64,000 nucleotides of DNA, taken from positions 22,836 to 86,835 of IMG/VR virus record IMGVR_UViG_3300030102_008089. The stretch is one strand, 5' to 3'. Positions within the stretch are counted from its first letter, which is position 1; the number at the start of each line of letters is the position of its first letter. The position numbers and the translations under genes were made by a program. The notes under the pieces are model-generated. The model saw nothing but the letters and a program-made list of their open reading frames with translations, was not told the origin of the DNA and ran no database searches. Source of the DNA: a virus. Of this stretch, positions 1 to 64,000 are shown piece by piece.

Positions 1-2
1 AC

Positions 3-554
3 ACAACCATTGAGGAAGTTATTGACTTGATTCAGGGCGAGGTTAAGTACAAGCTTCACGGCACTAAGGTGAGGAATATGGCCGCTAAAGTGCTGGAGCA
101 ACTCCCAGAGGGACAGAAGAAGCTGAAGAACTATGCAGACAAGGACGCTGCTGGTGAAGCTTTTTGCGAACTGAACGAATGGGGACTCAAGCCAACTCAC
201 TCTGGATGTGTCTGCACGGATAAGGATGGACAGGAATGGGTCGTTTATTACGCTGGCACTAAGACTTGGATTAACCAGAATTTGATTCACGGTGTTTGGA
301 ATCACCACCTTAAGAACCCTGGGAACTCCCCCAGGGTGATGGTTGTGGGCTTCAACGAGAAGATTTGGTCTTCGAAGGGTGACCTTGGTGAATTTCGAGA
401 AAAGCAGGTATCCGACATTAAGCGACACAATGGGCACCCTTGGCTGCCTGCTGATTCTGTGATGGTCCATCGTTACGTGGCGCTGCCTCAGATTGTGAAG
501 GGTTTGGACAAGGAAGATATGGACAAGCTTCACAGTGTGGTAAACTTCTCGTGA
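3..554 (+). CDS. 5'-truncated protein of unknown function
   Basis: The reading frame is open to the left edge, so the gene probably begins outside the window; 183 residues are visible. A TTG at 27 follows a GAGG at 12-15, so an internal start there (175 residues) cannot be excluded, but the upstream codons read as a plausible helix. The protein is soluble, rich in Lys, Trp and Gly, and has no signal or membrane segment. I recognise no domain. Its stop overlaps the GTG start of the next gene, which indicates translational coupling. Confidence 0.7.
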   Translation, partial: TTIEEVIDLIQGEVKYKLHGTKVRNMAAKVLEQLPEGQKKLKNYADKDAAGEAFCELNEWGLKPTHSGCVCTDKDGQEWVVYYAGTKTWINQNLIHGVWNHHLKNPGNSPRVMVVGFNEKIWSSKGDLGEFREKQVSDIKRHNGHPWLPADSVMVHRYVALPQIVKGLDKEDMDKLHSVVNFS

Positions 555-811
555 AAAAGATTATCCACGTCAACCAGCACGTAATTAGGTCTAACACGAA
601 GCACGGGACTGATAAGCCCGTGCTGACTGTTAAGACTTATAAAGAAAATAATTATGCCCACGAGGCTATAATCAAAACAAAAGATGGTGTAGAATTAGCA
701 AGAGTGATCTACAGTCCGCATAAACCCTTAAGTTGTGGAGCAAGGGTTTGGGTAGAACTAGACACTGATACGACAGATGTTGATCTAATTATTAGAGACG
801 AGGAAGAATAA
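551..811 (+). CDS. Small conserved phage protein, unknown function
   Basis: An 86-residue protein starting with GTG that overlaps the preceding stop by four bases. The N-terminal segment [10 protein letters not shown] and the later SCGARVWVE stretch resemble small orphan proteins I have seen in cyanophage and other marine phage genomes, where no function is assigned. It is acidic at the C-terminus and has no membrane segment. The family resemblance is from memory; the coding call rests on tight coupling to its neighbours. Confidence 0.75.
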
Positions 812-813
812 CT

Positions 814-1794
814 TTGAAAACAGCAATGATCACAGGTATCACGGGGCAGGATGGCTCCTATCTTGCAGAGTTGCTGCTTGAAAAAGGTTACAGAGTTATC
901 GGATTAAAGCGTCGGACATCACTTATCAACACTAGTCGTATTGACAGCATTTATAATAACCCCAATCTTCAGCTTGAGTATTATGATTTGAATGATACTG
1001 GTGGACTCTATCGGTTGATAATGCAGTATCCACCAGATGAATTTTATAATCTTGCCGCACAATCTCACGTTAGAGTTTCCTTTGATATTCCAGAAAATAC
1101 TGTTGACGGTGTTGCAATGGGAACTTTGCGAATTCTAGAGGCACTCAGATCGATCAGTCCGCACACACGGTTTTATCAAGCATCGTCTTCTGAGATGTTT
1201 GGAGACAATCCTGAAACACCACAGAGTGAAAACACAGCGTTACAACCAGCTTCTCCATACGCTTGCGCCAAGGTTTTTGCACATAATATTGTGCGAAACT
1301 ATCGCCAGGGGTATGGGATGCATCTGTCTAGTGGCATTTTATTTAATCACGAGTCCCCACGCCGAGGCGAGACATTCGTGACCCGTAAAATTACTATGGC
1401 TGCTGCTAAGATCAAGCTTGGGTTGCAGGATAAATTATATCTTGGCAATCTGGATGCTAAACGAGACTGGGGTTATGCCAAAGACTATGTTGAGGCGATG
1501 TGGCTGATGTTGCAACAGGAAAATCCTGACGATTATGTTATCGCCACAGGCGAAACTCACACGGTTCGTGAGTTCTTGGAAGAAGTGTTTGACCACGCTG
1601 GTCTTGATGTTGAAAAGCACGTTGAGATTGATGAGAGACTGTTCCGTCCCCACGAGGTACCGCTTCTTTTGGGCGATGCCAGCAAAGCCAAAGAAAAGCT
1701 AAATTGGGAACCAAAAACTAAATTTAAAGATCTGGCAAGACTAATGTACAATCAAGACCTGGCAGAGATGTCAGACATCCATAATGTTAAATAA
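814..1794 (+). CDS. gmd: GDP-mannose 4,6-dehydratase
   Basis: Short-chain dehydrogenase of 326 residues converting GDP-D-mannose to GDP-4-keto-6-deoxy-D-mannose, the branch point to GDP-fucose, GDP-rhamnose and GDP-perosamine. The N-terminus has the hallmark [20 protein letters not shown], which carries the NADP-binding glycine motif. The catalytic YxxxK is YACAK around residues 149-153, preceded by SSSEMFG. It starts with TTG two bases after the previous stop and is slightly shorter than typical bacterial Gmd (about 345-370). It lies 56 kb from the GDP-fucose synthase gene at 57087, with which it probably works. Phage copies of gmd are known. Confidence 0.93.
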
Positions 1795-1807
1795 GAAAGG
1801 AGACAAA

Positions 1808-1987
1808 ATGGATAACAATGTACTCACGAAATGGACGGAGCTTAAAACTCTCGTCGAAAGCTTAGAGACAGATGTTCAAAAGAATGCTACTGGCAATAAG
1901 GCAGCAGGCACTCGTGCCCGTAAAGGACTGCGTACTATTAAGACCACCGCTGCTGAATTGGTCAAGTTGACCCTCGGAAAGGAATAA
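1808..1987 (+). CDS. H1/Hc1-like small DNA-binding protein
   Basis: A 59-residue protein. I choose the ATG at 1808 because AAAGGAGA sits just upstream; a longer frame begins at 1784. The core GNKAAGTRARKGL, followed by a basic helix ending in Lys/Leu residues, resembles the N-terminal helical region of histone H1-like Hc1 proteins of Chlamydia and their short bacterial relatives, which bind DNA non-specifically. It is far shorter than chlamydial Hc1 and lacks the Lys/Ala-rich tail. A nucleoid or DNA-compaction role is inferred only. It is followed by a gene starting one base after its stop. Confidence 0.7.
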   Translation: MDNNVLTKWTELKTLVESLETDVQKNATGNKAAGTRARKGLRTIKTTAAELVKLTLGKE

Positions 1988-1988
1988 A

Positions 1989-2297
1989 ATGAAACTCCGA
2001 CTTCATTGGGCTGAGAAGTATGAAGTGGTTCGGGAGTATCCGTCGTTCGAGATTGACTCGAATGACTTTCCCGAGCTTGAGTTAGAGATGTTACAGGTTC
2101 ATAACGCTGGTAGCGCTCCAGAGCGGATGCAAGCACTTGATGCCTTAGAATATAAGATGCATCAAACCCAACCCGAAGGTGGTGAGACTATTTTTGAGAT
2201 GTTTGGCCCATATGGGCACGACAAATTTGAGCAGTCAAAAGTACACACGGTGACCGATGAGGTCGGGGGTTTTGTTTTAACTGAGGAGGAAGAATAA
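1989..2297 (+). CDS. Acidic orphan protein
   Basis: A 102-residue acidic protein, start ATG one base after the H1-like gene and stop directly abutting the next start. It is rich in Glu and aromatic residues, has no transmembrane segment, and ends in a run of Glu. No family is recognised. Its place in a tightly packed chain of small genes supports translation. Confidence 0.7.
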   Translation: MKLRLHWAEKYEVVREYPSFEIDSNDFPELELEMLQVHNAGSAPERMQALDALEYKMHQTQPEGGETIFEMFGPYGHDKFEQSKVHTVTDEVGGFVLTEEEE

Positions 2298-2822
2298 ATG
2301 GAAGCGACGACTAGTCACGTAAAAATTTATAATATATCTCCAGAATTAGCTGAAGACTTTGAATTTGATTATGATACGATCTCAGTAGAGGAAGGGTCGA
2401 GCGACATCTTGGGTGAGCTAGCACCTCACCTTGACCAGTGGAGCGATATGTGGGTTGAGGCTGAAGAGTATGAGTATAACTCTCACGATCAAACGATGCA
2501 TTTTACGCTTCACACTAAATGGGCACCTCCCATTAATTGGCTGACTCAGGCTAGTATGAATACCTACTTTCACAATCGTCTTATTACGATGGTGACCATT
2601 CAAAAAGATGAGACCTGCGCCACTGGTGTCGCTGTAATGGACGGAGAGGTATTGCAAAAAAAGATCATTTTTGAAATGACCTCAGAGGAGGTCGGAAAAT
2701 ATTATAATGATGATGAAGTAGAATACGAACTAGACGAACTAGACAATAAAATCTGGGACTCGGCTGGGAAGTTTTTATCTGTTTGCCAACAATTTTACCT
2801 TGAAAGGAAAGAAGATGACTAG
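2298..2822 (+). CDS. Possible Api92/YubB ferredoxin-fold-like protein
   Basis: A 174-residue acidic protein preceded by GAGGAGGAA. The middle part (about residues 65-115) has TKWAPPINWLTQAS followed by two beta-like stretches ending GVAVMDGEV. This layout recalls the Api92-like/YubB ferredoxin-fold domain of phages and plasmids, in which a W-x-P-P-x-x-W segment precedes a GxxxxxDG turn. The resemblance is weak and the function of that family is unknown. The stop overlaps the start region of the FKBP gene. Confidence 0.65.
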   Translation: MEATTSHVKIYNISPELAEDFEFDYDTISVEEGSSDILGELAPHLDQWSDMWVEAEEYEYNSHDQTMHFTLHTKWAPPINWLTQASMNTYFHNRLITMVTIQKDETCATGVAVMDGEVLQKKIIFEMTSEEVGKYYNDDEVEYELDELDNKIWDSAGKFLSVCQQFYLERKEDD

Positions 2823-3255
2823 TGTTAGCAATGGAAATACGGTGACTCTCCACTATGTTGGGACGTTGCCAGATGGAACGGAGTTCGATAACTCCAGAAC
2901 TCGCCAAGAGCCAATTACAGTGGTCATCGGCTCGGGACAGTTAATTCCAGGCTTCAATGACGCCTTAGTTGGGATGAGCGTGTCAGAAACCAAGAGCTTT
3001 ACCTTGACCCCTGACAATGCTTATGGAGACAGGGTTGAGGATCGTACGACCTCTCTCTCTAAAACTGTTTTTCCTGAAGATTTTGTCTTTCAAGAGGGTA
3101 TGCAAATTCCTCTTCAAGGACCTGAAGGACCAGTTATCTCAACCTTACTGGAGGTAAACGACAGCGAGGTGGTCTTGGATTTGAATCATCCGATGGCTGG
3201 GAAGACATTAAATTTTGAAGTGGAAGTCCTAAACATTGAAGACACTGACGGCTAA
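2815..3255 (+). CDS. FKBP-type peptidyl-prolyl isomerase, SlyD-like
   Basis: Predicted cytoplasmic prolyl isomerase/chaperone of 146 residues from ATG 2815 (GAAAGGAAAG upstream; a longer TTG frame at 2800 is less likely). FKBP hallmarks are VTLHYVGTLPDGTEFDNS at the N-terminus and GSGQLIPGFNDALVGM. The second half has the flap insertion typical of SlyD-class enzymes, including LNHPMAGKTLNFEVEVLNI. The metal-binding His-rich tail of E. coli SlyD is absent. FKBPs are uncommon in phages; folding of virion proteins or modulation of host factors is a guess. Confidence 0.92.
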   Translation: MTSVSNGNTVTLHYVGTLPDGTEFDNSRTRQEPITVVIGSGQLIPGFNDALVGMSVSETKSFTLTPDNAYGDRVEDRTTSLSKTVFPEDFVFQEGMQIPLQGPEGPVISTLLEVNDSEVVLDLNHPMAGKTLNFEVEVLNIEDTDG

Positions 3256-3279
3256 AATATTCTTCGCTTTAGCCCGATT

Positions 3280-3347
3280 CTTCCAGGGCAGGGGGATGCT
3301 TATTGGACAATGGTTCCAAAACAAGGGCATCCTCCTGCTTTCGGAAG
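3280..3347 (+). other. Intergenic RNA hairpin
   Basis: The gap after the FKBP gene holds a nested inverted repeat. CTTCC at 3280-3284 pairs with GGAAG at 3343-3347. A 12-base arm at 3288-3299 pairs with 3327-3338 with one mismatch. TTGGA at 3303-3307 pairs with TCCAA at 3315-3319. There is no T-run after it, so it is not an ordinary intrinsic terminator. It lies 13 bases before the next start and could be an attenuator, a processing site or a translational control element. Confidence 0.6.
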
Positions 3348-3359
3348 TAGGGTCAAAAC

Positions 3360-3662
3360 GTGATTAGTATGCTTTTAGCAGTGGCTTTGGCGCTGCCTAA
3401 TTACAACGTAGAGCGCAAGATGAGCCCTCGACAGGTTCGAGCAAAAGCACACCAAATCGTGCAAATGTTGAAGAGGCAAGACCCTCGTGTCATCCGCTCT
3501 GTTTTATATTACATGGGGTGGGTTCCGAAGATGAAGTTCAAGCGTGAGAAAATGCGGGAACCCTGTAAAAAAGATAAACGCAAAACACAGTTAGATAAAC
3601 TTAACGAATGGGAACTAAACATGTTATTAGATATGGCAGGCATCCCAAGGAAAAAGAAATGA
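3360..3662 (+). CDS. Small basic protein with hydrophobic N-terminus
   Basis: A 100-residue protein (GTG start; ATG 3369 is an alternative). The first 14 residues are hydrophobic and could be a short signal or membrane anchor. The rest is strongly basic, with RQVRAKAHQIV and a Lys-rich C-terminus. No family is recognised. The stop overlaps the ATG of the next gene (ATGA), suggesting coupled translation with the lipoprotein. Confidence 0.6.
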   Translation: MISMLLAVALALPNYNVERKMSPRQVRAKAHQIVQMLKRQDPRVIRSVLYYMGWVPKMKFKREKMREPCKKDKRKTQLDKLNEWELNMLLDMAGIPRKKK

Positions 3663-4033
3663 AATATATTATTCTAGCATCGCTACTGTTAACTGGGTGT
3701 GCCCACACCATCGCCCCAGATCCTAAAAAGTGTTGTGAACGATTGAGTCTTCACCAACAAGAGATGCAGAAATTTACCCGCTACTGCAAGGTTGCTTTAT
3801 TCCTACATCGAGGAGACGCAATCAACGACAAAAAGGTTAAAGATCTATCTGGTCGAGCAGTTAATGTTTGTAAGTTTGTATTCGGCGTGAAAACAGAGGA
3901 ACAACTATTGTCTGTAGTCGATCTGAATGAAGGATACCACAAGGTTCGTCATTATATTATTAAACCAAGTGACAACTTTTGGAGACATTCTTTACCTTGT
4001 GATCCTGCCGAGGCCACTTGTGAGGAGTTCTGA
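3659..4033 (+). CDS. Putative lipoprotein
   Basis: A 124-residue protein whose start at 3659 overlaps the upstream stop. MKYIILASLLLTGC is a compact lipoprotein signal peptide with lipobox LLTGC. The mature part contains paired cysteines (KCCERLS and CDPAEATC near the end). It is presumably anchored in the host envelope after export. No known family is recognised; phage envelope lipoproteins often act in superinfection exclusion or as lysis spanins, but no spanin partner is seen. Confidence 0.75.
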   Translation: MKYIILASLLLTGCAHTIAPDPKKCCERLSLHQQEMQKFTRYCKVALFLHRGDAINDKKVKDLSGRAVNVCKFVFGVKTEEQLLSVVDLNEGYHKVRHYIIKPSDNFWRHSLPCDPAEATCEEF

Positions 4034-4254
4034 TGTCGCAACAAGAATACCTATACCGATGCTCTTCTGACGGCGCTGTCAATAACGGACTGAAGCAACA
4101 GTGTGATTTTGAGTTTGTTTTCATAGAGGGAGATCATCATTGTCCCCTGTGTGGCAGCAGACTGTTGAGAGTTCCAACGGGACCATCTGTGTCTGAGTTG
4201 TTGCGACGTGGACAAGAGGAAGTAGAGCGAAAGAAAAGGGAAAATAAAGAATAA
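4033..4254 (+). CDS. Small zinc-ribbon protein
   Basis: A 73-residue protein whose ATG overlaps the preceding TGA. It carries Cys residues at about 10 and 24 and a CPLCG knuckle near residue 39, consistent with a rubredoxin or FmdB-like zinc ribbon, followed by a charged helical tail. It may bind nucleic acid or protein; the exact partner is unknown. A second FmdB-like protein occurs at 59045. Confidence 0.75.
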   Translation: MSQQEYLYRCSSDGAVNNGLKQQCDFEFVFIEGDHHCPLCGSRLLRVPTGPSVSELLRRGQEEVERKKRENKE

Positions 4255-4382
4255 TGGAAGTCTTAGACAATTTCACTATTATTGTCCTCGCTTTTGCTGC
4301 TGGGATGGTCACACACAGAGTATTGTGGACCACCTTCGATTGGGTGCTTGACAAGTTAGAAGATATGGATGAAAAATACTAA
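4254..4382 (+). CDS. Membrane microprotein, 42 residues
   Basis: The start overlaps the previous stop (TAATG). One hydrophobic segment, FTIIVLAFAAGMV, is followed by a charged tail ending DMDEKY. The frame overlaps the following small gene by 14 bases. It is a member of a chain of overlapping genes, which is the main support for translation. No family is recognised. Confidence 0.6.
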   Translation: MEVLDNFTIIVLAFAAGMVTHRVLWTTFDWVLDKLEDMDEKY

Positions 4383-4458
4383 TTGGGAAGAAGTGATCAC
4401 CATCTTTGGTGTAGCGGTAACTCTGGTAGCAGCGGCTTACGGATTGGCTGCGATCTAA
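4369..4458 (+). CDS. Membrane microprotein, 29 residues
   Basis: ATG at 4369 lies inside the end of the preceding microprotein, and the stop directly abuts the ATG of the zinc-finger gene at 4459. After six polar residues the protein is almost wholly hydrophobic (ITIFGVAVTLVAAAYGLAA), a single membrane helix. Support comes from the perfectly nested start/stop junctions rather than homology. Confidence 0.55.
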   Translation: MKNTNWEEVITIFGVAVTLVAAAYGLAAI

Positions 4459-4932
4459 ATGCCTGCCGCTTACTACGATGACAACGGGAACCACGTTAAG
4501 CAATGCACCAAGTGCAAGAAGGTGCTGCCCGTCGAAGAATATTATAAGCACGCTCCTGGCGCTTCGAAGGATGGTCTACAACATCGCTGCCGTCACTGCA
4601 TCTTGGCTGGCTACCGAGAGCAAAACCGAAGGCGCAACAAAAAAAGAAAACAAAAAACCCACAAGCTTAACAAGATTCATGTAGAGTGGATAAGGGAACA
4701 AAAGGGAAAGCTCAGTATAAGAGAAACAGCTAAACAATTTAGCAAAAGGTTCTTTGCCTATAAGATCAACCCCTCTACAGTTCAAAGGATATTTGCTGGC
4801 AAGATACACGTAGACCCAGAGACTACAGAAGACGCTATGAGCATCTACGATTTGCTAGAAGGTGCCAGCGATTACAGCGGTTCAGTAGAGGATTATATCG
4901 ACTCCACAGATACTAAGAAAGTCAAGTTCTAA
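4459..4932 (+). CDS. Zinc-finger / helix-turn-helix DNA-binding protein
   Basis: A 157-residue protein. Residues 15-48 hold CTKC and CRHC knuckles separated by about 25 residues, a layout found at the N-terminus of some phage HNH endonucleases. A very basic linker follows. The central segment LSIRETAKQFSKRF with PSTVQRIFAGK looks like a helix-turn-helix. No HNH catalytic core is present, so it is probably a DNA-binding regulator. It precedes a 293-base regulatory gap. Confidence 0.7.
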   Translation: MPAAYYDDNGNHVKQCTKCKKVLPVEEYYKHAPGASKDGLQHRCRHCILAGYREQNRRRNKKRKQKTHKLNKIHVEWIREQKGKLSIRETAKQFSKRFFAYKINPSTVQRIFAGKIHVDPETTEDAMSIYDLLEGASDYSGSVEDYIDSTDTKKVKF

Positions 4933-5035
4933 ACCTGTTGCAAAGTAAAGATGCATAAACCCTTGAAAATAGCTCATAAATTTAAACTTTTGTTAAGTGA
5001 TTGTTTTTGCAGTTTTTCACAACCGTTGCCTACGG

Positions 5036-5100
5036 ATTGTCCAGCAATATCAAAGGATTATGTTATTGTCAGCAATTGTCTGCTTTTGACAGCGATTGTC
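5036..5100 (+). promoter_or_regulatory. Phased ATTGTC repeats upstream of the MoxR promoter
   Basis: The hexamer ATTGTC occurs at 5036, 5065, 5075 and 5095, at spacings of 29, 10 and 20 bases, so all fall near the same helical face. The last is part of the inverted repeat GACAGCGATTGTC at 5088-5100. They lie 75-140 bases before the -35 box at 5175. The rest of the 4933-5225 gap is A/T-rich with no gene. A regulator binding site is inferred. Confidence 0.45.
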
Positions 5101-5174
5101 TGAATGTGTCTAATACAGAGTAGGAGAGAAAACGTCAAGGGTAAATAAAAAAGCAGAAAAAAGCACATAAAAAG

Positions 5175-5202
5175 TTGACAGATGCCATATCGATGCTAAT
5201 AT
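5175..5202 (+). promoter_or_regulatory. Sigma70-like promoter for the MoxR gene
   Basis: TTGACA at 5175-5180, a 16-base spacer, then TAATAT at 5197-5202. A leader with GGAGAGAGGGAG follows and the ATG is at 5226. The same architecture recurs at 6339, 22199, 22440 and 22968. Confidence 0.85.
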
Positions 5203-5225
5203 ACTAGTGGAGAGAGGGAGACACA

Positions 5226-6266
5226 ATGTCCGTAGACTTCAAAACTTTCGTGAGCCTAGCACCTTCAGTGAGTGCTGCTCGATTGCCTGTTCTTCTCCGT
5301 GGTCGTCACGGTATCGGTAAGAGTCAGGTTGTTTATCAATTGGCTGCCAACGCTGGGATGCCAGTAGTTGAGCGGCGTGCCAGCCAGATGACCGAGGGTG
5401 ACTTGGTTGGACTGCCCAGTGTTGAGGGCAATCGCACCAGCTTCAACCCTCCTGATTGGTTCAAGCAAGCTTGTGAAGAGCCTGTCTGCTTGTTCCTTGA
5501 TGAGGTTGACCGTGCTACCTTGGAAGTTCGCCAAGGGATCTTCGAACTGACCGACAGTCGTAAACTGAATGGTCACAACCTTCACCCTGATACGATCATC
5601 TTCGCTGCCGTCAACGGCGGGGAACATGGCGAGAACTACCAAGTGAATGAGATGGATCCTGCGGAACTTGACCGCTGGTCTGTCTGGGACATTGAGCCCA
5701 CGGTCGAGGACTGGTTGTCCTGGGCTAAGAACAATGTTGACGGTCTCATCTGGGACTTCATCAACCAAAACAGAAATCACCTTGAACACAACGGTGACAT
5801 CGAACCGAACAAGCGGTATCCCAGCCGTCGTAGTTGGGATCGCCTTGACAAGGTGCTCAAGCAGGCAGACGCTCTCGAAGCTTCTCCCGCAATGTTCAAC
5901 CTGGCTCAGAGCTTTGTCGGCTTCGAAGCTGCTGTGGCTCTCAACGACTTCGCCAAGAACTACGAGCGGGTTGTGACGGTCGAACAATTGCTCGAAGGTG
6001 AGCGAGTTGAAGCTCTGGCTGCCTTCTCTCTGAATGAACACTGCGCTATGATCGAAAAGGTGGAGGCTGAGGAAGTTCTCAAGGCTGAGATCTCTGAAGA
6101 ACACCTGATCAACCTTGCCAACTACTTCGTCACGCTGCCCAGCGAGGCTGCGATGAAGCTCTGGTCAGTCATCAGCCAAGCTGGTGTCCAAGAAAACGTG
6201 GTGAAGTTCCACGGTGCCAATGACGGCGCTGTCGGTAGCCACCTCTCCAAAATCCTGGGAGCCTAA
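5226..6266 (+). CDS. MoxR-type AAA+ ATPase
   Basis: A 346-residue ATPase. The P-loop is GRHGIGKS near residues 26-33; Walker B is CLFLDEVDRA near 87-96; a sensor-like asparagine lies in FAAVNGG. MoxR ATPases act as chaperones, usually paired with a VWA-domain partner, to insert metals or remodel complexes. The partner is very likely the next gene. Codon use is richer in G and C than in the glycan cluster, in keeping with strong early expression. A dedicated promoter precedes it and a terminator follows. Confidence 0.9.
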   Translation: MSVDFKTFVSLAPSVSAARLPVLLRGRHGIGKSQVVYQLAANAGMPVVERRASQMTEGDLVGLPSVEGNRTSFNPPDWFKQACEEPVCLFLDEVDRATLEVRQGIFELTDSRKLNGHNLHPDTIIFAAVNGGEHGENYQVNEMDPAELDRWSVWDIEPTVEDWLSWAKNNVDGLIWDFINQNRNHLEHNGDIEPNKRYPSRRSWDRLDKVLKQADALEASPAMFNLAQSFVGFEAAVALNDFAKNYERVVTVEQLLEGERVEALAAFSLNEHCAMIEKVEAEEVLKAEISEEHLINLANYFVTLPSEAAMKLWSVISQAGVQENVVKFHGANDGAVGSHLSKILGA

Positions 6267-6290
6267 CTCTCTCTCACATCCCAGGTCAGG

Positions 6291-6320
6291 AGCCCAGCCA
6301 AGTGCTGGGCTTTCTGTTTT
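6291..6320 (+). terminator. Intrinsic terminator after the MoxR gene
   Basis: AGCCCAGC at 6291-6298 pairs with GCTGGGCT at 6304-6311 around a five-base loop, followed by TTCTGTTTT. Confidence 0.85.
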
Positions 6321-6338
6321 GCGGGGACAAATAAAAAG

Positions 6339-6366
6339 TTGACAGATACTAGATCAATGGTAATAT
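6339..6366 (+). promoter_or_regulatory. Sigma70-like promoter for the VWA/metallopeptidase gene
   Basis: TTGACA at 6339-6344, a 16-base spacer and TAATAT at 6361-6366, followed by a GGAGAGAGGGA leader and ATG at 6388. The stretch from the -35 box is nearly a copy of the promoter at 5175. Confidence 0.85.
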
Positions 6367-6387
6367 ACTATTGGAGAGAGGGATAGA

Positions 6388-7569
6388 ATGAGCTTTGACC
6401 TTAAACTACATGCCTATCGCTTGCTAATGGATGAGCCGTTCTTTGCGGCTTTATCTCGCAAGATTGAGAAACGGGCTGACTACAATATTCCTACTGCTGG
6501 TGTTCGGGTAGATCCCGAGAGTGCCCAGTTCGAAATGGTTTATAACCCTGACTTCTTTGACAGCCTGCCTGAAGAGCAGGTCCGTGGAGTACTCAAGCAC
6601 GAGTTCTACCACTTGATCTTCGAGCACGTCACCAGCCGTAAGCCAGAGGGTGTCCCTCACAAGGCTTGGAACATCGCTGCTGACCTTGCAATTAACAGCC
6701 ATCTCCAAGGTGAACTGCCTGACAACTGCTGTATGCCAGGTGTCGCTCCCTTCGAAGACTTGCCATTGCATCAGACTGCTGAGTGGTACTTGGCTAACCT
6801 GCCCAAGAATGAAGAGGGTAACGAAAGTGGTAGCGGTGAAGGCGGTGAGGGCGAGGGTGAGCAGCCAGGCAACTTTGATGATCACTCTGGATGGGATGAC
6901 AACGCTGACAGCCCTCAACAGCAGGCAGCCAATCAGATGGCTAAGGAACGCCTGAAGAACGCAATGAAGGAAGCTGCCAAGGAAGCCAGCCAGTCTGCCA
7001 AGGGCTGGGGCTCAATGTCGGCGGAAGTAAAAGAAGAAATCTTAAAAAGACTAGAGAGTAAAGTAGACTGGCGCAAGGTGCTTCGCTACTTCATCAAGAC
7101 CAGTCAGCGTGCTAGCCGACGGTCCAGTGTCAAGCGGATTAACAAGCGGTATGCTTACATCCACCCTGGCAAGAAGGTCCAGCGCCAAGCTAAGATTGCC
7201 ATCGCCATCGACCAGTCAGGATCTGTCAGCAGTGAGATGCTGTCAGCCTTCTTCGGAGAACTGAACGGACTTGCCAAGCTCGCAGAGTTCACGGTGGTGC
7301 CCTTCGATACTCAGGTAGATGAAAGCAAGGTCTACGTCTGGAAGAAAGGACAGAGCAAAGCTGCTGAGCGTGTGCTCCACGGGGGTACGGATTTTGACGC
7401 TCCTACCAAGTATGTCAACGATAACAGCTTTGATGGCGTCATTATCCTGACGGATATGGAAGCTCCCAAGCCCAAGGCTTGCAAGGCTCAACGGATGTGG
7501 ATGACGGATGCCCGAGGTGCCAGCCGTCCCTACTTCAAGACCAACGAGAAGGTAATTCAAATCGACTAA
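6388..7569 (+). CDS. VWA-domain protein with N-terminal metallopeptidase-like domain (DUF2201 type)
   Basis: A 393-residue protein. Residues about 1-130 form a putative zinc metallopeptidase domain with LKHEFYHLIFEH (HExxH). A Gly/Glu-rich acidic linker follows at about 140-170. The C-terminal VWA-like domain begins near residue 270 with IAIDQSGSVSS, a MIDAS motif (DxSxS), and contains GGTDF. This architecture commonly sits beside MoxR ATPases and the two probably form a chaperone complex. Proteolysis is possible but unproven. Confidence 0.9.
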   Translation: MSFDLKLHAYRLLMDEPFFAALSRKIEKRADYNIPTAGVRVDPESAQFEMVYNPDFFDSLPEEQVRGVLKHEFYHLIFEHVTSRKPEGVPHKAWNIAADLAINSHLQGELPDNCCMPGVAPFEDLPLHQTAEWYLANLPKNEEGNESGSGEGGEGEGEQPGNFDDHSGWDDNADSPQQQAANQMAKERLKNAMKEAAKEASQSAKGWGSMSAEVKEEILKRLESKVDWRKVLRYFIKTSQRASRRSSVKRINKRYAYIHPGKKVQRQAKIAIAIDQSGSVSSEMLSAFFGELNGLAKLAEFTVVPFDTQVDESKVYVWKKGQSKAAERVLHGGTDFDAPTKYVNDNSFDGVIILTDMEAPKPKACKAQRMWMTDARGASRPYFKTNEKVIQID

Positions 7570-7595
7570 CCATTTTGCGGGAAAGAATAAAAAGA

Positions 7596-7763
7596 ATGCA
7601 AAACCTAACAGAGAGAATTGTAAGCTATGAAAGAGGAGAGCTAACTGATCAGCAAACCTTCCAGCTATTTCAAGAACTGGTTGACAGCGGAATGATAATG
7701 AACCTGCAAGGGCATTACCAGCGTTTGGCTGCCCAGCTTTTGGAAGCAGGCTTGATCACCTGA
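7596..7763 (+). CDS. Small conserved phage protein (DUF7417-like)
   Basis: A 55-residue protein starting at ATG 7596; a longer frame from 7479 overlaps the VWA gene and is unlikely. The sequence YERGELTDQQTFQLFQELVD, ending LQGHYQRLAAQLLEAGLI, matches a small helical family I recall from many phages, where the ELVDxG...LQGHY signature is conserved. The function is unknown. Confidence 0.8.
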   Translation: MQNLTERIVSYERGELTDQQTFQLFQELVDSGMIMNLQGHYQRLAAQLLEAGLIT

Positions 7764-7778
7764 CAGCCCTGCCAGCCC

Positions 7779-7837
7779 TGGGGTACCCCAATGTTAGTCC
7801 CTAGGGGTTGCCTACTCCCCCAGGGTGTGCTAGGGAC
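7779..7837 (+). other. Compact structured element with perfect palindrome
   Basis: A perfect 12-base palindrome, TGGGGTACCCCA, lies at 7779-7790. Immediately after, GTCCCTAG at 7797-7804 pairs exactly with CTAGGGAC at 7830-7837, with an inner GGGG (7804-7807) and CCCC (7816-7819). No T-run follows, so this is not a classical terminator. It could be a Rho-independent stop variant, an RNA processing element or a protein-binding site. Confidence 0.55.
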
Positions 7838-7892
7838 ATTTAAAACGGATGGCTAATTTTTCCAGATCTTAACTTTTAAGGAAGAAAGAATA

Positions 7893-7970
7893 ATGAATGA
7901 ACTTATTAGTGTTTTATTTGGATTCATCATCGGAGGCTACATCCTCTGGATTTGGAGACGTATACAATGA
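7893..7970 (+). CDS. Membrane microprotein, 25 residues
   Basis: ATG at 7893 follows AAGGAAGAAAG. One hydrophobic helix, LISVLFGFIIGGYILWIW, is followed by a short basic tail. Its stop overlaps the start of the next gene (ATGA). This is a typical phage membrane microprotein and no family is recognised. Confidence 0.6.
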   Translation: MNELISVLFGFIIGGYILWIWRRIQ

Positions 7971-8182
7971 TTAAAGTGGGTGATATTGTTTTTAAAAGAT
8001 ACAAGGGTGGGTTTAGAGATAAGAAACCAAATGAATCTGAACTGGGACTAGTTATTAAAGAGTACAAAGAGAAGGGGGCTATCCCACAATACTATGTTCA
8101 GTTTAATCAGAAAGATCCTCTTTGGTTTTACCAGCACGACCTCCATAAAATCGAATGGGGAGAAAGAAGAAAAAATGCATAA
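7967..8182 (+). CDS. Small SH3-like barrel protein
   Basis: A 71-residue basic protein from ATG 7967. The opening IKVGDIVFKRYKGG and later GLVIKEYKEK...YYVQF follow the beta-barrel pattern of SH3-like/KOW phage proteins. It is the first of several similar small proteins in 8-9.2 kb. It may bind nucleic acid or protein; the function is unknown. Confidence 0.65.
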   Translation: MIKVGDIVFKRYKGGFRDKKPNESELGLVIKEYKEKGAIPQYYVQFNQKDPLWFYQHDLHKIEWGERRKNA

Positions 8183-8423
8183 TATAAAAATGGACATTCC
8201 ACAGTTTGACGAAGAAAATATTAATCTTGTTAAAGCTGCCGAGATATTAGAACAAATTGGTAATGAGCCTAACCCTACAGCCAACGAGTTCTACGCCCAG
8301 TTGGTTGTAAGTGACTTTCCTGTAGATGAACACGAAGAGATTATCCTTGCGGCAATTTCTATTGAGACTATGATGCAACTTGATACAGCCTTTGATGAGC
8401 AGTTCGAACCAACCATTCACTAA
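8175..8423 (+). CDS. Acidic orphan protein
   Basis: An 82-residue acidic helical protein from ATG 8175, overlapping the preceding gene by eight bases and ending on the A of the next ATG. It is rich in Glu, Asn and Pro and has no membrane segment. No family is recognised. Confidence 0.65.
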   Translation: MHNIKMDIPQFDEENINLVKAAEILEQIGNEPNPTANEFYAQLVVSDFPVDEHEEIILAAISIETMMQLDTAFDEQFEPTIH

Positions 8424-8632
8424 TGTACCACCCAGGTGATCTTGTACAGGTAACTCTTGACTGCGACATTAAGTACTTCTGGGGCAAGATGGCAATAGTT
8501 GTGCAATGTATGGGACAGGATGCCACCGATCACGCTAACGGCAATTACTACAAGATTCAGTTTGATGACGGCAAATGCCACATCTTCTACGACAAGGAAC
8601 TATCATTGCTCTCAAAAGGCAGAAAGAAATAA
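8423..8632 (+). CDS. Small SH3-like barrel protein
   Basis: A 69-residue protein opening YHPGDLVQVTLD, with MAIVVQCMG and YYKIQFDDGK in the pattern of a five-stranded barrel. It is similar in design to the products at 7967, 8635 and 8988. No function is known. Confidence 0.65.
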   Translation: MYHPGDLVQVTLDCDIKYFWGKMAIVVQCMGQDATDHANGNYYKIQFDDGKCHIFYDKELSLLSKGRKK

Positions 8633-8634
8633 TA

Positions 8635-8835
8635 ATGAAAATCGGAGATCTTGTAGAGTTTTCCTATGGCAGACTAGGCGGACAGATTGGCGGCATTGGC
8701 CTACTAGCAGGCAACATTAATGATGACGCTGTAGAAGTACTGTTTATGGGAAAGTCATACCGAGTACACAAACAATTCGTTAAACCAATTTCTATAGTAC
8801 GAAAGGACGATGTAAATGACAACCAAGACAACTAG
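8635..8835 (+). CDS. Small SH3-like barrel protein
   Basis: A 66-residue protein from ATG 8635, preceded by AGAAAGAAATAATA. The MKIGDLVEFSYGRLGGQIGG opening and VEVLFMGKSYRV resemble the neighbouring barrel proteins. It overlaps the next gene by 20 bases. Confidence 0.65.
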   Translation: MKIGDLVEFSYGRLGGQIGGIGLLAGNINDDAVEVLFMGKSYRVHKQFVKPISIVRKDDVNDNQDN

Positions 8836-9004
8836 AAAGCCGACAAGGGTTGAGAAACTGCGGGAACAGATTGAGCACCTTTCTGTAGATGCCGAGTACG
8901 CAGGTCGAGAAGGGGATTCAGCATATTCCCAACAGGTAAACAAGAAGCTCGACAAGCTTTATAATATGTTGGATAGGATTGCCAGCCGTGGTAAAAAACT
9001 TTAA
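8816..9004 (+). CDS. Small coiled-coil protein
   Basis: A 62-residue highly charged helical protein with heptad-like EKLREQIEHL and KLDKLYNMLDRI segments. It overlaps genes on both sides. No family is recognised; dimerisation is likely. Confidence 0.6.
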   Translation: MTTKTTRKPTRVEKLREQIEHLSVDAEYAGREGDSAYSQQVNKKLDKLYNMLDRIASRGKKL

Positions 9005-9206
9005 AGTAGGGGACCTCGTGCGAATGGAGCCCGTTTCAGAAGCTTTCGCAGCCCTGCCTGCTGCTAACAGTCTGGTGATCGTAACGAACGAGTTGCCAAG
9101 TAGTACACGATTCTTTTATGGTCGTGTCTGCTCCACGGGCGATGAGCACCTTTGGAACTATGATCAGTTTTGCCTGCTATCCCGTGCAGGTGAAAAAAAT
9201 TTCTAG
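8988..9206 (+). CDS. Small SH3-like barrel protein
   Basis: A 72-residue product from GTG 8988 (TTG 8979 is an alternative). It opens VKNFKVGDLVRMEP, the same VGDLV signature as its neighbours, and continues with beta-type segments SLVIVTNEL and RFFYGRV. The function is unknown. Confidence 0.6.
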   Translation: MVKNFKVGDLVRMEPVSEAFAALPAANSLVIVTNELPSSTRFFYGRVCSTGDEHLWNYDQFCLLSRAGEKNF

Positions 9207-9226
9207 AAAAATTTTCGGGATTTTTA

Positions 9227-9463
9227 ATGACCCCTGTTTTAGACTTACATGGATTCAAACACGAGGAGGTGGAGAATGAGGTTGCGAGATTCTTACATCT
9301 ATGGATGGGCAAAAATCTATTTGCTGACATTATCACTGGTCATAGTGAAACGATGTCCAACTTGGTTCTCAAAGTTGTTACGGCTTACGGATTAGAATAT
9401 ATGACTGGGCTTCCTGCCCACCCTGGAAGGATTAGAGTGGTGATGTATGACGAGTTTCATTAG
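9227..9463 (+). CDS. Smr-domain-like protein
   Basis: A 78-residue protein with LDLHGFKHEEVENEV at the start, a central ADIITGHSE, and a C-terminal GLPAHPGRIRVVM. This order (DLHG, a (T/H)GH/K loop, then a Gly-rich C-terminal strand) is that of Smr domains, which bind or nick nucleic acids in MutS2 and in stand-alone proteins. The usual HGxG loop is replaced by TGHSE, so nuclease activity is uncertain. Confidence 0.75.
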   Translation: MTPVLDLHGFKHEEVENEVARFLHLWMGKNLFADIITGHSETMSNLVLKVVTAYGLEYMTGLPAHPGRIRVVMYDEFH

Positions 9464-9593
9464 TAATTTAGCAGAGATTGTAATGTATACCCTGGCCTGG
9501 TTTGTGATAAGTTGCGGTTTCGCTTTTATTATTGCTGCTGCGTTCTTTGGGTACCCCGAAGAAAAAGATAAGGAAAATCAAGATGTTGTATAA
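9447..9593 (+). CDS. Membrane microprotein, 48 residues
   Basis: The start lies within the Smr-like gene. One membrane helix (LAWFVISCGFAFIIAAAFFG) is followed by an acidic tail, YPEEKDKEN. Its 3' end overlaps the next start at 9583. No family is recognised. Confidence 0.6.
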   Translation: MTSFISNLAEIVMYTLAWFVISCGFAFIIAAAFFGYPEEKDKENQDVV

Positions 9594-9930
9594 GTCATTG
9601 TTTTTACTAGTATTTGCAAATATGTTCAACCAAGCATACCAAATGCAAGAAATTAAATGCCCTCGGTGGGTACCAAATACTAATCAAGTCTTGCCTCATG
9701 GTGTTACGCTCTCACCTGAATTGGAGCTAAAGAACCGAGTTCGCTGCTATTGTGAGGTTGTGTTACCTCAAGAACGAGGTTGTATCGCTAATAACGTGCC
9801 AAGAAACCTCTGTAAGGCTCGCACGGCTACATGGGTCGAAGATAACTTGATGCTACGAGAAAATTTTAGGCGAGCGCAAGCGCCTGCTCCACTACCTCAA
9901 CGGGATAGGATGATGAATGTCGAGCCGTAG
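9583..9930 (+). CDS. Secreted cysteine-containing protein
   Basis: A 115-residue protein from ATG 9583. The N-terminus LYKSLFLLVFANMFNQAYQ is a signal-peptide-like segment. The mature part has five cysteines (CPRW, CYC, GC, LC), which could form disulfides in the periplasm or outside the cell. It overlaps the PilX-like gene by 14 bases, suggesting a joint role at the envelope. No family is recognised. Confidence 0.65.
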   Translation: MLYKSLFLLVFANMFNQAYQMQEIKCPRWVPNTNQVLPHGVTLSPELELKNRVRCYCEVVLPQERGCIANNVPRNLCKARTATWVEDNLMLRENFRRAQAPAPLPQRDRMMNVEP

Positions 9931-10321
9931 GGGAGTTACTCTTGTTATGGTCTTGGTAATGTCTGCTCTTATTGGTATGAGTGCAATGTTATTATTTTCT
10001 ACCACGAATTTAGAAATGATGATTGTGGGCAATAAGCGCCGTCATAACCAAGCAAAAATTTCGGCGACGAGCGGGCTCAATCATTTCACCGCTCTTAACT
10101 TGGATTACAACACACTTAGAGGGCGGGCTGGCGGTCTGCAAACTTTACAGGTTCTGCCTGCGACCCGATTGTCCGATAAAACTCACTACGAGGTAAAAGT
10201 ACACTTCTCTCCTAGCCTAAGTGCGGGGCAATATGTGGTCGAAAGTGTTGGTTATTATACTAAGGGGAATAAAATTTTGGCCAAGCATCCAATAAAAGCT
10301 ATTTTCGAAGGCGAGCAATAG
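9917..10321 (+). CDS. PilX-like type IV minor-pilin protein
   Basis: A 134-residue protein. The first 45 residues have a short basic leader (MSSRRG), a hydrophobic helix VTLVMVLVMSALIGMSAMLL, and then TNLEMMIVGNKRRHNQA, closely following the PilX N-terminal pattern of minor pilins (RG-(V/S)-(T/A)-L, then a MxGNxRxxNxA motif). The prepilin peptidase site would be G6-V7. The C-terminal part is beta-rich. Minor pilins prime pili and mediate adhesion. A phage copy could modify host pili; that is inference. Confidence 0.75.
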   Translation: MSSRRGVTLVMVLVMSALIGMSAMLLFSTTNLEMMIVGNKRRHNQAKISATSGLNHFTALNLDYNTLRGRAGGLQTLQVLPATRLSDKTHYEVKVHFSPSLSAGQYVVESVGYYTKGNKILAKHPIKAIFEGEQ

Positions 10322-10360
10322 AAAAATAAAACTACTTATTGTTACGGCGGGAGCTTTTTA

Positions 10361-10483
10361 ATGATTACAAAGACAAAATTTTGGAAAACAATTAAAAAAC
10401 AACTTAAAGGCATCGAACACTCTAAGAGATTTACCGCAGAAATTATGAAACGTGTCAAGGAGACACCCCAAGATGAGAATTAA
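10361..10483 (+). CDS. Small basic helical protein, 40 residues
   Basis: ATG at 10361 lies eight bases after GGGAG. The product is Lys-rich (FWKTIKKQLKGIEHSKRF) and ends overlapping the next gene. Its amphipathic basic helix resembles the tags of the genes that follow, but it is not clearly a member. No family is recognised. Confidence 0.5.
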   Translation: MITKTKFWKTIKKQLKGIEHSKRFTAEIMKRVKETPQDEN

Positions 10484-10673
10484 AATATCAGATCTGCGTA
10501 AAATTGTTAGAGAAATGATAAAAGAGGCAGCCGCAGAAGGCAAGATGCAGAAGATATACCGCAACTCTTATAAAAAAATGATCAGCAAAGCTTCTACTGG
10601 AGGCAACAAGAACACGCCACCATTCACTAAGAAAGCTGCAAAGCCTGGAAAGTCAGGATTGGGTCCTTTTTGA
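10473..10673 (+). CDS. Small virion-type protein with capsid-targeting-like N-terminus
   Basis: A 66-residue basic protein from ATG 10473, with AAGGAG upstream. The N-terminus IKISDLRKIVREMIKEA is an amphipathic helix ending in I-K-E, matching the (I/L)-x-E rule of the T4 prohead protease. Similar leaders occur in six genes after it. The remainder is Lys/Gly-rich (KAAKPGKSGLGPF) and disordered-looking. An internal head protein is inferred. Confidence 0.65.
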   Translation: MRIKISDLRKIVREMIKEAAAEGKMQKIYRNSYKKMISKASTGGNKNTPPFTKKAAKPGKSGLGPF

Positions 10674-10674
10674 G

Positions 10675-11499
10675 ATGGGATCTAATCATAAGTGGAAACA
10701 ATTTATTAATGAATCCGTTAAAGTATATGTCCACGGATATATAAAACCTTTAGCCGCTTTTCATACCCTACAAGAATGGGAAACACTTTTTGTCAATAAA
10801 ATTTTAAAGTTTCAAGAAGAAGGTAATTACGTTAGTCATGGACATGGTGAGCTTGTAGGACCTCAAGAACTTTTAGATTTAATAGAAGATTTTTACGGGT
10901 TCCAGCTAAATGTTGATGTAGATAGGTATGATTTGCTGACTCAGAAGAATGTACTTGATCATATTGAAGATTTTGTTAATCATAGATACTGGTCATTAGC
11001 TAATGAATTTGGACAATATTTTGACGACATCTCTGACCTTAAGTTTGCTTACTTTTATTCTCGTGGTGATCTAGAGCCATACGTCTTGGTTGACGAAACT
11101 TTTACCGAACAGATATATGGGTCTACTAATAATATTAAGACGCTCTATCATTACACGCACAAAGAAGGTGTAGACAGAATACAACGTGCCATTGAAAGCG
11201 GGGATCCATTTGATATTTCTGCATACACAATGGCAAAGCGAGACTTCTTCCGTCAAAAATCAAATCTGATAATGGAGTTTGAGGGGAATGTCAGAGCAGG
11301 CTTCCGTAGTGATGTTAAATCTTATTCTGTCAGTAATGGTCGGAAGTGTGTAAATCTACACAGACTTGGATACCCTGGCAAAGGAAAAGATAATCTCTGC
11401 ACTGACTTAGAGAACGATTGCAATGGAGAATTAAAGACTTCCCTGTGGAATGAATTTATTGTAACTCCTGTAAAGATTTTAGAAGTTTATGAAAAATGA
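10675..11499 (+). CDS. Tagged protein with ADP-ribosyltransferase-like C-terminal part
   Basis: A 274-residue protein whose N-terminus HKWKQFINES resembles the WRKFLKE tag of the downstream genes and T4 internal-protein leaders; FINE gives an I-x-E site. From about residue 160 the segment TLYHYTHKEGVDRI resembles the Y-H-Y-T strand that opens many phage and toxin ADP-ribosyltransferase domains. The catalytic glutamate cannot be placed with confidence; the end, LWNEFIVTPVKIL, is a typical closing strand. Its stop overlaps the next start. Confidence 0.65.
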   Translation: MGSNHKWKQFINESVKVYVHGYIKPLAAFHTLQEWETLFVNKILKFQEEGNYVSHGHGELVGPQELLDLIEDFYGFQLNVDVDRYDLLTQKNVLDHIEDFVNHRYWSLANEFGQYFDDISDLKFAYFYSRGDLEPYVLVDETFTEQIYGSTNNIKTLYHYTHKEGVDRIQRAIESGDPFDISAYTMAKRDFFRQKSNLIMEFEGNVRAGFRSDVKSYSVSNGRKCVNLHRLGYPGKGKDNLCTDLENDCNGELKTSLWNEFIVTPVKILEVYEK

Positions 11500-12209
11500 G
11501 AGACCTGCTCAAGAAAATGATAATGGAAGAAATTATCAGAGGCAGAGCCCTTGACCGCTATGCCACTATGGCTAGCAGAGAAACCATAGACGCTATCAAG
11601 AATGAAGCAGTCAGGGAAGCCTTCAATACTAATGGCAGGGCTGACTTCGCACTGGACGTTCCAGAAATTACAGACGATATAGACTACTTGAGAACAATTA
11701 TTATTAGGCTCCGTGAGGGCGACTATGTTGCTGCTGATGGTTCGTATGAATTTGATTTGGATGCTGATGACGAACAGCGTAAGACTTCCGACATTTATGT
11801 AAACATTACTCTGCCTCCTCGGTATGATGAAGATTATTCTTTTATGTCCCGCTTGGTTGCCGAGTTGAAGGAGACCTTCCGTCACGAGTTAGAACACAGT
11901 TCCCAGAGCACCGAGGAGTTGATGGCTGTACAGCGAGCAGTCCCAGACCGAGAGGTATGGAAAGACTTGGAGACAGCGGAGGATTATTACCTTTCTGATG
12001 CCGAGGTGAAGGCTCATGTGGCGGGCATCTACAAAAAGGCAAAGAGTTTCCGAAAGCCCGCTACAAATGTGTTGGAGCGAGTTTTAAATGTTATATATAA
12101 CACTGGCTTATACTACAATCACGACCCTGCAAAACTTGCAGAGTTGATGGAAAAGATACAAAGCCGCTGGGCGAACTATTTATTTAAGCGATATCGGAGG
12201 GCTAGATAA
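11496..12209 (+). CDS. Tagged putative zinc metalloprotease
   Basis: A 237-residue protein. The N-terminal helix RDLLKKMIMEEIIRGRA contains I-M-E, consistent with prohead-protease processing. At about residues 128-134 the sequence FRHELEHSSQ has an HExxH zinc-binding motif, followed by acidic segments that could supply the third ligand. It probably acts as a peptidase or a structural metalloprotein. The start overlaps the ART-like gene and the stop overlaps the next ATG. Confidence 0.65.
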   Translation: MRDLLKKMIMEEIIRGRALDRYATMASRETIDAIKNEAVREAFNTNGRADFALDVPEITDDIDYLRTIIIRLREGDYVAADGSYEFDLDADDEQRKTSDIYVNITLPPRYDEDYSFMSRLVAELKETFRHELEHSSQSTEELMAVQRAVPDREVWKDLETAEDYYLSDAEVKAHVAGIYKKAKSFRKPATNVLERVLNVIYNTGLYYNHDPAKLAELMEKIQSRWANYLFKRYRRAR

Positions 12210-13075
12210 TGAGCCATAAAATCCTAATGGAAAACTGGAGAAACTTTATTAGTAAGGAAAACTCCCAAAAGGATGTTTTAAACGAACAAGAAGGTGGGAG
12301 CTTTTTTAATCCAGACATCCCACTTAAATTAAGTGATGTTGACCCTGAGAAAGCAAAGAAGGTTGCTACTTCTGGGCGTAAGGACGGGGATGAGAACGAT
12401 GACGACATTAAAGCTGACTACAAGCCCGATGGCGTAGCTCCTGTTGGGAAATTAAAACCTTCTCAATCTAGTATGAACATTGAAAAAGCCTTGGCTTTTG
12501 TTTTGAATATGTTAAATCCAGATCACGAACTGCAAGCTGGCGGTGACCTGGAGGCTTTAATCAGCAAGGATCGATTTATAATGGACGGACACCATCGATG
12601 GATTGCTACAGCAATGATTGACCCTACGCTTAAAGTTGGCGGCTATTTAGTTCAGTTTCCTGCCAAACAATTAGTGGCTGTTTTAAACACGATGACAAAA
12701 GGTCTTTTTGGTCAGATGCAAGGAAATGAAGCCACAGGAGGATTTGAACAATTTAAACCTGGACCAATGAAAAAGCAGTTAATGCAATATTTAAATGCTG
12801 GTGTCTGGCAAATGAAACCAGAGGATGTTACGCAGGTTTTACAGAAATTTACAGGGTCACAGGAATCTGGAGAAGGTTTGGTAGATTTAGCCGTGGCTAA
12901 AATGGTCTCTAATCTAAAAGGTATCTCACTAGCTGTTCCCTCTTGGGCGGCCGAAAGAGAAGATATGCCAGTCATTGATAAACCAAATGTACCAAAAGCG
13001 GCAAAAGCTTTGAACACTGGAGAGGTTGATTGGAACCAGCCTTTAGCCGCCAATAGAAAAGAAAAAAATAAATAA
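12209..13075 (+). CDS. Tagged DGHHR-motif protein (ParB/Srx-like), paralogue 1
   Basis: A 288-residue protein. The tag ILMENWRNFISKE is nearly identical to that of the next two genes. The core has PVGKLKPSQSSM followed by FIMDGHHRWIATAMID at about residues 122-137. The GHHR box and the preceding 'L.PSQ' strand recall the ParB/sulfiredoxin-like fold, which can hydrolyse nucleotides or nick DNA. The C-terminus ends with a Lys-rich tail. Paralogue 2 follows after 11 bases. Confidence 0.7.
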   Translation: MSHKILMENWRNFISKENSQKDVLNEQEGGSFFNPDIPLKLSDVDPEKAKKVATSGRKDGDENDDDIKADYKPDGVAPVGKLKPSQSSMNIEKALAFVLNMLNPDHELQAGGDLEALISKDRFIMDGHHRWIATAMIDPTLKVGGYLVQFPAKQLVAVLNTMTKGLFGQMQGNEATGGFEQFKPGPMKKQLMQYLNAGVWQMKPEDVTQVLQKFTGSQESGEGLVDLAVAKMVSNLKGISLAVPSWAAEREDMPVIDKPNVPKAAKALNTGEVDWNQPLAANRKEKNK

Positions 13076-13086
13076 AGGGATATTTT

Positions 13087-13980
13087 ATGAAACTGTTGAT
13101 GGAAAATTGGAGAAAGTTTCTTAAGGAAGAGAAAGGTTCAGATCCAGAACAACAAAGAACTTTAAAAAACCTTTTAAACAAAAAGTATTCTTCTTTTGTG
13201 GATGGGCTTGAGAAACAAGTAAAAGATCCAAAGTTTGCTAACTTTTTAAGTATGGGGCTTAAACCAGATGATGGTGACGGACGAGACGACATCATAGCTG
13301 TTAGAAAAACAGCCATTCCCGTTAAGAAGTTACTTCCCACACAAAGTCAGATAGGATTAGCAGATTCTCTAGGGTGGATTAGCGAAAACAAGCCACAAGC
13401 TGCTGGAGAGTATGCAAAATTAACAGGTGGAAGTGCCGCTGATGTTGGTGGCAGAATTATAACAGCCAATGGAAAACATATTGTTGATGGACACCACAGG
13501 TGGTCACAGGTTTACTTACTAAATCCAGAGGCTAGTATACCAGTTTATGATTTTACTGTATCTGATAGTATGCCCGCTGAAGATCGTGGGAAGGCAGCAC
13601 TCAAATTAGCTCACCTTGCAATTGCTGCTGTTGACAAAGCGGTACCGCTTGTGGCTGCTGATGCCGCAACCGATATTTATGCAACGCAAGGAGATGAAAA
13701 CAAAATTAAACAAATATTAAACAAGACCATAAGTGATGAGATGGTAAAATCTTTATCAGATGCTTATGGTGTTTCTTCTAGAGATGAGGTGGTAAACAAA
13801 GTAACTAATAATGCCTTGTCTCTTTATAAGGGCACTAAGGCTGCCGCAGCCAAAGGACCAGAACGTGGTGAGATGCCACAAACAGCAGGAACTCCCGATT
13901 TTGGAGACACTGACCCTCTAGATAAAATGAAAGCTATGAGGGCAGGTTCTGTTAATTGGAAGACTCCCTCTGGGGAGTAG
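13087..13980 (+). CDS. Tagged DGHHR-motif protein (ParB/Srx-like), paralogue 2
   Basis: A 297-residue protein with tag MKLLMENWRKFLKEE. It shares with paralogue 1 the sequence order LPTQSQIGLAD (paralogue 1 LKPSQSSMNIEK), then HIVDGHHRWSQVYLLNPEA, and the same C-terminal ending in which G-x-V-(D/N)-W precedes the tail (GSVNWKTP versus GEVDWNQP). Overall identity is low, so the duplication is old or the two were acquired separately. A ParB-like nucleotide- or DNA-handling role after injection is inferred. Confidence 0.7.
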   Translation: MKLLMENWRKFLKEEKGSDPEQQRTLKNLLNKKYSSFVDGLEKQVKDPKFANFLSMGLKPDDGDGRDDIIAVRKTAIPVKKLLPTQSQIGLADSLGWISENKPQAAGEYAKLTGGSAADVGGRIITANGKHIVDGHHRWSQVYLLNPEASIPVYDFTVSDSMPAEDRGKAALKLAHLAIAAVDKAVPLVAADAATDIYATQGDENKIKQILNKTISDEMVKSLSDAYGVSSRDEVVNKVTNNALSLYKGTKAAAAKGPERGEMPQTAGTPDFGDTDPLDKMKAMRAGSVNWKTPSGE

Positions 13981-13988
13981 TACTGTCC

Positions 13989-15077
13989 ATGAGACTCATA
14001 ATGGAAAATTGGCGCAAGTTCCTAAAGGAAGGCATCAGCCCAGTCGTGTATCACTACACCAGTGGTCTTGATAAATCCCAAAAGATCCTAGAAGAAAATC
14101 GTTTCCTTACCTCTGGTGCTTATACTAAGGGTGAAGTTGAAACTCGATTTGGTAAAGGTAAACTTTATTATTTTTCTACCGCAAGAACGCCAATGGGAGC
14201 ATACACTGGAACATATCCTCAAGGAGCTATCTTTAAATTGGACGGACGAGCTTTGGCTCAGAAATACAAAGGAGCCCCTGTTGATTACTATGGTTCCGCA
14301 GAACGGGGCTCATCTAAAAAAGCAGCGGGTGGCTACTTTGGCGAAGAGGGATTTGAGGCAGAAGATAGAATTATAACTAATGAGCCGTATATCGAAGACG
14401 CCGACAGATATATTGATGAGATACATTTTGCTATTCCTTTGTATAGATTTACACAAGATTTTATGGAGACCAAGCCAACTAGAAAGCCTGGAAGCGCCAT
14501 AGAAGGATATGTAATGGAAGGACTTGAAAAAGGCGTTGCTATAGCGGAGCAAAGAAACATTCCTTACTATATCCACATTGATAAAACAACTTGGCCGAAT
14601 GTTGAGGTTGGAAAAAAGAAAGCACTTACTAGTCTGTCTCAATTTATGGAAGAAGTAGAAAAGGCTGGTGTCGAAGTTCGTGAGCGACCTGATATGTCTG
14701 GTGTGACTCAAAGAGAGGGCAGATCTACAAGAGAGGATGAAGTGTTCAGATACTATGTCGTGGCTAAGAGTATTCTTGCTGGCGATAAAGAACTTGATGT
14801 ATCGGAAATTAAGGGTCGTAGTCGTTATTCTCCAGAGGAGATGCGTAGAGAAAATGCTCAGAAGATTTTTAAGAAGATCACTACTGGTGACCCTGATCCG
14901 ACTGGTCGATATCATCCGCAAATTAATAACGCACTTCACAGTGTTGGCAGAGAACCACAGAGTCGTGAAACTTTGGAACTTTTATCTTCTTTGTTCCGCC
15001 AAACAAAACAATCGACGCTAAAAGGTTTTGAGAACTATTTAAGAAAGGTTTATGAAAAAAATCATGGGGACCAATAA
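13989..15077 (+). CDS. Tagged ADP-ribosyltransferase-like protein
   Basis: A 362-residue protein. I choose ATG 13989 because it gives the tag MRLIMENWRKFLKEG directly; a longer frame begins at 13956. After the tag come VVYHYTSGLDKSQKIL, then KLYYFSTARTPMGAY, a strand GAIFKLDGRAL, and later EAEDRIITNEPYI before EIHFAIPLY. This order (Y-H-Y-T strand, S-T-A/R-x-x turn, late E-x-E/D-R) fits an ADP-ribosyltransferase fold. T4 packages and injects its ADP-ribosyltransferase Alt, giving a functional precedent. Confidence 0.7.
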   Translation: MRLIMENWRKFLKEGISPVVYHYTSGLDKSQKILEENRFLTSGAYTKGEVETRFGKGKLYYFSTARTPMGAYTGTYPQGAIFKLDGRALAQKYKGAPVDYYGSAERGSSKKAAGGYFGEEGFEAEDRIITNEPYIEDADRYIDEIHFAIPLYRFTQDFMETKPTRKPGSAIEGYVMEGLEKGVAIAEQRNIPYYIHIDKTTWPNVEVGKKKALTSLSQFMEEVEKAGVEVRERPDMSGVTQREGRSTREDEVFRYYVVAKSILAGDKELDVSEIKGRSRYSPEEMRRENAQKIFKKITTGDPDPTGRYHPQINNALHSVGREPQSRETLELLSSLFRQTKQSTLKGFENYLRKVYEKNHGDQ

Positions 15078-15377
15078 ATGAAAATTACAAAAACCTTATT
15101 GAGAAAGATTATCAAAGAGGAAATCCTCAAAGAATACGGCATGGAGCAAGACTTCGAAAAGGGTATGAGAGTTACTTTTAATAAATTAGAGAAAGTAATT
15201 AAGACAACTGCTAGCGGAAAACAAAAAGTAGATTATGTTAGAATGCCTATGGAAGGTATCATTGTCGCAGAGCCTATGATAGACAGAACTTCTGCTGAAC
15301 CAGGCTACGCTGAAGTAAAAGTAGATGGTGAACCAGATACCATAACAATTAGAATAGCCGAACTCAGACCAGCGTAA
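15078..15377 (+). CDS. Small tagged protein
   Basis: A 99-residue protein directly abutting the ART-like gene. The leader KITKTLLRKIIKEEILKEYG is an amphipathic helix with I-K-E and L-K-E sites, a leader type frequent in virion proteins of marine phages. The rest is beta-rich (GMRVTFNKLEK, EVKVDGEPDTITIRI). Its function is unknown; it is the last tagged gene of the cassette. Confidence 0.7.
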   Translation: MKITKTLLRKIIKEEILKEYGMEQDFEKGMRVTFNKLEKVIKTTASGKQKVDYVRMPMEGIIVAEPMIDRTSAEPGYAEVKVDGEPDTITIRIAELRPA

Positions 15378-15405
15378 CTGCTGCCTCGAAACTACTTATA
15401 TTAGT

Positions 15406-16599
15406 ATGAGTATTTTTCGTGAACACAAGACAATTGCCGATCGAGCAGCCAGCGACAGAAGCCGCCATAGGCAAAAGATTGAAAAAGCAATAAAAGAAAG
15501 TATTCGGGACGTTGTTGCCGAGGAAAGTATTATTGGACAAAGCGGAAAAAAGAAAATAAGAATACCTGTCAAGGGAATAAAAGAACATCGTCTTGTGTAT
15601 GGATCAAATGAAAATAATAAACAAGTGGGTTCAGCCCAAGGTAAAGATATTACCAAAGGGCAAAGAATAGGACACAGAAGAAGAACCAAACCTCAACAAG
15701 GAAAAGAAGACAAGCCTGGAGACAAACCAGGGGAAGAAATGTATGAGATAGAGATGTCGCTAGAAGAGCTAGCAGGATACCTCTTTAATGACCTAGAACT
15801 ACCAGAACTAGAGAAGAAAAATTTTAAATTTACAACCCAGGAAAAGTTTAAAAGAAAAGGCAAAAGACCATATGGTATCCGACCACGCCTATCAAAAAAA
15901 GAAACCATAAAACAAAAGATCAAAAGAAAAAAAGCAGCTATTAAAGCTGGAACTTATAACCCTGAAGAGGATGACAGATTTTCTTTTCACGAAAGCGATC
16001 TTAGGTACAAGCACATAGCGCCCGTCCAGAAAGAAAACACTGCCGCTGTTGTTTTCTTTGTAATGGATGTCTCTGGGTCTATGACCAAATCTAAGAAATT
16101 TTTAGCTCGTAGTTTTTTCTTTCTTTTATATCAATTTTTAAACCATAAATATTCTTCAGTTGATGTTGTTTTCATATCTCACACGGCAGATGCTCACGAA
16201 GTAAATGAAGAACAGTTTTTCACTCAGGTCCCAAACGGTGGAACTTTAGTATCTACAGGACTTAAAAAAACTGAGGAAATTATTGAAAAACGTTATCATC
16301 CGAATAACTGGAATATTTACACGTTTTATTGCGGCGATGGAGATAACTGGAGTATTGATAACAAAGAAGCGTTAGCTGCCTTCAGAAGACTAAAAGAAAT
16401 TAATCAACTAATGTGTTATACGGAAATTGGAAGACTTGTTGATTACAGAGAGTATAGTTTGTTTGCGGGCGGAACAGTAGAGAAAAAACTATGGGACTGG
16501 ACAAAACTCGTAGAGGATAAAATGTTTAAAAGAGTACGCCTAGAAGAACACTCTGATATATGGCCTTCTTTCAAAAAATTGTTTGGAGGGAAAAACTAA
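15406..16599 (+). CDS. yeaH: YeaH-like VWA protein (DUF444)
   Basis: A 397-residue protein of the DUF444/YeaH family (E. coli YeaH about 427). The N-terminus IFREHKTIADRAASDRSRHR and the middle HESDLRYKH are family signatures. The VWA domain begins VVFFVMDVSGSMTKS, with an intact MIDAS (DxSxS), followed by VFISHTADAHEV and PNGGTLVSTGL. In enterobacteria yeaG(prkA)-yeaH is a stress operon, with ycgB (spoVR) functionally linked. Here all three are adjacent, with YeaH first; the stop overlaps the spoVR ATG. Confidence 0.95.
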   Translation: MSIFREHKTIADRAASDRSRHRQKIEKAIKESIRDVVAEESIIGQSGKKKIRIPVKGIKEHRLVYGSNENNKQVGSAQGKDITKGQRIGHRRRTKPQQGKEDKPGDKPGEEMYEIEMSLEELAGYLFNDLELPELEKKNFKFTTQEKFKRKGKRPYGIRPRLSKKETIKQKIKRKKAAIKAGTYNPEEDDRFSFHESDLRYKHIAPVQKENTAAVVFFVMDVSGSMTKSKKFLARSFFFLLYQFLNHKYSSVDVVFISHTADAHEVNEEQFFTQVPNGGTLVSTGLKKTEEIIEKRYHPNNWNIYTFYCGDGDNWSIDNKEALAAFRRLKEINQLMCYTEIGRLVDYREYSLFAGGTVEKKLWDWTKLVEDKMFKRVRLEEHSDIWPSFKKLFGGKN

Positions 16600-17915
16600 T
16601 GCCTGATTGGTCTTTAAGTGAGTTGCAAGAATGGGATGAAAAAATATGTTCTCTGGGAGAAGCTTTAAACCTTGACTGGTATCCTATCGAGTATGAAATT
16701 TGTGACTACAAAGAAATGATTGGACATATGGCTTACACTGGGTTACCTACCCATTACCGTCACTGGTCTTTTGGCAAATCTTTTGATAGAATACAGACAG
16801 AATATAATCTTGGAATGTCTGGGCTTCCTTATGAGATGATCATAAATTCAAATCCTAGTATCTCATATTTAATGACAGAAAACCCAATGCCAACACACAT
16901 ATTAACAATGGCTCACTGTGTGGGTCACTCTGATTTTTTCAAGAACAACAGGATGTTTTCTGAGACTGGCGCTGACACCGTTATTGATAGTTTCAAGGCG
17001 TCAGGAAGAAGAGTTAAGAAATATATTGAAGACCCAAATATAGGAATTGAAAAGGTAGAAAGAATTCTAGATGCTTGCCATGCAATTAGATTTCAAGTTC
17101 CTAGAACCCCTGGTGTTAAAAGAAGAAACCATAAACAACTTAAAAAGTATTATCAGGAATTAATCAGACAAGATGTCACTGGCTGGTGGGCGACTCATTT
17201 TAATATTAACAAAATACCTTTGGAGCCAGATTGTAATTTGCTTGGCTTTATCGCAACTCACAGTAATCTAGAGGAATGGGAAAAAGATTTAGTCTCTATT
17301 GTTGAAAAAGAATCAAAGTATTTTGTACCACAAGCGTATACAAAAATAATGAATGAAGGCTGGGCTTGTTTAATTCACGAAAAAATAATTCAAGCACTTA
17401 ATCTGCCCGATGACTATTATTTATCTTTTATACGTCTTCATAACCAAGTTGTTCGACCTCATCTCGGAAGGATTAATCCTTACCATCTTGGGTACAAAAT
17501 CTTCAGACACATTGAGGATAACTTGGGGTTTGAAGAGTGTCTAAGAGCAAGAGAGACACACAATGACGAAACGTTTATTAAACATTACCTAACTCAAGAG
17601 TTGTGCGAAGAGCTTAATTTGTTTAGTTTTTCTTTTCACAGGAGGGATGGCTATAATCGCATTACAGAAATTTCATCCGAAGAAACGTGGAGAACTGTTC
17701 GTGACGACCTAATTAAGAATGTAGGGCTTAATGGCGTTCCTGTGGTTTTAGTTAAAGAATTGAAAAAAGATGGTACTTTAATTCTAGAACATGAACACGA
17801 CGGTAGAGACTTAGAGCTTTCGCAAGCTAATAAAGTCTTTGAACACATTAACGACCTATGGAGCGGTGATATAAGATTTACAACAGTTATCGAAGACGAG
17901 GCTTGGGAGTTTTAA
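16599..17915 (+). CDS. spoVR: SpoVR family protein
   Basis: A 438-residue homologue of B. subtilis SpoVR and E. coli YcgB (about 470-510). Signatures include LDWYPIEYEICDYKEMIGHMAY, split here as LDWYPIEYEICDY and EMIGHMAYTG, then LPTHYRHWSFGKSF, TMAHCVGHSDFFKNN and NEGWACLIHEKI. The biochemical function is unsettled; it acts with PrkA and YeaH in sporulation and starvation responses. The start at 16599 overlaps the yeaH stop, and prkA begins two bases after its end, so the three are co-translated. Confidence 0.95.
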   Translation: MPDWSLSELQEWDEKICSLGEALNLDWYPIEYEICDYKEMIGHMAYTGLPTHYRHWSFGKSFDRIQTEYNLGMSGLPYEMIINSNPSISYLMTENPMPTHILTMAHCVGHSDFFKNNRMFSETGADTVIDSFKASGRRVKKYIEDPNIGIEKVERILDACHAIRFQVPRTPGVKRRNHKQLKKYYQELIRQDVTGWWATHFNINKIPLEPDCNLLGFIATHSNLEEWEKDLVSIVEKESKYFVPQAYTKIMNEGWACLIHEKIIQALNLPDDYYLSFIRLHNQVVRPHLGRINPYHLGYKIFRHIEDNLGFEECLRARETHNDETFIKHYLTQELCEELNLFSFSFHRRDGYNRITEISSEETWRTVRDDLIKNVGLNGVPVVLVKELKKDGTLILEHEHDGRDLELSQANKVFEHINDLWSGDIRFTTVIEDEAWEF

Positions 17916-17916
17916 A

Positions 17917-19857
17917 ATGGCAAACAAAAAATCTGATCGTTTTCTCAAGTTAATTGGAAAACACAACGAAAAGAAAAAGAAAGAAAAATTTAGTGGTTCT
18001 TTTGAGGATTATTTAAGGATCCTAGAGAATGACACAACTATTACAAAATTAGCCCACAAAAGACTATACGATTCAATAGTTGAAAGTGGTATAACAAAAT
18101 TGAGCCAAACAGATGAAAGATGCAACAAGCTTTTTGGTGGCGAAGAATTAAGAACCTATGATTATTTCCAAGACAAGTTTTTTGGAATGGAAAGATCTTT
18201 AGCAAAGATTATGCGTTTCTTGCGGTCTGCATCGCTTAAGGGCGAAGAGAGCCGTCAGGTTCTTTTATTGTTGGGTCCTGTTGGTGCTGGCAAGTCTGCA
18301 CTTATGGAGCACATCAAAAGATCACTAGAAGACTCAGAACCAATGTATCATCTTGATGGGTGCCCAATTAACGAGGAGCCACTACACCTAATTCCTAGAT
18401 CACTAAGGTCCGACTTTGAAAAACTATACGGCATTAAAATTGAGGGTGATTTATGTCCTGTCTGTCGCTATAGATTGAAAGAAGAATTTAATAATGACTA
18501 TTTAAAGTTTCCTGTAGCTCAGTCTTCTTTTTCTGTACGAGGACGCCGTGGTGTTGGAGTTGTTCCTCCAATGGATGCAAATAGTCAAGATGTGACTGTT
18601 TTAGTCGGCAGCGAAGACATTTCAAAACTTGACCTTTATTCTGAAGATGATCCAAGAGTTCTGTCTTTAAATGGTGCCTTTAATGTCGGCAATAGAGGTA
18701 TAGTTGAATTTGTAGAAGTGTTTAAAAATGAGATTGAATTTTTGCACACGATGATTACCGCAACACAGGAAAAAGCCGTACCATCACCAGGTAAAGGTCC
18801 AATGATTTATTTTGATGGGGTAATTTTAGCTCATTGTAACGAAGCTGAATGGAACAAGTTTAAATCTGAAAACACAAACGAAGCTATCTTAGACAGAATT
18901 GTAAGAGTTAATGTTCCTTATTGTCTAGAAGTATCTGAGGAAGTTAAAATATATAACAAAATGTTGGGACTCTCTGACTTTGATGGACACATAGCGCCAC
19001 ACACTCTTGAGGTTGCTGCAATGTTTGCAGTGTTAAGTCGCCTGCACCCCTCTAATAAAGTTGATGCTTTGACCAAGATGAAACTATATGATGGACAAGA
19101 TGTTATAGAAAGAGGGTCTGTTAAAAAAATAGACATAAATGATCTTAGAGACGAAGCAAGAGACGAAGGGATGACAGGAATTTCAACCCGCTTCATAATG
19201 AAGGCTATTGATAGTGCCTTATCAGATAGTGAAAAAAATATGGTAACTCCAATTTCAATAAGGGATTCATTAATAAAGCAAGTTAAGGATCAAATAGTTG
19301 TAGAAGATGATAGGAACAGGTACCTAGACTTTCTAGGAAAGACCTTGCACGATGAATATCTAAACATTCTTGAGAAAGAAATTACAAAAGCCTTTGTCTC
19401 TGCTTATGACGAACAGGCGGAGTCGCTTTTCAACAATTATCTTGACCACGCCGAAGCATATGTCAATATGACAAATGTAAAAGACTCAGTAACTAACGAA
19501 GAGATAGCTCCCGATGAAAAATTTATGCTCTCTATTGAAGAACAAATAGGAATTACGGGTACAGCAAGAGAAAACTTTAGAGTTGACATAACAGCGTTTA
19601 TGTTTTCTAAACTCAGAAGAGGTGAGACTGTAGACTGGAAATCATATGCCCCACTAAAAGAAGCTATTGAGAGCAAGTTAACCTCTTCTGTTAAGCAAAT
19701 TTCTAGAATTGTAACAAAATCTAAGAGCAGAGATAAGAAACAACAAGGAAAGTATAACGAAATGTTACAGACTCTGATTGATGAGTACGGATATAATGAG
19801 GAATCAGCAGAGGAAGTAATCAAGTTTGCCTCTAATAATCTCTGGAGAGACAGTTAG
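17917..19857 (+). CDS. prkA: PrkA/YeaG serine protein kinase
   Basis: A 646-residue AAA+-like protein kinase, full length compared with E. coli YeaG (644). Residues about 15-40 have the family opening FEDYLRILENDTTITKLAHKR (given here only in part as FEDYLRILE). The P-loop is LLGPVGAGKS near residue 118-127, and the CPVCRY segment near 190 is a typical PrkA zinc-like knuckle. The C-terminal kinase-like domain is present. PrkA phosphorylates stress targets and in some species shows protease activity. It closes the yeaH-spoVR-prkA operon. Confidence 0.95.
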   Translation: MANKKSDRFLKLIGKHNEKKKKEKFSGSFEDYLRILENDTTITKLAHKRLYDSIVESGITKLSQTDERCNKLFGGEELRTYDYFQDKFFGMERSLAKIMRFLRSASLKGEESRQVLLLLGPVGAGKSALMEHIKRSLEDSEPMYHLDGCPINEEPLHLIPRSLRSDFEKLYGIKIEGDLCPVCRYRLKEEFNNDYLKFPVAQSSFSVRGRRGVGVVPPMDANSQDVTVLVGSEDISKLDLYSEDDPRVLSLNGAFNVGNRGIVEFVEVFKNEIEFLHTMITATQEKAVPSPGKGPMIYFDGVILAHCNEAEWNKFKSENTNEAILDRIVRVNVPYCLEVSEEVKIYNKMLGLSDFDGHIAPHTLEVAAMFAVLSRLHPSNKVDALTKMKLYDGQDVIERGSVKKIDINDLRDEARDEGMTGISTRFIMKAIDSALSDSEKNMVTPISIRDSLIKQVKDQIVVEDDRNRYLDFLGKTLHDEYLNILEKEITKAFVSAYDEQAESLFNNYLDHAEAYVNMTNVKDSVTNEEIAPDEKFMLSIEEQIGITGTARENFRVDITAFMFSKLRRGETVDWKSYAPLKEAIESKLTSSVKQISRIVTKSKSRDKKQQGKYNEMLQTLIDEYGYNEESAEEVIKFASNNLWRDS

Positions 19858-19868
19858 ATTCAGTTTTT

Positions 19869-20846
19869 ATGAAAAAACTACCAGATTCGTTAAACAAGCT
19901 TTCAAAATTGGTTGGTGATACGCCCCTATTAGTAATTTCTTGCCGTTTTGAAGGCAAAAACATTGATATCTATGCAAAATATGAAGCATGGAACTATTCT
20001 GGAAGTATAAAAGACCGAATGGCACTGCAAATTTTGCAGAATGCATATTTTATTGGTGCGATATCTGAAAAAGATACTATTGTTGAGGCAACTAGCGGGA
20101 ACACAGGTATAGCATTTGCTGCAATGGGTGCATATTTAGGTCACCCTGTCGAAATCTACATGCCAGATTGGCTTTCTGAAGAAAGAAAAAAGCTTTTGAG
20201 GTTTTATGGCGCAAAATTATATGAAATAAGTGCTGAAAATGGTGGTTTTACTAAATGTATTGAACTCGCAACTAAAAAATCATCAAAAAAAGGCTATTTT
20301 TGTCCAAAACAGTTCGAAAATTCGAGTAATGTCTTAGCACACTATAAAAACACAGCCCCAGAGATGGATATGTGTTTTTTAAGAAATAATATTAATAAAA
20401 TTGATGCTTTTGTCACTGGTGCTGGCACTGGAGGTACAATTATGGGCTTTTATAGGTATTTTTCCGAAAAAAACAAGCATTTTCAAGCACATCCTGTATT
20501 TCCAGTCAATAATAGTGATGGAGGGCACAGAATTGAAGGTATTGGTGATAGTTTTGTCCCACAGATACTTTGTTTGGACGAGTTAGAACATATTATTAGG
20601 ATATCTGACAATAGTGCAATAAATGTGGCACGACTTCTAAATAAAAAAGGTCTTTCGGTTGGTATCTCGTCTGGGGCCAATCTATTAGCTGCATTAATCA
20701 AAAGAAATGATATGTGTGAAGGGTCTATTGTCGCAACTATCCTTTGCGATGACAATAAGAAATACTTATCAACTGATTTATTTTCTGATACAAATGAAAG
20801 CTTAGATTATGATTTACAAATTATAGACTATAAAGTTTTGACATAA
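19869..20846 (+). CDS. Cysteine synthase-like PLP enzyme
   Basis: A 325-residue fold-type II PLP enzyme. LVGDTPLLVI opens the family fold. The PLP lysine is in NYSGSIKDRMAL, TSGNTGIAFA binds the substrate carboxylate, GAGTGGTIMGF is the phosphate loop and SVGISSGANLLAAL is near the C-terminus. It would form cysteine from O-acetylserine or a related substrate; cystathionine beta-synthase-like activity is an alternative. It sits 11 bases after prkA and may be a metabolic helper gene supplying cysteine or sulfide. Confidence 0.9.
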   Translation: MKKLPDSLNKLSKLVGDTPLLVISCRFEGKNIDIYAKYEAWNYSGSIKDRMALQILQNAYFIGAISEKDTIVEATSGNTGIAFAAMGAYLGHPVEIYMPDWLSEERKKLLRFYGAKLYEISAENGGFTKCIELATKKSSKKGYFCPKQFENSSNVLAHYKNTAPEMDMCFLRNNINKIDAFVTGAGTGGTIMGFYRYFSEKNKHFQAHPVFPVNNSDGGHRIEGIGDSFVPQILCLDELEHIIRISDNSAINVARLLNKKGLSVGISSGANLLAALIKRNDMCEGSIVATILCDDNKKYLSTDLFSDTNESLDYDLQIIDYKVLT

Positions 20847-20875
20847 AGTGTATTATAGTATAAACTGGAATAGTT

Positions 20876-21193
20876 ATGAAGAACAGAGAAAATTATCCTT
20901 CCGAGGCTTTACTTCCTGGAACTGTTATTCGAAGTATTCGATTTGATAGACTCGGTGTAATTACAGACGCATTTGAAGATGATGGAATCATATTCTATAC
21001 ATGTTTTTTAATGCCCAATACTTCTTCCAAAGGCAGCTTAAACATAAAAAATAACCATTACGCATCTAAATCAGGACTTGATGGGATTCTAGTAGAAGAA
21101 TCCGAATTCGATATAATCTCATATCTGATGATTGGAAGAGTTAATTTAGATAATGTAGAATTTTTTCACCCTACTAGAGATTTAATGTTATAA
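20876..21193 (+). CDS. Orphan protein with SH3-like opening
   Basis: A 105-residue protein. The opening LLPGTVIRSIRFDRLGVITDAFEDDG resembles the PGTVV-type start of SH3-like phage proteins (quoted in part: LLPGTVIRSI). The remainder is mixed alpha/beta with VNLDNVEFFHP. The preceding 29 bases are A/T-rich and contain ATTATAGTA at 20852-20860. The function is unknown. Confidence 0.7.
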   Translation: MKNRENYPSEALLPGTVIRSIRFDRLGVITDAFEDDGIIFYTCFLMPNTSSKGSLNIKNNHYASKSGLDGILVEESEFDIISYLMIGRVNLDNVEFFHPTRDLML

Positions 21194-21219
21194 TTATAAA
21201 ACTAATATGAGGCAATAAA

Positions 21220-21987
21220 ATGAAAATAATCCCATCAGCACTTTTGTTTGATATGGATGGCACATTAACAGATGCCCGCCAGCCGATCACAAATGAGGTT
21301 GTTACAACTCTGAAGGTAATCAAACCCTCAATCAAAAAATATTTGGTAACAGGGTCCGATATGTCAAAAATCGAAGAGCAAATACCTCACGAAATATTAC
21401 TATCTCAGTTTGAAAAAGTTTACGCCTGTAATGGTACCCGTGTTTATAATTGTAATCTGGACATGGATGACGAAACAAGACCAATAGAACCAGAACTGAT
21501 TCATCAAGTTAGTTTGTCAGATTATTATTCGGAGTCAGATATTAATCACATTATTAATGTTCTTCTTAAGACAGCCTACGAAACTCATACAAAAATAAAG
21601 ACGGGAACTTTTATTGAATGGAGGGACAGCCAGATTAATTTCTCGGTAGTAGGAAGAAATTGTACTACGAACCAAAGAGATGATTACGTTAAATGGGACA
21701 CAAAAAGCGGCGAACGTCGAAAGATCATAGATCAACTCCGAGAGCAATTTAGTGGCTGGGGGCTGTCATTTCGTTTAGGAGGACAGATATCGATTGACAT
21801 TACCCGAGAAGGGTGGGACAAAAGCTACGCCTTCAAGAATATGGTAGAAAGCCCTGACCAATGCATATTTTTCGGAGATAAAATTTGCAAAGACGGGAAT
21901 GATCTAGATATTGCTATGAAGTGTGCAAAGTATCATAATGTAGAAAACCCAGCAGATTTAATCCTTCATCTTCAAGAATACCTATGA
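21220..21987 (+). CDS. Eukaryotic-type phosphomannomutase (HAD superfamily)
   Basis: A 255-residue HAD enzyme (PMM2/SEC53 family) interconverting mannose-6-phosphate and mannose-1-phosphate. Visible signatures are LLFDMDGTLTDAR with both catalytic aspartates, GTFIEWRDSQINFSVVGR in the cap, GGQISIDITREGWDKSYA, and FFGDKICKDGNDLDIA. Length matches the family (about 245-260). Bacteria mostly use unrelated ManB-type mutases, so this gene suggests transfer. Its product feeds GDP-mannose and thus gmd, the GDP-fucose synthase and mannosyl transfer; no GDP-mannose pyrophosphorylase is seen in the window. Confidence 0.92.
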   Translation: MKIIPSALLFDMDGTLTDARQPITNEVVTTLKVIKPSIKKYLVTGSDMSKIEEQIPHEILLSQFEKVYACNGTRVYNCNLDMDDETRPIEPELIHQVSLSDYYSESDINHIINVLLKTAYETHTKIKTGTFIEWRDSQINFSVVGRNCTTNQRDDYVKWDTKSGERRKIIDQLREQFSGWGLSFRLGGQISIDITREGWDKSYAFKNMVESPDQCIFFGDKICKDGNDLDIAMKCAKYHNVENPADLILHLQEYL

Positions 21988-22209
21988 ATGATCACGGGAT
22001 TTACGCTACTGGCTGGTATTCTGCTAGCCCTGCTTTTTCCTGGTGGAACTTTAATGTTCATCGTTTGGCTGCGATCAAAGCACGCAGAGAAGCAGCGAGA
22101 GTTGTTGAAGAAGATAAACAACAAAGGAAAGATAACTCTGCAAAAATTGCAGAAGGAACAATATCGATATATGCGTAGCAAAAAGTCAACAAAAAAAGTT
22201 GACAAGTAG
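21988..22209 (+). CDS. Single-pass membrane protein
   Basis: A 73-residue protein starting right after the phosphomannomutase stop (TGAATG). The N-terminal helix TGFTLLAGILLALLFPGGTL is hydrophobic and the remainder strongly basic, with a predicted coiled region. The next promoter's -35 box begins inside its last codons. A competing frame from 21984 lacks such structure. Confidence 0.6.
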   Translation: MITGFTLLAGILLALLFPGGTLMFIVWLRSKHAEKQRELLKKINNKGKITLQKLQKEQYRYMRSKKSTKKVDK

Positions 22210-22226
22210 TGTATCCATGGTAATTT
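22199..22226 (+). promoter_or_regulatory. Sigma70-like promoter
   Basis: TTGACA at 22199-22204, a 16-base spacer and TAATTT at 22221-22226, followed by AAGGAGAGAG and ATG 22250. It overlaps the 3' end of the membrane-protein gene. Confidence 0.75.
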
Positions 22227-22249
22227 AGAAAGCAAGATAAGGAGAGAGT

Positions 22250-22429
22250 ATGAACTGCTTTCAAATCGAAGTCCGTGGTGTAACCTTTACTGTTTGGGCT
22301 CCCACCCTGCGTGAGGCTGTAGAAACTTTTATGATCGATATGGATTTCTTTGAAGTTCCCAAGGAATTGGTACACTGTGCCCCTACTAATGAGTTTCCGA
22401 TGCCCGATAATATCCCCGCAGGTTTTTAG
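22250..22429 (+). CDS. Small orphan protein, 59 residues
   Basis: ATG 22250 follows GGAGAGAGT. The protein (opening NCFQIEVRGVTFTVWAPTL) looks like a compact alpha/beta domain, with REAVETF as a helix and a Pro-rich end. Its own promoter precedes it. Codons are G/C-richer than in the glycan cluster. No family is recognised. Confidence 0.7.
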   Translation: MNCFQIEVRGVTFTVWAPTLREAVETFMIDMDFFEVPKELVHCAPTNEFPMPDNIPAGF

Positions 22430-22439
22430 TATTATTTTC

Positions 22440-22467
22440 TTGACTTCCTTTGTTTCCGTGATAATAT
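22440..22467 (+). promoter_or_regulatory. Sigma70-like promoter
   Basis: TTGACT at 22440-22445, a 16-base spacer and TAATAT at 22462-22467, then AAGGGAGAGAG before ATG 22489. It is one of five matching promoters. Confidence 0.8.
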
Positions 22468-22488
22468 ACTAATGTAAGGGAGAGAGAT

Positions 22489-22962
22489 ATGAAGTTAGAG
22501 TCTGCTCTTAAAAAGATTCGCAATCGTGCCAAGGCTGTCAATCGTGAGGTCGTTATTGACCTACGAGACCATCACAATAATGGTCGCCCAAAGGTCTATG
22601 TTCACTTCAAAGACTCGGAGCAGTTAATGTCCTTCTGGACTAACAGTGACGGCAGCATTAGCACTCCCCATGTGAAGCGTGCTAGTGAAGAGTCGGATCC
22701 TCACACGGATTATTTCCCAGGGTGCTTCTTTGATAACATCACTCAGGCACTCAATTATATGGCTCCGCTACCTCCTAAATATTCAGTCGGTTCTCTGGTC
22801 CGCTTCAAGTCCAACAAGCGCAACCATCGTTGGAACCTAGCAGGCAAGGTTGCCTTGGTAATCCAAGCCGAAGCTGGCGGCAACTACAAACTTCAATACG
22901 ATGGCGTTGACGAGCGTTATAATCCCTTCTTCGCCCAGCGTGATATTGAGTTGGTTTCGTAA
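22489..22962 (+). CDS. Orphan protein with C-terminal SH3-like domain
   Basis: A 157-residue protein. The first half is a mixed alpha/beta domain (VVIDLRDHHNNGRPKVYVHF). The second half, from about residue 97, opens YSVGSLVRFKSNKRN and continues with KVALVIQ and YKLQYDGV, the barrel pattern seen in the 8-9 kb genes. It is driven by its own promoter. The function is unknown; early expression is likely. Confidence 0.7.
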   Translation: MKLESALKKIRNRAKAVNREVVIDLRDHHNNGRPKVYVHFKDSEQLMSFWTNSDGSISTPHVKRASEESDPHTDYFPGCFFDNITQALNYMAPLPPKYSVGSLVRFKSNKRNHRWNLAGKVALVIQAEAGGNYKLQYDGVDERYNPFFAQRDIELVS

Positions 22963-22967
22963 AAAAC

Positions 22968-22995
22968 TTGACACCTCCCAAGGTCGTGATAATAT
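22968..22995 (+). promoter_or_regulatory. Sigma70-like promoter
   Basis: TTGACA at 22968-22973, a 16-base spacer and TAATAT at 22990-22995, then AAGGAGAGAG before ATG 23015. Confidence 0.8.
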
Positions 22996-23014
22996 AAGTT
23001 ACAAGGAGAGAGTA

Positions 23015-23182
23015 ATGTCGGTTCAAGACCATATTGAAAATATCCTCAACGCCGAAGGTCAAGGAGTACTTGACGCTTGGTATGACGCTATCAACGAGCA
23101 TCCCAAGAATTCTATGGATATTCACAAAGTGGTTGTTGACCACCTTGTTCAAGAAACCTTTATGAAATCTGCCCTGTACTAA
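23015..23182 (+). CDS. Small helical orphan protein, 55 residues
   Basis: I take ATG 23015 (AAGGAGAGAGTA upstream) rather than the longer frame from 22901, which overlaps the previous gene and the promoter. The protein is acidic and helical (VQDHIENILNAEGQGVLDAW). It is the first gene of a short operon with 23193. Confidence 0.7.
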   Translation: MSVQDHIENILNAEGQGVLDAWYDAINEHPKNSMDIHKVVVDHLVQETFMKSALY

Positions 23183-23192
23183 GGAGAAAAAA

Positions 23193-23507
23193 ATGGCTAT
23201 CGCAAATCCCGAAGTAGAGTTTCACCTTCCCGAGTTTATTGACGAATGTGCCGCTATGCTCAACGAGCATTATGAGACAAAGTTTCCAAGATTGAATGTG
23301 CCCGACGTCAAAGTCAAAGAGGGTGGCAAGTTTTACAAGGTCTACAAAGACGAGGGCGAATATCACAAGAGCGTTTGGTTCTTCGTCAGTAAAGAGGACG
23401 GCTTGATTTGGAAGCCTGCTTCTTGGAAGGCTCCTGCTCGCAACTTCCCTCGTGGAAACATCCTTGAGGACAAAGCCCGAGACGTCATCGGCGTCTACGG
23501 AATCTAG
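23193..23507 (+). CDS. Conserved phage orphan protein
   Basis: A 104-residue protein preceded by AAGGAGAAAAAA. The central KFYKVYKDEGEYHKSVWFFV and C-terminal KARDVIGVYGI resemble a small family I recall in marine phages, often annotated as hypothetical. A Trp-rich stretch (IWKPASWKAPA) is conserved-looking. The function is unknown. Confidence 0.75.
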   Translation: MAIANPEVEFHLPEFIDECAAMLNEHYETKFPRLNVPDVKVKEGGKFYKVYKDEGEYHKSVWFFVSKEDGLIWKPASWKAPARNFPRGNILEDKARDVIGVYGI

Positions 23508-23515
23508 GAGAAAAT

Positions 23516-23655
23516 ATGAAAAAAAAGAATACACGGCGAAGATAAGAGTTAAGGGTAAACCTGAGCCGATCTGGCAGGCAGCTAAAAAGAGCCAGCGTCC
23601 CTACCTACAGCACCCACATACCTTTGAAGAGTTGCGTGTGGAAGGCGGTTTGTAG
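23516..23655 (+). CDS. Small basic protein, possibly read by -1 frameshift or broken by an indel
   Basis: ATG 23516 sits five bases after AGGAG, a strong start, but the frame stops after nine codons (TAA 23543-23545). Eight A residues follow the ATG and form A-AAA-AAG in the zero frame, a classical -1 slippery heptamer. Slipping there joins M-K-K-K to EYTAKIRVKGKPEPIWQAA and continues to the TAG at 23653-23655, giving about 46 residues. A one-base loss in the A-run, in nature or in sequencing, would give the same picture. Confidence 0.5.
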
Positions 23656-23715
23656 GGTCAGATACACTACAAATAGGAATCCCGTAATTGTTCGGGTGAA
23701 AACTCTTCAAAACTT

Positions 23716-23790
23716 GCGGGTGTAACTCAGTGGTAGAGTGTCTCGTTGCCAACGAGAATGTCGTGGGTTCGAATCCCATCACCCGCTCCA
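23716..23790 (+). tRNA. tRNA-Gly(GCC)
   Basis: A complete cloverleaf: acceptor GCGGGTG with CACCCGC, anticodon stem TCTCG/CGAGA enclosing TTGCCAA (anticodon GCC), TTCGAAT T-loop, CCA encoded. It is the first of three adjacent tRNA genes. Confidence 0.95.
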
Positions 23791-23792
23791 AT

Positions 23793-23867
23793 AGGAACGT
23801 AGCTCAGTGGTAGAGCGTCTGGTTTACACCCAGGATGTCGTAGGTTCGATCCCTACCGTTCCTACCA
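23793..23867 (+). tRNA. tRNA-Val(TAC)
   Basis: Acceptor AGGAACG pairs with CGTTCCT. The anticodon loop is TTTACAC (anticodon TAC, reads GTA). The T-loop is TTCGATC and CCA is encoded. It begins three bases after tRNA-Gly. Confidence 0.95.
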
Positions 23868-23872
23868 AATAT

Positions 23873-23949
<77 letters not shown>

Positions 23950-23970
23950 ATGCTGTCAAGTGGAGGAAAT

Positions 23971-24471
23971 ATGACACCAGAACAAAAATTTACACAACTC
24001 TACAAACAAATGTGGGATCTTTGTCAGGAAAACAATTGGGGAGACCCTTTCTCGTATGCCCGAGCAAAAGAAATTTATGCAACCTGTGCGCTAGGACATA
24101 AAATGCCTGGTCCCAATGTTTTTGCTGGTGCTGATGGTATCAACGAAAAAGGACAACCAGTTGAGTACAAGTCAACCACTGGTAAAAAATGTCAAGGATC
24201 TTATACTGGAATCTCTGTTCAGAAAGACTGGAAGCAGCAGGAAAAATATCTTGTTACTGAAAAAATTGCGAAATACCCTGAGCATTTTTATAATCGATTT
24301 GAGGATGGAGTACTTGCTGAGAGTTGGAAAATGTCTGGAAAGAAAGTTTTAGATATTCTTCTTCCTAAGTTGGCAAAGAAATTTAACACAGTTAAAAGTC
24401 AAAAAGATCCTCGGCTTGCTGCTACAGTAACTTGGTCGGAAATTAAAGAACACGGTGAACAAGTGATTTAG
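23971..24471 (+). CDS. PD-(D/E)XK nuclease-like protein
   Basis: A 166-residue protein from ATG 23971, four bases after GGAGG. The segment GPNVFAGADGINEKGQPVEYKS (key residues D...E-x-K: GADG then VEYKST) fits the catalytic signature of PD-(D/E)XK restriction-type nucleases. No target-recognition domain is evident. It could be a homing or restriction-like nuclease, or a nuclease-fold structural protein. It lies between two tRNA groups, a common site for such genes. Confidence 0.6.
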   Translation: MTPEQKFTQLYKQMWDLCQENNWGDPFSYARAKEIYATCALGHKMPGPNVFAGADGINEKGQPVEYKSTTGKKCQGSYTGISVQKDWKQQEKYLVTEKIAKYPEHFYNRFEDGVLAESWKMSGKKVLDILLPKLAKKFNTVKSQKDPRLAATVTWSEIKEHGEQVI

Positions 24472-24503
24472 TCTATGGTAAAATCTCACAAGTTGGAGGT
24501 TTG

Positions 24504-25049
24504 ATGAATAAAGATTTAGACAGTAAAAAATTAATGTATTCTAAGGGCAATAACGACGAATGTTATACGCCCGATTATGGTGTTGAGCCTATTCTAGAAT
24601 TTATTCCCGAGGATGCAATTGTTTGGTGTCCATTTGATGATGAATCCAGCGAGTTTGTAAAGCAAATCTCAAAACAAAATATTGTTGTACATTCTCATAT
24701 TAAAGATGGAAAAGATTTTTTTGAGTACGAGCCCGAAAAATGGGATGTAATTATTTCTAATCCACCGTTTACAAATAAGCGAAAGTTTTTTGAAAGAGCC
24801 TTGTCTTTTGGAAAACCGTTTGCTTTGATTATGACTAATACTTGGCTCAATGATTCAGCACCTAAGCAGCTATTCAAAGAAAAAGACTTACAACTTTTAA
24901 TGTTTGATAAACGTATGAAGTTTATTTCCCCAGATGGACGAGATAATAATAAGATTACTTTTAGCAGTAGTTATTATTGTTGGAACTTCCTGCCCAAACA
25001 AATTATTATGAAAGAATTAAATGTTAAGGGTTCTCGGAAAAATTCCTAG
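24504..25049 (+). CDS. Phage methyltransferase with NPPF motif
   Basis: A 181-residue protein. ATG 24504 is preferred over TTG 24501 for its spacing to GGAGG. The catalytic motif IV is VIISNPPFTNKRKFF, typical of N6-adenine or related amino-methyltransferases; the SAM-binding region is probably IVWCPFDDESSEFV, an atypical motif I seen in phage versions. The substrate could be DNA or tRNA adenine. The end overlaps tilS by 29 bases. Confidence 0.8.
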   Translation: MNKDLDSKKLMYSKGNNDECYTPDYGVEPILEFIPEDAIVWCPFDDESSEFVKQISKQNIVVHSHIKDGKDFFEYEPEKWDVIISNPPFTNKRKFFERALSFGKPFALIMTNTWLNDSAPKQLFKEKDLQLLMFDKRMKFISPDGRDNNKITFSSSYYCWNFLPKQIIMKELNVKGSRKNS

Positions 25050-25626
25050 AGAGGTCATTGTCGCTGTCAGCGGCGGACCAGACTCTATGGCTATCTTAGA
25101 TTTCCTCAGTAATAATCATAAGGTTACTGCTGCCTACTTTGATCACGGCACTCAGTTTGGAGAAGATTGTAAATATTTCGTAAAAGACTTTTGCGAAGAG
25201 CGGGATATTGACTTGGTTGTAGGTAATATTTATTTTGATTGTCCGCCCGAAAAGTCAACAGAAGAACATTGGCGTGATGAGCGTTATAGATTCTTCCGTA
25301 CCTTTAATGATCAGATTGTTACAGGACACAATTTAGACGATGTGATTGAGTGGTTTTTATTCTCTTCTTTACACGGACACGGGAAAGTTATGCCCTATAA
25401 GAACGGAAACGTTATTAGACCGTTTATCTCCACCTCTAAGCGTTCTCTAGAAGATTGGTGCGAGCGTAAGGATGTTCCGTTTATGGTTGACCCAGGGAAC
25501 AAAGATAGAAAGTTTATGAGAAGCATTATCAGAAACGATATGATGCCTCATGCTCGCAAGGTAAACAAAGGCATCGAAAAAACATTTAAAAAAATGGTTG
25601 AAAGGGATTATAATCTTTTATATTAA
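25021..25626 (+). CDS. tilS: tRNA(Ile)-lysidine synthetase
   Basis: A 201-residue N-type ATP pyrophosphatase. VAVSGGPDSMAILDFL is the PP-loop. AYFDHGTQFGEDC, EEHWRDERYRFF and VTGHNLDDVIEWFLF follow in the TilS order, then RPFISTSKRSLEDWC and FMRSIIRNDMMP. Only the catalytic N-terminal domain is present; the C-terminal domains of E. coli TilS (432 residues) are missing. It converts C34 of tRNA-Ile(CAT) to lysidine. Its stop codon touches the first base of a CAT tRNA, a strong functional clue. Confidence 0.92.
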   Translation: MLRVLGKIPREVIVAVSGGPDSMAILDFLSNNHKVTAAYFDHGTQFGEDCKYFVKDFCEERDIDLVVGNIYFDCPPEKSTEEHWRDERYRFFRTFNDQIVTGHNLDDVIEWFLFSSLHGHGKVMPYKNGNVIRPFISTSKRSLEDWCERKDVPFMVDPGNKDRKFMRSIIRNDMMPHARKVNKGIEKTFKKMVERDYNLLY

Positions 25627-25703
25627 GGGGGATTAGCTCAATTGGTTAGAGCATCCGACTCATAATCGGGAGGTTCAGAGTTCAAGTCTCTGGTCCCCTA
25701 CCA
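25627..25703 (+). tRNA. tRNA(CAT), probably tRNA-Ile2 modified by TilS
   Basis: The cloverleaf has acceptor GGGGGAT with GTCCCCT (two wobble pairs), anticodon stem CCGAC/ATCGG region enclosing CTCATAA, and CCA. The anticodon CAT could be Met or, after lysidine modification, Ile reading ATA. The stem-loop GACTCATAATC equals that of E. coli ileX, and the gene follows tilS with no gap, so Ile is preferred. Confidence 0.85.
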
Positions 25704-25704
25704 A

Positions 25705-25780
25705 GCCCGAATAGCTCAATTGGCAGAGCAGTGGTTTTGTAAACCAAAGGTTGCAGGTTCGATTCCTGCTTTGGGCACCA
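25705..25780 (+). tRNA. tRNA-Thr(TGT)
   Basis: Acceptor GCCCGAA pairs with TTTGGGC through one wobble. The anticodon loop TTTGTAA gives TGT, reading ACA. T-arm GCAGG/CCTGC, CCA encoded. One anticodon-stem pair (27-43, G-A) is mismatched. Confidence 0.93.
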
Positions 25781-25783
25781 TAA

Positions 25784-25858
<75 letters not shown>

Positions 25859-25859
25859 C

Positions 25860-25947
25860 GGAAGAGTGTCCGAGTGGTCGATGGTGAGGCACTAGAAATG
25901 CCTTGTGCAGAGATGCACCGTGGGTTCGAATCCCACCTCTTCCTCCA
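25860..25947 (+). tRNA. tRNA-Ser(AGA)
   Basis: A class II tRNA with a long variable arm (TGTGCAG...TGCAC). Acceptor GGAAGAG pairs with CTCTTCC; the anticodon stem AGGCA/TGCCT encloses CTAGAAA, giving anticodon AGA. A34 in a serine tRNA is rare in bacteria, where GGA normally reads TCT and TCC. The discriminator is T and CCA is encoded. Confidence 0.9.
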
Positions 25948-25976
25948 GCCTCGCCTTCGGGCGGGGCTTTTTTATT
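25947..25976 (+). terminator. Intrinsic terminator after the tRNA cluster
   Basis: AGCCTCGCC at 25947-25955 pairs with GGCGGGGCT at 25960-25968 around a TTCG tetraloop, followed by a T-run. The rest of the gap to 26078 is A/T-rich and contains no gene. Confidence 0.92.
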
Positions 25977-26078
25977 TATTTTTTTGAATATAGTTTATAT
26001 ATACGTCGTTATAGTGTTGCAACAAATTAGTTCCTCTATTGGTTGTTAGGTTATATTATCTCCAACTGAGGAAAAATA

Positions 26079-28061
26079 ATGACTTTACGTCACTGGCAGA
26101 TGGAAAAAGTAGCCTCTGCTACTGAACCACTATTAAGCACTACAGGAAACAAAGGACTCAATAGCAGTGGTGGGTCTGATATTGTTTATGACTCTACCGC
26201 TCTGTTTGGTAAGTTTTCTGTTAGAAGTAAACACTTTTTTGATACAGATGCTGCTGGTAGTCTTTCTGATAATGAATTTACGGCTGCTTTTTGGTTCTAT
26301 GTTCCAACCGGAACAGAACTTCGGTATATATTTCAATTAGGGCTTCACAACACTGACGTATCTCTAAATGGGCACACAAGTGTTGGATTATTTTACAGTT
26401 ATTATTCAAATAAGATATTTTTTACTACAGGGTGGAGAACTGCTGCTGGAGGTATGGTTGAGCTTGGCTCATTAAGTAGAAATGTTTGGCATCATTGTTA
26501 TATTTCTCGCACAAATTCAGGCACAAATTCTACCCTACAAATAAAGATTACAGCAACTGATGGAACAGTTGTTCACGATAATTCACAAGTCTACACAAAA
26601 GCTGATTTCTCTATTGATGAAAGTGGAACAGGACAATACTCTTACTTCAATGGGCACCCCGCTGGCGGCTCACTAACTCTCTCCAACGGAAGAATTGAAG
26701 ATTTTATCTTAAAGAATGGAAGTGTTCTTTCTTACGCATCTATATACAATAATTCAGCAGAGGTTTTTCAGTCAGACGAACCACAGGTTTCAGTTTCTAC
26801 AGGTGCCGGGTCCGCAACTTTATCAGATAGCAACTTTACGGGGACAAAAACGTATAGTTTCTATGATACCGATGCAACAACCCTTTTACAAAGTGGTACG
26901 TCAAACAGTTATACCAGTTATGCTTCAAGTAGTGTCGCTTATACGGCACTGGTTACAGATACAAATAATAATAGGGTTATATCAACTTTTTTTGTTTCCC
27001 AAGGAGGAAATGATATGGCTATTTTAACAGGTTCGGTTTTAACACCCGTCGAGGCACTTGGAGCAATTCAAGTTGATGCTAGTGGGGCTCTTAGTGCTTC
27101 TGCTCTTGCGGTTTCTGCTGATGCGGATACCCTCGAAGCAGGTCATGCTCTCAACAGTGGACTTTCTATGTTTAGTTCTACTGGTGGTGGTGTTCCAACT
27201 GTTTTGTTTGCTCTTAACGCACTTGGTGGCACTGTCGATCAGAAAATTGGTCTTACCAGTTTGTCTGTTATTGGTGACGCTAGCATATTAAGTTATGATG
27301 GATCAAATGGGCAATTCACTCTCGCTGCGGCTGGATTGTCGGGGGCTGTTGATGATCAGTTGGTAGAAGATATTACTGGTGATGTCTCGTATGCTGCTGG
27401 TGGTGCAGTAACCATTGCTAACGATGCAGTAACAACTGCTAAGGTTGCTGATCTTGGACTTTCGGCTTCTAATATGGCTGATGACTCTGTTGTCACTCGT
27501 ATGATTACCGATTTGAATGTAACAACTGGTAAGCTTGCTAACGATGCAGTAACTGAAATTAAGCTTGCTGACAACGCTGTTGTTGGTGATAACATTCAAG
27601 CTCTTGCAATTAGTGCTTCTCACCTTGTTGCTAATGCAGTAACAATTGGTAAGATCCAAAATGCATCTATTGATGGTACTAAGTTGCAGTCTCTTGCAGT
27701 TAGTGCTTCTCACCTTGTTGCTGATGCAGTAACAATTGATAAGATCCAAAATGCATCTATTGATGGTGCTAAGTTGCAGTCTCTTGCAATTAGTGCTTCT
27801 CACCTTGTTGCTGATGCAGTAACAATTGGTAAGATCCAAAATGCATCTATTAATGGTGCTAAGTTGCAGTCTGGTGCAGTTAGTGCTTCTCACCTTGTTG
27901 CTGATGCAGTTGGACCAACGCAACTGGATATGACCGCAACTGGCTATGAGTTCACTCAGGAAATTAAGTTTAATAACAAACTTCAACTTAAAGACCAAGA
28001 TACCAACGCATACTTCAGATTGTTTGTACAGGATGGTCTCTTGAAGATTGAGGCTGTATAA
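26079..28061 (+). CDS. Tail-fibre-like protein with LamG-type domain and 30-residue repeats
   Basis: A 660-residue virion-type protein. Residues about 40-220 have the beta-sandwich pattern of LamG/concanavalin-like domains (EFTAAFWFYVPTG, WHHCYISRTNSG). The region 300-450 is Ala/Ser/Asp-rich with trimeric-fibre character. Residues about 510-610 hold four tandem 30-residue repeats of the type ASHLVADAVTIGKIQNASI. The C-terminus (FKLK-like beta strands, LQLKDQDTNAYFRL) may be a trimerisation tip. It probably contacts the host surface. A terminator follows the gene. Confidence 0.85.
   Translation: MTLRHWQMEKVASATEPLLSTTGNKGLNSSGGSDIVYDSTALFGKFSVRSKHFFDTDAAGSLSDNEFTAAFWFYVPTGTELRYIFQLGLHNTDVSLNGHTSVGLFYSYYSNKIFFTTGWRTAAGGMVELGSLSRNVWHHCYISRTNSGTNSTLQIKITATDGTVVHDNSQVYTKADFSIDESGTGQYSYFNGHPAGGSLTLSNGRIEDFILKNGSVLSYASIYNNSAEVFQSDEPQVSVSTGAGSATLSDSNFTGTKTYSFYDTDATTLLQSGTSNSYTSYASSSVAYTALVTDTNNNRVISTFFVSQGGNDMAILTGSVLTPVEALGAIQVDASGALSASALAVSADADTLEAGHALNSGLSMFSSTGGGVPTVLFALNALGGTVDQKIGLTSLSVIGDASILSYDGSNGQFTLAAAGLSGAVDDQLVEDITGDVSYAAGGAVTIANDAVTTAKVADLGLSASNMADDSVVTRMITDLNVTTGKLANDAVTEIKLADNAVVGDNIQALAISASHLVANAVTIGKIQNASIDGTKLQSLAVSASHLVADAVTIDKIQNASIDGAKLQSLAISASHLVADAVTIGKIQNASINGAKLQSGAVSASHLVADAVGPTQLDMTATGYEFTQEIKFNNKLQLKDQDTNAYFRLFVQDGLLKIEAV
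27611..27910 (+). repeat. Four tandem 90-bp coding repeats
   Basis: Units begin with GCTTCTCACCTTGTTGCT at 27615, 27705, 27795 and 27885, exactly 90 bases apart, with the fourth cut short. Units are nearly identical at DNA level, so recent expansion or gene conversion is likely. Degenerate relatives precede them from about 27420. Confidence 0.93.
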
Positions 28062-28097
28062 TAGATCTTAATATCTAAAGCACAAAAGGTTTTATGG

Positions 28098-28127
28098 ACG
28101 GGGGGCTTCGGCTCCCCGTTCTTTTTT
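28098..28127 (+). terminator. Intrinsic terminator after the fibre gene
   Basis: A nine-pair stem with ACGGGG at 28098-28103 and CCCCGT at 28114-28119 as its outer part, TTCG loop at 28107-28110, then TTCTTTTTT. Confidence 0.92.
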
Positions 28128-28145
28128 GTGAGAACTAAATAAGAT

Positions 28146-28742
28146 ATGTCCAAAATTAAACTTAAAAAACTATCACTTCAGTACTCTTATCTTAAATTAG
28201 AAAAAGAAGAAGTAACTGAAGCCTGTGCAAACTTTGAAAAAGAGATTAGAGATTACATCAGAGATAACTGCCCTGAACATTTTGATACTCTTTTTGGCCC
28301 TCCACCGAAAGTGGTGGAGAAAGATAACGAGACTGTAGAAACTAGATCCGAAGAGCCAGAGGTTCAAGAGGAAATAGTTGAGATGAAATCTTTGGCACCT
28401 AAAAATAAAGATGTAAAAAGAGTGTATAGAAAGATTGTCGAACTCACACATCCAGACAAGACTGGAAACAATGACAAGGCGGATATTTTCCACGAAGCAA
28501 CAGAAGCCTATAATTCTGAGGATATTGCAGAACTATTGTCAATAGCGTCTGTTCTTGGTTTGGATTTTGTTGATATAAGTGAAGATACTTTTTCCTTGAT
28601 AGAAAAAAATGTCGAATCCATCTCGCAGGAAATAAATACTAAGAAGAAAACGGTTGCTTGGGCTTGGAGTATTTCAGGTACAAAAGAAGAAAAAGACTTG
28701 GTTCTGGAAGCTATCTTAAAGAGTAAAGGAATAGTAAAGTGA
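28146..28742 (+). CDS. J-domain protein (DnaJ-like)
   Basis: A 198-residue protein. The first 50 residues form a charged helix pair. Around residues 95-135, VKRVYRKIVELTHPDKTGNN contains the HPD tripeptide that stimulates Hsp70 ATPase, followed by a helix with EATEAYNSEDI. There is no Gly/Phe or zinc domain. It probably recruits host DnaK in virion assembly or replication. The stop overlaps the next GTG start. Confidence 0.85.
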   Translation: MSKIKLKKLSLQYSYLKLEKEEVTEACANFEKEIRDYIRDNCPEHFDTLFGPPPKVVEKDNETVETRSEEPEVQEEIVEMKSLAPKNKDVKRVYRKIVELTHPDKTGNNDKADIFHEATEAYNSEDIAELLSIASVLGLDFVDISEDTFSLIEKNVESISQEINTKKKTVAWAWSISGTKEEKDLVLEAILKSKGIVK

Positions 28743-29062
28743 AATATAATTTAAACTTAAATGTCGAAAGTAAAGATGTTAGACACATTGTCAACACAGC
28801 ATACACTATAGTTGTTAACAGATTTTATGCCGATTATCAGGAATTACTTATACAAGTTACTAATGCTATGGTATCTGGTAATTCTGTTGATATTTTAAAA
28901 GAGTTTGAAAAACTTGAAGCCTGTGTGGAAAAGCAAGCCGAAGACCTAGAGAATCTCAGTTCTATGATCATTGAAATAGATAAGGCAGAATTTGAAGATG
29001 GAAAAGAGTCTGCCAAAAATGTCAAAAAGGCAAAAAAAAAGAAACAACCATCGGAGAAATGA
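28739..29062 (+). CDS. Small coiled-coil protein
   Basis: A 107-residue protein starting with GTG within the J-domain gene's end. The central part (DILKEFEKLEACVEKQAEDL) is a predicted coiled coil and the C-terminus a Lys-rich tail. It could be a cofactor of the J-domain protein, judging only by overlap. Confidence 0.65.
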   Translation: MKYNLNLNVESKDVRHIVNTAYTIVVNRFYADYQELLIQVTNAMVSGNSVDILKEFEKLEACVEKQAEDLENLSSMIIEIDKAEFEDGKESAKNVKKAKKKKQPSEK

Positions 29063-29151
29063 ATGAAGATGGGTCCTTTACAATAGGAAAAGTTGGAAAA
29101 AAAGGCGGACAATTAAACTTTAAAACTGGCAAATGGGAAGAACTTAATTAA
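29059..29151 (+). CDS. Gly/Lys-rich microprotein, 30 residues
   Basis: ATG overlaps the preceding TGA. The sequence DGSFTIGKVGKKGGQLNFKT, then GKWEEL, forms short beta-like turns. It also overlaps the 3' end of the convergent lipoprotein gene by eight bases. Support is the coupled start; no family is known. Confidence 0.5.
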   Translation: MNEDGSFTIGKVGKKGGQLNFKTGKWEELN

Positions 29152-30400
29152 TACAGAGATCTTCGAATATTTGTCGAATCTGTCGAAAGACAGTTTCTGA
29201 ATTCGCTGTTGGAGTGTGCAACCTTCCTTGTTCTCCTCGAACCATCCCTAAAAATGAGTTATGATGTTCAGGGAGCGAAAACACAAATATTTCAAATCCT
29301 TGATCAAGAGCATAAGAATTTACATCTAACACTGTCTGTTCTGTAATTGTTTGTGCAATCTCATCTGTCATTAGAATTATTACTTTTTGGCTTCCTGAAT
29401 TCCAAGCGAAAGGATAAGTTCCATTCATTGACCAAAGTGTTGCGTCTATCGATGGCTCAATACCGCCATCATCCATAAGTTGCATAGCTTGTAAATATTC
29501 TAAGAATTCATCGGCAGGAACAAAGTTTGTTACCATCTCAGAATGTCGAGTGGTTGGTGGCTCAGATGCTCCACTGTCCTGCCTGCCTATGACAGCAAGA
29601 CCAAAGCGAAAATTACTCGTTATTGGGTCGTCTAAAAGCGGAGTGATCCCTTCTATCATCGATGTGATCTCATCTTCAAAAGATCCAGAAATATCGATAA
29701 CAAAAACCAGATCCACACCACGGGTATCAAATCCCTCATCTACTTCGCCATCACAATCATTATCAAGGTTGTCACATATCTCCTCTACTGGGACAACCTG
29801 TCCGTCACAAGGTCCATCAAATCCACCATCTTGACAATAACGAACACCTGCACGGCACTCGCCTATAGCCATTGTTCCATCAGGACCATCATAACAAACA
29901 ATCGCAGTTGTATTAGCGACACCCTCGTCCACTGAACCATCACAATTGTTATCTAGACCGTCGCAAACCTCCTCTGATGGTCCAGTATGTCCATCGCAAT
30001 ACAATCCCCCATTATCACACTTCATTACGCCTGGTGTACAAACTCCAACACCATAATCAGCACCCTCAACAAAGCCACACAATTGATGCTGTTCTGGAAA
30101 AGTGTCGTCAATTACCGAATTACAGTCATTATCTATTCCATCACATATTTCTTCCGAAGGTCCAATGGCTCCTCTACAATCTGACCACCCGTCGAAACTA
30201 CAAGTTCTAGTCCCATAATTACAAATTCCCGCTCTTTTAGGAGGATCATTAGGGTCTAGTGAATCAAATACTTGACCATTGTGGTCACAAATTTGGATAG
30301 TACCAGGGGTGCATTCTAAAGGGACCAGTTGGTCGTCGTCTATACAGGACTGACAGGATGCTAAACTCAGGGAAACAAAAAATAAAACCCACCGTTTCAT
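29144..30400 (-). CDS. Secreted lipoprotein with three metal-binding repeats and a VWA domain
   Basis: A 418-residue protein. VLFFVSLSLASC is a lipoprotein signal with lipobox LASC. Three repeats, EEICDGIDNDCNSVIDD, EEVCDGLDNNCDGSVDE and EEICDNLDNDCDGEVDE, are the 'putative metal-binding motif' (CDGxDNDCDGxxDE) common in Myxococcota and related bacteria. From about residue 228 a VWA domain begins DLVFVIDISGSFEDE with an intact MIDAS. Many cysteines imply disulfides, so it acts outside the cytoplasm. Virion decoration or a host-surface role are both possible. It is one of few minus-strand genes. Confidence 0.88.
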   Translation of the reverse strand: MKRWVLFFVSLSLASCQSCIDDDQLVPLECTPGTIQICDHNGQVFDSLDPNDPPKRAGICNYGTRTCSFDGWSDCRGAIGPSEEICDGIDNDCNSVIDDTFPEQHQLCGFVEGADYGVGVCTPGVMKCDNGGLYCDGHTGPSEEVCDGLDNNCDGSVDEGVANTTAIVCYDGPDGTMAIGECRAGVRYCQDGGFDGPCDGQVVPVEEICDNLDNDCDGEVDEGFDTRGVDLVFVIDISGSFEDEITSMIEGITPLLDDPITSNFRFGLAVIGRQDSGASEPPTTRHSEMVTNFVPADEFLEYLQAMQLMDDGGIEPSIDATLWSMNGTYPFAWNSGSQKVIILMTDEIAQTITEQTVLDVNSYALDQGFEIFVFSLPEHHNSFLGMVRGEQGRLHTPTANSETVFRQIRQIFEDLCIN

Positions 30401-30873
30401 TCCATTGTAGCCTCAATACAAGCATCGTAACTGTTGTATAAAACCATCGTCAACACTGTACTGTTAAACACACGAAACCTCGCCTTTTGTAGAGGGAGCT
30501 TTTCTTTATTGTAAACGTGCGTCATAACAAGTGGAGGACTGTTTTTTGATTGAGTTGGTAATTTCAGTGCCAACAGTAGAGAATCACCAGGAGCATTCTG
30601 AAGAATTCCTGCGATGTAACCATCTTTAATTACTTCTGGTATTCCAATCTGAATAGGGGAATTTGAGCCTGGTTCTGTTGTTATTTTTTGACTAACGTGT
30701 ATAACCCATTTACAATTATCTTTTTGTCCTGGGGTGTAAAAAGTAGTTTCTTTATGAACCACCGTTTTATGAATATTGCTAGCTTTAATCTGAAGATGAA
30801 GAGATATAGCTGCCACTAGGGCTAAAATACTTAAAAGTGTAACTCTTAATTTTGGTCTTGATAAGCGAATCAT
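30397..30873 (-). CDS. Exported or membrane-anchored protein
   Basis: A 158-residue protein. LRVTLLSILALVAAISLHL near the N-terminus is an uncleaved anchor or signal peptide after a basic stretch. The rest is beta-rich with two cysteines. Its stop overlaps the lipoprotein start (ATGA), so both are in one minus-strand operon. No family is recognised. Confidence 0.75.
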   Translation of the reverse strand: MIRLSRPKLRVTLLSILALVAAISLHLQIKASNIHKTVVHKETTFYTPGQKDNCKWVIHVSQKITTEPGSNSPIQIGIPEVIKDGYIAGILQNAPGDSLLLALKLPTQSKNSPPLVMTHVYNKEKLPLQKARFRVFNSTVLTMVLYNSYDACIEATME

Positions 30874-30883
30874 AAAACCCTCC

Positions 30884-31138
30884 TTATTGGAGTGGTTCTA
30901 GATCCAGTACCTCTCCTTTAGGATTCAAAACGATAAATGGCATCTTTTTGATATCTTTAGTAACTATGTTTTTAGAATTAGTTTTTGTTTTCTTTTCTAT
31001 CCAAAACAAAATCTGAGGCTTTTCTTTGACTTCCCCGACATAGGACCATTTACCTTCAATTTTTTTCCAAATGTCTGGAAAGTCTATATTTTGTCCCGAA
31101 ATCATCAGAAGTCCTGATAGTAGTGTGCTGCTAAACAT
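30884..31138 (-). CDS. Small exported protein
   Basis: An 84-residue product from ATG 31138 (an ATG at 31204 is an alternative, but 31138 puts the signal-like FSSTLLSGLLMISG at the very N-terminus). The mature part, with WSYVGEVKEKPQILFWI and PFIVLNPKGEVLDLE, has a thioredoxin-like or small beta flavour, but no CxxC. It is the first gene of the minus-strand operon. Confidence 0.6.
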   Translation of the reverse strand: MFSSTLLSGLLMISGQNIDFPDIWKKIEGKWSYVGEVKEKPQILFWIEKKTKTNSKNIVTKDIKKMPFIVLNPKGEVLDLEPLQ

Positions 31139-31219
31139 GTTATTAATATTCCTCACAGTAAATCCTTTGAGTTGATTTACTACGGATAAATAGTCCCCTT
31201 TCAATCTAGTTACTGTATT

Positions 31220-32110
31220 ATGATAAAAAAATCACCTATTTACGTCAAGTTTCTTATATTATCGTTACTTTTATTAACAAGTTGCGTCAGTGGTTGTGTT
31301 ACAATTGATAATAAAGAACCAAAATCCAAAGAGATTTTACCTAGACTTGCCTTTGTTCAGATACAGCACTCAGTTAAGGTCGAAGGTTGTGGACTTGATG
31401 CTAAAACTGGTGAAGAGAAATGCCAAAAAGCTGTATTACAATATGTTTCTTCTGGGGCATATGTATTTCATAGTGAAGTCTCACAAGGTACTTCTTATGT
31501 TTTAACAGCAGGACACTCTTGTGAGTCTAAATTTCCAAAATCTCAAATCATTGACGGGTTCAGGGTACAAAACAAAGGATCGACTTTTAAAACACAGGAT
31601 ATTAACGGTTTCCAGCATGAAGCAGAAGTTATAATGATTAATCGTCGGTTTGATCTATGTTTATTACAGGTATCAAATGTTATTATGAATCCGCCGTTGT
31701 TAAAATTAGCAGATAAAGAACCAATAAGAGGAGAGACCGTCACCAATATGGCAGCGCCTCACGGATTATTTTGGCCTGGTACAGTCTTGATCTTTAAAGG
31801 GCAATTCTCAGGATACCACGATAAAGGATATTCTGTTTACACAATCCCAACTAAACCTGGCTCTAGTGGTTCGCCAATTATTAATAAAAATAATGAATTA
31901 GTTGGAGTAATTTTTGCAGGATACAGAACAATTGAAAATGTAGGCTTATCCTCGCCTTTGGTTGCTATTAAGGTGTTTTTAAAAAAATCCATAGCAAAAG
32001 GGGAGATGCAATTGTGGGAAAAAGGAAACGAACCACGCTTAAATACTCAAATTGATCGAGTATGGATTCAAAAAATGAGACATAAACTTAATAAAGTTTT
32101 TGGTGACTAA
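31220..32110 (+). CDS. Trypsin-like serine protease lipoprotein
   Basis: A 296-residue protein. FLILSLLLLTSC is a lipoprotein signal (lipobox LLTSC). The chymotrypsin-fold triad is visible: His in VLTAGHSCES, Asp in RRFDLCLLQV, Ser in KPGSSGSPIIN. The loop GDKGYSVYTIPT and terminal GVIFAGY complete the fold; no PDZ domain follows. It is divergently oriented to the minus-strand operon. It is probably anchored in the envelope or displayed outside and cleaves host or rival-phage surface proteins. Confidence 0.9.
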   Translation: MIKKSPIYVKFLILSLLLLTSCVSGCVTIDNKEPKSKEILPRLAFVQIQHSVKVEGCGLDAKTGEEKCQKAVLQYVSSGAYVFHSEVSQGTSYVLTAGHSCESKFPKSQIIDGFRVQNKGSTFKTQDINGFQHEAEVIMINRRFDLCLLQVSNVIMNPPLLKLADKEPIRGETVTNMAAPHGLFWPGTVLIFKGQFSGYHDKGYSVYTIPTKPGSSGSPIINKNNELVGVIFAGYRTIENVGLSSPLVAIKVFLKKSIAKGEMQLWEKGNEPRLNTQIDRVWIQKMRHKLNKVFGD

Positions 32111-32113
32111 AAT

Positions 32114-32587
32114 ATGACTAAATTATCAAATCAACCAACATCACCCGTAATTAGCGGTGAAGCATATAAATCAAAACCATCTTTAAGAAGTAGAAATTCT
32201 TTATCGGGTGATACCAGTACTGGACCTATAATAGTTACAGGAATTACTCATATCCACACAACGACTGATTATGCATTTGACGAAGTGTTTTTATGGGCAG
32301 CTAATCACGACGCATCAACCGACAGAGAACTAAGCATATCTGTTGTATCAAGTTCAACACCCTCTGCCGAAGCTTTTTCTTCGAGTCATACTAATAATAC
32401 TTTTATTCTAAACATTCTAAATAAAGAAGGTCTTCAGCAGTTTTATCCTGGCATTCCTCACAAGCAAGTTTCAATTTACGCATCTGCGTCTTTAGACAAT
32501 AAAATAAATGTTTTCGGATATGTTGACAGGCATTATCTTCTGGATGTTTCCGATCAAAGTATTGGCTATGATGGTGGTTCTTCATAA
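32114..32587 (+). CDS. Putative structural protein
   Basis: A 157-residue Ser/Thr-rich beta protein, with no signal peptide, starting three bases after the protease stop. Segments such as GPIIVTGITHIHTTT, DEVFLWAANHD and QVSIYASASLDNKINVFGYV look like a compact virion decoration or neck protein. I recognise no family. The stop overlaps the next ATG. Confidence 0.65.
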   Translation: MTKLSNQPTSPVISGEAYKSKPSLRSRNSLSGDTSTGPIIVTGITHIHTTTDYAFDEVFLWAANHDASTDRELSISVVSSSTPSAEAFSSSHTNNTFILNILNKEGLQQFYPGIPHKQVSIYASASLDNKINVFGYVDRHYLLDVSDQSIGYDGGSS

Positions 32588-32838
32588 TGAAAAAAAGAAG
32601 GTTTTTAGGTCATGTTTCATCTGTCCTACAACTTAAAGCCGAGGCGCAAAAAGCACTGGATGCCGCTTTGGAAGAGGGGCATATCCACGGCTCACAACAA
32701 CATTCGGGCTCAGTATATGCGACTGAACCAAACGCACGATTGTATTTTAGAGGCACTGATGAACAAGGAAATGAAAGAACTTACTTCATCGATGTGACAA
32801 GAGGGTTAACTAGAATTCTTCCAACTGGTTCTGTTTAA
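32587..32838 (+). CDS. Small orphan protein with His-rich segment
   Basis: An 83-residue protein. LEEGHIHGSQQHSGSVYATE holds several histidines, followed by a beta hairpin, RLYFRGTDEQGNERTYFIDV, ending RILPTG. The pattern recalls small fibre or decoration subunits. The function is unknown. Confidence 0.6.
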   Translation: MKKRRFLGHVSSVLQLKAEAQKALDAALEEGHIHGSQQHSGSVYATEPNARLYFRGTDEQGNERTYFIDVTRGLTRILPTGSV

Positions 32839-32913
32839 ATATCGATACTTTAAATTATAGATACTAGTTATAATGATTGGTTTTTACCATATTAAATAAG
32901 GAGGAAATCCACA

Positions 32914-33084
32914 ATGGCTAGCCCAAGAGTTAGAAGACTAAGAAAAGCTGCAAGAGCCGCTGCAAGAGCCGCATCCCAAGCACCCGCTCAAATTGTTGCA
33001 CCACAGGTTGAAGACAAACCTAAAAAGGCTGCACCTAAAGCGACAAAAAAAGTGAAAAAGTCAAGTGCTAAAAAAGCTGACTAA
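32914..33084 (+). CDS. Very basic Ala/Lys/Arg-rich DNA-binding-type protein
   Basis: A 56-residue protein preceded by AAGGAGG. The N-terminal half is Arg/Ala-rich (RRLRKAARAAARAASQ), followed by a Pro-rich linker and a Lys/Ala tail with PKKAAPKATKKVKKS. The composition is that of H1-like or protamine-like DNA-binding tails. It could condense genome DNA in the head or be a ribosome- or nucleoid-acting host effector. Confidence 0.75.
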   Translation: MASPRVRRLRKAARAAARAASQAPAQIVAPQVEDKPKKAAPKATKKVKKSSAKKAD

Positions 33085-33304
33085 AAAATTTATCCTTAAT
33101 GAAGCATTTAAGGTAGATGCTGGGGCTTCAGTCCAGGCTCTATACGATATTGTTTCAAATATTAGAGTTACAAATAAAAGAGATACCAATAGAATTTCCT
33201 TGGCAAAAGAACATATTCGTGGTATAAAAAGACACCTAAGATCCTTAAACGAAAGAATTGATTCACTTGAAGAAGAGTTAAAAATACTGACAGAGGACAA
33301 GTAA
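33065..33304 (+). CDS. Small coiled-coil protein with internal-head-like leader
   Basis: A 79-residue protein starting at GTG 33065, overlapping the basic protein. LTKKFILNEAFKVD resembles the short leaders of tagged virion proteins, with an L-N-E site. The remainder is a coiled coil (HLRSLNERIDSLEEELKIL). A scaffold or internal protein is plausible. Confidence 0.6.
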   Translation: MLKKLTKKFILNEAFKVDAGASVQALYDIVSNIRVTNKRDTNRISLAKEHIRGIKRHLRSLNERIDSLEEELKILTEDK

Positions 33305-33305
33305 T

Positions 33306-35273
33306 ATGGGTGGTGTCGGCGGCCATATGGACCATCTCTATGAAAATAGGGAACTAACATTTGGCGAAATGAAAGAAATTCTAGAGGCGGCTTCCAATGG
33401 TGAGCTTACTGCCGAAGAAAAAGTAGACGGACAAAATCTCTTTCTTTCGTATTCTATCCCCGAAGGAAAAGCAAAAGGGGCACGAAATAAAGGAAATTTA
33501 AAAAGTGGTGGGCTGGACGCTACTGGTTTAGCTCAAAAATTCGCTAGTAGAGGCATAGGAACCTTAGAGAAGGCATTTACTGGTGGTTTTAACACTTTTG
33601 AAAAAGCTGTTGAAGCTTTAAGTGACGAAGAAAAACAGAAAATATTTGGTCCTGATACAAACATCTGGTATAATGCCGAGATTATGGATCCTGGTCACAA
33701 AAATATTATTCTATATGACGACAAGACTTTAAAAATACACAATGTAGGGCATTTTATCTTTGACAAAGAGACAGGTGATAAAAAACCCATCCCAGAAGGA
33801 ACTCTTGAAACACTTGATTCTACCCTTGACCGTATGAAAGAAAAATTACATGGCGATGATTTTAATCTAGCTAGAGAAGCGTTAATACAGTTACAAAAAT
33901 TAGAAGATGATCAAATTTTAAAAACCGCCATTGCTAGAATAAACTCTGAAATTTCTAAAGAGGGATTATCGGACAATTCAACCATAATCGACTATACAGT
34001 AAAAAGATTGATGAATGGGATGGATACTGAACTCAGTGAAGATTTTAAAAAAGAAATCACCAATTATCTTCTTAAGTTACCCGCAAATATTGGACTAAAA
34101 GCTTTAAAAAAAGGATTAAGCAAAGAAAATCTTACGGATCTTAATAATATTATCTCTGCTAAGAAATCTCTTCTACAACAAGCCATAGAACCTTTAGAGT
34201 CTATAATACATGATTTTACAGTTGAAATTCTCAAGGGTCTTAAAAGTGTTTTTATTGCTGACAATGATAAAGAAGTTATTAGATTAAAAACAGAACTTGC
34301 AAAAGCTGTAAAAGATATTACATCTGTTGGGTCTGAAAACCCTGAAGCTATGGTTGTGATGCAAAAGCATCTAAACAAAATCAAAGACTTTTCAAAAATT
34401 ACAACCCCTGTGGAGGCGGTGGTCTTTGATTATAATGGACACACTTATAAATTTGCTGGAAATTTTGCACCCATAAATCAAATAATGGGAATGTTTCGTT
34501 ACGGAAACTTAAAAAGAAAAACAAATGAATCTCTCAATGTTGATGCAAAAGTTATTACAGAAGAGGATGGAAAAAGAATAGCCTTATTCCCTGGAAAGTT
34601 TAAGCCTCCTCATCGTGGTCATTACGATTATGCAAATAAAATTGCCAGACGACCTGATGTTGATGAGGTTATCGTGTTGATTTCTCCCGTTGATTACCCA
34701 GAGGTTAGTAATAATCAAGCACTAGACATCTGGAATGAATATCTGAAAAATGGCGAACCTAATATAACTGCAAAAATTGCAGACTACCGCAGCCCAGTCC
34801 AAGCAGTCTATGAATTTGTTGCTGATCCCATAACTGCAAGAGATGGTGATACAATCCTTCTGGTAAAAAGTAGTAAAGATGTAGGTGATACACGGTTTGA
34901 TCGTGTACAGTCTTATGCGGAAAGACATAACCCTGGTGTAAATGTAGAGGATATTGTGGAAGATCCTGTTGAATCAAAAGAGGGTATTGTATACAGCGCC
35001 AGAGATATGAGACAAGCAATTCAGTCTGGTGATAAGGACACTTTTTTGTCTTATGTTCCTCCGAGCGCTGATGCGGCAGTTATCTGGTCTTCATTGACCA
35101 ACAATCTGGACCAGATGATAGATGATACTTTGGAAGAGATTTCTTCTATGGCTGCTGGAGCAGCATCTGGGTATGCAGGAGGCTTTGGTCCTCCAAACAA
35201 TTTTAATCCATACAGACGCTCCAGATCATCAAAACCCAAAGTCAAAAGAGCAAAACGACAAAGACGGAGATAA
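33306..35273 (+). CDS. Fusion of ligase-like nucleotidyltransferase and HxGH nucleotidyltransferase
   Basis: A 655-residue protein. The N-terminal part has EEKVDGQNLF near residue 38, matching motif I (KxDG) of ATP-dependent RNA/DNA ligases, then ARNKGNLKSGG, YNAEIMDP (motif III-like), and much later EAVVFDYNGHTYKF (motifs IV and V-like). A long helical insert separates III and IV. From about residue 425, LFPGKFKPPHRGHYDY has the HxGH of NMNAT/cytidylyltransferases, with SARDMRQAI in the place of ISSTxIR. Related phage genes exist with unknown function. A nucleic-acid or cofactor-repair role is inferred. Confidence 0.8.
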   Translation: MGGVGGHMDHLYENRELTFGEMKEILEAASNGELTAEEKVDGQNLFLSYSIPEGKAKGARNKGNLKSGGLDATGLAQKFASRGIGTLEKAFTGGFNTFEKAVEALSDEEKQKIFGPDTNIWYNAEIMDPGHKNIILYDDKTLKIHNVGHFIFDKETGDKKPIPEGTLETLDSTLDRMKEKLHGDDFNLAREALIQLQKLEDDQILKTAIARINSEISKEGLSDNSTIIDYTVKRLMNGMDTELSEDFKKEITNYLLKLPANIGLKALKKGLSKENLTDLNNIISAKKSLLQQAIEPLESIIHDFTVEILKGLKSVFIADNDKEVIRLKTELAKAVKDITSVGSENPEAMVVMQKHLNKIKDFSKITTPVEAVVFDYNGHTYKFAGNFAPINQIMGMFRYGNLKRKTNESLNVDAKVITEEDGKRIALFPGKFKPPHRGHYDYANKIARRPDVDEVIVLISPVDYPEVSNNQALDIWNEYLKNGEPNITAKIADYRSPVQAVYEFVADPITARDGDTILLVKSSKDVGDTRFDRVQSYAERHNPGVNVEDIVEDPVESKEGIVYSARDMRQAIQSGDKDTFLSYVPPSADAAVIWSSLTNNLDQMIDDTLEEISSMAAGAASGYAGGFGPPNNFNPYRRSRSSKPKVKRAKRQRRR

Positions 35274-35283
35274 TTATAGTACT

Positions 35284-36081
35284 ATGAATCTTAAGCGTGA
35301 TCAAATTATTGCGGAAGAACTCATTAGAGAACATATCCGTAAAAGAATTAAAAATCGTCTAAATGAACAAATTATTGCAGAACAGAATATAAGAACTTAT
35401 GTTAGAAGACTTTTAGAAACGGAAGCAGGAACAGTAGAGCCCAGCCGCAGCACTGGTATTAATGTTCTAGCAGATCTTTTAGAGAAAATAGTCCCTGTAA
35501 TTGAAGATGATTATAAGATGCTTACCTCCTCGAAGGAGCAAAGAGAATCTTTTAAAAATCATATTGTTCACGCCATCAAAAACTCTTTAAATCCAATTGA
35601 TGCAGCTAGCAAAGCTGAGAGACAAGTAGAAAACACTGTATTTGAAATTGATGCTAATACGCTTTTAGAGAAACTATCAATTGATTTAGACCCTCAAGAT
35701 GATGGCAAAGAAGAACAATCAGTTGAAGGCGAATTTATAGATATTGACGGTGACGGTGAATCAGATGACGATTTTGTCACTCTTGATGATCAAAATGAAA
35801 CAGGACGCAACTTTGCTTCAGTTACTTATAAAAAAGTAGAAAAACAAATTGTAGATGCTTACGATATGTTAGCGGACGAAGAAGACGAAAGGTTGTTCTA
35901 CGATTACTTGATTACAAATATGTTGTTGTACTTCGATAAATTTGAAGATGAACTACAAAATCAATTACCTGACATCTCTACTCCAGAATATGAAAAAGAA
36001 AAAGAAGAAGCCGCCACTGAAGAAGAGCCTGCTGCTGAAGAAGAACCAAGCGCAGAAGATTCAGAAGATTTAAGTTTGTAA
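35284..36081 (+). CDS. Acidic virion-type protein with duplicated leader
   Basis: A 265-residue protein from ATG 35284. Two tandem leader-like helices occur at residues 6-25 and 29-45, each containing QIIAE (I-A-E, as in the T4 leader FIAEA) followed by basic amphipathic sequence. The middle is a helical domain; the C-terminus (from about 220) is almost all Glu, Ala and Pro. This resembles head scaffold or core proteins that are processed by the prohead protease. The exact family is not recognised. Confidence 0.65.
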   Translation: MNLKRDQIIAEELIREHIRKRIKNRLNEQIIAEQNIRTYVRRLLETEAGTVEPSRSTGINVLADLLEKIVPVIEDDYKMLTSSKEQRESFKNHIVHAIKNSLNPIDAASKAERQVENTVFEIDANTLLEKLSIDLDPQDDGKEEQSVEGEFIDIDGDGESDDDFVTLDDQNETGRNFASVTYKKVEKQIVDAYDMLADEEDERLFYDYLITNMLLYFDKFEDELQNQLPDISTPEYEKEKEEAATEEEPAAEEEPSAEDSEDLSL

Positions 36082-36128
36082 AAAATTTATTACTACCCTT
36101 AACACTTTCTTTATTACTATTATACTGC

Positions 36129-36138
36129 TATTGTCAGC
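36129..36138 (+). promoter_or_regulatory. TATTGTCAGC motif upstream of the tmRNA
   Basis: This ten-base word also occurs at 5064-5073 in the repeat block upstream of the MoxR promoter. Here it lies 50 bases before a -35 box. It may be a shared regulator site; the A/T-rich region 36082-36187 holds no gene. Confidence 0.35.
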
Positions 36139-36187
36139 TTTTAAAACTCTGCCAGCTATTGCTAGCAACTACATAAGAGTAAATAAG

Positions 36188-36216
36188 TTGACAACTGTTG
36201 CGTATTATTGTATAGT
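36188..36216 (+). promoter_or_regulatory. Sigma70-like promoter for tmRNA
   Basis: TTGACA at 36188-36193, a 17-base spacer and TATAGT at 36211-36216. The mature tmRNA begins at 36227, eleven bases after the -10 box. Confidence 0.85.
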
Positions 36217-36226
36217 CTGATTATAA

Positions 36227-36551
36227 GGGGGTAAACGGTATCGATTGATGGGAAAGTAGAAAAGGTGCAAGGGTGAGGGAAGCGTGGCTCACGAAAAACG
36301 CTTAAAACTTTAATCGCCAATGACGATTTCGAAATGGAGATGGCAGCTTAAAAACCTGACCTCCCATGAGGCGACGGCAGCCGATAAACAGAAAGCCGTA
36401 TTTGGGTGTCTTAAGTGCTTTTGATTGTTATAGCCGCAATAAAACGATCTAGTCAAGCGGGCTGTCTGACGATAAAAACAGACCTAACCTTGTGAATGAC
36501 CCTTCTATGGAACTAGACAAGACGGGAGTTCGATTCTCCCTACCTCCACCA
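36227..36551 (+). ncRNA. ssrA: tmRNA
   Basis: The 5' end GGGGGTA pairs with TACCTCC next to the 3' ACCA, and the T-arm GGGAG/CTCCC with loop TTCGATT completes the tRNA-like half. The tag-coding frame at 36316-36351 begins GCC and reads ANDDFEMEMAA then TAA, a typical AND...AA tag for trans-translation. Length is about 325 nt, with pseudoknot-like regions after the tag. It rescues stalled ribosomes with SmpB. No smpB is seen, so host SmpB would be used. Confidence 0.96.
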
Positions 36552-36577
36552 GCCGTCCTTCGGGACGGCTTTTTAAT
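36551..36577 (+). terminator. Intrinsic terminator of tmRNA
   Basis: AGCCGTCC at 36551-36558 pairs with GGACGGCT at 36563-36570 around a TTCG tetraloop, followed by TTTTAATTT. The first base is the last base of the tmRNA. Confidence 0.92.
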
Positions 36578-36620
36578 TTATAGAAGACCTATTTATAATG
36601 TACAATCTCTGGGGATAAAA

Positions 36621-37925
36621 ATGAAAAAAACTATAATTTTAGATACAAATGTATATCTCACTGAGGCTAGCTCTATTTTCTCTTTTGGGAGAAACAATAT
36701 TGCAATCCCTACAGTTGTTTTAGATGAAATTGACCGCCATAAACACAGGCAAGATACAGCGGGACTTAATGCCCGCACTATGAATAGGGTGTTAGATTCC
36801 TTAAGAACAAAAGGAAGCCTAATGGACGGTGTTCCTTTGGGTCGTGGTAAAGGTAAAGTTTTCGCCGCTCATTATGACCCAAAGTTTTTACCACAAGGGA
36901 TGGATGAGACAGATTCAGATAATAAAATTATTGCTATTGCTCTGCGTATGAGAAGTTTAGGGCACGATGTTGCAATGGTTTCAAGAGATTTGAATATGAG
37001 AGTCAAGTCTGATGCTTGTGGAATTGAATGTTATGATTATCATCCCCAAAAAGCTGTAAGTTCTGTAGAAAATTTATTTACAGGTGTTTTGGAGGTAGAA
37101 ACAGACGATGTTATTATTGATAAGTTCTATTCTCAAAAAGAACTTATCCTTGATGAGGTGGGCAAGGGCATTAATCCAAATCAATTTTTAGTTTTGAAAA
37201 ACAAAAATTCAAATAAATCGGCTATGTGTAGGTATGTTTCTGAAGACAAGCCTTTAAAAAAAGTCAATAAATTTAAAAATATTTGGGGTTTATCTGCAAA
37301 AAATAAAGAACAACAGTTTGCTATGGATCTTTTATTTGATAAGGATGTCCACGTTCTATCTTTAACTGGTCCTGCTGGCACAGGGAAAACTCTTTTGGCC
37401 ACAGCTTGTGCCCTAGAACAGGTCATCAACACATCATCAAAAAGTGGAGGCTACGACAAATTAATAATAACCCGACCCGTTCAACCAATGGGTAGAGACA
37501 TTGGTTTTTTGCCAGGTACAATAGAAGAGAAAATGATGCCTTGGGTTGCTCCTATTCGGGATAACCTAGAACATCTTTTCGGCGATAGAACAGCCCTTGA
37601 TATGCAAATTGAACAAGGGACAATCGAAATTGAAGCAATGACTTACATTCGTGGAAGATCCATTGCTAATGCTTTTTTGATTGTTGATGAAGCACAAAAC
37701 TTGACAGCACACGAATTAAAGACTATAATTACACGAGTTGGACACGGGACAAAATTAGTTTTGACAGGAGATGTTCAGCAAATTGATAATTCATATGTTG
37801 ACTCAGTATCGAACGGTTTAACGCATGCCGTGGAAAAATTTAAAAAATATGAAATTTCTGGTCATATTACCTTGACTAAGGGTGAGAGATCAAAATTAGC
37901 AACTCTTGCAGCGGAAATACTATGA
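36621..37925 (+). CDS. PIN-PhoH protein (PhoH2-like)
   Basis: A 434-residue protein from ATG 36621; an ORF opening at 36492 runs through the tmRNA and is rejected. Residues about 1-140 form a PIN ribonuclease domain (IILDTNVYL, DSDNKIIAIAL, AMVSRDLNMRV). Residues 210-430 form the PhoH ATPase, with P-loop GPAGTGKTLLA, FLIVDEAQNL and LTGDVQQIDNS. PhoH2 proteins couple RNA unwinding and cleavage. It directly follows the tmRNA, suggesting a link to RNA turnover and ribosome rescue. Confidence 0.93.
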   Translation: MKKTIILDTNVYLTEASSIFSFGRNNIAIPTVVLDEIDRHKHRQDTAGLNARTMNRVLDSLRTKGSLMDGVPLGRGKGKVFAAHYDPKFLPQGMDETDSDNKIIAIALRMRSLGHDVAMVSRDLNMRVKSDACGIECYDYHPQKAVSSVENLFTGVLEVETDDVIIDKFYSQKELILDEVGKGINPNQFLVLKNKNSNKSAMCRYVSEDKPLKKVNKFKNIWGLSAKNKEQQFAMDLLFDKDVHVLSLTGPAGTGKTLLATACALEQVINTSSKSGGYDKLIITRPVQPMGRDIGFLPGTIEEKMMPWVAPIRDNLEHLFGDRTALDMQIEQGTIEIEAMTYIRGRSIANAFLIVDEAQNLTAHELKTIITRVGHGTKLVLTGDVQQIDNSYVDSVSNGLTHAVEKFKKYEISGHITLTKGERSKLATLAAEIL

Positions 37926-38581
37926 GAGAATACATTTTTGAAAAAGTAAAAAATACTACTCGCCACTTTAAATTTGGTGATATCGATGTCTACCAGAGAG
38001 ACCCACTTCCTGATGGTTTTGATGGCCAAAAAATATTTCGATCAATAGAAGCACATATGCCTTCTAAGTTTTTTAAAGGACTTAAAGGTGTTGAAATAGG
38101 ACATCAAGATTTTTTTGATGTTCGAAAAGCAAACGCTTCCTATAAGGATGGTGTTTTTTACATCTCAAACGAACAAGATGATGCAAATGATTTAATAGAT
38201 GATATAGTACATGAATTTGCTCACCACGTTGAAATGCTTTATCCTGAAGAGGTCTACGGAGACGAGTTAATAAAAAAAGAGTTCCTCAAGAAGCGTCATC
38301 AATTAGAGTTTGAATTAAGGTCCGAAGGATATTGGACATCAGATTATGATTTTCAAAATCTTAAATATGATAAGAAGTTTGATGAATTTCTTTATGATCG
38401 TGTTGGAGGCACAATGTTAAAGATGGTAACAGCAGGAAATTTTCTGCGACCTTATGCCGCAGTTTCTCTTCGTGAATATTTCGCCACTGGATTTGAAGAG
38501 TATTTTTTAGGGAACCAAGAGAAATTAAAAGAAACGAGCCCTGAACTATTTAAAAAACTGGATCAACTAGTTAAAGACTAA
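37922..38581 (+). CDS. Putative zinc metallopeptidase
   Basis: A 219-residue protein whose ATG overlaps the phoH stop. VHEFAHHVEMLYPEEVYG contains HExxH. Downstream, acidic segments and REYFATGFEEYF may supply the third metal ligand (E in the F-x-T-G-F-E-E-Y-F stretch, a pattern seen in phage HExxH proteins). No signal peptide is present. It is a second HExxH protein after 11496. Catalytic activity is not proven. Confidence 0.75.
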   Translation: MREYIFEKVKNTTRHFKFGDIDVYQRDPLPDGFDGQKIFRSIEAHMPSKFFKGLKGVEIGHQDFFDVRKANASYKDGVFYISNEQDDANDLIDDIVHEFAHHVEMLYPEEVYGDELIKKEFLKKRHQLEFELRSEGYWTSDYDFQNLKYDKKFDEFLYDRVGGTMLKMVTAGNFLRPYAAVSLREYFATGFEEYFLGNQEKLKETSPELFKKLDQLVKD

Positions 38582-38595
38582 GAAAGCAGGTTACA

Positions 38596-39435
38596 TTGGC
38601 TGGCAAACATATTTCCTATTCCGAGTGGCGGAACTGGCACATCTGCCCCCACTACCATAAACTCACTTATATTGACAAGGTTGCCCAGTTTGAGGGTAAT
38701 ATCTATACTGCTTTTGGGAAGGCCATTCATACTGTTTGTGAATATACTTTGACTTCCCCCGAAAAGTACAGAGAGCCTGGTAAGATTGAAGAGTTAGTTA
38801 AAGGGCAATTTCTAAAAGAATTAAAGGCTCTGCCCGAAGACGCACAACACGATGCCAAAGCCAATTTCAAACTCAAAGAGTGGCTTGTAAATGGTCTTGA
38901 TATTATTCCTGACCTTTATCGCTGCCTGGTGGACAAGTTTGGCAAACTTGGAGAAGACTGGGAAGTACTAAAAGCCGAAGAACATCTGTATGTACCCATC
39001 ACAGAATTTACGGAAGCAGAAAAAAAATTCAAAGGTTTTATTGACCTTGTGGTTTACTCCAAGAAGGATGAAAAGATTCATCTGATTGATTGGAAGACTT
39101 GCTCCTGGGGTTGGCGTCGTGAAAAAAAGAGCGACAAGATTATGGCATACCAGCTTGTTTTTTATAAACATTTTTATGCTCGCAAATATGATGTTGATCC
39201 AAAGGATGTGGACTGCCACTTTGTATTATTAAAGCGCACTGCAAAACCAGGCAAGAAGGCCGAGTTTGTGCGTGTGACGGCAGCGAAAAAAAGAACAACA
39301 GATGCACTTAACGCTTTAACAAAAGCACTGCATAATATTAACAAACAGAATTATATCAAGAACCGTACTGCTTGTACAAGCTGCAAAGACCGATTCGGCG
39401 TATGTGAGTTTTACCAGACGGAATACTGTTCGTAG
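38596..39435 (+). CDS. PD-(D/E)XK nuclease (Cas4/RecB-like)
   Basis: A 279-residue protein starting at TTG 38596. ISYSEWRNWHICPHYHKLTY opens the fold, with ICP as the first iron-sulfur cysteine. FGKAIHTVCE is the helix before the core, FKGFIDLVVYSKKDEKIHLIDWKT is the catalytic D...D-x-K (quoted: GFIDLVV and LIDWKTC), and MAYQLVFYK is the QxxxY motif. Cysteines CTSCKDRFGVCEF near the end complete a probable 4Fe-4S cluster. It is likely an exonuclease in recombination or genome processing. Confidence 0.88.
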   Translation: MAGKHISYSEWRNWHICPHYHKLTYIDKVAQFEGNIYTAFGKAIHTVCEYTLTSPEKYREPGKIEELVKGQFLKELKALPEDAQHDAKANFKLKEWLVNGLDIIPDLYRCLVDKFGKLGEDWEVLKAEEHLYVPITEFTEAEKKFKGFIDLVVYSKKDEKIHLIDWKTCSWGWRREKKSDKIMAYQLVFYKHFYARKYDVDPKDVDCHFVLLKRTAKPGKKAEFVRVTAAKKRTTDALNALTKALHNINKQNYIKNRTACTSCKDRFGVCEFYQTEYCS

Positions 39436-39446
39436 GAGGAACAATC

Positions 39447-40709
39447 TTGTCCGATAAAAAAATTACAGTTTTGACAATTAGTGACCATCCGCTGCTTCCC
39501 TCTGGTGTCGGAACCCAAACTAAATATGTTATTGAGGCGTTATTAAGGAGTGGAAAGTTTAATGTAATTTCTATGGCTGGTGCAATAAAACACCATGATT
39601 ATACACCAAAAAGAGTAGAAGGATATCCAGGGAATTGGGAGATATTTCCTGTAGACAATTATGGGAATAAAGAGATTGTAACAAAATTTCTTATGGAAAG
39701 AAAACCAGATATTTTGTATTTTATGACAGATCCTCGTTTTTACGGCTGGTTATGGGAAATGGAGGATTATATACGTCCATTGGTGCCAATGGTCTACTAT
39801 CACGTTTGGGATAATTATCCTCATCCTCATTTTAATGCAAGATTTTATGAATCCAATGATATTATAGCTACTATTTCAAAGGTTACAAGTGATATTGTGA
39901 AAACGGTATCTCCTAGTGTTGAAGAACATTACGTTCCTCACGCTGTAGATTCAAAAATTTTCTACAAAAGAAGAGATAAAGTTTACCAAGAACTCCTCAA
40001 TCAAAATCCAGCGTTCAAGGATAGGTTTGTGTTTTTTTGGAACAATAGAAACGCAAGAAGAAAACAAACTGGCAGTTTAATTTTTTGGTTTAAGGAATTC
40101 TTAGAACTTGAGGAAGTTGATAGGGATAAAGTTTGTTTGTTTTTACATACTGACCCTCAAGATCCGCACGGACAACCAGTAGAATTTCTAATAGATGAAT
40201 TAGGGTTTAATGAAAATGAAATAATCCTTTCCAAGAACAAACTTAACCCAGAACACTTATCGTTGCTTTATTGTGTTTCTGACTGTACAATAAATATTTC
40301 AGATGCCGAGGGTTTTGGACTGGCAACATTAGAATCGCTATCGTGTGAAACACCAATCATTGTTAATATGACAGGTGGACTACAAGAACAGGTAACAGAT
40401 GGAAAAAATTGGTTTGGGATTGGTATAGAACCAACCTCTAAAGCAGTTATAGGGTCTCAGCAGGTTCCATATATTTATGAGGATAGAATTTGTAAAGAGG
40501 ATTTTCATAACGCTTTGTTAAAAATGTACAATATGCCCAAAGAAGAGAGAGAAAAGCTTGGGAAACTAGGGAAAGAACACGTTGATAAAAATTATAATTT
40601 TGACAGTTTTTCCACCCAGTGGGTTAATTTAATGACAGATACTTACAATAAACATGGCTCTTGGGACACTAGAAAAAATCATAACAATTTTAGGGTGGAA
40701 GAAGTATGA
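39447..40709 (+). CDS. GT4-type glycosyltransferase
   Basis: A 420-residue GT-B enzyme starting at TTG 39447 after AGGAGG. LTISDHPLLPSGVGTQTKYV is the N-terminal acceptor-side opening. The C-terminal half has FFWNNRNARRKQTGSL, then ISDAEGFGLATLESLSCETPII, the E-x(7)-E signature of retaining GT4 transferases. It is the first gene of a glycan synthesis operon continuing to 58881, with overlapping genes throughout. The sugar donor is unknown. Confidence 0.9.
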   Translation: MSDKKITVLTISDHPLLPSGVGTQTKYVIEALLRSGKFNVISMAGAIKHHDYTPKRVEGYPGNWEIFPVDNYGNKEIVTKFLMERKPDILYFMTDPRFYGWLWEMEDYIRPLVPMVYYHVWDNYPHPHFNARFYESNDIIATISKVTSDIVKTVSPSVEEHYVPHAVDSKIFYKRRDKVYQELLNQNPAFKDRFVFFWNNRNARRKQTGSLIFWFKEFLELEEVDRDKVCLFLHTDPQDPHGQPVEFLIDELGFNENEIILSKNKLNPEHLSLLYCVSDCTINISDAEGFGLATLESLSCETPIIVNMTGGLQEQVTDGKNWFGIGIEPTSKAVIGSQQVPYIYEDRICKEDFHNALLKMYNMPKEEREKLGKLGKEHVDKNYNFDSFSTQWVNLMTDTYNKHGSWDTRKNHNNFRVEEV

Positions 40710-42004
40710 GCACTAAACCAAAAATTCTAATAACAGGTCCATTTTTTAATGTTTCTGGCTATAGTAACCACTCTAGGGTTTTGTTAGAGTCTTTTGTTGA
40801 GTTGGAAGATAAGTATGATATATACATTGACCCAACTCAATGGGCCGCATCCTCTGTTCGAAATGAGTTTTACCAAAAGTACAAGAGGTTGGTTGATAAA
40901 AAGAATAATCTCTTAAGCACAAGAGCCCAGCCAGATGGGCAAGTCAACATTGCTGGACTTTTCAAAGCAACCTTTCAAGTTTGTCCTCCAAATGAGTTTA
41001 GGCAATTATCTGAATTTGATGTAGGTGTTACAGCGGGACTTGAAACAGATAGCGCTCCTTCTGAATGGGTTTCAAAATGTAACCAAATGAAAGAAATATT
41101 TATTATTTCTAACCATTCGAAAAAAAGCCTTTTGAAAGCCGTTGGTCCGAATGGAGAGAAAATATCAACTAAGATCTCAGTGTTACCACCAGCATACATT
41201 AAGCAGATGCCCGATTGTCTTGAATCTAAGTTTTATGACAAAGATAATATCAAGACAAATTTTAATTTTTTATGTGTAGCTCAATTTGCTCCGAGAAAAA
41301 ATTTAGAAAATATGCTAGCTTGGTTTGTAGAAGAATTTCACGATGAATCTGATGTGGGATTATTTTTTAAGACACATTATCATAACAGTAGCGTAATGGA
41401 TTTTTATGCTTGTAAAAGAATGTGTCAAAAGATTTTAGCTCGATGGAAAGATAGAAAATGTAAAATTCATATTATTCATGGAAACCTAAATGATGAAGAA
41501 ATGTCCTGCTTGTATGATAAAGAAAATATAGATTGTTATGTAACAGCGGCACACGGAGAAGGTTTTGGTATACCTCTTTTAAGTGCAGCTAGTAATGGGA
41601 TACCAATAGTAGCAACAAACTGGTCAGGGTATTTAGATTTTTTGAGAGCGCCCCATAAAAAGAAAACAAATAAGATTGAGTTAAAGAGCCATTTTATTAA
41701 GGTAAACTATGACATTAAAAAAGTAGAACAAAGACACTTGATGCCAGGATTAATTACACCTGACTGCGAGTGGGCATACCCTCAAGAAAAATCATTTAAA
41801 AAAGCCATTAGAAGTATAAGGAATAACAAAGATTTATTTTTAAAAGATTCGCAAGCTTTAAAAGAGTTTGTGAATGATAAATATAGCAAATCATCAGTTA
41901 TCAAAAACTACAAAGATAATATACTGCGGTGCTTGTCAAATATTGTAGATGAGGAAGATGAGATCCAGAAAATGTTTGCTTCTATGATGGAAGACAAAAA
42001 ATGA
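40706..42004 (+). CDS. GT4-like glycosyltransferase
   Basis: A 432-residue GT-B enzyme. ILITGPFFNVSGYSNHSRVL is the N-terminal motif. The C-terminal half includes FLCVAQFAPRKNLENML and VTAAHGEGFGIPLLSAASNGIPIV, the GEGFG..P..E-like donor site (the second Glu is replaced by Ala/Ser). It overlaps its neighbours by four bases on both sides. The donor sugar is unknown. Confidence 0.88.
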   Translation: MSTKPKILITGPFFNVSGYSNHSRVLLESFVELEDKYDIYIDPTQWAASSVRNEFYQKYKRLVDKKNNLLSTRAQPDGQVNIAGLFKATFQVCPPNEFRQLSEFDVGVTAGLETDSAPSEWVSKCNQMKEIFIISNHSKKSLLKAVGPNGEKISTKISVLPPAYIKQMPDCLESKFYDKDNIKTNFNFLCVAQFAPRKNLENMLAWFVEEFHDESDVGLFFKTHYHNSSVMDFYACKRMCQKILARWKDRKCKIHIIHGNLNDEEMSCLYDKENIDCYVTAAHGEGFGIPLLSAASNGIPIVATNWSGYLDFLRAPHKKKTNKIELKSHFIKVNYDIKKVEQRHLMPGLITPDCEWAYPQEKSFKKAIRSIRNNKDLFLKDSQALKEFVNDKYSKSSVIKNYKDNILRCLSNIVDEEDEIQKMFASMMEDKK

Positions 42005-43641
42005 TTATTTTTGTGTCCGATCTTTTTGTAAGCGACTATGTTGGCGGCGGCGAGCTTACAACAGAGGCAATAATTGAAGGCACAAATATTCCTGTAATCA
42101 AGGCCCATTCTGCATCTTTGACCAAAGAGGTTATAGATAATTTTTCCGATAGGTATTGGATTTTTGGAAACTGTGCTAATATTTCAACAGAGTTACTGTT
42201 ACACATAACAAAGACTCTAAATTATTCTGTAATCGAATATGATTACAAATTCTGTTCTTACCGATTGAGAGAAAAGCATATTGCAGCCGAAGGGTCTTGC
42301 GAATGTCACACCACTTCAAGATCGAAGATGTTTTCAATATTTTTCTCCCATGCTAAATCTCTTTGGTTTATGTCTGCAAAACAAAGGGACATATACTATG
42401 AAATGTTTCCGTTCTTGAAAAAACCAACAACCAAAGTGTTGAGTTCGGTGTTCAACAAAGAAACCCTATCTATCTTGAGAAATCTCAGCAAAAACAAAAA
42501 AGATGACAAGTGGCTCATTCAAAGATCGCCTTCTTGGGTAAAGGGTTCGGATGATGCAGTAAAATACGCTAAGGAAAATGGTCTTAAATATGAGGAATTT
42601 TCTAATGTTTCGTATAAAGAAATGTTGAAAAAGTTTTCAATGTCAAAAGGGTTTTTGTTTTTGCCTCAAGGATCAGATACTTGCCCACGCACTGTAATAG
42701 AAGCAAAACTTCTTGGCTGTGAATTAATCCTAAATGACAATGTGCAACACAAGGACGAAGAATGGTTTTCTGGATCTGTTGAGAAAACGTTTAATTACCT
42801 AGAGGACAGAACAAAAATATTTTGGGAATCGATTATGTCAGATATGGGGGATCGGGTGCCCTTAAAGACTGATTCAAAAGAGAGTATACATTTCAAGGTT
42901 ATCATTCCTGTTTATAATAGTGAGGAGTGGCTTATCAAGTGCGTTGAAAGTGTAAAAAACCAAACACACAATAATTTTCAATGCTTAGTAGGTGACGATA
43001 TCTCCACAGACAAAACATTTGAAGTCTGTTCAGAATATATTGATTCTATTAAGGACGATAGATTTACAATAATTCAAAATTCAGAGAAAAAATATGCTTT
43101 ACAAAACATCTATGATTTAATTGAATCCTCTAAACCATCAGCCGAGGATGTTATTGTTGTTTTGGACGGTGATGATTGGTTTACCAATAATCATGTCTTA
43201 GATAAGCTTAATGAAATTTATCAAGAGGAAAACTGCTGGCTAACATATGGGAGTTTTGTAAATTACCCCCAAGGCTTCATAGGGACAGAAGCATCAGAAT
43301 ATCCTGCAAGCACGATATCTTCTAATGAGTTTAGGACTGATAATTGGAGAGCATCTCACTTAAAAACCTTTCAATATTTTCTATGGAATAAGATTGATAC
43401 AGACGATTTAAAAGATGAATCTGGAAAATTTTATGAGGTATCATATGATCAAGCTATGATGTTGCCAATGATGGAGATGAGTGGGAATAGAATAAAATAT
43501 GTTCCTCAAGTGTTATATGTTTACAATACTTCGAACCCTAATGCTGTAAATAAGACAAGACAACAAAAACAATATAACACAATGCTTGAAATAAGAAAAC
43601 AAAAAAAGTATGAGAAAATAGATAATGAATATTCTATTTGA
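42001..43641 (+). CDS. Fusion of GT-B-like domain and GT2 glycosyltransferase
   Basis: A 546-residue protein. Residues about 1-280 look like a GT4-related module (IFVSDLFVSDYVGGGELTTE, DTCPRTVIEAKLLGCELI). From about 300 a GT2 domain begins FKVIIPVYNSEEWLIKCVESV, with the nucleotide-binding DDIS and DXD-like VVLDGDDWF. Two transferases in one chain suggests consecutive sugar additions. The overlap with both neighbours (4 and 17 bases) is intact. Confidence 0.88.
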   Translation: MIIFVSDLFVSDYVGGGELTTEAIIEGTNIPVIKAHSASLTKEVIDNFSDRYWIFGNCANISTELLLHITKTLNYSVIEYDYKFCSYRLREKHIAAEGSCECHTTSRSKMFSIFFSHAKSLWFMSAKQRDIYYEMFPFLKKPTTKVLSSVFNKETLSILRNLSKNKKDDKWLIQRSPSWVKGSDDAVKYAKENGLKYEEFSNVSYKEMLKKFSMSKGFLFLPQGSDTCPRTVIEAKLLGCELILNDNVQHKDEEWFSGSVEKTFNYLEDRTKIFWESIMSDMGDRVPLKTDSKESIHFKVIIPVYNSEEWLIKCVESVKNQTHNNFQCLVGDDISTDKTFEVCSEYIDSIKDDRFTIIQNSEKKYALQNIYDLIESSKPSAEDVIVVLDGDDWFTNNHVLDKLNEIYQEENCWLTYGSFVNYPQGFIGTEASEYPASTISSNEFRTDNWRASHLKTFQYFLWNKIDTDDLKDESGKFYEVSYDQAMMLPMMEMSGNRIKYVPQVLYVYNTSNPNAVNKTRQQKQYNTMLEIRKQKKYEKIDNEYSI

Positions 43642-44524
43642 CAATGTAAATTTTAACTCTAACTCTGGTCCAAATTCTTTTGGTAAAAGACTGGCAAATG
43701 AGTTAGTAACTACAGGACACCAGATAAACGGACAAAACCCTGATATACAGCTATCTTTTATTCAAGCAACACATAAAAGTTTTCCGCTAGTTTTAAGATT
43801 AGATGGCATTTATTTTAACTCCAAGCAAAACTGGGAACAATTAAACCTACCAATTAAGCAAACATTTCAGATAGCTGATGGTGTTATATATCAATCAAAA
43901 TTTAATCAAGTGTTGACAGAAAAATATTTTGGTGGCAAAGAAAAATCTTCTGTCATAAATAACGGCACCAACCTAAACTTAATAAATAGTATAGAACCAT
44001 TAGAGCATAAATTTTTTGAAAGTTTTGATAAAATTTGGTGTTGTGCTTCAAACTGGCGTCCCCACAAAAGACTAAAAGAAAATGTAAGATATTTTCTAGA
44101 ACATAGTTCAGAGAAAGATTGTTTAATTGTTGCGGGAGATAATCCTGATTACAATATTAAGCACGAACGCATTTTCTACGCTGGTAATTTGCCGTGGGAG
44201 GGCTTAATAGCACTCTATAAGAGATCTGAGTATTTTTTACATCTTGCTCTTCTAGATCATTGTCCAAATGTCGTGGTGGATGCTCGTGCGAGCGGCTGCA
44301 AGATTGTGTGTGCATCCAGCGGAGGAACAAAAGAAGTAATATCAAAGGGAGATATTATTATAGAAGACAAGGAATGGGATTATGAACCGTTTGAACTATA
44401 TAAGCCACCTAGTTTAGATTTTTCTAACTATACTTTATCAGAAAATCAAATTAGCATAGACATCAAAGATGTGGCTACGAAGTATTTAGATTTTTTTAAC
44501 AATGTTTTGGCAGGATTAAAGTGA
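43625..44524 (+). CDS. GT4-like glycosyltransferase
   Basis: A 299-residue GT-B enzyme. NILFDNVNFNSNSGPNSFGK at the start and CCASNWRPHKRLKENV in the middle are typical of the fold. HLALLDHCPNVVVDARASGCKIVCASSGGTKE is the donor site, given only in part. It is shorter than full GT4 enzymes because the N-terminal domain is reduced. It overlaps the next GTG start. Confidence 0.85.
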   Translation: MNILFDNVNFNSNSGPNSFGKRLANELVTTGHQINGQNPDIQLSFIQATHKSFPLVLRLDGIYFNSKQNWEQLNLPIKQTFQIADGVIYQSKFNQVLTEKYFGGKEKSSVINNGTNLNLINSIEPLEHKFFESFDKIWCCASNWRPHKRLKENVRYFLEHSSEKDCLIVAGDNPDYNIKHERIFYAGNLPWEGLIALYKRSEYFLHLALLDHCPNVVVDARASGCKIVCASSGGTKEVISKGDIIIEDKEWDYEPFELYKPPSLDFSNYTLSENQISIDIKDVATKYLDFFNNVLAGLK

Positions 44525-45537
44525 ATAAAAGAAAATACAATGTCGGAATAATAGGTTGTGGGAAAATACTTGTTCGTCACGTTGAGGCGATAAATAGTAA
44601 TGAAAACTTTACTCTTGTTTCGGTGTGTGATATTGATAAAGAATTACTTAAGATAGAGTCTAGCAAGTTGGGAGTTACTGGGTACGAAGATTATCAGGAG
44701 ATGATTCTTAAGGAAAACATAAATTTTGTAATTGTGGCAACTCCAAATTCTCTTCATTTTGCCCAGGCACAATTTTGTTTAGAAAATGGCTGCGACGTTT
44801 TGATAGAAAAACCAGCGTGCCTAAACTATGAACTTATACAAGAAGTAAAAAAAGTTGCAAAAGAAAACAACCAAAAGGCGTATTGTGTTTTACAAGTCAG
44901 ACTAAATCCAGTTGTTTCACTCGTTAAAGAAATGCTAGAAAGTAAAGTTTTAGGAGAAGTAAGAGGAATCAGTTTAACTCAAAGGTGGCAGAGACCAAAA
45001 GAATATTTTGATGGATGGCGGGGCATACCTAATGTTGGCGGTGGGACACTTCATGAATGTGGAATTCACTATTTGGATATTTTGTGTTATCTATTTGGAA
45101 AACCTCAAGTTCAGTCATCTTTAATATATAATGCAAAACACAAAGAGTTCCCCGTTGAGGATACCATATATTCGTTAGTCAATTATGGTGATTTTGGCGG
45201 AACCTTAGAAGTTACTATAGCTAGTGAGCCAACTAATATTGAATGCACAATATCAATTCTTACAGAAAATGGCTATATTGAACTCGGTGGTAAAGCACTT
45301 GATAAAATTGTTAGGGCTGAATTTTTAAATAAAGATTTAGAAAAAGAGTACAAAAAAAGAGTAAAATCTTTAGAAAAACCAAAAGAACAAAATTCTTACG
45401 GGAACTATACTGGTTCTTGTCCAAACCATCCTGAGTTGTATAAGAAGTTAGAAAAATTTGATATAATAGAATCCGAAAATTGTCTAAGACTTATTTCCGA
45501 GATTTACGATAAATCAGGAGTTAAATACCATGAGTGA
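44521..45537 (+). CDS. Gfo/Idh/MocA family oxidoreductase
   Basis: A 338-residue NAD(P)-dependent sugar oxidoreductase starting at GTG 44521. The Rossmann motif is VGIIGCGKILVRHVEAI. FVIVATPNSLHF and DVLIEKPACLNYE (the catalytic EKP) follow. GGTLHECGIHYLDILCYLFG carries the conserved His region (G-x-x-x-x-x-G-x-H-x-x-D). It probably oxidises or epimerises a nucleotide sugar for the pathway. The stop overlaps the GT15-like gene. Confidence 0.92.
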   Translation: MNKRKYNVGIIGCGKILVRHVEAINSNENFTLVSVCDIDKELLKIESSKLGVTGYEDYQEMILKENINFVIVATPNSLHFAQAQFCLENGCDVLIEKPACLNYELIQEVKKVAKENNQKAYCVLQVRLNPVVSLVKEMLESKVLGEVRGISLTQRWQRPKEYFDGWRGIPNVGGGTLHECGIHYLDILCYLFGKPQVQSSLIYNAKHKEFPVEDTIYSLVNYGDFGGTLEVTIASEPTNIECTISILTENGYIELGGKALDKIVRAEFLNKDLEKEYKKRVKSLEKPKEQNSYGNYTGSCPNHPELYKKLEKFDIIESENCLRLISEIYDKSGVKYHE

Positions 45538-46432
45538 TAAATTGAATGCTTGCATAACTTACATCTCTTCTAGAAAAGCCTGTATTCCCCAGAGTTTAAA
45601 AGCTCTTTGGGAAAACTATAATCACAAATACAACTACCCAGTTTACGTTTTTTATTTTGATGATATCTATGATTCTGAAGAGTTTAAGCAATCTATAAAA
45701 AACGAAACCCCTCAAAATGTGAATTTTGTTTCGATCCCATATCAAACGCCGTCTCACATTAAAGAAGAAGAACTTTTCTATAATAGAAACGAATTGTGGT
45801 ATGTAAGGACCCAGTTTCCTATTGGTAGAAAGGGGTATCTTCATATGTGTCATTTTATGTCAAACTATTATGGATACCCGAACACAGAGTTTGAAAAATA
45901 TGATTATACTATGAGTGTCGATGATGAATCTATGTTTGTTAAAGAGATGCCATACGATCCGTTTGAGGTTATGAGTAATCGCCCTGAACCTATGGGTGCC
46001 TTAAAGGTTTACGATCAAACAAAAAAGGTACCACATCAAGGAAATTTTGATACAAGAGTTAATTTGTGGAATTTTATCAAGGTTTATATCAAACATTATA
46101 ACGTAGAACCAAAATCTCAATTTATAAAAAACTTACTTACTGATCCTGAAGCTGATAAAAATTTTCACTTTTATCCTTGTGCAGATTCATATGTGGTTAA
46201 GATATCAATGTTTGAAACGCCTGAGTGGAAACAGTGGATCGAGGCAGTAAATCAATATGGTGGAATTTATAAATACAGGTGGGGCGACAATGATGTAAAC
46301 AGTTTGTTTTATTTGATTCACCATGGAGACGATATTTATGATTTGAAAACAGTAGATGATGGATATCACAGTCAAGGTGCCCTACGTCATTTGTGCGACT
46401 ACGCACCAGGGGTAAAGGACAATTCTAAATGA
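45530..46432 (+). CDS. GT15 (KRE2/MNT1-type) mannosyltransferase-like protein
   Basis: A 300-residue protein whose motifs follow family GT15 alpha-1,2-mannosyltransferases, best known from fungi: GYLHMCHFMSNYY (fungal Y-x-H-M-C-R-F), YDYTMSVDDESMF (the W-R-V-E-P-D position, here SVDDE), MPYDPFEVM, then YKYRWGDNDVNSLF (R-W-G-D) and a final DDGYHSQG. Normal GT15 enzymes use GDP-mannose. There is no signal anchor, so it works in the cytoplasm. Bacterial and viral members are rare. Confidence 0.78.
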   Translation: MSDKLNACITYISSRKACIPQSLKALWENYNHKYNYPVYVFYFDDIYDSEEFKQSIKNETPQNVNFVSIPYQTPSHIKEEELFYNRNELWYVRTQFPIGRKGYLHMCHFMSNYYGYPNTEFEKYDYTMSVDDESMFVKEMPYDPFEVMSNRPEPMGALKVYDQTKKVPHQGNFDTRVNLWNFIKVYIKHYNVEPKSQFIKNLLTDPEADKNFHFYPCADSYVVKISMFETPEWKQWIEAVNQYGGIYKYRWGDNDVNSLFYLIHHGDDIYDLKTVDDGYHSQGALRHLCDYAPGVKDNSK

Positions 46433-47412
46433 ACATAATATATGTTGACGCTGATAATAAAACATCTAGTAATCATATGTATCAATATTATGGCGACCTT
46501 GCGAGGGAGCTTGCAAGAACCGAGACGCTCTTTGTAGTTCAGGGCGTACCTGATCACATAAATGACCTTTTTGCTGCCGTTGGGGATATTTCTGTTGATT
46601 TGATTATATTTGGACTTGGGTACTTTGCCCTTTCCAACCGAGGGGCATTTCAAAAAATAGAAGGATTAGCGGAGACTGATATTCCTGTATTTTGTTTGAT
46701 TCATAAACCGCAACACTTATTGGAAGAAAAATTAAACTTTTGTAAAATAAACAACGTAGATCTTTTGTTAGAATCACAAGAACACAATTACAAAAAATAC
46801 GGAGAAATAGCAGGGGTTCCATCTCAAAGGTCTTTCTTTACGGCCACGCCGAATATATACCATCCTCGTGATGTTGAAAAAATATATGACATAGGGTTTT
46901 CAGGAGCACTTCACAGCATTAATGCTGATGGGACTAGGAAAATTGAAGGACCAACATCTAATCTACGTGAGAGGGTTGGCAACCTTATTAACAATAATGA
47001 TAAGTATAAAGTTTTTTGGAACTCTAGCAATTCTTTAGATTATCGAATTACTTCTCTTGAGGAATATGCGACAAAAATTAACGAGTGCAAAATCTGGCTT
47101 TCAACAACGGGACCCTTACTGGATATAGGTCCTAGATATTTTGAAGCAGCCCTTTCGAAAACCTTGATACTTTGCAATAATATGCCAGAACAATATGGAG
47201 ATTTTTTTATAGACGGTAAAACTTGTGTTACGTTTGAAAATGATCTTAGTAATTTCGAAGAGAAGTTGGATTTCTATCTTTCTAACGATGATGAAAGAAA
47301 TAGAATTATAGATAACGCTTACAATTTAGTTTCTCAAAATTATACTTGGAAACATATGGCTGAGAACATTATTAACAAAGCAAAGGAAATCAAATGTCTT
47401 TCCAATCCATAG
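46429..47412 (+). CDS. CgeB-like glycosyltransferase
   Basis: A 327-residue protein. The N-terminal MNIIYVDADNKTSSNHMY leads into a GT-B fold; YDIGFSGALHS and VFWNSSNSLDY mark the linker; STTGPLLDIGPRYFEAALSK (GPRxFE) is the donor-site motif of the CgeB/GT1-2 group. The C-terminal helix region is typical. It overlaps the DegT-like gene by 19 bases. Confidence 0.85.
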   Translation: MNIIYVDADNKTSSNHMYQYYGDLARELARTETLFVVQGVPDHINDLFAAVGDISVDLIIFGLGYFALSNRGAFQKIEGLAETDIPVFCLIHKPQHLLEEKLNFCKINNVDLLLESQEHNYKKYGEIAGVPSQRSFFTATPNIYHPRDVEKIYDIGFSGALHSINADGTRKIEGPTSNLRERVGNLINNNDKYKVFWNSSNSLDYRITSLEEYATKINECKIWLSTTGPLLDIGPRYFEAALSKTLILCNNMPEQYGDFFIDGKTCVTFENDLSNFEEKLDFYLSNDDERNRIIDNAYNLVSQNYTWKHMAENIINKAKEIKCLSNP

Positions 47413-47987
47413 CAGATTTTGAAAAAGAGGTAGCCCATTTTTTTGGTGCCCCATATGCAGTAGCAGTGGACTGCTGCACTCATGGTCTTGAGCTATGCTT
47501 AAGGATGAAAGGGGCAGAGAAAATTAAAGTACCAAGACACACCTATTTGTCAGTTCCTATGCTAGCAGACAAGTTAAATATAGAGCTTGAGTGGACTGAC
47601 GAAAAATGGGAAGATTATTATTACTTGACTGATGAAATTATTGATGCTGCGGTCCACTGGAAAAAAGACAGCTATATCCCTGGGACCTATATGTGTATCA
47701 GTTTTCAGTTTCGAAAGCATTTAAGTCTAGGGCGAGGTGGCATTATTTTATTTGATAAAGAAAGTGAATTTGATATCCTAAAAAGGATGTCTTACGATGG
47801 TAGAAGCCCTGACCTATCTTGGTCTGTCCAGAATATTAAGTCGATTGGTTACCATTATTATATGACACCCGAAACCGCCGAATTAGGGTTGAAAAAGTTA
47901 CCCAATGCAATTGCAACTAAACCAAAGCAATGGGTTTATACTGACTGGCCTGACTTATCACAAATGGATGTTTTTAAAGATGGCTGA
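47394..47987 (+). CDS. Short DegT/DnrJ-type sugar aminotransferase
   Basis: A 197-residue protein with VAVDCCTHGLELCLRMKG, EIIDAAVHW and SFQFRKHLSLGRGGIILF, where the Lys of the S-F-x-x-x-K-x-L segment is the PLP lysine. YDGRSPD follows. Typical DegT enzymes have about 370 residues; the C-terminal small domain is largely absent. It could be an active minimal enzyme, a truncated remnant, or a partner of another subunit. Possible role: perosamine-type 4-amino sugar formation. Confidence 0.85.
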   Translation: MSFQSIADFEKEVAHFFGAPYAVAVDCCTHGLELCLRMKGAEKIKVPRHTYLSVPMLADKLNIELEWTDEKWEDYYYLTDEIIDAAVHWKKDSYIPGTYMCISFQFRKHLSLGRGGIILFDKESEFDILKRMSYDGRSPDLSWSVQNIKSIGYHYYMTPETAELGLKKLPNAIATKPKQWVYTDWPDLSQMDVFKDG

Positions 47988-48663
47988 TAAAGCTTTATTC
48001 ATAGGCTTTGAAGATTGTCAATATAGCAATAATGCTGTAGATCTTTTGATATCGAAAGGGTTTGATACTACTTTTTGGAAAGCTTCTAAAAAAAGAGGCA
48101 GTAAAATTCCTGAAAATATTCAAGATTGGAACGGCGAATATATATTTCATTTTAAATCTTACTGTATTCTTCCAAAAGATTTTATTGAAAGAGCCAGTAT
48201 CGCAGCAATAAATTTTCACCCATCTCATCCAAGATACCCAGGATCTGGAGGAATTAACTGGGCCCTGTACAACGAAGATGATGAAACTGGTGTAACTGTT
48301 CATTATCTTAATGAAAAAGTTGACAATGGACCTATTATAAATGTCTACAGGGTGACAATAGAAGAGAGTGATGACGTGGCAAGTCTGATTGATAAAGTAC
48401 ACAGATGTCAATTTGATTCTTTTGCTAACATAATACACACTATCACAATCCAAGGATCTAGTGAACTATCAAGAATAGCTTCAGAAAACACAAACAAGTG
48501 GGGCAAGAAAACAGGTCGTATAAGAGATATTGACAAGTTAGAAAATATTGATATAAATATCTCTAAGGAAAAACTAGACAAAATTATAAAATCAACTTAT
48601 TATAACGGCTATGGACCAAAGTTAAAAATCCATGGTTATACATTTAGATACTCAGGAGAGTAA
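47980..48663 (+). CDS. Sugar N-formyltransferase (Fmt-like)
   Basis: A 227-residue protein from ATG 47980, overlapping the aminotransferase by eight bases; an earlier ATG at 47905 lies deep in that gene. The formyltransferase core has AAINFHPSHPRYPGSGGINWAL (quoted in part: INFHPSHPRYPG), with the catalytic Asn-x-His, then VDNGPIINVYRV with the catalytic Asp. It probably formylates the 4-amino sugar made by the neighbour, as in Vio4NFo or N-formylperosamine synthesis, using N10-formyl-tetrahydrofolate. Confidence 0.88.
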   Translation: MADKALFIGFEDCQYSNNAVDLLISKGFDTTFWKASKKRGSKIPENIQDWNGEYIFHFKSYCILPKDFIERASIAAINFHPSHPRYPGSGGINWALYNEDDETGVTVHYLNEKVDNGPIINVYRVTIEESDDVASLIDKVHRCQFDSFANIIHTITIQGSSELSRIASENTNKWGKKTGRIRDIDKLENIDINISKEKLDKIIKSTYYNGYGPKLKIHGYTFRYSGE

Positions 48664-48664
48664 A

Positions 48665-49582
48665 ATGAAAATTTTAGTTTTAGGAGGTACTGGATTTATC
48701 GGAGGAAAGATTTTCGATCGTCTAGTAGCAGATGGCCACGAAGTGAGTCGAACATCAAGATCACTAGGGACTGATTTGTTGGAATACAAATCTTTTCGTA
48801 GCTTGTTGGAAAAAGAAAATCCTGATCTGATTTATAATCTTGCATCACATGGCGGCAGTATGATGTATGTAAGAAAGTATGCGGCAGATGTTTATGCTGA
48901 CAATGTTCAGATGTGTCTTAACGTTTATAGAGCCGTTTTGGACTTTAATCCTAATATAAAAATAATACAACCTTTTTCCAACTGTTCATATCCAGGCGAC
49001 AGTGCCGTGCAAGAAGAAAAAAATTGGCTAAACGGAGGAGTTCATCAGTCTGTGTTTTCTTTTGGAAATTCTAAAAGAGCCATTTATTATCTTTCGCAAT
49101 GTTACTATAATCAGTATGGTGTTAGAACAGTTAATCTACTTCTTCCAAATACATATGGACCAGGTGATTCCCTAGACCCCACCAAAACCCACGCTTTAAA
49201 TGGCATGGTTATAAGAATGCTGAAAGCTCAACAGAACAAAGAGGATAATTTTGTTGTGTGGGGCACAGGAAGTCCAGTCAGAGAGTGGGCATATGTGGAT
49301 GACTTTGTAGAGGTTATGGTACGTGCTATGAAGATTGACCATCTAGAATACCCTGTCAATGTCGGACAAGAGAAGGGATATTCAATTAAGGAGTCGGCAC
49401 TACTAATCAAAGAGGCTTGCGGCTTTACTGGCGATCTGGTGTTTGATACAAGCTATCAAGATGGAGACCCAGTTAAAATATTATCAACAGACTTGTTTAA
49501 GCAGAATTTTCCTGACTTTAAATTCTTTGATCACAAAGAAGGTATCAAAAATACTGTCAAATATTACACAGAGAATCTTTAA
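48665..49582 (+). CDS. NAD-dependent epimerase/reductase, GDP-fucose-synthase-like
   Basis: A 305-residue SDR from ATG 48665. ILVLGGTGFIGGKIF is the cofactor loop. PFSNCSYPGDSAVQEE and HQSVFSFGNSKRAIYY occupy the places of the catalytic S-C-x-Y-P and YxxxK, but the tyrosine position reads F in FGNSK. VWGTGSPVREWAYVDDF is conserved with GDP-fucose synthases. The change may alter or abolish activity. Confidence 0.85.
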   Translation: MKILVLGGTGFIGGKIFDRLVADGHEVSRTSRSLGTDLLEYKSFRSLLEKENPDLIYNLASHGGSMMYVRKYAADVYADNVQMCLNVYRAVLDFNPNIKIIQPFSNCSYPGDSAVQEEKNWLNGGVHQSVFSFGNSKRAIYYLSQCYYNQYGVRTVNLLLPNTYGPGDSLDPTKTHALNGMVIRMLKAQQNKEDNFVVWGTGSPVREWAYVDDFVEVMVRAMKIDHLEYPVNVGQEKGYSIKESALLIKEACGFTGDLVFDTSYQDGDPVKILSTDLFKQNFPDFKFFDHKEGIKNTVKYYTENL

Positions 49583-49626
49583 AAGTTTAAACCATTTAGT
49601 GTATACTAACCTGGGAGGCATTTTAA

Positions 49627-50553
49627 ATGAAAAAAATACTTGTTACTGGCGGCGCAGGGTATGTTGGGACAGCCCTGGTTCCGCTTCTATTAAAGAACGG
49701 ACATCAGGTTACTGTTTATGACAATTTAAGTGCTGATGGTACTGGTCTTATTCATAATTTTGGAAACCCTAATTTTACATTTATAAAAGGTGATATTCTA
49801 GATCTTGAAAATTTAAAAGAAGCGGTGAAGGGAAAAGATGTTATTGTTCATCTTGCTGCTATAGTTGGATATGCTGCTTGTAGAAGGGACGAGGATCTCG
49901 CATATCAAGTAAACCACCAAGGAACAAAAAATATTATATCCTGTTTGGATGGAAAGCAGTTTTTGATTTATGGTTCTACGGGTTCCAATTATGGCGCAGT
50001 GAAAGATGTTTGCACAGAAGAGACTCCACTAAACCCTCTCAGTATTTATGGAACCAGTAAAACTCTTGGAGAACAGGAGGTTTTAAAATATGCACATAGT
50101 ACAGCATTTAGGTTTGCTACAGCTTTCGGAGCAAGTCCACGTTTAAGACTTGATCTTTTGGTGAATGACTTGTCTTACCTAGCATCGACTCAAAAATATA
50201 TTGTTATATACGAGTCTCATTTTATGAGAACCTTTATTCACGTTAAGGATATGGCAAGGGTGTTTGATTTTGCTATTAATAATTCTGATCAGATGAGTGG
50301 TGAGGTTTACAATGTAGGCTCTAACTCAATGAATTATTCAAAGAGGGATGTTTGTAACATTATAAAAGAAAAAACAGAATGTTATGTTCATTATGCCGAT
50401 TTTGATGGGGATGTTGATAAGAGGAACTACGTTGTCTCTTATGACAAACTTAATGCTTTAGGGTTTGAGACAACCATAACAGTCGAAGAGGGTATAGACG
50501 AACTACTACAGGTTTTCCCTCTTGTTAAAATAGATAACAAATATCAAAATTAA
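49627..50553 (+). CDS. NAD-dependent sugar epimerase
   Basis: A 308-residue SDR with an intact core: ILVTGGAGYVGTALV, LAAIVGYAACRRDE, YGSTGSNYG, and YGTSK as the YxxxK motif. MRTFIHVKDMARVFDFAI is near the C-terminal half. It is preceded by GGGAGG and a 44-base A/T-rich gap, the only appreciable gap in this part of the operon. The substrate is unknown. Confidence 0.92.
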   Translation: MKKILVTGGAGYVGTALVPLLLKNGHQVTVYDNLSADGTGLIHNFGNPNFTFIKGDILDLENLKEAVKGKDVIVHLAAIVGYAACRRDEDLAYQVNHQGTKNIISCLDGKQFLIYGSTGSNYGAVKDVCTEETPLNPLSIYGTSKTLGEQEVLKYAHSTAFRFATAFGASPRLRLDLLVNDLSYLASTQKYIVIYESHFMRTFIHVKDMARVFDFAINNSDQMSGEVYNVGSNSMNYSKRDVCNIIKEKTECYVHYADFDGDVDKRNYVVSYDKLNALGFETTITVEEGIDELLQVFPLVKIDNKYQN

Positions 50554-50562
50554 GAAAACAAA

Positions 50563-50871
50563 ATGAAAGAGTACTATAAATTTTACCTAACGTTACACCA
50601 ACATCCTAAGTGTAAATTACTACACTTCTTAGGTCAATGGTTTACAATATTCTTTGCCTCTTATGTAATATATAACTGGTATTGGTTTTTGTTCCCAGCG
50701 ATACCTTTAGTAGTATATCCTTTTGCGTGGGTTGCCCACGGAGTATTTGAAAAAAACAAACCTCTAGCCTGGGAAGGTAAAAAAGATTACGGTTGGACCA
50801 CCCTTAAGGCAAAAGCTTGTGACTGGATTATGTTCTATGAAATCATTAGAGGTAGGCATCGGATATGGTAG
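50563..50871 (+). CDS. DUF962/Mpo1-like membrane protein
   Basis: A 102-residue protein. YLTLHQHPKCKLLHFLGQW and VAHGVFEKNKPLAW carry the conserved His and Asn-x-Pro pattern of DUF962. Two membrane helices (WFTIFFASYVIYN and WFLFPAIPLVVYPF) lie between. Family member Mpo1 of yeast is a 2-hydroxy-fatty-acid dioxygenase with Fe. It might act on lipid A or lipids of the glycan carrier; this is inference. Confidence 0.82.
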   Translation: MKEYYKFYLTLHQHPKCKLLHFLGQWFTIFFASYVIYNWYWFLFPAIPLVVYPFAWVAHGVFEKNKPLAWEGKKDYGWTTLKAKACDWIMFYEIIRGRHRIW

Positions 50872-51803
50872 ATAAAAAAGTTTTAATCATAGGTGGGTGT
50901 GGTTATATTGGTACAAGATTACGACCGCACTTAGAGGAGAAATTTACTGTTTCTACTTTAGACACTGAGTGGTATGGTAATTTTTCTTCCAAAGAAAATA
51001 TTAAAAGAGATATGATGTATCTCACGGCAGAACAATTATCAAAGCATGATGTTATCATTTTGTTGGCAGGACACTCTAGTGTTAAGATGTGCGAAGACAA
51101 TTTACAGGGTACTTTTAAAAATAATGTAGCTAATTTTGTCAGACTGTTGGATAATATCCACAAAGATCAAATATTCATATATGCTAGTAGTTCTTCGGTC
51201 TATGGGGACACAGGCTCAAGAGTTGTTGATGAGTCTTATTCAATGTTTAAGCCAAACAACTACTATGATCTGTCAAAGCATGAGATTGATTCTTATGCTG
51301 AATTGTCCGATAAGGTTTACTTTGGTCTTCGGTTCGGTACTGTAAATGGATACTCACCGAACTTACGCAATGATATTATGATCAATGCTATGACATATAA
51401 TGCCATAGAAAACAAAAAGATATTTTGCTTCAATCCAGAAGTTAATAGACCTATTTTAGGGATTTCTGATTTATGTCGAGCGATTGAAACCATAATAGAA
51501 AAAGGCACAAGAGAAAACAAAGGCGTTTATAACCTAGCTTCTTTTAATTCTAATGCGAAAGATATAGCGACTGGTGTTTCTAAAATTACAGGTGCCGAAT
51601 TGGTCATCTCGGATAAACCCCCAGAAAAAATAACAAATGTAAAACTTCAGGCAAAAGCTTATGATTTCTTGATAAAGTCAGAAAAATTTGAAAAAGAGTT
51701 TGACTTTCAATTTTCAGAAACTGTAGAATCAATAACACAGTCGATAGTTGATAACTATGAAAATATGAACAAAGGAAATAGATCAAATGTTAGACTTTAC
51801 TAA
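50865..51803 (+). CDS. NAD-dependent epimerase
   Basis: A 312-residue SDR overlapping the DUF962 gene by seven bases. VLIIGGCGYIGTRL, ASSSSVYGDTGS and YYDLSKHEIDSY (YxxxK) are intact. The C-terminal half diverges from UDP-galactose epimerases. It acts on an unidentified nucleotide sugar. Confidence 0.9.
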   Translation: MVDKKVLIIGGCGYIGTRLRPHLEEKFTVSTLDTEWYGNFSSKENIKRDMMYLTAEQLSKHDVIILLAGHSSVKMCEDNLQGTFKNNVANFVRLLDNIHKDQIFIYASSSSVYGDTGSRVVDESYSMFKPNNYYDLSKHEIDSYAELSDKVYFGLRFGTVNGYSPNLRNDIMINAMTYNAIENKKIFCFNPEVNRPILGISDLCRAIETIIEKGTRENKGVYNLASFNSNAKDIATGVSKITGAELVISDKPPEKITNVKLQAKAYDFLIKSEKFEKEFDFQFSETVESITQSIVDNYENMNKGNRSNVRLY

Positions 51804-52986
51804 GTTAGAAAAATGTCGTGTTTGTGGCTCAAAAGAACTGCTTAGTGTGTTGGATCTAAATGAACAACCTTTGGCAAACAGTTATCACAAAGGGGAAGAA
51901 CAAAAAAATTTTCCACTTAAGATTAATACCTGTCAAAAATGCTTCCACACACAATTGAGTGTAGTTGTCAACCCAGACCTTATGTTTAAGGATTATTTGT
52001 ATGTGAGCGGTACAAGCAAGACTTTGCATAAATATTTTGAGGACTTTGTTGGTTTTTGCGAGAAATATACAAAGCTCAAAGGAAACGTATTAGATATTGC
52101 CTGTAATGATGGAACACAGTTGGACAAGTTTAAAGACAAGGGTTGGCAAACTTTCGGCGTGGACCCAGCAGAAAATCTTTATCAACTAAGTAAAGACAAC
52201 CACAACGTTGAGTGTGACTATTGGAGTGGCTCTACTGCTTTGAAGTTTGGTGTTAAATTTGATCTTATTACAGCACAAAATGTCTTTGCCCACGTTAATG
52301 ATGTACATGGTTTTCTACAATCTTGCTCGCTATGTTTAAACCCTAATGGGGTTCTTGTAATTCAAACATCCCAGGCAGATATGATTTTAGATAATCAGTT
52401 TGATACGGTTTATCATGAACATCTATCCTTTTTTAGTTCTTCCTCAATGAAGAAGTGTGCAAATATAAACGGCTTTTCTCTGGTTGACATTCAAAAAACA
52501 GATGTACACGGCGGAAGTTATGTTTTTGTGTTGCGTTATGGAGTCCATAATGAAAGTTTGGCTCAAGACCAAATCGATAATGAGCGAGATAGGGGACTAT
52601 ATGACCTTGGAACCTACGAAGAGTATGCTAAGAATTGTTTGAATGTTGTAAACGATTTTCGAAATGCAGTTGAGTCTTTTCGAGAAAATGGGTACAAAAT
52701 TATTGGTTATGGAGCAGCAGCAAAAGGAAACACATTTTTAAACTTTGCAAGTATTAATCTCGACTATATTGTTGATGATAATGAATTGAAGTGGGACCTT
52801 TATACTCCTGGCAGAAATATAAAGATAAAAAACCCACAACAACTCAAAGAAGAGAATAGTGACAAAATTGTAGTTGTTCCACTTGCTTGGAACTTCTTTA
52901 AGGAAATAAGCAACAGGGCAAACGAGATTACAGGCACTAAATTAAAGTTTATCAAATACTTTCCTAAATTAGAGGTCATATCGTGA
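51787..52986 (+). CDS. Sugar C-methyltransferase (TylC3/NovU-type)
   Basis: A 399-residue SAM enzyme. The N-terminal zinc site is CRVCGSKELLSVLDL with CQKCFHTQLS. Central VLDIACNDGTQLDKF is the SAM motif and ITAQNVFAHVNDVHGFL the substrate helix. The C-terminal IIGYGAAAKGNTFLN and PGRNIKIKNP belong to the second methyltransferase-associated domain. The family methylates C3 of 4-keto-6-deoxy sugars, which would fit the Gmd product. Confidence 0.92.
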   Translation: MLDFTKLEKCRVCGSKELLSVLDLNEQPLANSYHKGEEQKNFPLKINTCQKCFHTQLSVVVNPDLMFKDYLYVSGTSKTLHKYFEDFVGFCEKYTKLKGNVLDIACNDGTQLDKFKDKGWQTFGVDPAENLYQLSKDNHNVECDYWSGSTALKFGVKFDLITAQNVFAHVNDVHGFLQSCSLCLNPNGVLVIQTSQADMILDNQFDTVYHEHLSFFSSSSMKKCANINGFSLVDIQKTDVHGGSYVFVLRYGVHNESLAQDQIDNERDRGLYDLGTYEEYAKNCLNVVNDFRNAVESFRENGYKIIGYGAAAKGNTFLNFASINLDYIVDDNELKWDLYTPGRNIKIKNPQQLKEENSDKIVVVPLAWNFFKEISNRANEITGTKLKFIKYFPKLEVIS

Positions 52987-53789
52987 GAGTGGCAATACTA
53001 ATAACAGGGCAGATGCGAGACTATCAAGTAAATCTTGAGAATCATTTGAAACAAATAATACATCCTAATAATGCGGATGTTTTTGTGTATGCTTGTAATA
53101 AAAATACAATTCACACGATAGGGTCTAGTACGAATCAAAAATACAATATAACCTCAACAGAAGATTCTGATGCTTTAGAACAACAGATTAGAGAGTCTTA
53201 TGGCACTAACTTGAAAGAGGTTGTAATAGAAGAAAATGAAAATCTTGACGACAGTGATTTTGGAACGTTAGGGTACTTTAAGAAAAGAATGAATAACCAG
53301 ATGTCCAATATAAGAAAAGGATATCTTATGGCTGTAGAACATTCACAGAAAAACGGTTTCCAATACGATGTAATTGTAAGGTGTAGACCAGATAATTCAA
53401 TGTTTTTAAAGCCCGTGTTACTGAAAGATTACAAAATAGAGGATGGAGTTATCCACTCTACAGTATATCCGAGCGGACATAGGGATCCTTGGTTTTTTTC
53501 GTTTTCAAACCCTTCTACTTTTAATGAGTACTGTTCTTTTGTGTATATGGATGGAGAAGACGAAACTCGAACAGATGATAACTTTGACTGCCCAGAAGTA
53601 GCACTGGAGAAGTATCTTTCGAAGATTGGGAAAAAAACAATTTTGGTTCCAAGTATATGCAGGCCGTTTTATGCGTATGATAAAACACAGCCAATTACAG
53701 AATTTCCTTTTGTCCGATGGAGCGAAAAGCTTTTAGACTCCGAGGGTAACTGGGTGGATATACCTAACTCTAGAACGGATAGCGAATGA
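52983..53789 (+). CDS. GT-A-like orphan glycosyltransferase
   Basis: A 268-residue protein starting at GTG 52983. VAILITGQMRDYQVN and YDVIVRCRPDNSMFL recall a small family annotated as putative glycosyltransferases in capsule and phage gene clusters (AILISGQLR... and RxRPD motifs). The RPD could bind metal-nucleotide sugar. The activity is uncertain. Confidence 0.75.
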   Translation: MRVAILITGQMRDYQVNLENHLKQIIHPNNADVFVYACNKNTIHTIGSSTNQKYNITSTEDSDALEQQIRESYGTNLKEVVIEENENLDDSDFGTLGYFKKRMNNQMSNIRKGYLMAVEHSQKNGFQYDVIVRCRPDNSMFLKPVLLKDYKIEDGVIHSTVYPSGHRDPWFFSFSNPSTFNEYCSFVYMDGEDETRTDDNFDCPEVALEKYLSKIGKKTILVPSICRPFYAYDKTQPITEFPFVRWSEKLLDSEGNWVDIPNSRTDSE

Positions 53790-54700
53790 CTTCTAAGAAA
53801 GAAAACTTGCTGGACTTTGTTGGGTATCACGAAAAGTGGCATGGAGAGCCACAATCATATAGAAAGAAATATCAGTTTAACCAAAACGACTTTTTAATTG
53901 AAGAAATTTTTAAAAGGATTGGAGTTGAGGGTGGTACATTTGTCGAGTTCGGTGCCTGGAACGGTATAAAGGGGTCCAATACTAGAAAGCTGTTTTTGAG
54001 CGGCTGGGGTGGTATCTTAATAGAGCCCGAAGAGAGCAGGTTCGATGAGTTACAAAAAAATTACTCAAATAATCCAAATGTTGTAACAATTAATTCTTTT
54101 GTAACCCCAGACGGTAGTACAACATTTGATAATCTTGTAAATGATTATGTGACAGACGGTATAGATTTTTGCTCTATAGACATAGACGGTCTTGATTTGG
54201 ATGTTTTTGAAGCTATTGAGAAGCATCTTCCAACAGTTGTTTGCATAGAGGGTGGACAAATGCTCTCCCCTGTGCATCAAGAGAGGTTGCCGACTGAAAT
54301 TTCTAGCGAAAATATGCAACAAGGTTTGTTCATAATGAACAAGTCGTTTGAAGAAAAAGGGTATAAGATTCTCTGCTCTTATCAAGATACTTTCTTCATC
54401 AAAAAGGAATACTATCATTTATTTAACACAACAGGTGATTTGGTAGAACTTTACCTTGATGGTATTTTAGCTTATCCAAGAATTCCATGGATTTTGCAAA
54501 AAATATCAGAGGTTAATTATAGGTTTGGTATCAATTTGTCTAATGACTTCTTATTATATGCTATAAGAGATGTTCCCTATTGCCACCCACAGGCACCCAC
54601 AGAACATAAGATTTCTTGGGTAAATGAAAATTATTCAAACATTGTTAAAAATATAGAAACTATTAGACAGAAATATGTAGAAAGCATAAAGGAGAAATAA
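53786..54700 (+). CDS. FkbM-like methyltransferase
   Basis: A 304-residue protein. GTFVEFGAWNGIKGSNTRKL is the SAM-binding motif with the FkbM-like (V/E)-E-(F/I)-G-x-x-x-G pattern. DFCSIDIDGLDLDVFEAI and VVCIEGGQM follow. It may methylate a sugar hydroxyl. It overlaps neighbours by four bases and one base. Confidence 0.85.
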   Translation: MTSKKENLLDFVGYHEKWHGEPQSYRKKYQFNQNDFLIEEIFKRIGVEGGTFVEFGAWNGIKGSNTRKLFLSGWGGILIEPEESRFDELQKNYSNNPNVVTINSFVTPDGSTTFDNLVNDYVTDGIDFCSIDIDGLDLDVFEAIEKHLPTVVCIEGGQMLSPVHQERLPTEISSENMQQGLFIMNKSFEEKGYKILCSYQDTFFIKKEYYHLFNTTGDLVELYLDGILAYPRIPWILQKISEVNYRFGINLSNDFLLYAIRDVPYCHPQAPTEHKISWVNENYSNIVKNIETIRQKYVESIKEK

Positions 54701-55395
54701 TGTCTTATCTAGGTTACACAAAAATGATTTCGGAATATTGCGCTTCAGTATATTTTGAGACTAGACGACCCGTTAGGATTTTAGAGATTGGAGTCAGCAA
54801 GGGACAAACAGCACTTCCATTATTGAGCAACCTAACGACGGAAAGAGTTGATTTTATGTTTGTGGGTGTAGATGTATTAAAAGATGAAACATTTGAAACT
54901 CAGATACAATATATGGATGGTGTCAGACCCGCACTCTGGACAAATGAGGGAACAATATCAGAACACAAACGTCCTAATTATTTTTACACAATTAGAAATA
55001 GCTTAGAGTTTCTTCCTGAACTAGTACAAAACAATGTAAAATTTGATTGCATCTTATTAGATGGAGACCATAACTATGCCACAGTCTCAGAAGAACTAAA
55101 ATATTTTAATAGTTTAACAGAACATCATGCTGTTTGTTTTGCTGACGATTATAATGGCAAGCACGCTGGAAAAGATTCTTTTTATAGCGAAAACGATGAG
55201 CATCAACAAGTGAAAGATATGTTTATTGAATTAAAAAATGATATCAATAAACAAGGGGTAGATACTGCTATAGATGAATTTCTTGAAAAAAATAATGAGT
55301 GGGATATGTTTAATCCAATGCCCCAATTTGAACCAGTGGTTATGTTTAAGAATATGACACTTGATGAAAAAAATATGAGCCTAACAAAGGTATGA
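54700..55395 (+). CDS. Class I SAM methyltransferase
   Basis: A 231-residue protein with ILEIGVSKGQTALPLL (SAM motif), FVGVDVLKDE and FDCILLDGDHNYATV, the order of Methyltransf_24-type cephalosporin hydroxylase/CmcI-like and sugar O-methyltransferases. It is the second methyltransferase in a row, pointing to a methylated glycan. Confidence 0.88.
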   Translation: MSYLGYTKMISEYCASVYFETRRPVRILEIGVSKGQTALPLLSNLTTERVDFMFVGVDVLKDETFETQIQYMDGVRPALWTNEGTISEHKRPNYFYTIRNSLEFLPELVQNNVKFDCILLDGDHNYATVSEELKYFNSLTEHHAVCFADDYNGKHAGKDSFYSENDEHQQVKDMFIELKNDINKQGVDTAIDEFLEKNNEWDMFNPMPQFEPVVMFKNMTLDEKNMSLTKV

Positions 55396-55405
55396 GAACA
55401 CGAAC

Positions 55406-56236
55406 TTGATAGTTATACAGTTAACAAATGGATTTGGAAATAATTTATTCCAATATAATGCAGCAAAATTATTGGCAGAGTTCCTTGGACAAGAGGTATA
55501 CTGTGTGCCGCCATTTCAAGATTACTATGCAATAAGTTCACTCAAATCGTTAGGTTTCAAGTTCCTAGAAAACAATCACACGGTTTCTGGAGTTGTTGTC
55601 CCAGAGAATTCTTATAACCTGTGTTTCGATAAAAAATACGAAAACGAAACATTTATTTTGTCTGGGTACTTTGAAGATTATCGATACTTTGACAAAGACA
55701 TAAATAAGATAAAATCTTGGTACCCAAAGGCAGAAAAAAGAAAAGACAAAGATCTTGTTATACACTTTAGGGCTGGAGATAGGTTATTTTACAAAAATGA
55801 GTTTTATACCAAACCACAAGTGCAGAATTATAAGAGAGCAATAGAAAAATTTAATTTTGATAAACTTCATATTGTAACTGATATGCCAAAGTGGGACTTT
55901 ATCACCAAGAGTGATCTAAAGTCCATGAGTTTTCATTATAATGTGCCAGAGAAAGATAGGGTCTCAGCACAGGAGTCGGTTGATTACTTTAATTCGTTCA
56001 TTGACGGGTTTTCAGAATATAATCCAATTATGGAAAAAAGATCGATCGTAGATGACTTTAACTTCATAAGAACCTTTGATAATATATTGTTCCAACATGG
56101 GACATTAGGATGGTGGGCTTCGGCTTTGAGTGAAGCATCCAAAGTTGGTGTTTATGGACCTTGGCGGACTTGGAAGGCAGACTCTAATAAAAACTTAAGT
56201 CAAGTTGGCCTAGAAGGTTGGTTTAAATGGGAATAA
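55406..56236 (+). CDS. GT11-like alpha-1,2-fucosyltransferase
   Basis: A 276-residue protein from TTG 55406. VIQLTNGFGNNLFQYNAAKL is the N-terminal GxGNxLFQ motif. LVIHFRAGDRLFY is the HxRxGD donor-binding motif I of the fucosyltransferase superfamily. SSFSWW-like residues appear as GTLGWWASALSEASK. It would transfer L-fucose from GDP-fucose, made by Gmd (814) and the GDP-fucose synthase (57087). Confidence 0.82.
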   Translation: MIVIQLTNGFGNNLFQYNAAKLLAEFLGQEVYCVPPFQDYYAISSLKSLGFKFLENNHTVSGVVVPENSYNLCFDKKYENETFILSGYFEDYRYFDKDINKIKSWYPKAEKRKDKDLVIHFRAGDRLFYKNEFYTKPQVQNYKRAIEKFNFDKLHIVTDMPKWDFITKSDLKSMSFHYNVPEKDRVSAQESVDYFNSFIDGFSEYNPIMEKRSIVDDFNFIRTFDNILFQHGTLGWWASALSEASKVGVYGPWRTWKADSNKNLSQVGLEGWFKWE

Positions 56237-56239
56237 AAA

Positions 56240-57094
56240 ATGAGTAAAATAGGAATAATTGGTTGCGGTTTTGTTGGTTCATCTATAAAATCTGGACTGT
56301 GTGAAAAGAACAATGTCAATTCATATGACAAATACAACACTGACTTATCCACGGTTGATAATCTTCAAGCACTTGTGGAAAAATCTGATATACTTTTTGT
56401 ATGTGTGCCAACACCTATGAACAAGGATGGTTCCTGTGATACAAGAATAGTGGAATCTACTGTTCTTGAAGTGGATAAAATCACAAATCCTTTAAGTAAA
56501 AAAATAGTAGTAATAAAATCAACAGTTCCGCCAGGAACAACCAGTAAGCTACAGAGCGAAACTGCTAATGTAGATGTGGTTTTTAATCCTGAGTTTTTAA
56601 CGGAGGCAAATCACATTGAAGATTTTAAAAACCAAAAAAGAATTGTATTAGGAGGAGACGGGTGTACTCCCGCTCTGGAAAAGCTCAAAGCAATGTATAT
56701 GAAACAGTTCCCAGAGGTTCCGTATGTTTTGTGTGGCTCTTTAGAGGCGGAAATTACGAAATATTTTTGCAACTGCTACTTGGCTACTAAAGTTTCATTT
56801 GCTAATGAAATGAGACAACTATGTGACTCTCTAAATGCAGATTACAACAGAGTGGTTGAGGCTTCCGTGTACGATACGAGAATTGGAAAAAGCCACCTTG
56901 CAGTCCCAGGACCTGATGGTAAAAAAGGCTTTGGTGGATCTTGTTTTCCAAAAGACATTAATGCTATTATGGACGTAATGAAAAAAAACAACATAGAGTC
57001 AAAAGTTCTTAGGGCTGTGTGGGACAAAAATCTAGAAGTTAGACCAGAAAAAGATTGGGAACAATTAAAAGGAAGGGCAGTAAGTTATGAATAA
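56240..57094 (+). CDS. UDP-glucose/GDP-mannose 6-dehydrogenase, short form
   Basis: A 284-residue protein with GIIGCGFVGSSIKSG, VCVPTPMNKDGS, KSTVPPGTT, FNPEFLTEAN and GFGGSCFPKDINA, the last holding the catalytic cysteine. Complete bacterial enzymes have about 400-450 residues; the C-terminal nucleotide-binding domain is missing. Phage short versions are known, so it may be active. It would make a uronic acid donor. Confidence 0.9.
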   Translation: MSKIGIIGCGFVGSSIKSGLCEKNNVNSYDKYNTDLSTVDNLQALVEKSDILFVCVPTPMNKDGSCDTRIVESTVLEVDKITNPLSKKIVVIKSTVPPGTTSKLQSETANVDVVFNPEFLTEANHIEDFKNQKRIVLGGDGCTPALEKLKAMYMKQFPEVPYVLCGSLEAEITKYFCNCYLATKVSFANEMRQLCDSLNADYNRVVEASVYDTRIGKSHLAVPGPDGKKGFGGSCFPKDINAIMDVMKKNNIESKVLRAVWDKNLEVRPEKDWEQLKGRAVSYE

Positions 57095-58022
57095 AATACT
57101 TGTAACTGGCGGCTCGGGAATGGTTGGTCACGCTGTCAAGCAAGTATGCCCCAGTGCAGACTATCCTACACGAAAAGAGTTAGACCTACTTGATGAAGAA
57201 GCTGTTAAAGATTTTGTAAAAGATGGTCATTATAATTTTGTGATACATTTAGCAGCAAAAGTTGGCGGTGTCAAGGCCAATACTGATTATGTGGCAGGTT
57301 TTTATACAGACAATTGTAAGATAAATTCAAATGTCCTGCATGCTAGTATGCTGGCGGGCGTAGAGAAAGTAGTTTCGCTTCTGTCTACTTGCGTATATCC
57401 AGATAAGGTTACATATCCTATTACAGAAGAGCAGCTTCATTTGGGGCCTCCGCATCCCTCTAACTTTGGATACGCATATTCCAAAAGAATGGTGGATGTT
57501 CAAAGTAGAGCATATCGCCAACAGCATGGTTGTAACTTTATTTGTGCTATTCCAAATAATCTTTATGGAGAAAATGACAACTATCATTTGACAGATGGTC
57601 ACGTTATTCCTGCCCTTATGAGAAGAATATATGAGGCTAAGCTAAACGGTGATTCAGAAGTCGAGGTGTGGGGAGATGGATCTCCTCGCCGAGAATTTAC
57701 TTACTCTCCCGATATTGCGGAAATTTTACTGTATTTGTTGAAAAGCTATGATAGTGCAGATCCGATAAATATAGGACACACAGCAGAATTGTCTATCAAG
57801 GAGGTGGCTGAATCTCTTTGCGAAAATTTAGGTTTTAGCGGAAAGATTTCTTGGAACACTAGTATGCCAAACGGACAGTTTAGAAAGCCAAGTAGTAATA
57901 GAAAATTTCTAGATTTTGGCTGGGATGAAAATAAATATACTAGCTTTGACGTTGGTATAAAGAAATCTTGTGAATGGTTTGTAAATAATTACCCAAATAT
58001 TAGAGGCAAAGTATATGACTAG
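57087..58022 (+). CDS. fcl: GDP-L-fucose synthase
   Basis: A 311-residue SDR performing epimerisation and reduction of GDP-4-keto-6-deoxymannose. ILVTGGSGMVGHAV, HLAAKVGGVKANTDY, LLSTCVYPDKVTYPI with the catalytic Ser-x-Cys, GYAYSKRMVDVQ (YxxxK) and HVIPALMRRIYEA are all diagnostic. FGYAYSK includes an intact catalytic Tyr-Lys, in contrast to the gene at 48665. It overlaps the dehydrogenase and the epimerase by eight bases each. Confidence 0.94.
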   Translation: MNKILVTGGSGMVGHAVKQVCPSADYPTRKELDLLDEEAVKDFVKDGHYNFVIHLAAKVGGVKANTDYVAGFYTDNCKINSNVLHASMLAGVEKVVSLLSTCVYPDKVTYPITEEQLHLGPPHPSNFGYAYSKRMVDVQSRAYRQQHGCNFICAIPNNLYGENDNYHLTDGHVIPALMRRIYEAKLNGDSEVEVWGDGSPRREFTYSPDIAEILLYLLKSYDSADPINIGHTAELSIKEVAESLCENLGFSGKISWNTSMPNGQFRKPSSNRKFLDFGWDENKYTSFDVGIKKSCEWFVNNYPNIRGKVYD

Positions 58023-58881
58023 ATGTTTGGTAACGGGACACAAAGGTTACATTGGGGCGCACTTATTTAATAAGCTAAAAGAGTTGGGTCACGATGTTAG
58101 AGGTATTGATTATAAAGATAATCCTTCGGAAGATCTGTTGGTAGTTTTGGACAATGACCCATCTTATGCCGAATTTAAACCAGAAGTAATCTTTCACATG
58201 GCTTGTATTCCTCGTGTTGGTTATAGTATGGAATACCCTGTTGAGACTATGACAAACAATGTTCTAGCCACAACTAAGATTTTAAACTTTGCTAATAAAG
58301 TAAAAGCCAAAAGAGTAATTTACTCAGGATCCTCTTCGGTTGTTGGTGACGGTAATGGTCCCAATAGTCCTTATGGTCTACAGAAACTTATTTCGGAGAT
58401 GGAGTGTAAGCTATACGCAAAAGTTTTCGATATCGATACAGTCACTCTCAGGTATTTTAATGTTTACTCGCCTGATCAATCTGCTAGTGGTCCGTATGCC
58501 ACAGCAATTTCAAACTATATGCAATATATTCGAGATGGTCGAACACCCTTTATTACTGGTGACGGTAATCAGCGTAGAGATATGGTTAATGTTAAGGATG
58601 TTGTTGGTGCTAATATATTTGCTATGAATCACAATAAGAATTTTAATGGAAAACATTATGATGTTGGTACAGGAAGTAATATTTCTCTCAATGAAGTAAA
58701 AGATATTGTTCAAAAACACTTCCCAGGTTTAGATTTTGAATATGTAGAAGACAGGCCTGGCGACATTTTATTTACACAAGCTGATGTTAAACCATTAAAG
58801 AAACTTGGCTGGAGTGCTAAGATAGATATACGAAACGGAATTAATGAATGTTTCCAGAAAACAAAAGGAGAAATAAAATGA
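58015..58881 (+). CDS. NAD-dependent sugar epimerase
   Basis: A 288-residue SDR, last gene of the glycan operon. CLVTGHKGYIGAHLF (cofactor), IPRVGYSMEYP, YSGSSSVVGD and SPYGLQKLISEM (YxxxK) are intact. RRDMVNVKDVVGANIF and GRPFI-type residues resemble UDP-glucose 4-epimerases. The substrate is not fixed by the sequence. Confidence 0.9.
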   Translation: MTRCLVTGHKGYIGAHLFNKLKELGHDVRGIDYKDNPSEDLLVVLDNDPSYAEFKPEVIFHMACIPRVGYSMEYPVETMTNNVLATTKILNFANKVKAKRVIYSGSSSVVGDGNGPNSPYGLQKLISEMECKLYAKVFDIDTVTLRYFNVYSPDQSASGPYATAISNYMQYIRDGRTPFITGDGNQRRDMVNVKDVVGANIFAMNHNKNFNGKHYDVGTGSNISLNEVKDIVQKHFPGLDFEYVEDRPGDILFTQADVKPLKKLGWSAKIDIRNGINECFQKTKGEIK

Positions 58882-59045
58882 AATTTTCTAACCAAGCAAT
58901 TGGCTCTCTATTGATGACTTTACAAAAATGTCTGTCAGAGCAGACGGATATTACTGAATTGTTGGCAGATTGGGACCTAGAAATTAAAAACGACGAAATT
59001 GTAGTAACTAATCCTCCGTCTTTTAAGTCAGATGTTATTGAGTAA
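58878..59045 (+). CDS. Small orphan protein
   Basis: A 55-residue acidic helical protein from ATG 58878 (AAAGGAGAAAT upstream; the ORF extends upstream to 58848). NQAIGSLLMTLQKCLSEQTD is its helical start and IVVTNPPSFK its end. It resembles small phage proteins of unknown role. The stop overlaps the next ATG. Confidence 0.7.
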   Translation: MKFSNQAIGSLLMTLQKCLSEQTDITELLADWDLEIKNDEIVVTNPPSFKSDVIE

Positions 59046-59308
59046 TGCCACTTTATAACTACGATTGTTTGGAGTGTGATAGTAGTTTTGAACTTAGGCA
59101 CTCTTACAAAGAAAAGAATGTCGAGTGTATTGTGTGTAAGTCAAAGAACATTAAAAAGAACTTATCACAACGATCGCAAGTAACAAAAAAAATATCTTTT
59201 GTGGATAAAAAACTTGGATCTGAAGTAGAGAATGCAATTCAAGAAGGAAGACAAGATTTAAACAAACAAAAGTCAAAAATAAAGAACCGAACCTACATCA
59301 AAAAATGA
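59045..59308 (+). CDS. FmdB-like zinc-ribbon protein
   Basis: An 87-residue protein. PLYNYDCLECDSSFELRHSY with CIVCKSKNI gives the C-x2-C ... C-x2-C knuckles of FmdB family regulators, and SFVDKKLG links to a charged helix. The family is often annotated as a regulatory protein without a defined role. Confidence 0.8.
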   Translation: MPLYNYDCLECDSSFELRHSYKEKNVECIVCKSKNIKKNLSQRSQVTKKISFVDKKLGSEVENAIQEGRQDLNKQKSKIKNRTYIKK

Positions 59309-59601
59309 CAAATACTTTATTATCAATATTTTTGTTCTTATCTGTATCGATAAACATATTGTTTTTCTGGTACATTCGAAATCTTTTGCAGTATTTAAAA
59401 ACAACAAATGAGGAAACAAAAGAAGTCTTGATAAAGATATCCGATTTTAGTGAGCATTTAACAACTGTTTATAACAGGGATATTTTTTATGGTGATGCTA
59501 CTCTTGAGGCTTTACTTCTGCACACTCAAGAAATGTCAGAGGAAATGGAAGCTTTTGTTAAGACAAACAATAATATTATGTTAGAGACTGAAGATGCCTA
59601 G
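59305..59601 (+). CDS. Membrane-anchored coiled-coil protein
   Basis: A 98-residue protein. TLLSIFLFLSVSINILFFWY is one membrane helix, followed by a long charged helix (LKTTNEETKEVLIKISDF). It overlaps the preceding gene by four bases and the sigma factor gene by eight. A role in lysis or head attachment cannot be told from the sequence. Confidence 0.7.
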   Translation: MTNTLLSIFLFLSVSINILFFWYIRNLLQYLKTTNEETKEVLIKISDFSEHLTTVYNRDIFYGDATLEALLLHTQEMSEEMEAFVKTNNNIMLETEDA

Positions 59602-60283
59602 AAAAAAGAACAGCAAAAAGTATTATTTTACAGAAATAACAGAAAAGGCAATAATTGATTACTGTAATACCGATAGCCTCTCGGAGAGGTCAGATTTATA
59701 TATACAGCATATTCAGCCTGCCTTTGATGAATTAGTTGATAAAATTGTTTACACCTATAAATTTACTTCTCTTGAGAACATAGATTATCATAAAGATGAT
59801 TGTAAAATTTGGCTGACAACTATTTTAGGAAAGTTTGATCCATCAAAAAATAAAAAAGCTTTTTCGTATTTTTCAGTAGTCACTAAAAATTGGTTTACAC
59901 ATAAGGCAAAAAAACAAACAAAAAGAAATAGACGTGAAGTCAATTACGACGAAATGATCAGAGAGATAGAGATTGTTTCTACAGACCCATCAAACAATCT
60001 TCTAGAAGAGGTTGAGGAAAGACAATTTTGGATGACACTTTTAAATGAAGTGAATACCTGGCAAAAACTTCCTTTAAAACCTAACGAGCAGAAAGTTCTT
60101 GATGCTGTTTTGACATTGATGGAGAATATTGATAAAATAGAAATCTTTAACAAAAAAGCAATTTATCTCTATATGAGAGAGATAACAGGACTTAACACAA
60201 AGCAGATAGTCAGTTGTTTAAACAAAATGAGAGAAAGATATAGGATCTTTAAAAAGAAGTGGGATGATGGAGAAATTTATTAG
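59594..60283 (+). CDS. T4 gp55-like late sigma factor
   Basis: A 229-residue protein with the layout of phage late-transcription sigma factors: KNSKKYYFTEITEKAIIDY at the N-terminus, a core-binding region SYFSVVTKNWFTHKAK resembling sigma region 2 (A-[FY]-S-Y-F-[ST]), and a C-terminal helical part. In T4, gp55 redirects host RNA polymerase to late promoters and to a sliding clamp. Presence of this gene supports a T4-type late program for the virion genes. Confidence 0.82.
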   Translation: MPRKKNSKKYYFTEITEKAIIDYCNTDSLSERSDLYIQHIQPAFDELVDKIVYTYKFTSLENIDYHKDDCKIWLTTILGKFDPSKNKKAFSYFSVVTKNWFTHKAKKQTKRNRREVNYDEMIREIEIVSTDPSNNLLEEVEERQFWMTLLNEVNTWQKLPLKPNEQKVLDAVLTLMENIDKIEIFNKKAIYLYMREITGLNTKQIVSCLNKMRERYRIFKKKWDDGEIY

Positions 60284-60298
60284 CTTTCTATTTATTGT

Positions 60299-60589
60299 AT
60301 GAAAAAAGATCTAAATTCACTAATAGAACAAGCCCTTGAAAATATCAACAAGGACAGACAGGAAACAGAAGTACTCTTAGATAATTTAAAAGAGTACATG
60401 AATGTTTCAAATGAGCGGTACTCAGATTCAGGTGCGACTGCTGCCAAATTTGTGGAAACCCTGCAAAGAAGTAACGAACAACTAGTTAAACTTGCAACCT
60501 TAGTTTATAAAAAGGAACAGTCGTCAGGTAGCACTGGGTTGACAGATGACGACAAGGATCAGTTATTTGATATCCTGAAGGAGGAATAG
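60299..60589 (+). CDS. Small coiled-coil protein
   Basis: A 96-residue protein 15 bases after the sigma gene. SLIEQALENINKDRQETEVL and FVETLQRSNEQLVKLATLVY are helices with heptad spacing, and the C-terminus is acidic. Related small proteins accompany structural genes in marine phages. A transcription co-activator like T4 gp33 is possible but unproven. Confidence 0.65.
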   Translation: MKKDLNSLIEQALENINKDRQETEVLLDNLKEYMNVSNERYSDSGATAAKFVETLQRSNEQLVKLATLVYKKEQSSGSTGLTDDDKDQLFDILKEE

Positions 60590-60590
60590 A

Positions 60591-61931
60591 ATGGCTGATG
60601 TTAGCTACTTAGCAAAAAGTATTGGAACTGGTGGAGATTTTCAAAAAAAACTTGAAGCCATCCTAAAAGATCAAAATACAGCAGAGATACCAACTAACAA
60701 AGCTTATGACCTAGAGCGCTCAAGTCCAACGGGTATCCTTAAGCAAATGATAAGAGAGCGGCACACGCCGCAAACTATAAATCAAAAGCCTGTGGCAACA
60801 GCGCAAATTTTGAGAATAGAAAATGACTTACAATCATACTACGATGCAACAAATCCTGATCAGGATACGGAAACAAAATATGTTTTAGCAAGATTTAGGG
60901 TCTTATCTGACAGAAGACATCATTGGCTTCCTGAGCCCAAAAGCTTTAATGAAGATGATATTATATCTCTTTATCCTCTGGCAAAATATGCAGTCGTTGC
61001 AGGTATGGACCAAATGTTAAACCCAGGTGACATTGTTCAGGTTACATTTGAAAACCATGCTGATCAGTATTCTTCCTACTACGAAACAGCCACAATTAGT
61101 ACTAATATAGGAAATATTGGACAAGTCGATTCTTTGACTGCTAATAAAAAGTGTGCCAATGTAAAATTGCCACCACTACCAGCAGATGCAAATCCAGATA
61201 ATTTAGCTACTGATCCTTGTTTGGCTATTGGAAATGTTGCAGGACAAAACGTATATAATGCCAAAAAAGAAGCCCAACAAAATAAGAAGCAAATTATTAT
61301 TCCAAGATTTCCTGTAACATCAGGGTATTCTAAAATGTCTAATTGGGGACAAATTAGAAGAAGAAGTGATGGATCAACTAGGCGTCACTGGGGAGTTGAC
61401 TACGATCTAAAAATGAACGATGTAGTTCAGGCTGCTTTAGATGGCGTAGTGATAAGAGCAACGACACAATATGGAAAGGATGATCAAGGGCAACGAACAG
61501 ATAGAATTGTAGGATATGGAAATTATGTTGTACTTAAACACTCAATATATTCCAAAACTTTAAATGGGCCACCTGTAATATTTTACACTCTTTACGCACA
61601 CTTTGGCGATAATAGTGGGAGCAACAATGGATTTATGGTTAGAAAAGGACAAAAAGTCAAAAGAGGACAACCTATAGGGAAAGGTGGAAACAGCGGAACC
61701 AGTAGATCTGGACCTGGCGGCGATGGCTCACATTTGCATTTTGAATTTTTAGATAATCCCAACTTTGGTGCTGCTATCACACCCGCTCTAAAAAAGAAAA
61801 ACTCAAAGGATCCCGAGACAGAATTTTTTAGAAGAGGGTTTTATATTGATACACCACAAGCAGCAAAAGAAAAGCGTGATAAAACTACTAAAGAACAGGC
61901 CCACGATGCATACGACGGAGCAGGACCATAA
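60591..61931 (+). CDS. Baseplate/hub protein with M23 peptidase domain
   Basis: A 446-residue virion protein. Residues about 90-175 resemble an OB-fold (YVLARFRVLSDRRHHW, NPGDIVQVTFENH). From about 245 comes an M23 (lysostaphin-like) metallopeptidase: TRRHWGVDYDLKM (HxxxD), HFGDNSGSNNG, and SHLHFEFL near the end (HxH). It probably cuts peptidoglycan cross-links during injection, as gp5 lysozyme does in T4. The next gene starts one base later. Confidence 0.87.
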   Translation: MADVSYLAKSIGTGGDFQKKLEAILKDQNTAEIPTNKAYDLERSSPTGILKQMIRERHTPQTINQKPVATAQILRIENDLQSYYDATNPDQDTETKYVLARFRVLSDRRHHWLPEPKSFNEDDIISLYPLAKYAVVAGMDQMLNPGDIVQVTFENHADQYSSYYETATISTNIGNIGQVDSLTANKKCANVKLPPLPADANPDNLATDPCLAIGNVAGQNVYNAKKEAQQNKKQIIIPRFPVTSGYSKMSNWGQIRRRSDGSTRRHWGVDYDLKMNDVVQAALDGVVIRATTQYGKDDQGQRTDRIVGYGNYVVLKHSIYSKTLNGPPVIFYTLYAHFGDNSGSNNGFMVRKGQKVKRGQPIGKGGNSGTSRSGPGGDGSHLHFEFLDNPNFGAAITPALKKKNSKDPETEFFRRGFYIDTPQAAKEKRDKTTKEQAHDAYDGAGP

Positions 61932-62843
61932 ATGACTAAAGCACCAAATGACGCTCCTGCAAGAGTTGGGGATAATAAAGATCAAACTAAATCTGGAGGC
62001 ACAGCATCTGTCGTAGAAAAGGGCAGAACAGGGCTCTTTCACAATTTGAGTCTTGGTGCAAACCCAACCCTGAATATGCAGCCAGCAGAAAATCATATTT
62101 CAGGTAAAGAAAATACTTTTATAATCATGGGCAGAGATCGTCCTGGCAGCGAAACTTCGGGAACAGGAGCAGAAGCCACAACAAATGTTGGCTGTATACA
62201 ATTGATAGCAGGACTATCAGGAGTATTAGCTAGAGAAGTTAATGAAAAGAATGAAAGAGTTGTAACTAATCCAAGTACAGAGTTAGATTCTGCTAAAATT
62301 TATATTTCACAAAGAGCAAAAGACATTGACTCAAAAGAGTATTTTCATTTAGCTGAGGGTAATGTTGGATACTTAACAAACCGTTCTGCTATTGCTATTA
62401 AGGCAGACTCTGTAAGAATTATCGGAAGAGAAGGAATAAAAATCGTAACAAGCGGTGACACCCGCAGTGGGTCTTCTGGGAAATTTATTGGGGGCACTGT
62501 GCAGGGAGTTGATATAATCGCTGGTAATGATGACACTGACCTACAGCCCATGGTGAAAGGTGATGACTTAGCAAAGGTTCTCGATAGTTTATTAGAAATA
62601 ATACAAGACATTCACTCTTCAGTAGCGTTCCAGCTAGAATTTACTTTAGCCTCTGCGGGTGCCCTAACAGATCCCACAGGTACATCCGCAGCAAAATTAA
62701 CAACTATGTTAACAAGAATGCCCATGGAACTAAGTAATTTAGCTTGTCAAGAAAGAAACTTTGCCTTCCATAAAATGAACTATAGCGATAAAAACCCTTT
62801 TGCAAAATTTAACTTTCGAAGCAAACATAATAATGTAAACTAA
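61932..62843 (+). CDS. Putative baseplate/spike protein
   Basis: A 303-residue protein. The N-terminal half is Gly/Ser/Thr-rich with repeated beta-strand motifs (GKENTFIIMGRDRPGSE, GYLTNRSAIAIKADSVRII), consistent with a beta-helix or OB domain. The second half is helical (DLAKVLDSLLEIIQDIH). It follows the M23 hub gene directly and is probably part of the same baseplate spike. The family is not named with certainty. Confidence 0.72.
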   Translation: MTKAPNDAPARVGDNKDQTKSGGTASVVEKGRTGLFHNLSLGANPTLNMQPAENHISGKENTFIIMGRDRPGSETSGTGAEATTNVGCIQLIAGLSGVLAREVNEKNERVVTNPSTELDSAKIYISQRAKDIDSKEYFHLAEGNVGYLTNRSAIAIKADSVRIIGREGIKIVTSGDTRSGSSGKFIGGTVQGVDIIAGNDDTDLQPMVKGDDLAKVLDSLLEIIQDIHSSVAFQLEFTLASAGALTDPTGTSAAKLTTMLTRMPMELSNLACQERNFAFHKMNYSDKNPFAKFNFRSKHNNVN

Positions 62844-62850
62844 GTATTTT

Positions 62851-64000
62851 ATGTCAATAACAGATAGACAAAGAAAAATTGTAAATCCTTACGCTGATTC
62901 TCTTTTGACAGAAGAGAGGTCAGGTGCTGGGTACGACTATGAAAGCGTCAGGAATCGCTTTGTTCTGGATGCGATCCACGAGAGATATATTTACTTTTTT
63001 CAGTTTCCTAAAGTTGGTGATGCGCTCAATGTTGATGAGGAGCAAGGAATACAAAACCCTCAAGTAAGTCAACAAGATCTTTTGGCTTATTTTGCACTAT
63101 ATCCGCAGAATGGAAAATTAGTCGATGGACAAGTGGTCGAACTAAGTGTTGAAGAGGCATACGAACAATTACAAACAATAATAGATCTTCTTTCTCAAAA
63201 TAATGTTCTAGATAGATATTTATCAAAAACAAGTGAATTGTCATACGAAGAGGCTTTTCAAAATAGGCAAAATTTAGCCAACTTAATTGCCATACCGCCA
63301 GCACATTCTAATTCCTATAGAAGAAGTTTGAGATCTGCTTTTTCTTTGCCAAACGATCAGTATAGCAGTGAAGTAAACCTAAGCGGCATTGATCTATCTG
63401 CGAGAGCAAGCACATATGTTATTGCAAATACTAATGTAGATCTATATGACTGGAGAAAAAACTGCGAACCAGGGCAACGACAGAATGTTTATTACAATTC
63501 TGTTGATAGGAACTATTATTTTACAAACAGAACAGACATTGTATCTGTTCAGGAAGCGCCAGGTTATGTATTGAATATCTTAAGAGGTGTTCCCGATGGA
63601 CAGGCAGAGTGGGAAAGATCTTCACGCCTAGCAAAAGAACAATATTCTGATGCTGTAGCAAAAGGAATAAGTGAGATTTTATTGGCAACAGGGAAAAATT
63701 CTGAAGAAAACTTAGCAAGCATAAGTGATATATTTTTACCACCAAATACATTTAGGTTGTATACATATCTCGATCCTCGACCTGGATCTCGATGGACATA
63801 TGCGGTTAAAATCCCATCAGAATCTATCAATATTTTGCCCGAACCATCAGGCACAGAAACCTCTAGAGAAGAAACAGAAATATCACCCTTACAAAAAGCA
63901 AAAAGAATTATTGGAGAACAAAACAAAAGTAGTCAAAGTGTCAGATTTCAAGTCGAGGATATGATAAGATACGTTTACTATGGCAAAAAGCTTCTAAAAA
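62851..64000 (+). CDS. 3'-truncated structural protein, probably baseplate
   Basis: The frame from ATG 62851 stays open to the right edge (383 residues visible). It begins SITDRQRKIVNPYADSLLTE and contains YPQNGKLVDGQVVELSVEEA and LYTYLDPRPGSRWTYAVKIP. It has no signal peptide and no recognised domain. Its place after the hub and spike genes suggests a baseplate or wedge protein. Confidence 0.75.
   Translation, partial: MSITDRQRKIVNPYADSLLTEERSGAGYDYESVRNRFVLDAIHERYIYFFQFPKVGDALNVDEEQGIQNPQVSQQDLLAYFALYPQNGKLVDGQVVELSVEEAYEQLQTIIDLLSQNNVLDRYLSKTSELSYEEAFQNRQNLANLIAIPPAHSNSYRRSLRSAFSLPNDQYSSEVNLSGIDLSARASTYVIANTNVDLYDWRKNCEPGQRQNVYYNSVDRNYYFTNRTDIVSVQEAPGYVLNILRGVPDGQAEWERSSRLAKEQYSDAVAKGISEILLATGKNSEENLASISDIFLPPNTFRLYTYLDPRPGSRWTYAVKIPSESINILPEPSGTETSREETEISPLQKAKRIIGEQNKSSQSVRFQVEDMIRYVYYGKKLLK

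What the first reader, a model, noticed from the sequence alone, without database searches (positions are those of the whole stretch)
13989..15077. Tagged ADP-ribosyltransferase-like protein, a candidate Alt analogue
After the tag, the sequence has the Y-H-Y-T strand, an START-like turn, GAIFKLDGRAL and a late EAEDR, in the order of an ADP-ribosyltransferase fold. T4 Alt is the known precedent of an injected transferase. A second, weaker case is the gene at 10675.
Basis: partly seen in the sequence, partly recalled or inferred. Interest (0 to 1): 0.7.

Follow-up and report, generated by a model that had tools for sequence, protein, structure and literature searches.

The report
Head-packaged phage ADP-ribosyltransferase-like protein
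A bacterial virus carries a gene for a protein folded like an ADP-ribosyltransferase (an enzyme that attaches part of NAD to other molecules), and the protein starts with a short removable label of the kind phage T4 uses to load proteins into its head, so it is probably shot into the bacterium with the viral DNA to help take over the cell.

Summary
The gene at 13989-15077 encodes 362 aa. Residues 1-14 (MRLIMENWRKFLKE) are a tag; residues 17-204 model as an ADP-ribosyltransferase (ART) fold, nearest Tpt1 and DarT; a helical domain follows. The tag ends in L/I-x-E, the cleavage motif of T4 prohead protease gp21, at a fixed place in 45 of 47 N-terminal members and shifted by one in the other two. 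In 11 phage genome records the tag is present where a gp21-type protease is encoded (6/6) and absent where it is not (0/5). Close relatives' major capsid propeptides end in the same L-x-E. Similar tags sit on ParB-like, GNAT and SAM-lyase-like genes. Best reading: a prohead-packaged, injected ART, working like T4 Alt but not a member of its family (His, not Arg, on strand 1; no sequence match). Activity, target and packaging are untested. The weaker case at 10675 stays unresolved. New variant of a known kind: a tag-delivered ART family that no Pfam, PHROG or NCBIfam model recognises.

The parts
13989..15077 (+). Tagged ART-like gene, 362 aa plus stop
   Evidence: ORF; 74 aligned homologues; dN/dS 0.14-0.23
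13989..14030 (+). N-terminal tag, residues 1-14 MRLIMENWRKFLKE; predicted capsid-targeting propeptide, predicted cut after E14 (L12-K-E14)
   Evidence: L/I-x-E at fixed spacing before H22 in 45/47 members; gp21 motif L/I-X-E (PMC9026906); protease co-occurrence
14037..14600 (+). ART-fold domain, residues 17-204
   Evidence: AF2 model; VIA-align matches to Tpt1 and DarT over about 11-204
14052..14054 (+). H22 codon, strand 1 (Y-H-Y-T)
   Evidence: invariant 74/74
14175..14186 (+). S63-T-A-R66 at the end of strand 2
   Evidence: S63 and R66 invariant 74/74
14355..14369 (+). E123-A-E125-D-R127 (ExE motif) in strand 121-130; E125 the likely catalytic Glu
   Evidence: E123, E125, R127 invariant 74/74
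14727..15065 (+). C-terminal helical domain, residues 247-359, function unknown
   Evidence: AF2 model; similar C-terminal segments in many homologues
13087..13980 (+). Tagged (MKLLMENWRKFLKEE) ParB-like gene with VDGHHRW motif
   Evidence: phrog_2859 E 1e-5, ParBc_2 E 0.15
12209..13075 (+). Tagged (MSHKILMENWRNFISKE) ParB-like gene with MDGHHRW motif
   Evidence: phrog_2859 E 5e-10; ParB-likeness by shared motif with 13087
11496..12209 (+). Gene with HELEH zincin-like motif, start MRDLLKKMIMEE; possible metallopeptidase, weak tag
   Evidence: motif read from sequence; no Pfam match above cut-off
10675..11499 (+). Gene with tag-like start (KWKQFINES) and a possibly ART-like C-terminal region (LYHYT ...
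   Evidence: AF2 pLDDT 63.5; best match TreTu over 153-274 at Z 2.9 only; W7, F10, E13, H159, E260 invariant in 11 close relatives
15078..15377 (+). Small gene with the second tag type (MKITKTLLRKIIKEE)

Best explanation
[quoted passage not shown] Residues 1-14 act as a capsid-targeting sequence that brings the protein into the prohead core, where a gp21-type protease cuts after E14 (shown: tag, motif, fixed spacing, correlation with the protease; inferred: packaging and cleavage). The released protein holds NAD+ in an ART cleft with H22 on strand 1, S63/R66 after strand 2 and E125 of the ExE motif as the catalytic glutamate (shown: predicted fold and invariance; inferred: catalysis). On infection it transfers ADP-ribose to a host macromolecule in the first minutes, beside other tagged effectors from the same cluster (inferred). 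The target, protein or nucleic acid, is not known.
For: ART fold: AF2 model pLDDT 84; the six best solved-structure matches are Tpt1 (Z 8.7, 2.7 A over 112 residues) and DarT (Z 7.5-8.4), then a drop to Z about 4 with many further ARTs below. Catalytic signature: H22, S63, R66, E123, E125, R127 in 74/74. DarT2 binds NAD ribose with H13 and T15 and has Q158-x-E160 (PMC9967889, PMC11281641); here H22-x-T24 and E123-x-E125. Tag: L/I at H-10 in 46/47 and E at H-8 in 45/47 members; gp21 cuts after L/I-X-E (PMC9026906). In 11 phage records the tag goes with Peptidase_S77 6/6 against 0/5, Fisher p = 0.002, with two changes on the tree. Close relatives G001 and G002 encode S77 and gp23, and their gp23 propeptides end LLRE|TTT and LLKE|QTT. 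The tag is portable: 6-8 different genes per genome carry it at the N-terminus, against 2-4 occurrences of the motif elsewhere in all forward frames.
Against: Foldseek alone gives no significant PDB match (best E 0.46), and Z 7-9 is near the level that unrelated models can reach. No head protease or gp23 gene was found in this genome's own 127 kb record, which is probably a fragment. No virion proteomics or enzyme assay exists. The untagged homologues keep the catalytic residues, so delivery by this route is not essential to the enzyme's role in every phage.
Confidence: 0.75

Rival explanations
1. An ART-fold protein that is packaged and injected but works on DNA or RNA like DarT, not on proteins like Alt; it would mark host nucleic acid or shield phage nucleic acid.
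For: Closest folds are DarT and Tpt1, both nucleic-acid enzymes. In the untagged phages the gene often lies near DNA ligase or topoisomerase genes. H-x-T and [EQ]-x-E arrangement as in DarT.
Against: No profile similarity to DarT beyond the first strand and helix (hhalign probability under 2%). ExE rather than DarT's QxE. ARTs with similar folds have varied targets.
Confidence: 0.3
2. An NAD+ glycohydrolase (NADase) that lowers host NAD+ or blocks NAD-based defence instead of modifying a macromolecule.
For: Some ART-fold toxins are NADases; Tne2 is among the weaker matches (Z 4.0). ART-superfamily NADases in immunity are noted in PMC9503650.
Against: An invariant ExE is typical of transferases (general knowledge of ARTs). 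Depleting NAD+ at once could harm the phage too.
Confidence: 0.15
3. The tag is not a head-targeting propeptide but a generic N-terminal helix for another purpose, such as binding a partner or anchoring, and the protein is made after infection.
For: Homologues without the tag exist in phages without S77. Packaging was not observed.
Against: The conserved end of the tag is exactly the L/I-x-E of the protease motif; it tracks the protease (6/6 against 0/5); the major capsid propeptide in close relatives ends the same way; T4 uses short N-terminal propeptides for Alt and the internal proteins.
Confidence: 0.12
4. A dead ART-fold scaffold (no catalysis) that binds a host partner.
For: Some ART-fold proteins have lost activity; no assay here.
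Against: Six polar active-site-like residues are invariant in 74 diverse homologues; dN/dS of 0.14-0.23.
Confidence: 0.08

Closest known systems
T4 Alt (packaged, injected ADP-ribosyltransferase)
   Same: ART fold; short N-terminal propeptide; delivered with DNA (known for Alt, inferred here)
   Different: Alt is R-S-E clade with Arg on strand 1; here His in all 74. No sequence match. Different genomic place.
T4 internal proteins IPI-IPIII and their capsid-targeting sequence (CTS)
   Same: About 10-14 N-terminal residues ending in L/I-x-E, on unrelated proteins of one phage
   Different: Cargo here is an enzyme fold and the tag sequence (MENWRKFLKE) is its own
DarT DNA ADP-ribosyltransferases
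   Same: Nearest fold together with Tpt1; H-x-T on strand 1; x-x-E on a late strand
   Different: No profile similarity beyond the first strand and helix; ExE instead of QxE; no macrodomain found among the scanned neighbours; extra helical C-terminal domain
Tpt1/KptA tRNA 2'-phosphotransferase
   Same: Best single structural match (Z 8.7)
   Different: Here an invariant ExE; KptA-type enzymes belong to the H-H-h clade (PMC9503650)
Polyvalent-protein ARTs (Tox-ART-HYD2; PMC5512222)
   Same: Company of ParB-like, GNAT and peptidase-like domains; predicted to be injected; some relatives here are ART-ParB-like fusions (L058, L086)
   Different: HYD2 ARTs use Asp on strand 5; here Glu in 74/74; here mostly one tag per separate gene

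Membership tests
ADP-ribosyltransferase superfamily | Split six-stranded ART fold | tested here: met
   AF2 model; top six VIA-align rows are Tpt1 and DarT, Z 7.5-8.7, with many other ARTs below; Foldseek alone not significant
ADP-ribosyltransferase superfamily | Conserved His/Arg on strand 1 and Glu (or Asp/Gln) on a late strand | tested here: met
   H22, E123 and E125 invariant 74/74
ADP-ribosyltransferase superfamily | NAD-dependent transfer or hydrolysis | not testable with these tools
   needs an enzyme assay
T4 Alt/Mod (R-S-E clade) | Arg on strand 1 | tested here: not met
   His in 74/74
T4 Alt/Mod (R-S-E clade) | Sequence similarity to T4 Alt | tested here: not met
   T4 Alt not hit by the family HMM at E <= 10
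T4-type capsid-targeting sequence | Short N-terminal propeptide ending L/I-x-E | tested here: met
   45/47 at fixed spacing, two shifted by one
T4-type capsid-targeting sequence | Same tag on unrelated proteins of one phage | tested here: met
   6-8 genes per genome in G000, G001 and G002
T4-type capsid-targeting sequence | gp21-type protease in the same phage | tested here: inconclusive
   met in all six tagged named records and in relatives G001, G002, G009, G011; not found in the window's own record G000, probably a fragment
T4-type capsid-targeting sequence | Presence and cleavage in the virion | not testable with these tools
   needs virion proteomics
DarT | Profile similarity to PF14487 | tested here: not met
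   no Pfam match; hhalign probability under 2%
DarT | Catalytic Arg51 equivalent | tested here: inconclusive
   R66 is invariant but could not be superposed on Arg51
Polyvalent Tox-ART-HYD2 | Asp on strand 5 | tested here: not met
   Glu in 74/74
Tpt1/KptA | H-H-h signature (no catalytic Glu in the third place) | tested here: not met
   invariant ExE

The most novel reading that the evidence does not exclude
A separate ART class (His on strand 1, S-x-x-R after strand 2, E-x-E-[DE]-R on a late strand) in large T4-type phages, injected from the head by a portable capsid tag and modifying nucleic acid or a new host target, as one piece of a tagged effector set in which each gene has its own address instead of one fused polyvalent protein.
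Probability: 0.3. Interest if true: 0.8.

Novelty: new variant of a known kind. Interest (0 to 1): 0.62.

Why it matters
T4 Alt has been the best-known injected transferase. If this reading is right, a second ART family outside the Alt clade uses the same door in many large phages. The L/I-x-E tag then becomes a sequence rule that lists which hypothetical proteins of a phage enter the host first. That makes the open question of what phages inject in the first minutes directly testable by virion proteomics. Earlier surveys predicted head-packaged ARTs from gene context (PMC9503650); here there is a signal in the protein itself, tied to the presence of the protease.

Tried and rejected
Alt homology: no match of the family HMM to T4 Alt. 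Membership in a named family: no Pfam, PHROG, NCBIfam or PADLOC model fits; Tox-ART-HYD1 came up only at E 0.008-0.25 in two members. Sequence match to solved structures: none. DarT by profile: no. A bacterial source: one pattern-based scan of genome contigs found no relative, and the Halobacteriovorax bin G014 gave none. Tag as a recent DNA duplication: rejected, codons and upstream DNA differ. Protease and gp23 in G000 itself: not found, record probably a fragment. 10675 as a firm second ART: not settled. Whether the 2022 survey already holds this family under one of its 16 ART families could not be checked, as its supplement was out of reach; its ORF28 family (insect viruses, called DarT-related) may be a distant cousin, since a betabaculovirus protein appears at rank 14.

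Full report
What was checked. The finding names a gene at 13989-15077 and reads it as a tagged ADP-ribosyltransferase (ART). The reading frame is there with an ATG at 13989 and 362 codons. The window lies in a 127,433-base virus record, G000, as bases 22836-86835.

Family. tblastn found homologues in phage records: Vibrio phages K566 and D484, Salicola phage SCTP-2, Microcystis phage Mel-JY01, Pseudomonas phages Lu11 and HRDY3, Dickeya phage JA29, Alishewanella phage Slickus01, Salmonella phage Sen-NF, an uncultured 484-kb phage, and weakly Rhizobium phages. A profile-guided scan of IMG/VR found 99 encoding stretches, of which 80 loci were kept. The annotated copies seen were called hypothetical proteins. 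A pattern-based scan of bacterial genomes found none. No Pfam, PHROG, NCBIfam or PADLOC model recognises the family. Against six close relatives the gene is under purifying selection, dN/dS 0.14-0.23.

Active-site residues. In an alignment of 74 distinct members, H22, S63, R66, E123, E125 and R127 are invariant; position 21 (Y/F/W), T24, G86, D99, Y100 and position 126 (D/E) are nearly so. A conserved Glu near EAEDR was one of the two refutation criteria; it is met without exception.

Fold. AlphaFold2 with 35 aligned members gave pLDDT 84 and pTM 0.81. Foldseek alone gave no significant match in the PDB. The second-look aligner placed yeast Tpt1 first (Z 8.7, rmsd 2.7 A, 112 residues), then M. 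tuberculosis and Thermus DarT (Z 7.5-8.4, 140-150 residues), followed after a gap by other ARTs at Z about 3-4: pertussis toxin S1, Tne2, CteC, CARDS toxin, pierisin, PARP1. Z values of 7-9 alone would be modest; the point is that the top rows and most rows over residues 11-204 belong to one superfamily, in agreement with the conserved residues. In DarT2, H13 and T15 hold the NAD ribose and Q158-x-E160 carries the key Glu (PMC9967889, PMC11281641). H22-x-T24 and E123-x-E125 look like the same arrangement; this was not superposed. By profile comparison the family is nevertheless not DarT (probability under 2%). It is also not of the Alt type, since strand 1 has His, not Arg, and T4 Alt is not matched. 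The viral structure library matched 12 proteins at E below 0.001; most have no name or are uncharacterised, one is labelled ASCH domain containing.

Tag. Residues 1-14 end in L-K-E. In 47 members with an N-terminal ART domain, position H-10 is Leu or Ile in 46 and position H-8 is Glu in 45; the two exceptions have the motif shifted by a residue. T4 prohead protease gp21 cuts after L/I-X-E, and short N-terminal propeptides of T4 Alt and the internal proteins are removed by it; that of IPIII is a proven capsid-targeting sequence (PMC9026906; PMC9958956). Three further tests support this reading. First, in 11 phage records a gp21-type protease (PF03420) is encoded in all six whose ART has the tag and in none of the five whose ART lacks it (Fisher p 0.002; two of the six are close relatives, so the figure is optimistic). 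On a tree of the ART domain the protease-lacking members fall in two places, so the match is probably not one inherited event, though a single origin is not ruled out. Second, close relatives G001 and G002 encode this protease and gp23, and the gp23 propeptide ends LLRE|TTT or LLKE|QTT just before the conserved part, with LLAE|SSA and MLNE|STV in more distant ones. These gp23 cut sites are inferred from sequence. Third, the tag is portable: in G000 it heads the ART gene, two ParB-like genes and four genes at 120615-123134, with a weaker form on 10675; G001 and G002 have it on eight and six genes, including GNAT and DUF3293/SAM-lyase-like ones. The DNA of these tags differs at synonymous sites and upstream, so the likeness is kept at the protein level.

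Surroundings. The gene closes a run of tagged genes (10675 to 15077) placed before a YeaH-SpoVR-PrkA-like set. The cargo types (ART, ParB-like, HELEH peptidase-like, GNAT in relatives) are among those of the polyvalent proteins described in PMC5512222, where they are fused in one chain. Some family members are real fusions: ART with ParB-like (L058, L086) or ART within longer proteins of 400-1600 residues. Here the same kinds of domain mostly come as separate genes with a tag each.

Second case. The gene at 10675 has a tag-like start and a C-terminal LYHYT ... LWNEFIV region. Its model is poor (pLDDT 63.5). Its best match is the ART toxin TreTu over residues 153-274, but at Z 2.9. This is suggestive only.

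Judgement. Shown: sequence, conservation, predicted fold, tag motif, its fixed spacing and its link to the protease. Inferred: head loading, cleavage, injection, NAD chemistry. Unknown: the target. Surveys already held that ARTs are common in large phages and often head-packaged (PMC9503650), so the kind is known; the family, its signature and its tag-protease link are what is new here, with the caution that the survey's supplement could not be read.

Noticed in passing
window 15406-19857: Phage-borne YeaH (DUF444), SpoVR-like and PrkA-like genes in a row, conserved next to the ART gene in close relatives.
   Followed up: partly
window 36227-36551: A tmRNA gene with tag ANDDFEMEMAA, overlapping the listed start of a PhoH-like gene at 36492.
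   Followed up: no
window 19869-20846: A PLP-dependent enzyme of the cysteine-synthase type (PALP, E 2e-55).
   Followed up: no
G000:C1:120615-123134 (outside the window): Four consecutive genes with the same type of tag (MKKLLTEWRKFLKEV, MKKLMTEWRKFLQEE, MKKLMTEWRKYIKEE, MKLIMENWRGFLQEG), none with a Pfam match above cut-off.
   Followed up: partly
window 15078; G000:C1:117499, 124551, 125458, 125711, 126097: A second recurrent N-terminus, MKITKxxLxxIIKEE, on several small genes; it too contains I-x-E and may be another head tag.
   Followed up: no
L144:8432-9127: In relative G001 a tagged gene matches DUF3293 (E 3e-9) and weakly S-AdoMet lyase, a possible packaged anti-restriction enzyme.
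   Followed up: partly
L144:9127-9624: Next gene in G001, tagged, with LFHYS near its start; may be another ART-like protein.
   Followed up: no
L036:5483-5929: Tagged gene in the same cluster of a relative with an HITLIH motif that could be a 2H phosphoesterase; no Pfam match.
   Followed up: no
L063:3240-5264: A gene with a tag-like start two genes before the ART in a relative matches Amidoligase_2 (E 1e-7).
   Followed up: no
L019:2992-4754 and L020:2998-4683: Untagged tandem copies of the ART-like gene just before a DNA ligase gene in Dickeya phage JA29 and Salmonella phage Sen-NF.
   Followed up: partly
L161: The only genome-collection relative found for the window's PrkA-like protein (64% identity) is in a Halobacteriovorax MAG that also holds a T4-type phage contig; a weak host hint, may be contamination.
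   Followed up: partly
window 9532-10321: Two small genes upstream of the cluster, one with a pilin-like hydrophobic N-terminus, conserved in relatives.
   Followed up: no
window 39447-43641: Two glycosyltransferase-like genes and one with a weak GtrB-like match, in a row.
   Followed up: no

Follow-up and report, generated by a model that had tools for sequence, protein, structure and literature searches.

PrkA, YeaH and SpoVR are stress proteins found widely among bacteria, where the three are functionally linked (PMC4664914, PMC10954441), and in starved E. coli YeaG and YeaH jointly act as a "metabolic brake" (PMC10954441). Parts of this trio are already known from phages: i) the record annotation of Thermus phage YS40 already includes SpoVR and a "serine kinase"; ii) in Ralstonia phage RsoM2USA, ORF28 is SpoVR and ORF30 is PrkA (PMC8504454); iii) SpoVR was found in marine viromes and interpreted as a sporulation AMG (PMC8940887). 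A related viral theme is the MoxR/VWA chaperone pair, in which, as in the trio, an AAA+ ATPase and a MIDAS-VWA partner are encoded together: in jumbo phages such a pair has been proposed to act in virion assembly, and one is cited for tail assembly in the Acidianus two-tailed virus (PMC7824862).

Here we analyzed a 64,000-nt stretch of viral DNA (the window; bases 22,836-86,835 of a 127,433-bp virus record, IMGVR_UViG_3300030102_008089) that carries all three genes. Compared with the bacterial operon (E. coli yeaGH plus ycgB; Bacillus prkA-yhbH and spoVR), the locus encodes the same three families at full length in adjacent genes, with the MIDAS and Walker A motifs intact; on the other hand, its order is rotated to yeaH-spoVR-prkA from the bacterial prkA-yeaH-spoVR, identity is only about 30-39% (window PrkA against the sampled bacterial PrkA), and its SpoVR has 438 aa versus 510 in E. 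coli. Whereas the ocean report named spoVR and not PrkA, SpoVR in the window is one of three inseparable genes; and unlike the AAA+ partner of MoxR/VWA pairs, PrkA is from another AAA+ family and has a C-terminal domain of its own; SpoVR is without counterpart there. The open-access papers searched did not describe the full trio as a module conserved in phages, nor did they note its phage-specific order or report that it was captured repeatedly, and three features are apparently unreported: the phage-specific gene order, the putative uptake of the trio by three or more lineages of phages and its travel as one accessory cassette.

The trio and its phage record

The sequence-only reading had claimed a complete, full-length trio with coupled junctions and intact active motifs inside phage genes, and each of these points was borne out. 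Pfam matches extend over the full length of three translationally coupled plus-strand genes: YeaH/DUF444, a VWA (MIDAS) protein (15406-16599; 397 aa; DUF444, 4.8e-104), SpoVR (16599-17915; 438 aa; SpoVR, 3.4e-119, and SpoVR_C, 3.4e-08) and PrkA/YeaG, an AAA+ ATPase with a PrkA C-terminal domain (17917-19857; 646 aa; AAA_PrkA, 8.3e-144, and PrkA, 4.1e-79). Given these E-values and the presence of the same trio in 80/80 relatives that span the locus, a chance match is excluded. At the first junction (GGAGGGAAAAACTAATG) the yeaH stop TAA and the SpoVR ATG overlap by 1 nt (TAATG), preceded by a good ribosome-binding motif (GGAGG-like, plus strand, 16586-16592, by direct reading of the sequence). 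Because of this overlap behind the motif, and because many homologues start at the same point, SpoVR most likely begins at 16599 rather than at 16560. At the second junction, also read directly, the PrkA ATG lies 1 nt past the SpoVR stop.

The motifs of all three proteins are preserved. The YeaH MIDAS (D221-x-S223-x-S225/T280/D311) is intact, with its residues conserved in 38 phage homologues, and so is the PrkA P-loop GPVGAGKS, whose Walker A lysine (K126) is invariant. In SpoVR, H106, H110 and E253 are invariant across the phage clade, and the SpoVR domain, SpoVR_C and the conserved G-H and NEG motifs are all present. On either side of the trio lie genes that are clade-specific neighbours: a 99-aa ORF just 5' of yeaH (15078-15377, plus strand; 9/70 non-redundant loci), and, 11 nt past prkA, a PLP-dependent, cysteine-synthase-like enzyme (19869-20846, plus strand; Pfam PALP, 2.4e-55; 10/70), which is outside the conserved module.

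The source of the window is a large contractile-tailed phage. Its record encodes, outside the window, a baseplate wedge protein (phrog_219, 1.4e-18; phrog_10646, 9.9e-22) and a full-length GroEL (locus L219, record bases 10611-12197; phrog_5725, 1.5e-142), and within the window PhoH, an M23 tail-type peptidase, an exonuclease, seven tRNAs and a tmRNA. A PHROG search of the record, in which the capsid search was without a ringing control, gave no major capsid or terminase match, which may mean that part of the record is missing or that these two proteins are too diverged. A second AAA+/VWA pair, composed of a MoxR-like ATPase and a metallopeptidase-VWA protein (DUF2201), is located at 5226-7569 on the plus strand (AAA_5, 9.4e-10; DUF2201_N, 1.6e-26; DUF2201, 3e-12).

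Several other features of the window were recorded. About 19 consecutive genes at 39447-58881 were named, from their sequences, as glycosyltransferases, NDP-sugar epimerases/dehydrogenases and formyl-/methyltransferase-like proteins, which would form a large cluster for surface sugar or for DNA or virion glycosylation; a GDP-mannose-dehydratase-like gene at 814-1794 was named in the same way. The tmRNA (36227-36551; ARAGORN; Rfam RF00023, 85 bits) carries the tag ANDDFEMEMAA, from which the usual LAA ending is absent, and a PP-loop (TilS-like) tRNA-modification enzyme (25021-25626) lies between two tRNA clusters. Two tandem related proteins of 288 and 297 aa (12209-13980) have weak similarity to phrog_2859 and a common DGHHRW motif. 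On the minus strand, a secreted-looking protein at 29144-30400 combines MopE-type metal-binding repeats with a VWA domain, which is unusual for a phage and a possible clue to the host.

Distribution, gene order and ancestry

A scan of IMG/VR with PrkA yielded 153 relatives, of which the best 80, together with one match from a genome collection, were examined. Among these, the order was yeaH-spoVR-prkA in all 80 clade loci that span the trio, with yeaH and spoVR mostly overlapping by 1-8 nt and a short gap then leading to prkA; overall, well over a hundred other viral sequences carry the trio. Across the 70 non-redundant loci, even the commonest gene besides the trio is shared by only 30. Pairwise distances of YeaH, SpoVR and PrkA are strongly correlated (Mantel r 0.86-0.91; 0/999 permutations), and pN/pS against five relatives is 0.095-0.19, with synonymous sites near saturation. 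Within the clade the three genes are under purifying selection, jointly inherited and inseparable.

Beyond the clade, looking for the trio in other phages, as the sequence-only reading had proposed, recovered it in cultured Thermus phages and in huge phages. The Thermus phages YS40, phiLo, MN1 and Lalka27a have all three genes in the rotated order of the window clade (YS40 with one extra gene between spoVR and prkA), yet they form a separate deep lineage from that clade in all three trees. The huge phages LR745206, LR756502, LR756504 and LR756511, with Ralstonia phage RsoM2USA, also bear PrkA, YeaH and SpoVR, in the bacterial order prkA-yeaH-spoVR wherever the huge-phage genes are close together. 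Phage copies thus occupy four places in the trees: i) the window clade; ii) the Thermus phages; iii) the LR745206-type huge phages, which fall among Pseudomonadota-type sequences; and iv) LR756511, which falls with Bdellovibrionota. In contrast to the window, the sequences of the huge-phage/RsoM2USA group are of Pseudomonadota type (three) or Bdellovibrionota type (one), which points to separate captures. Taken together, the trees suggest that the trio was captured by at least three phage lineages, a number given only as a minimum because rooting of the trees is insecure and the window clade has moderate support (77) in the PrkA tree.

On the bacterial side, all three-gene loci sampled (Bdellovibrionota; alpha-, beta- and gammaproteobacterial plasmids) have the order prkA-yeaH-spoVR. 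Since this sampling comprised one phylum, E. coli and plasmids, the donor could be unsampled. A peptide-pattern scan of 84,980 species genomes, which reaches close relatives only, found no close bacterial donor; its sole match was a phage-like contig (L082, PBIO01000025.1) binned in a Halobacteriovorax MAG. That MAG carries, besides the phage trio on L082, a separate bacterial prkA-yeaH elsewhere. With only about 30-39% identity to the sampled bacterial proteins and a different order, the window trio was not copied recently from a host operon.

Two other sets of sequences were handled separately. A second IMG/VR set mostly has the order prkA-yeaH-spoVR, and in the tree many of its members intermix with bacteria, one being of E. 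coli type; these may be bacterial fragments or host flanks, and only the LR745206-type huge-phage clade was counted as phage. The yeaGH of "Enterobacter phage LAU1" (MN688132.1) was rejected as a phage trio: the genome, deposited as "complete", opens with an E. coli-type yeaG-yeaH that is apparently a host flank. The window locus itself is a form of the bacterial PrkA-YeaH-SpoVR stress module that phages have rearranged and made their own.

Genomic context and candidate functions

The trio occurs in several genomic settings. At ~17 loci it directly follows the major capsid gene, a head-tail adaptor and two further genes, with the tail sheath then coming next in several contigs. At ~28 loci a diverged GroEL-like gene is nearby, usually directly 3' of prkA, often with PhoH; one such protein near prkA (L042, 11935-13260) is very diverged, with phrog_5725 at 1.1e-13 and no Pfam match. 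At other loci, including the window, neither head genes nor a GroEL-like gene adjoins the trio. Among 80 capsid-anchored relatives listed there were at least two complete trios and at least one cut trio, a listing that shows the existence of trio-less relatives and says nothing of how common they are; in L137 (78% capsid identity) the trio is absent and the neck gene stands directly before the sheath. Because relatives with the same head genes are without it, the trio is accessory, and it moves as one cassette between genomic contexts. A GroEL-anchored scan gave only three close loci and was uninformative. The bacterial operon is characterised by starvation induction (through NtrC, RpoS or a sporulation sigma factor); in a promoter scan here, promoter-like sites were at chance level.

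Predicted structures bear on the biochemistry. The YeaH fold matches VWA/MIDAS domains, including those of Rea1/MDN1-MIDAS and NorQD. Rea1/MDN1-MIDAS works with an AAA+ ring. PrkA is related to the solved chain 9xip (E = 3.9e-101), among others. The SpoVR model (pLDDT 85, pTM 0.84) had one BFVD match and no PDB fold match at E<=0.001; its weak matches to metallopeptidases fell short of significance and were set aside. In B. subtilis, SpoVR is reported to bind RNA in vivo (PMC12456014). From these models the trio is likely to combine an AAA+ ATPase (PrkA) and a VWA/MIDAS adaptor (YeaH) with SpoVR as a third member.

Residues of PrkA speak to the kinase question. Mutants of E. coli YeaG identified three residues as needed for function, K116, R232 and K426 (PMC4664914). 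The equivalent of K116, the Walker A lysine, is K in 30/30 clade PrkAs and in all sequences compared. The equivalent of K426, the "serine kinase" lysine, is likewise K in 30/30, whereas other bona fide PrkAs have D or N there, so the kinase assignment of the PrkA family is uncertain. The equivalent of R232, in the AAA+ domain, is S in 30/30; as it is S in Bacillus and Paenibacillus too, R232 is not family-defining.

We favour, tentatively and at somewhat less than even confidence, a host-directed "metabolic brake" (quiescence) over a late machine for virion assembly. The module would be made during infection, probably in its late half in some phages. By family knowledge and structure, PrkA would form an ATP-driven AAA+ ring, YeaH would dock targets via its MIDAS site, and SpoVR would serve as a third subunit with conserved His/Glu residues; together they would remodel and/or phosphorylate host proteins, shifting the infected cell to a quiet, stress-resistant state like the one that YeaG and YeaH bring about in E. 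coli during starvation. A host that grows slowly or starves would thereby be kept alive until the phage finishes, regardless of expression of the host's own copy. Seizure or mimicry of the host stress kinase for control of host dormancy, as the sequence-only reading proposed, is likewise only a candidate role. The metabolic-brake reading is placed first because the trio is an accessory cassette that moves between contexts and has its homologue in a physiology module; accessory status, with same-head relatives that do without the trio, fits a host-directed gene better than a core gene of virion assembly. Also in its favour are the complete coupled trio in one order, the correlated distances, the low pN/pS, the retention of K116 and K426, and the several phage lineages that took all three genes rather than one. 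Several points stand against it: i) E. coli R232 is S in the clade, and the kinase lysine is not family-wide; ii) host quiescence is without obvious use to a lytic phage; iii) in several phages the trio sits among capsid, neck, tail, terminase or chaperonin genes, and some of these contexts suggest late protein remodelling equally well.

The third point leads to a serious rival, though in our judgement an unlikely reading: the trio as a late-acting machine, MoxR-VWA-like and working beside phage GroEL, that remodels proteins as virions assemble or mature. It is taken seriously because of the late-gene and chaperonin neighbours and the MoxR/metallopeptidase-VWA pair: the ~17 loci behind capsid and adaptor genes (several with the sheath next) and the ~28 with a GroEL-like gene close by are joined by Lalka27a, where the trio lies between a minor head protein and TerL, and YS40, where it is three genes from TerL, and the window phage has both its own GroEL and an AAA+/VWA pair of the type described in PMC7824862. 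The resemblance of the YeaH model to Rea1/MDN1-MIDAS and NorQD VWA domains is consistent with such a role. However, relatives that share the capsid, adaptor and sheath genes have no trio at that place (L137 is an example), the trio proteins stay conserved where the virion genes of the context differ, and no head gene adjoins the trio in the window. A wider form of this proposal, in which the trio is a machine that remodels proteins generally, driven by ATP and including a new fold in SpoVR, and in which phages have repurposed this machine for late assembly or maturation alongside GroEL and MoxR-VWA, seems to us doubtful.

We consider it quite improbable that the trio guards the infected cell against other phages or host defence (superinfection exclusion or counter-defence): an accessory cassette with varied placement and with neighbours that differ among phages would suit such a role, but none of the three proteins matched PADLOC-DB, no defence genes were recognised adjoining the trio, and the papers searched held no precedent. 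That a host operon was passively acquired not long ago, or the misassembled bacterial contig that the sequence-only reading had named as its own possible undoing, is refuted for the window locus, however common the bacterial homologues and despite the LAU1 example, whose record has an E. coli-type yeaGH right at its end, by 80 loci with phage neighbours in the same rotated order, the low bacterial identity and a single species-genome match that is itself phage-like. The other objection raised by the sequence-only reading, absence of the trio from all related phages, does not hold either.

For reports of viral spoVR these results call for caution: since the two partners with which it travels are likewise present in bacteria that form no spores, such as E. 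coli, viral spoVR should not be taken as evidence of virus-induced sporulation and need not concern spores. If the wider remodelling-machine proposal were true, it would show what this module, so far known from stress and sporulation phenotypes alone, does at the molecular level. The Thermus phages, which have the same gene order and are in culture, offer a fast and genetically simple assay system. Returning to the trio as a whole, whether metabolic brake or otherwise, if several phage lineages acquired all of it and retained it under selection, then it must be useful in infection, and the range of purposes it may serve there is narrowed.
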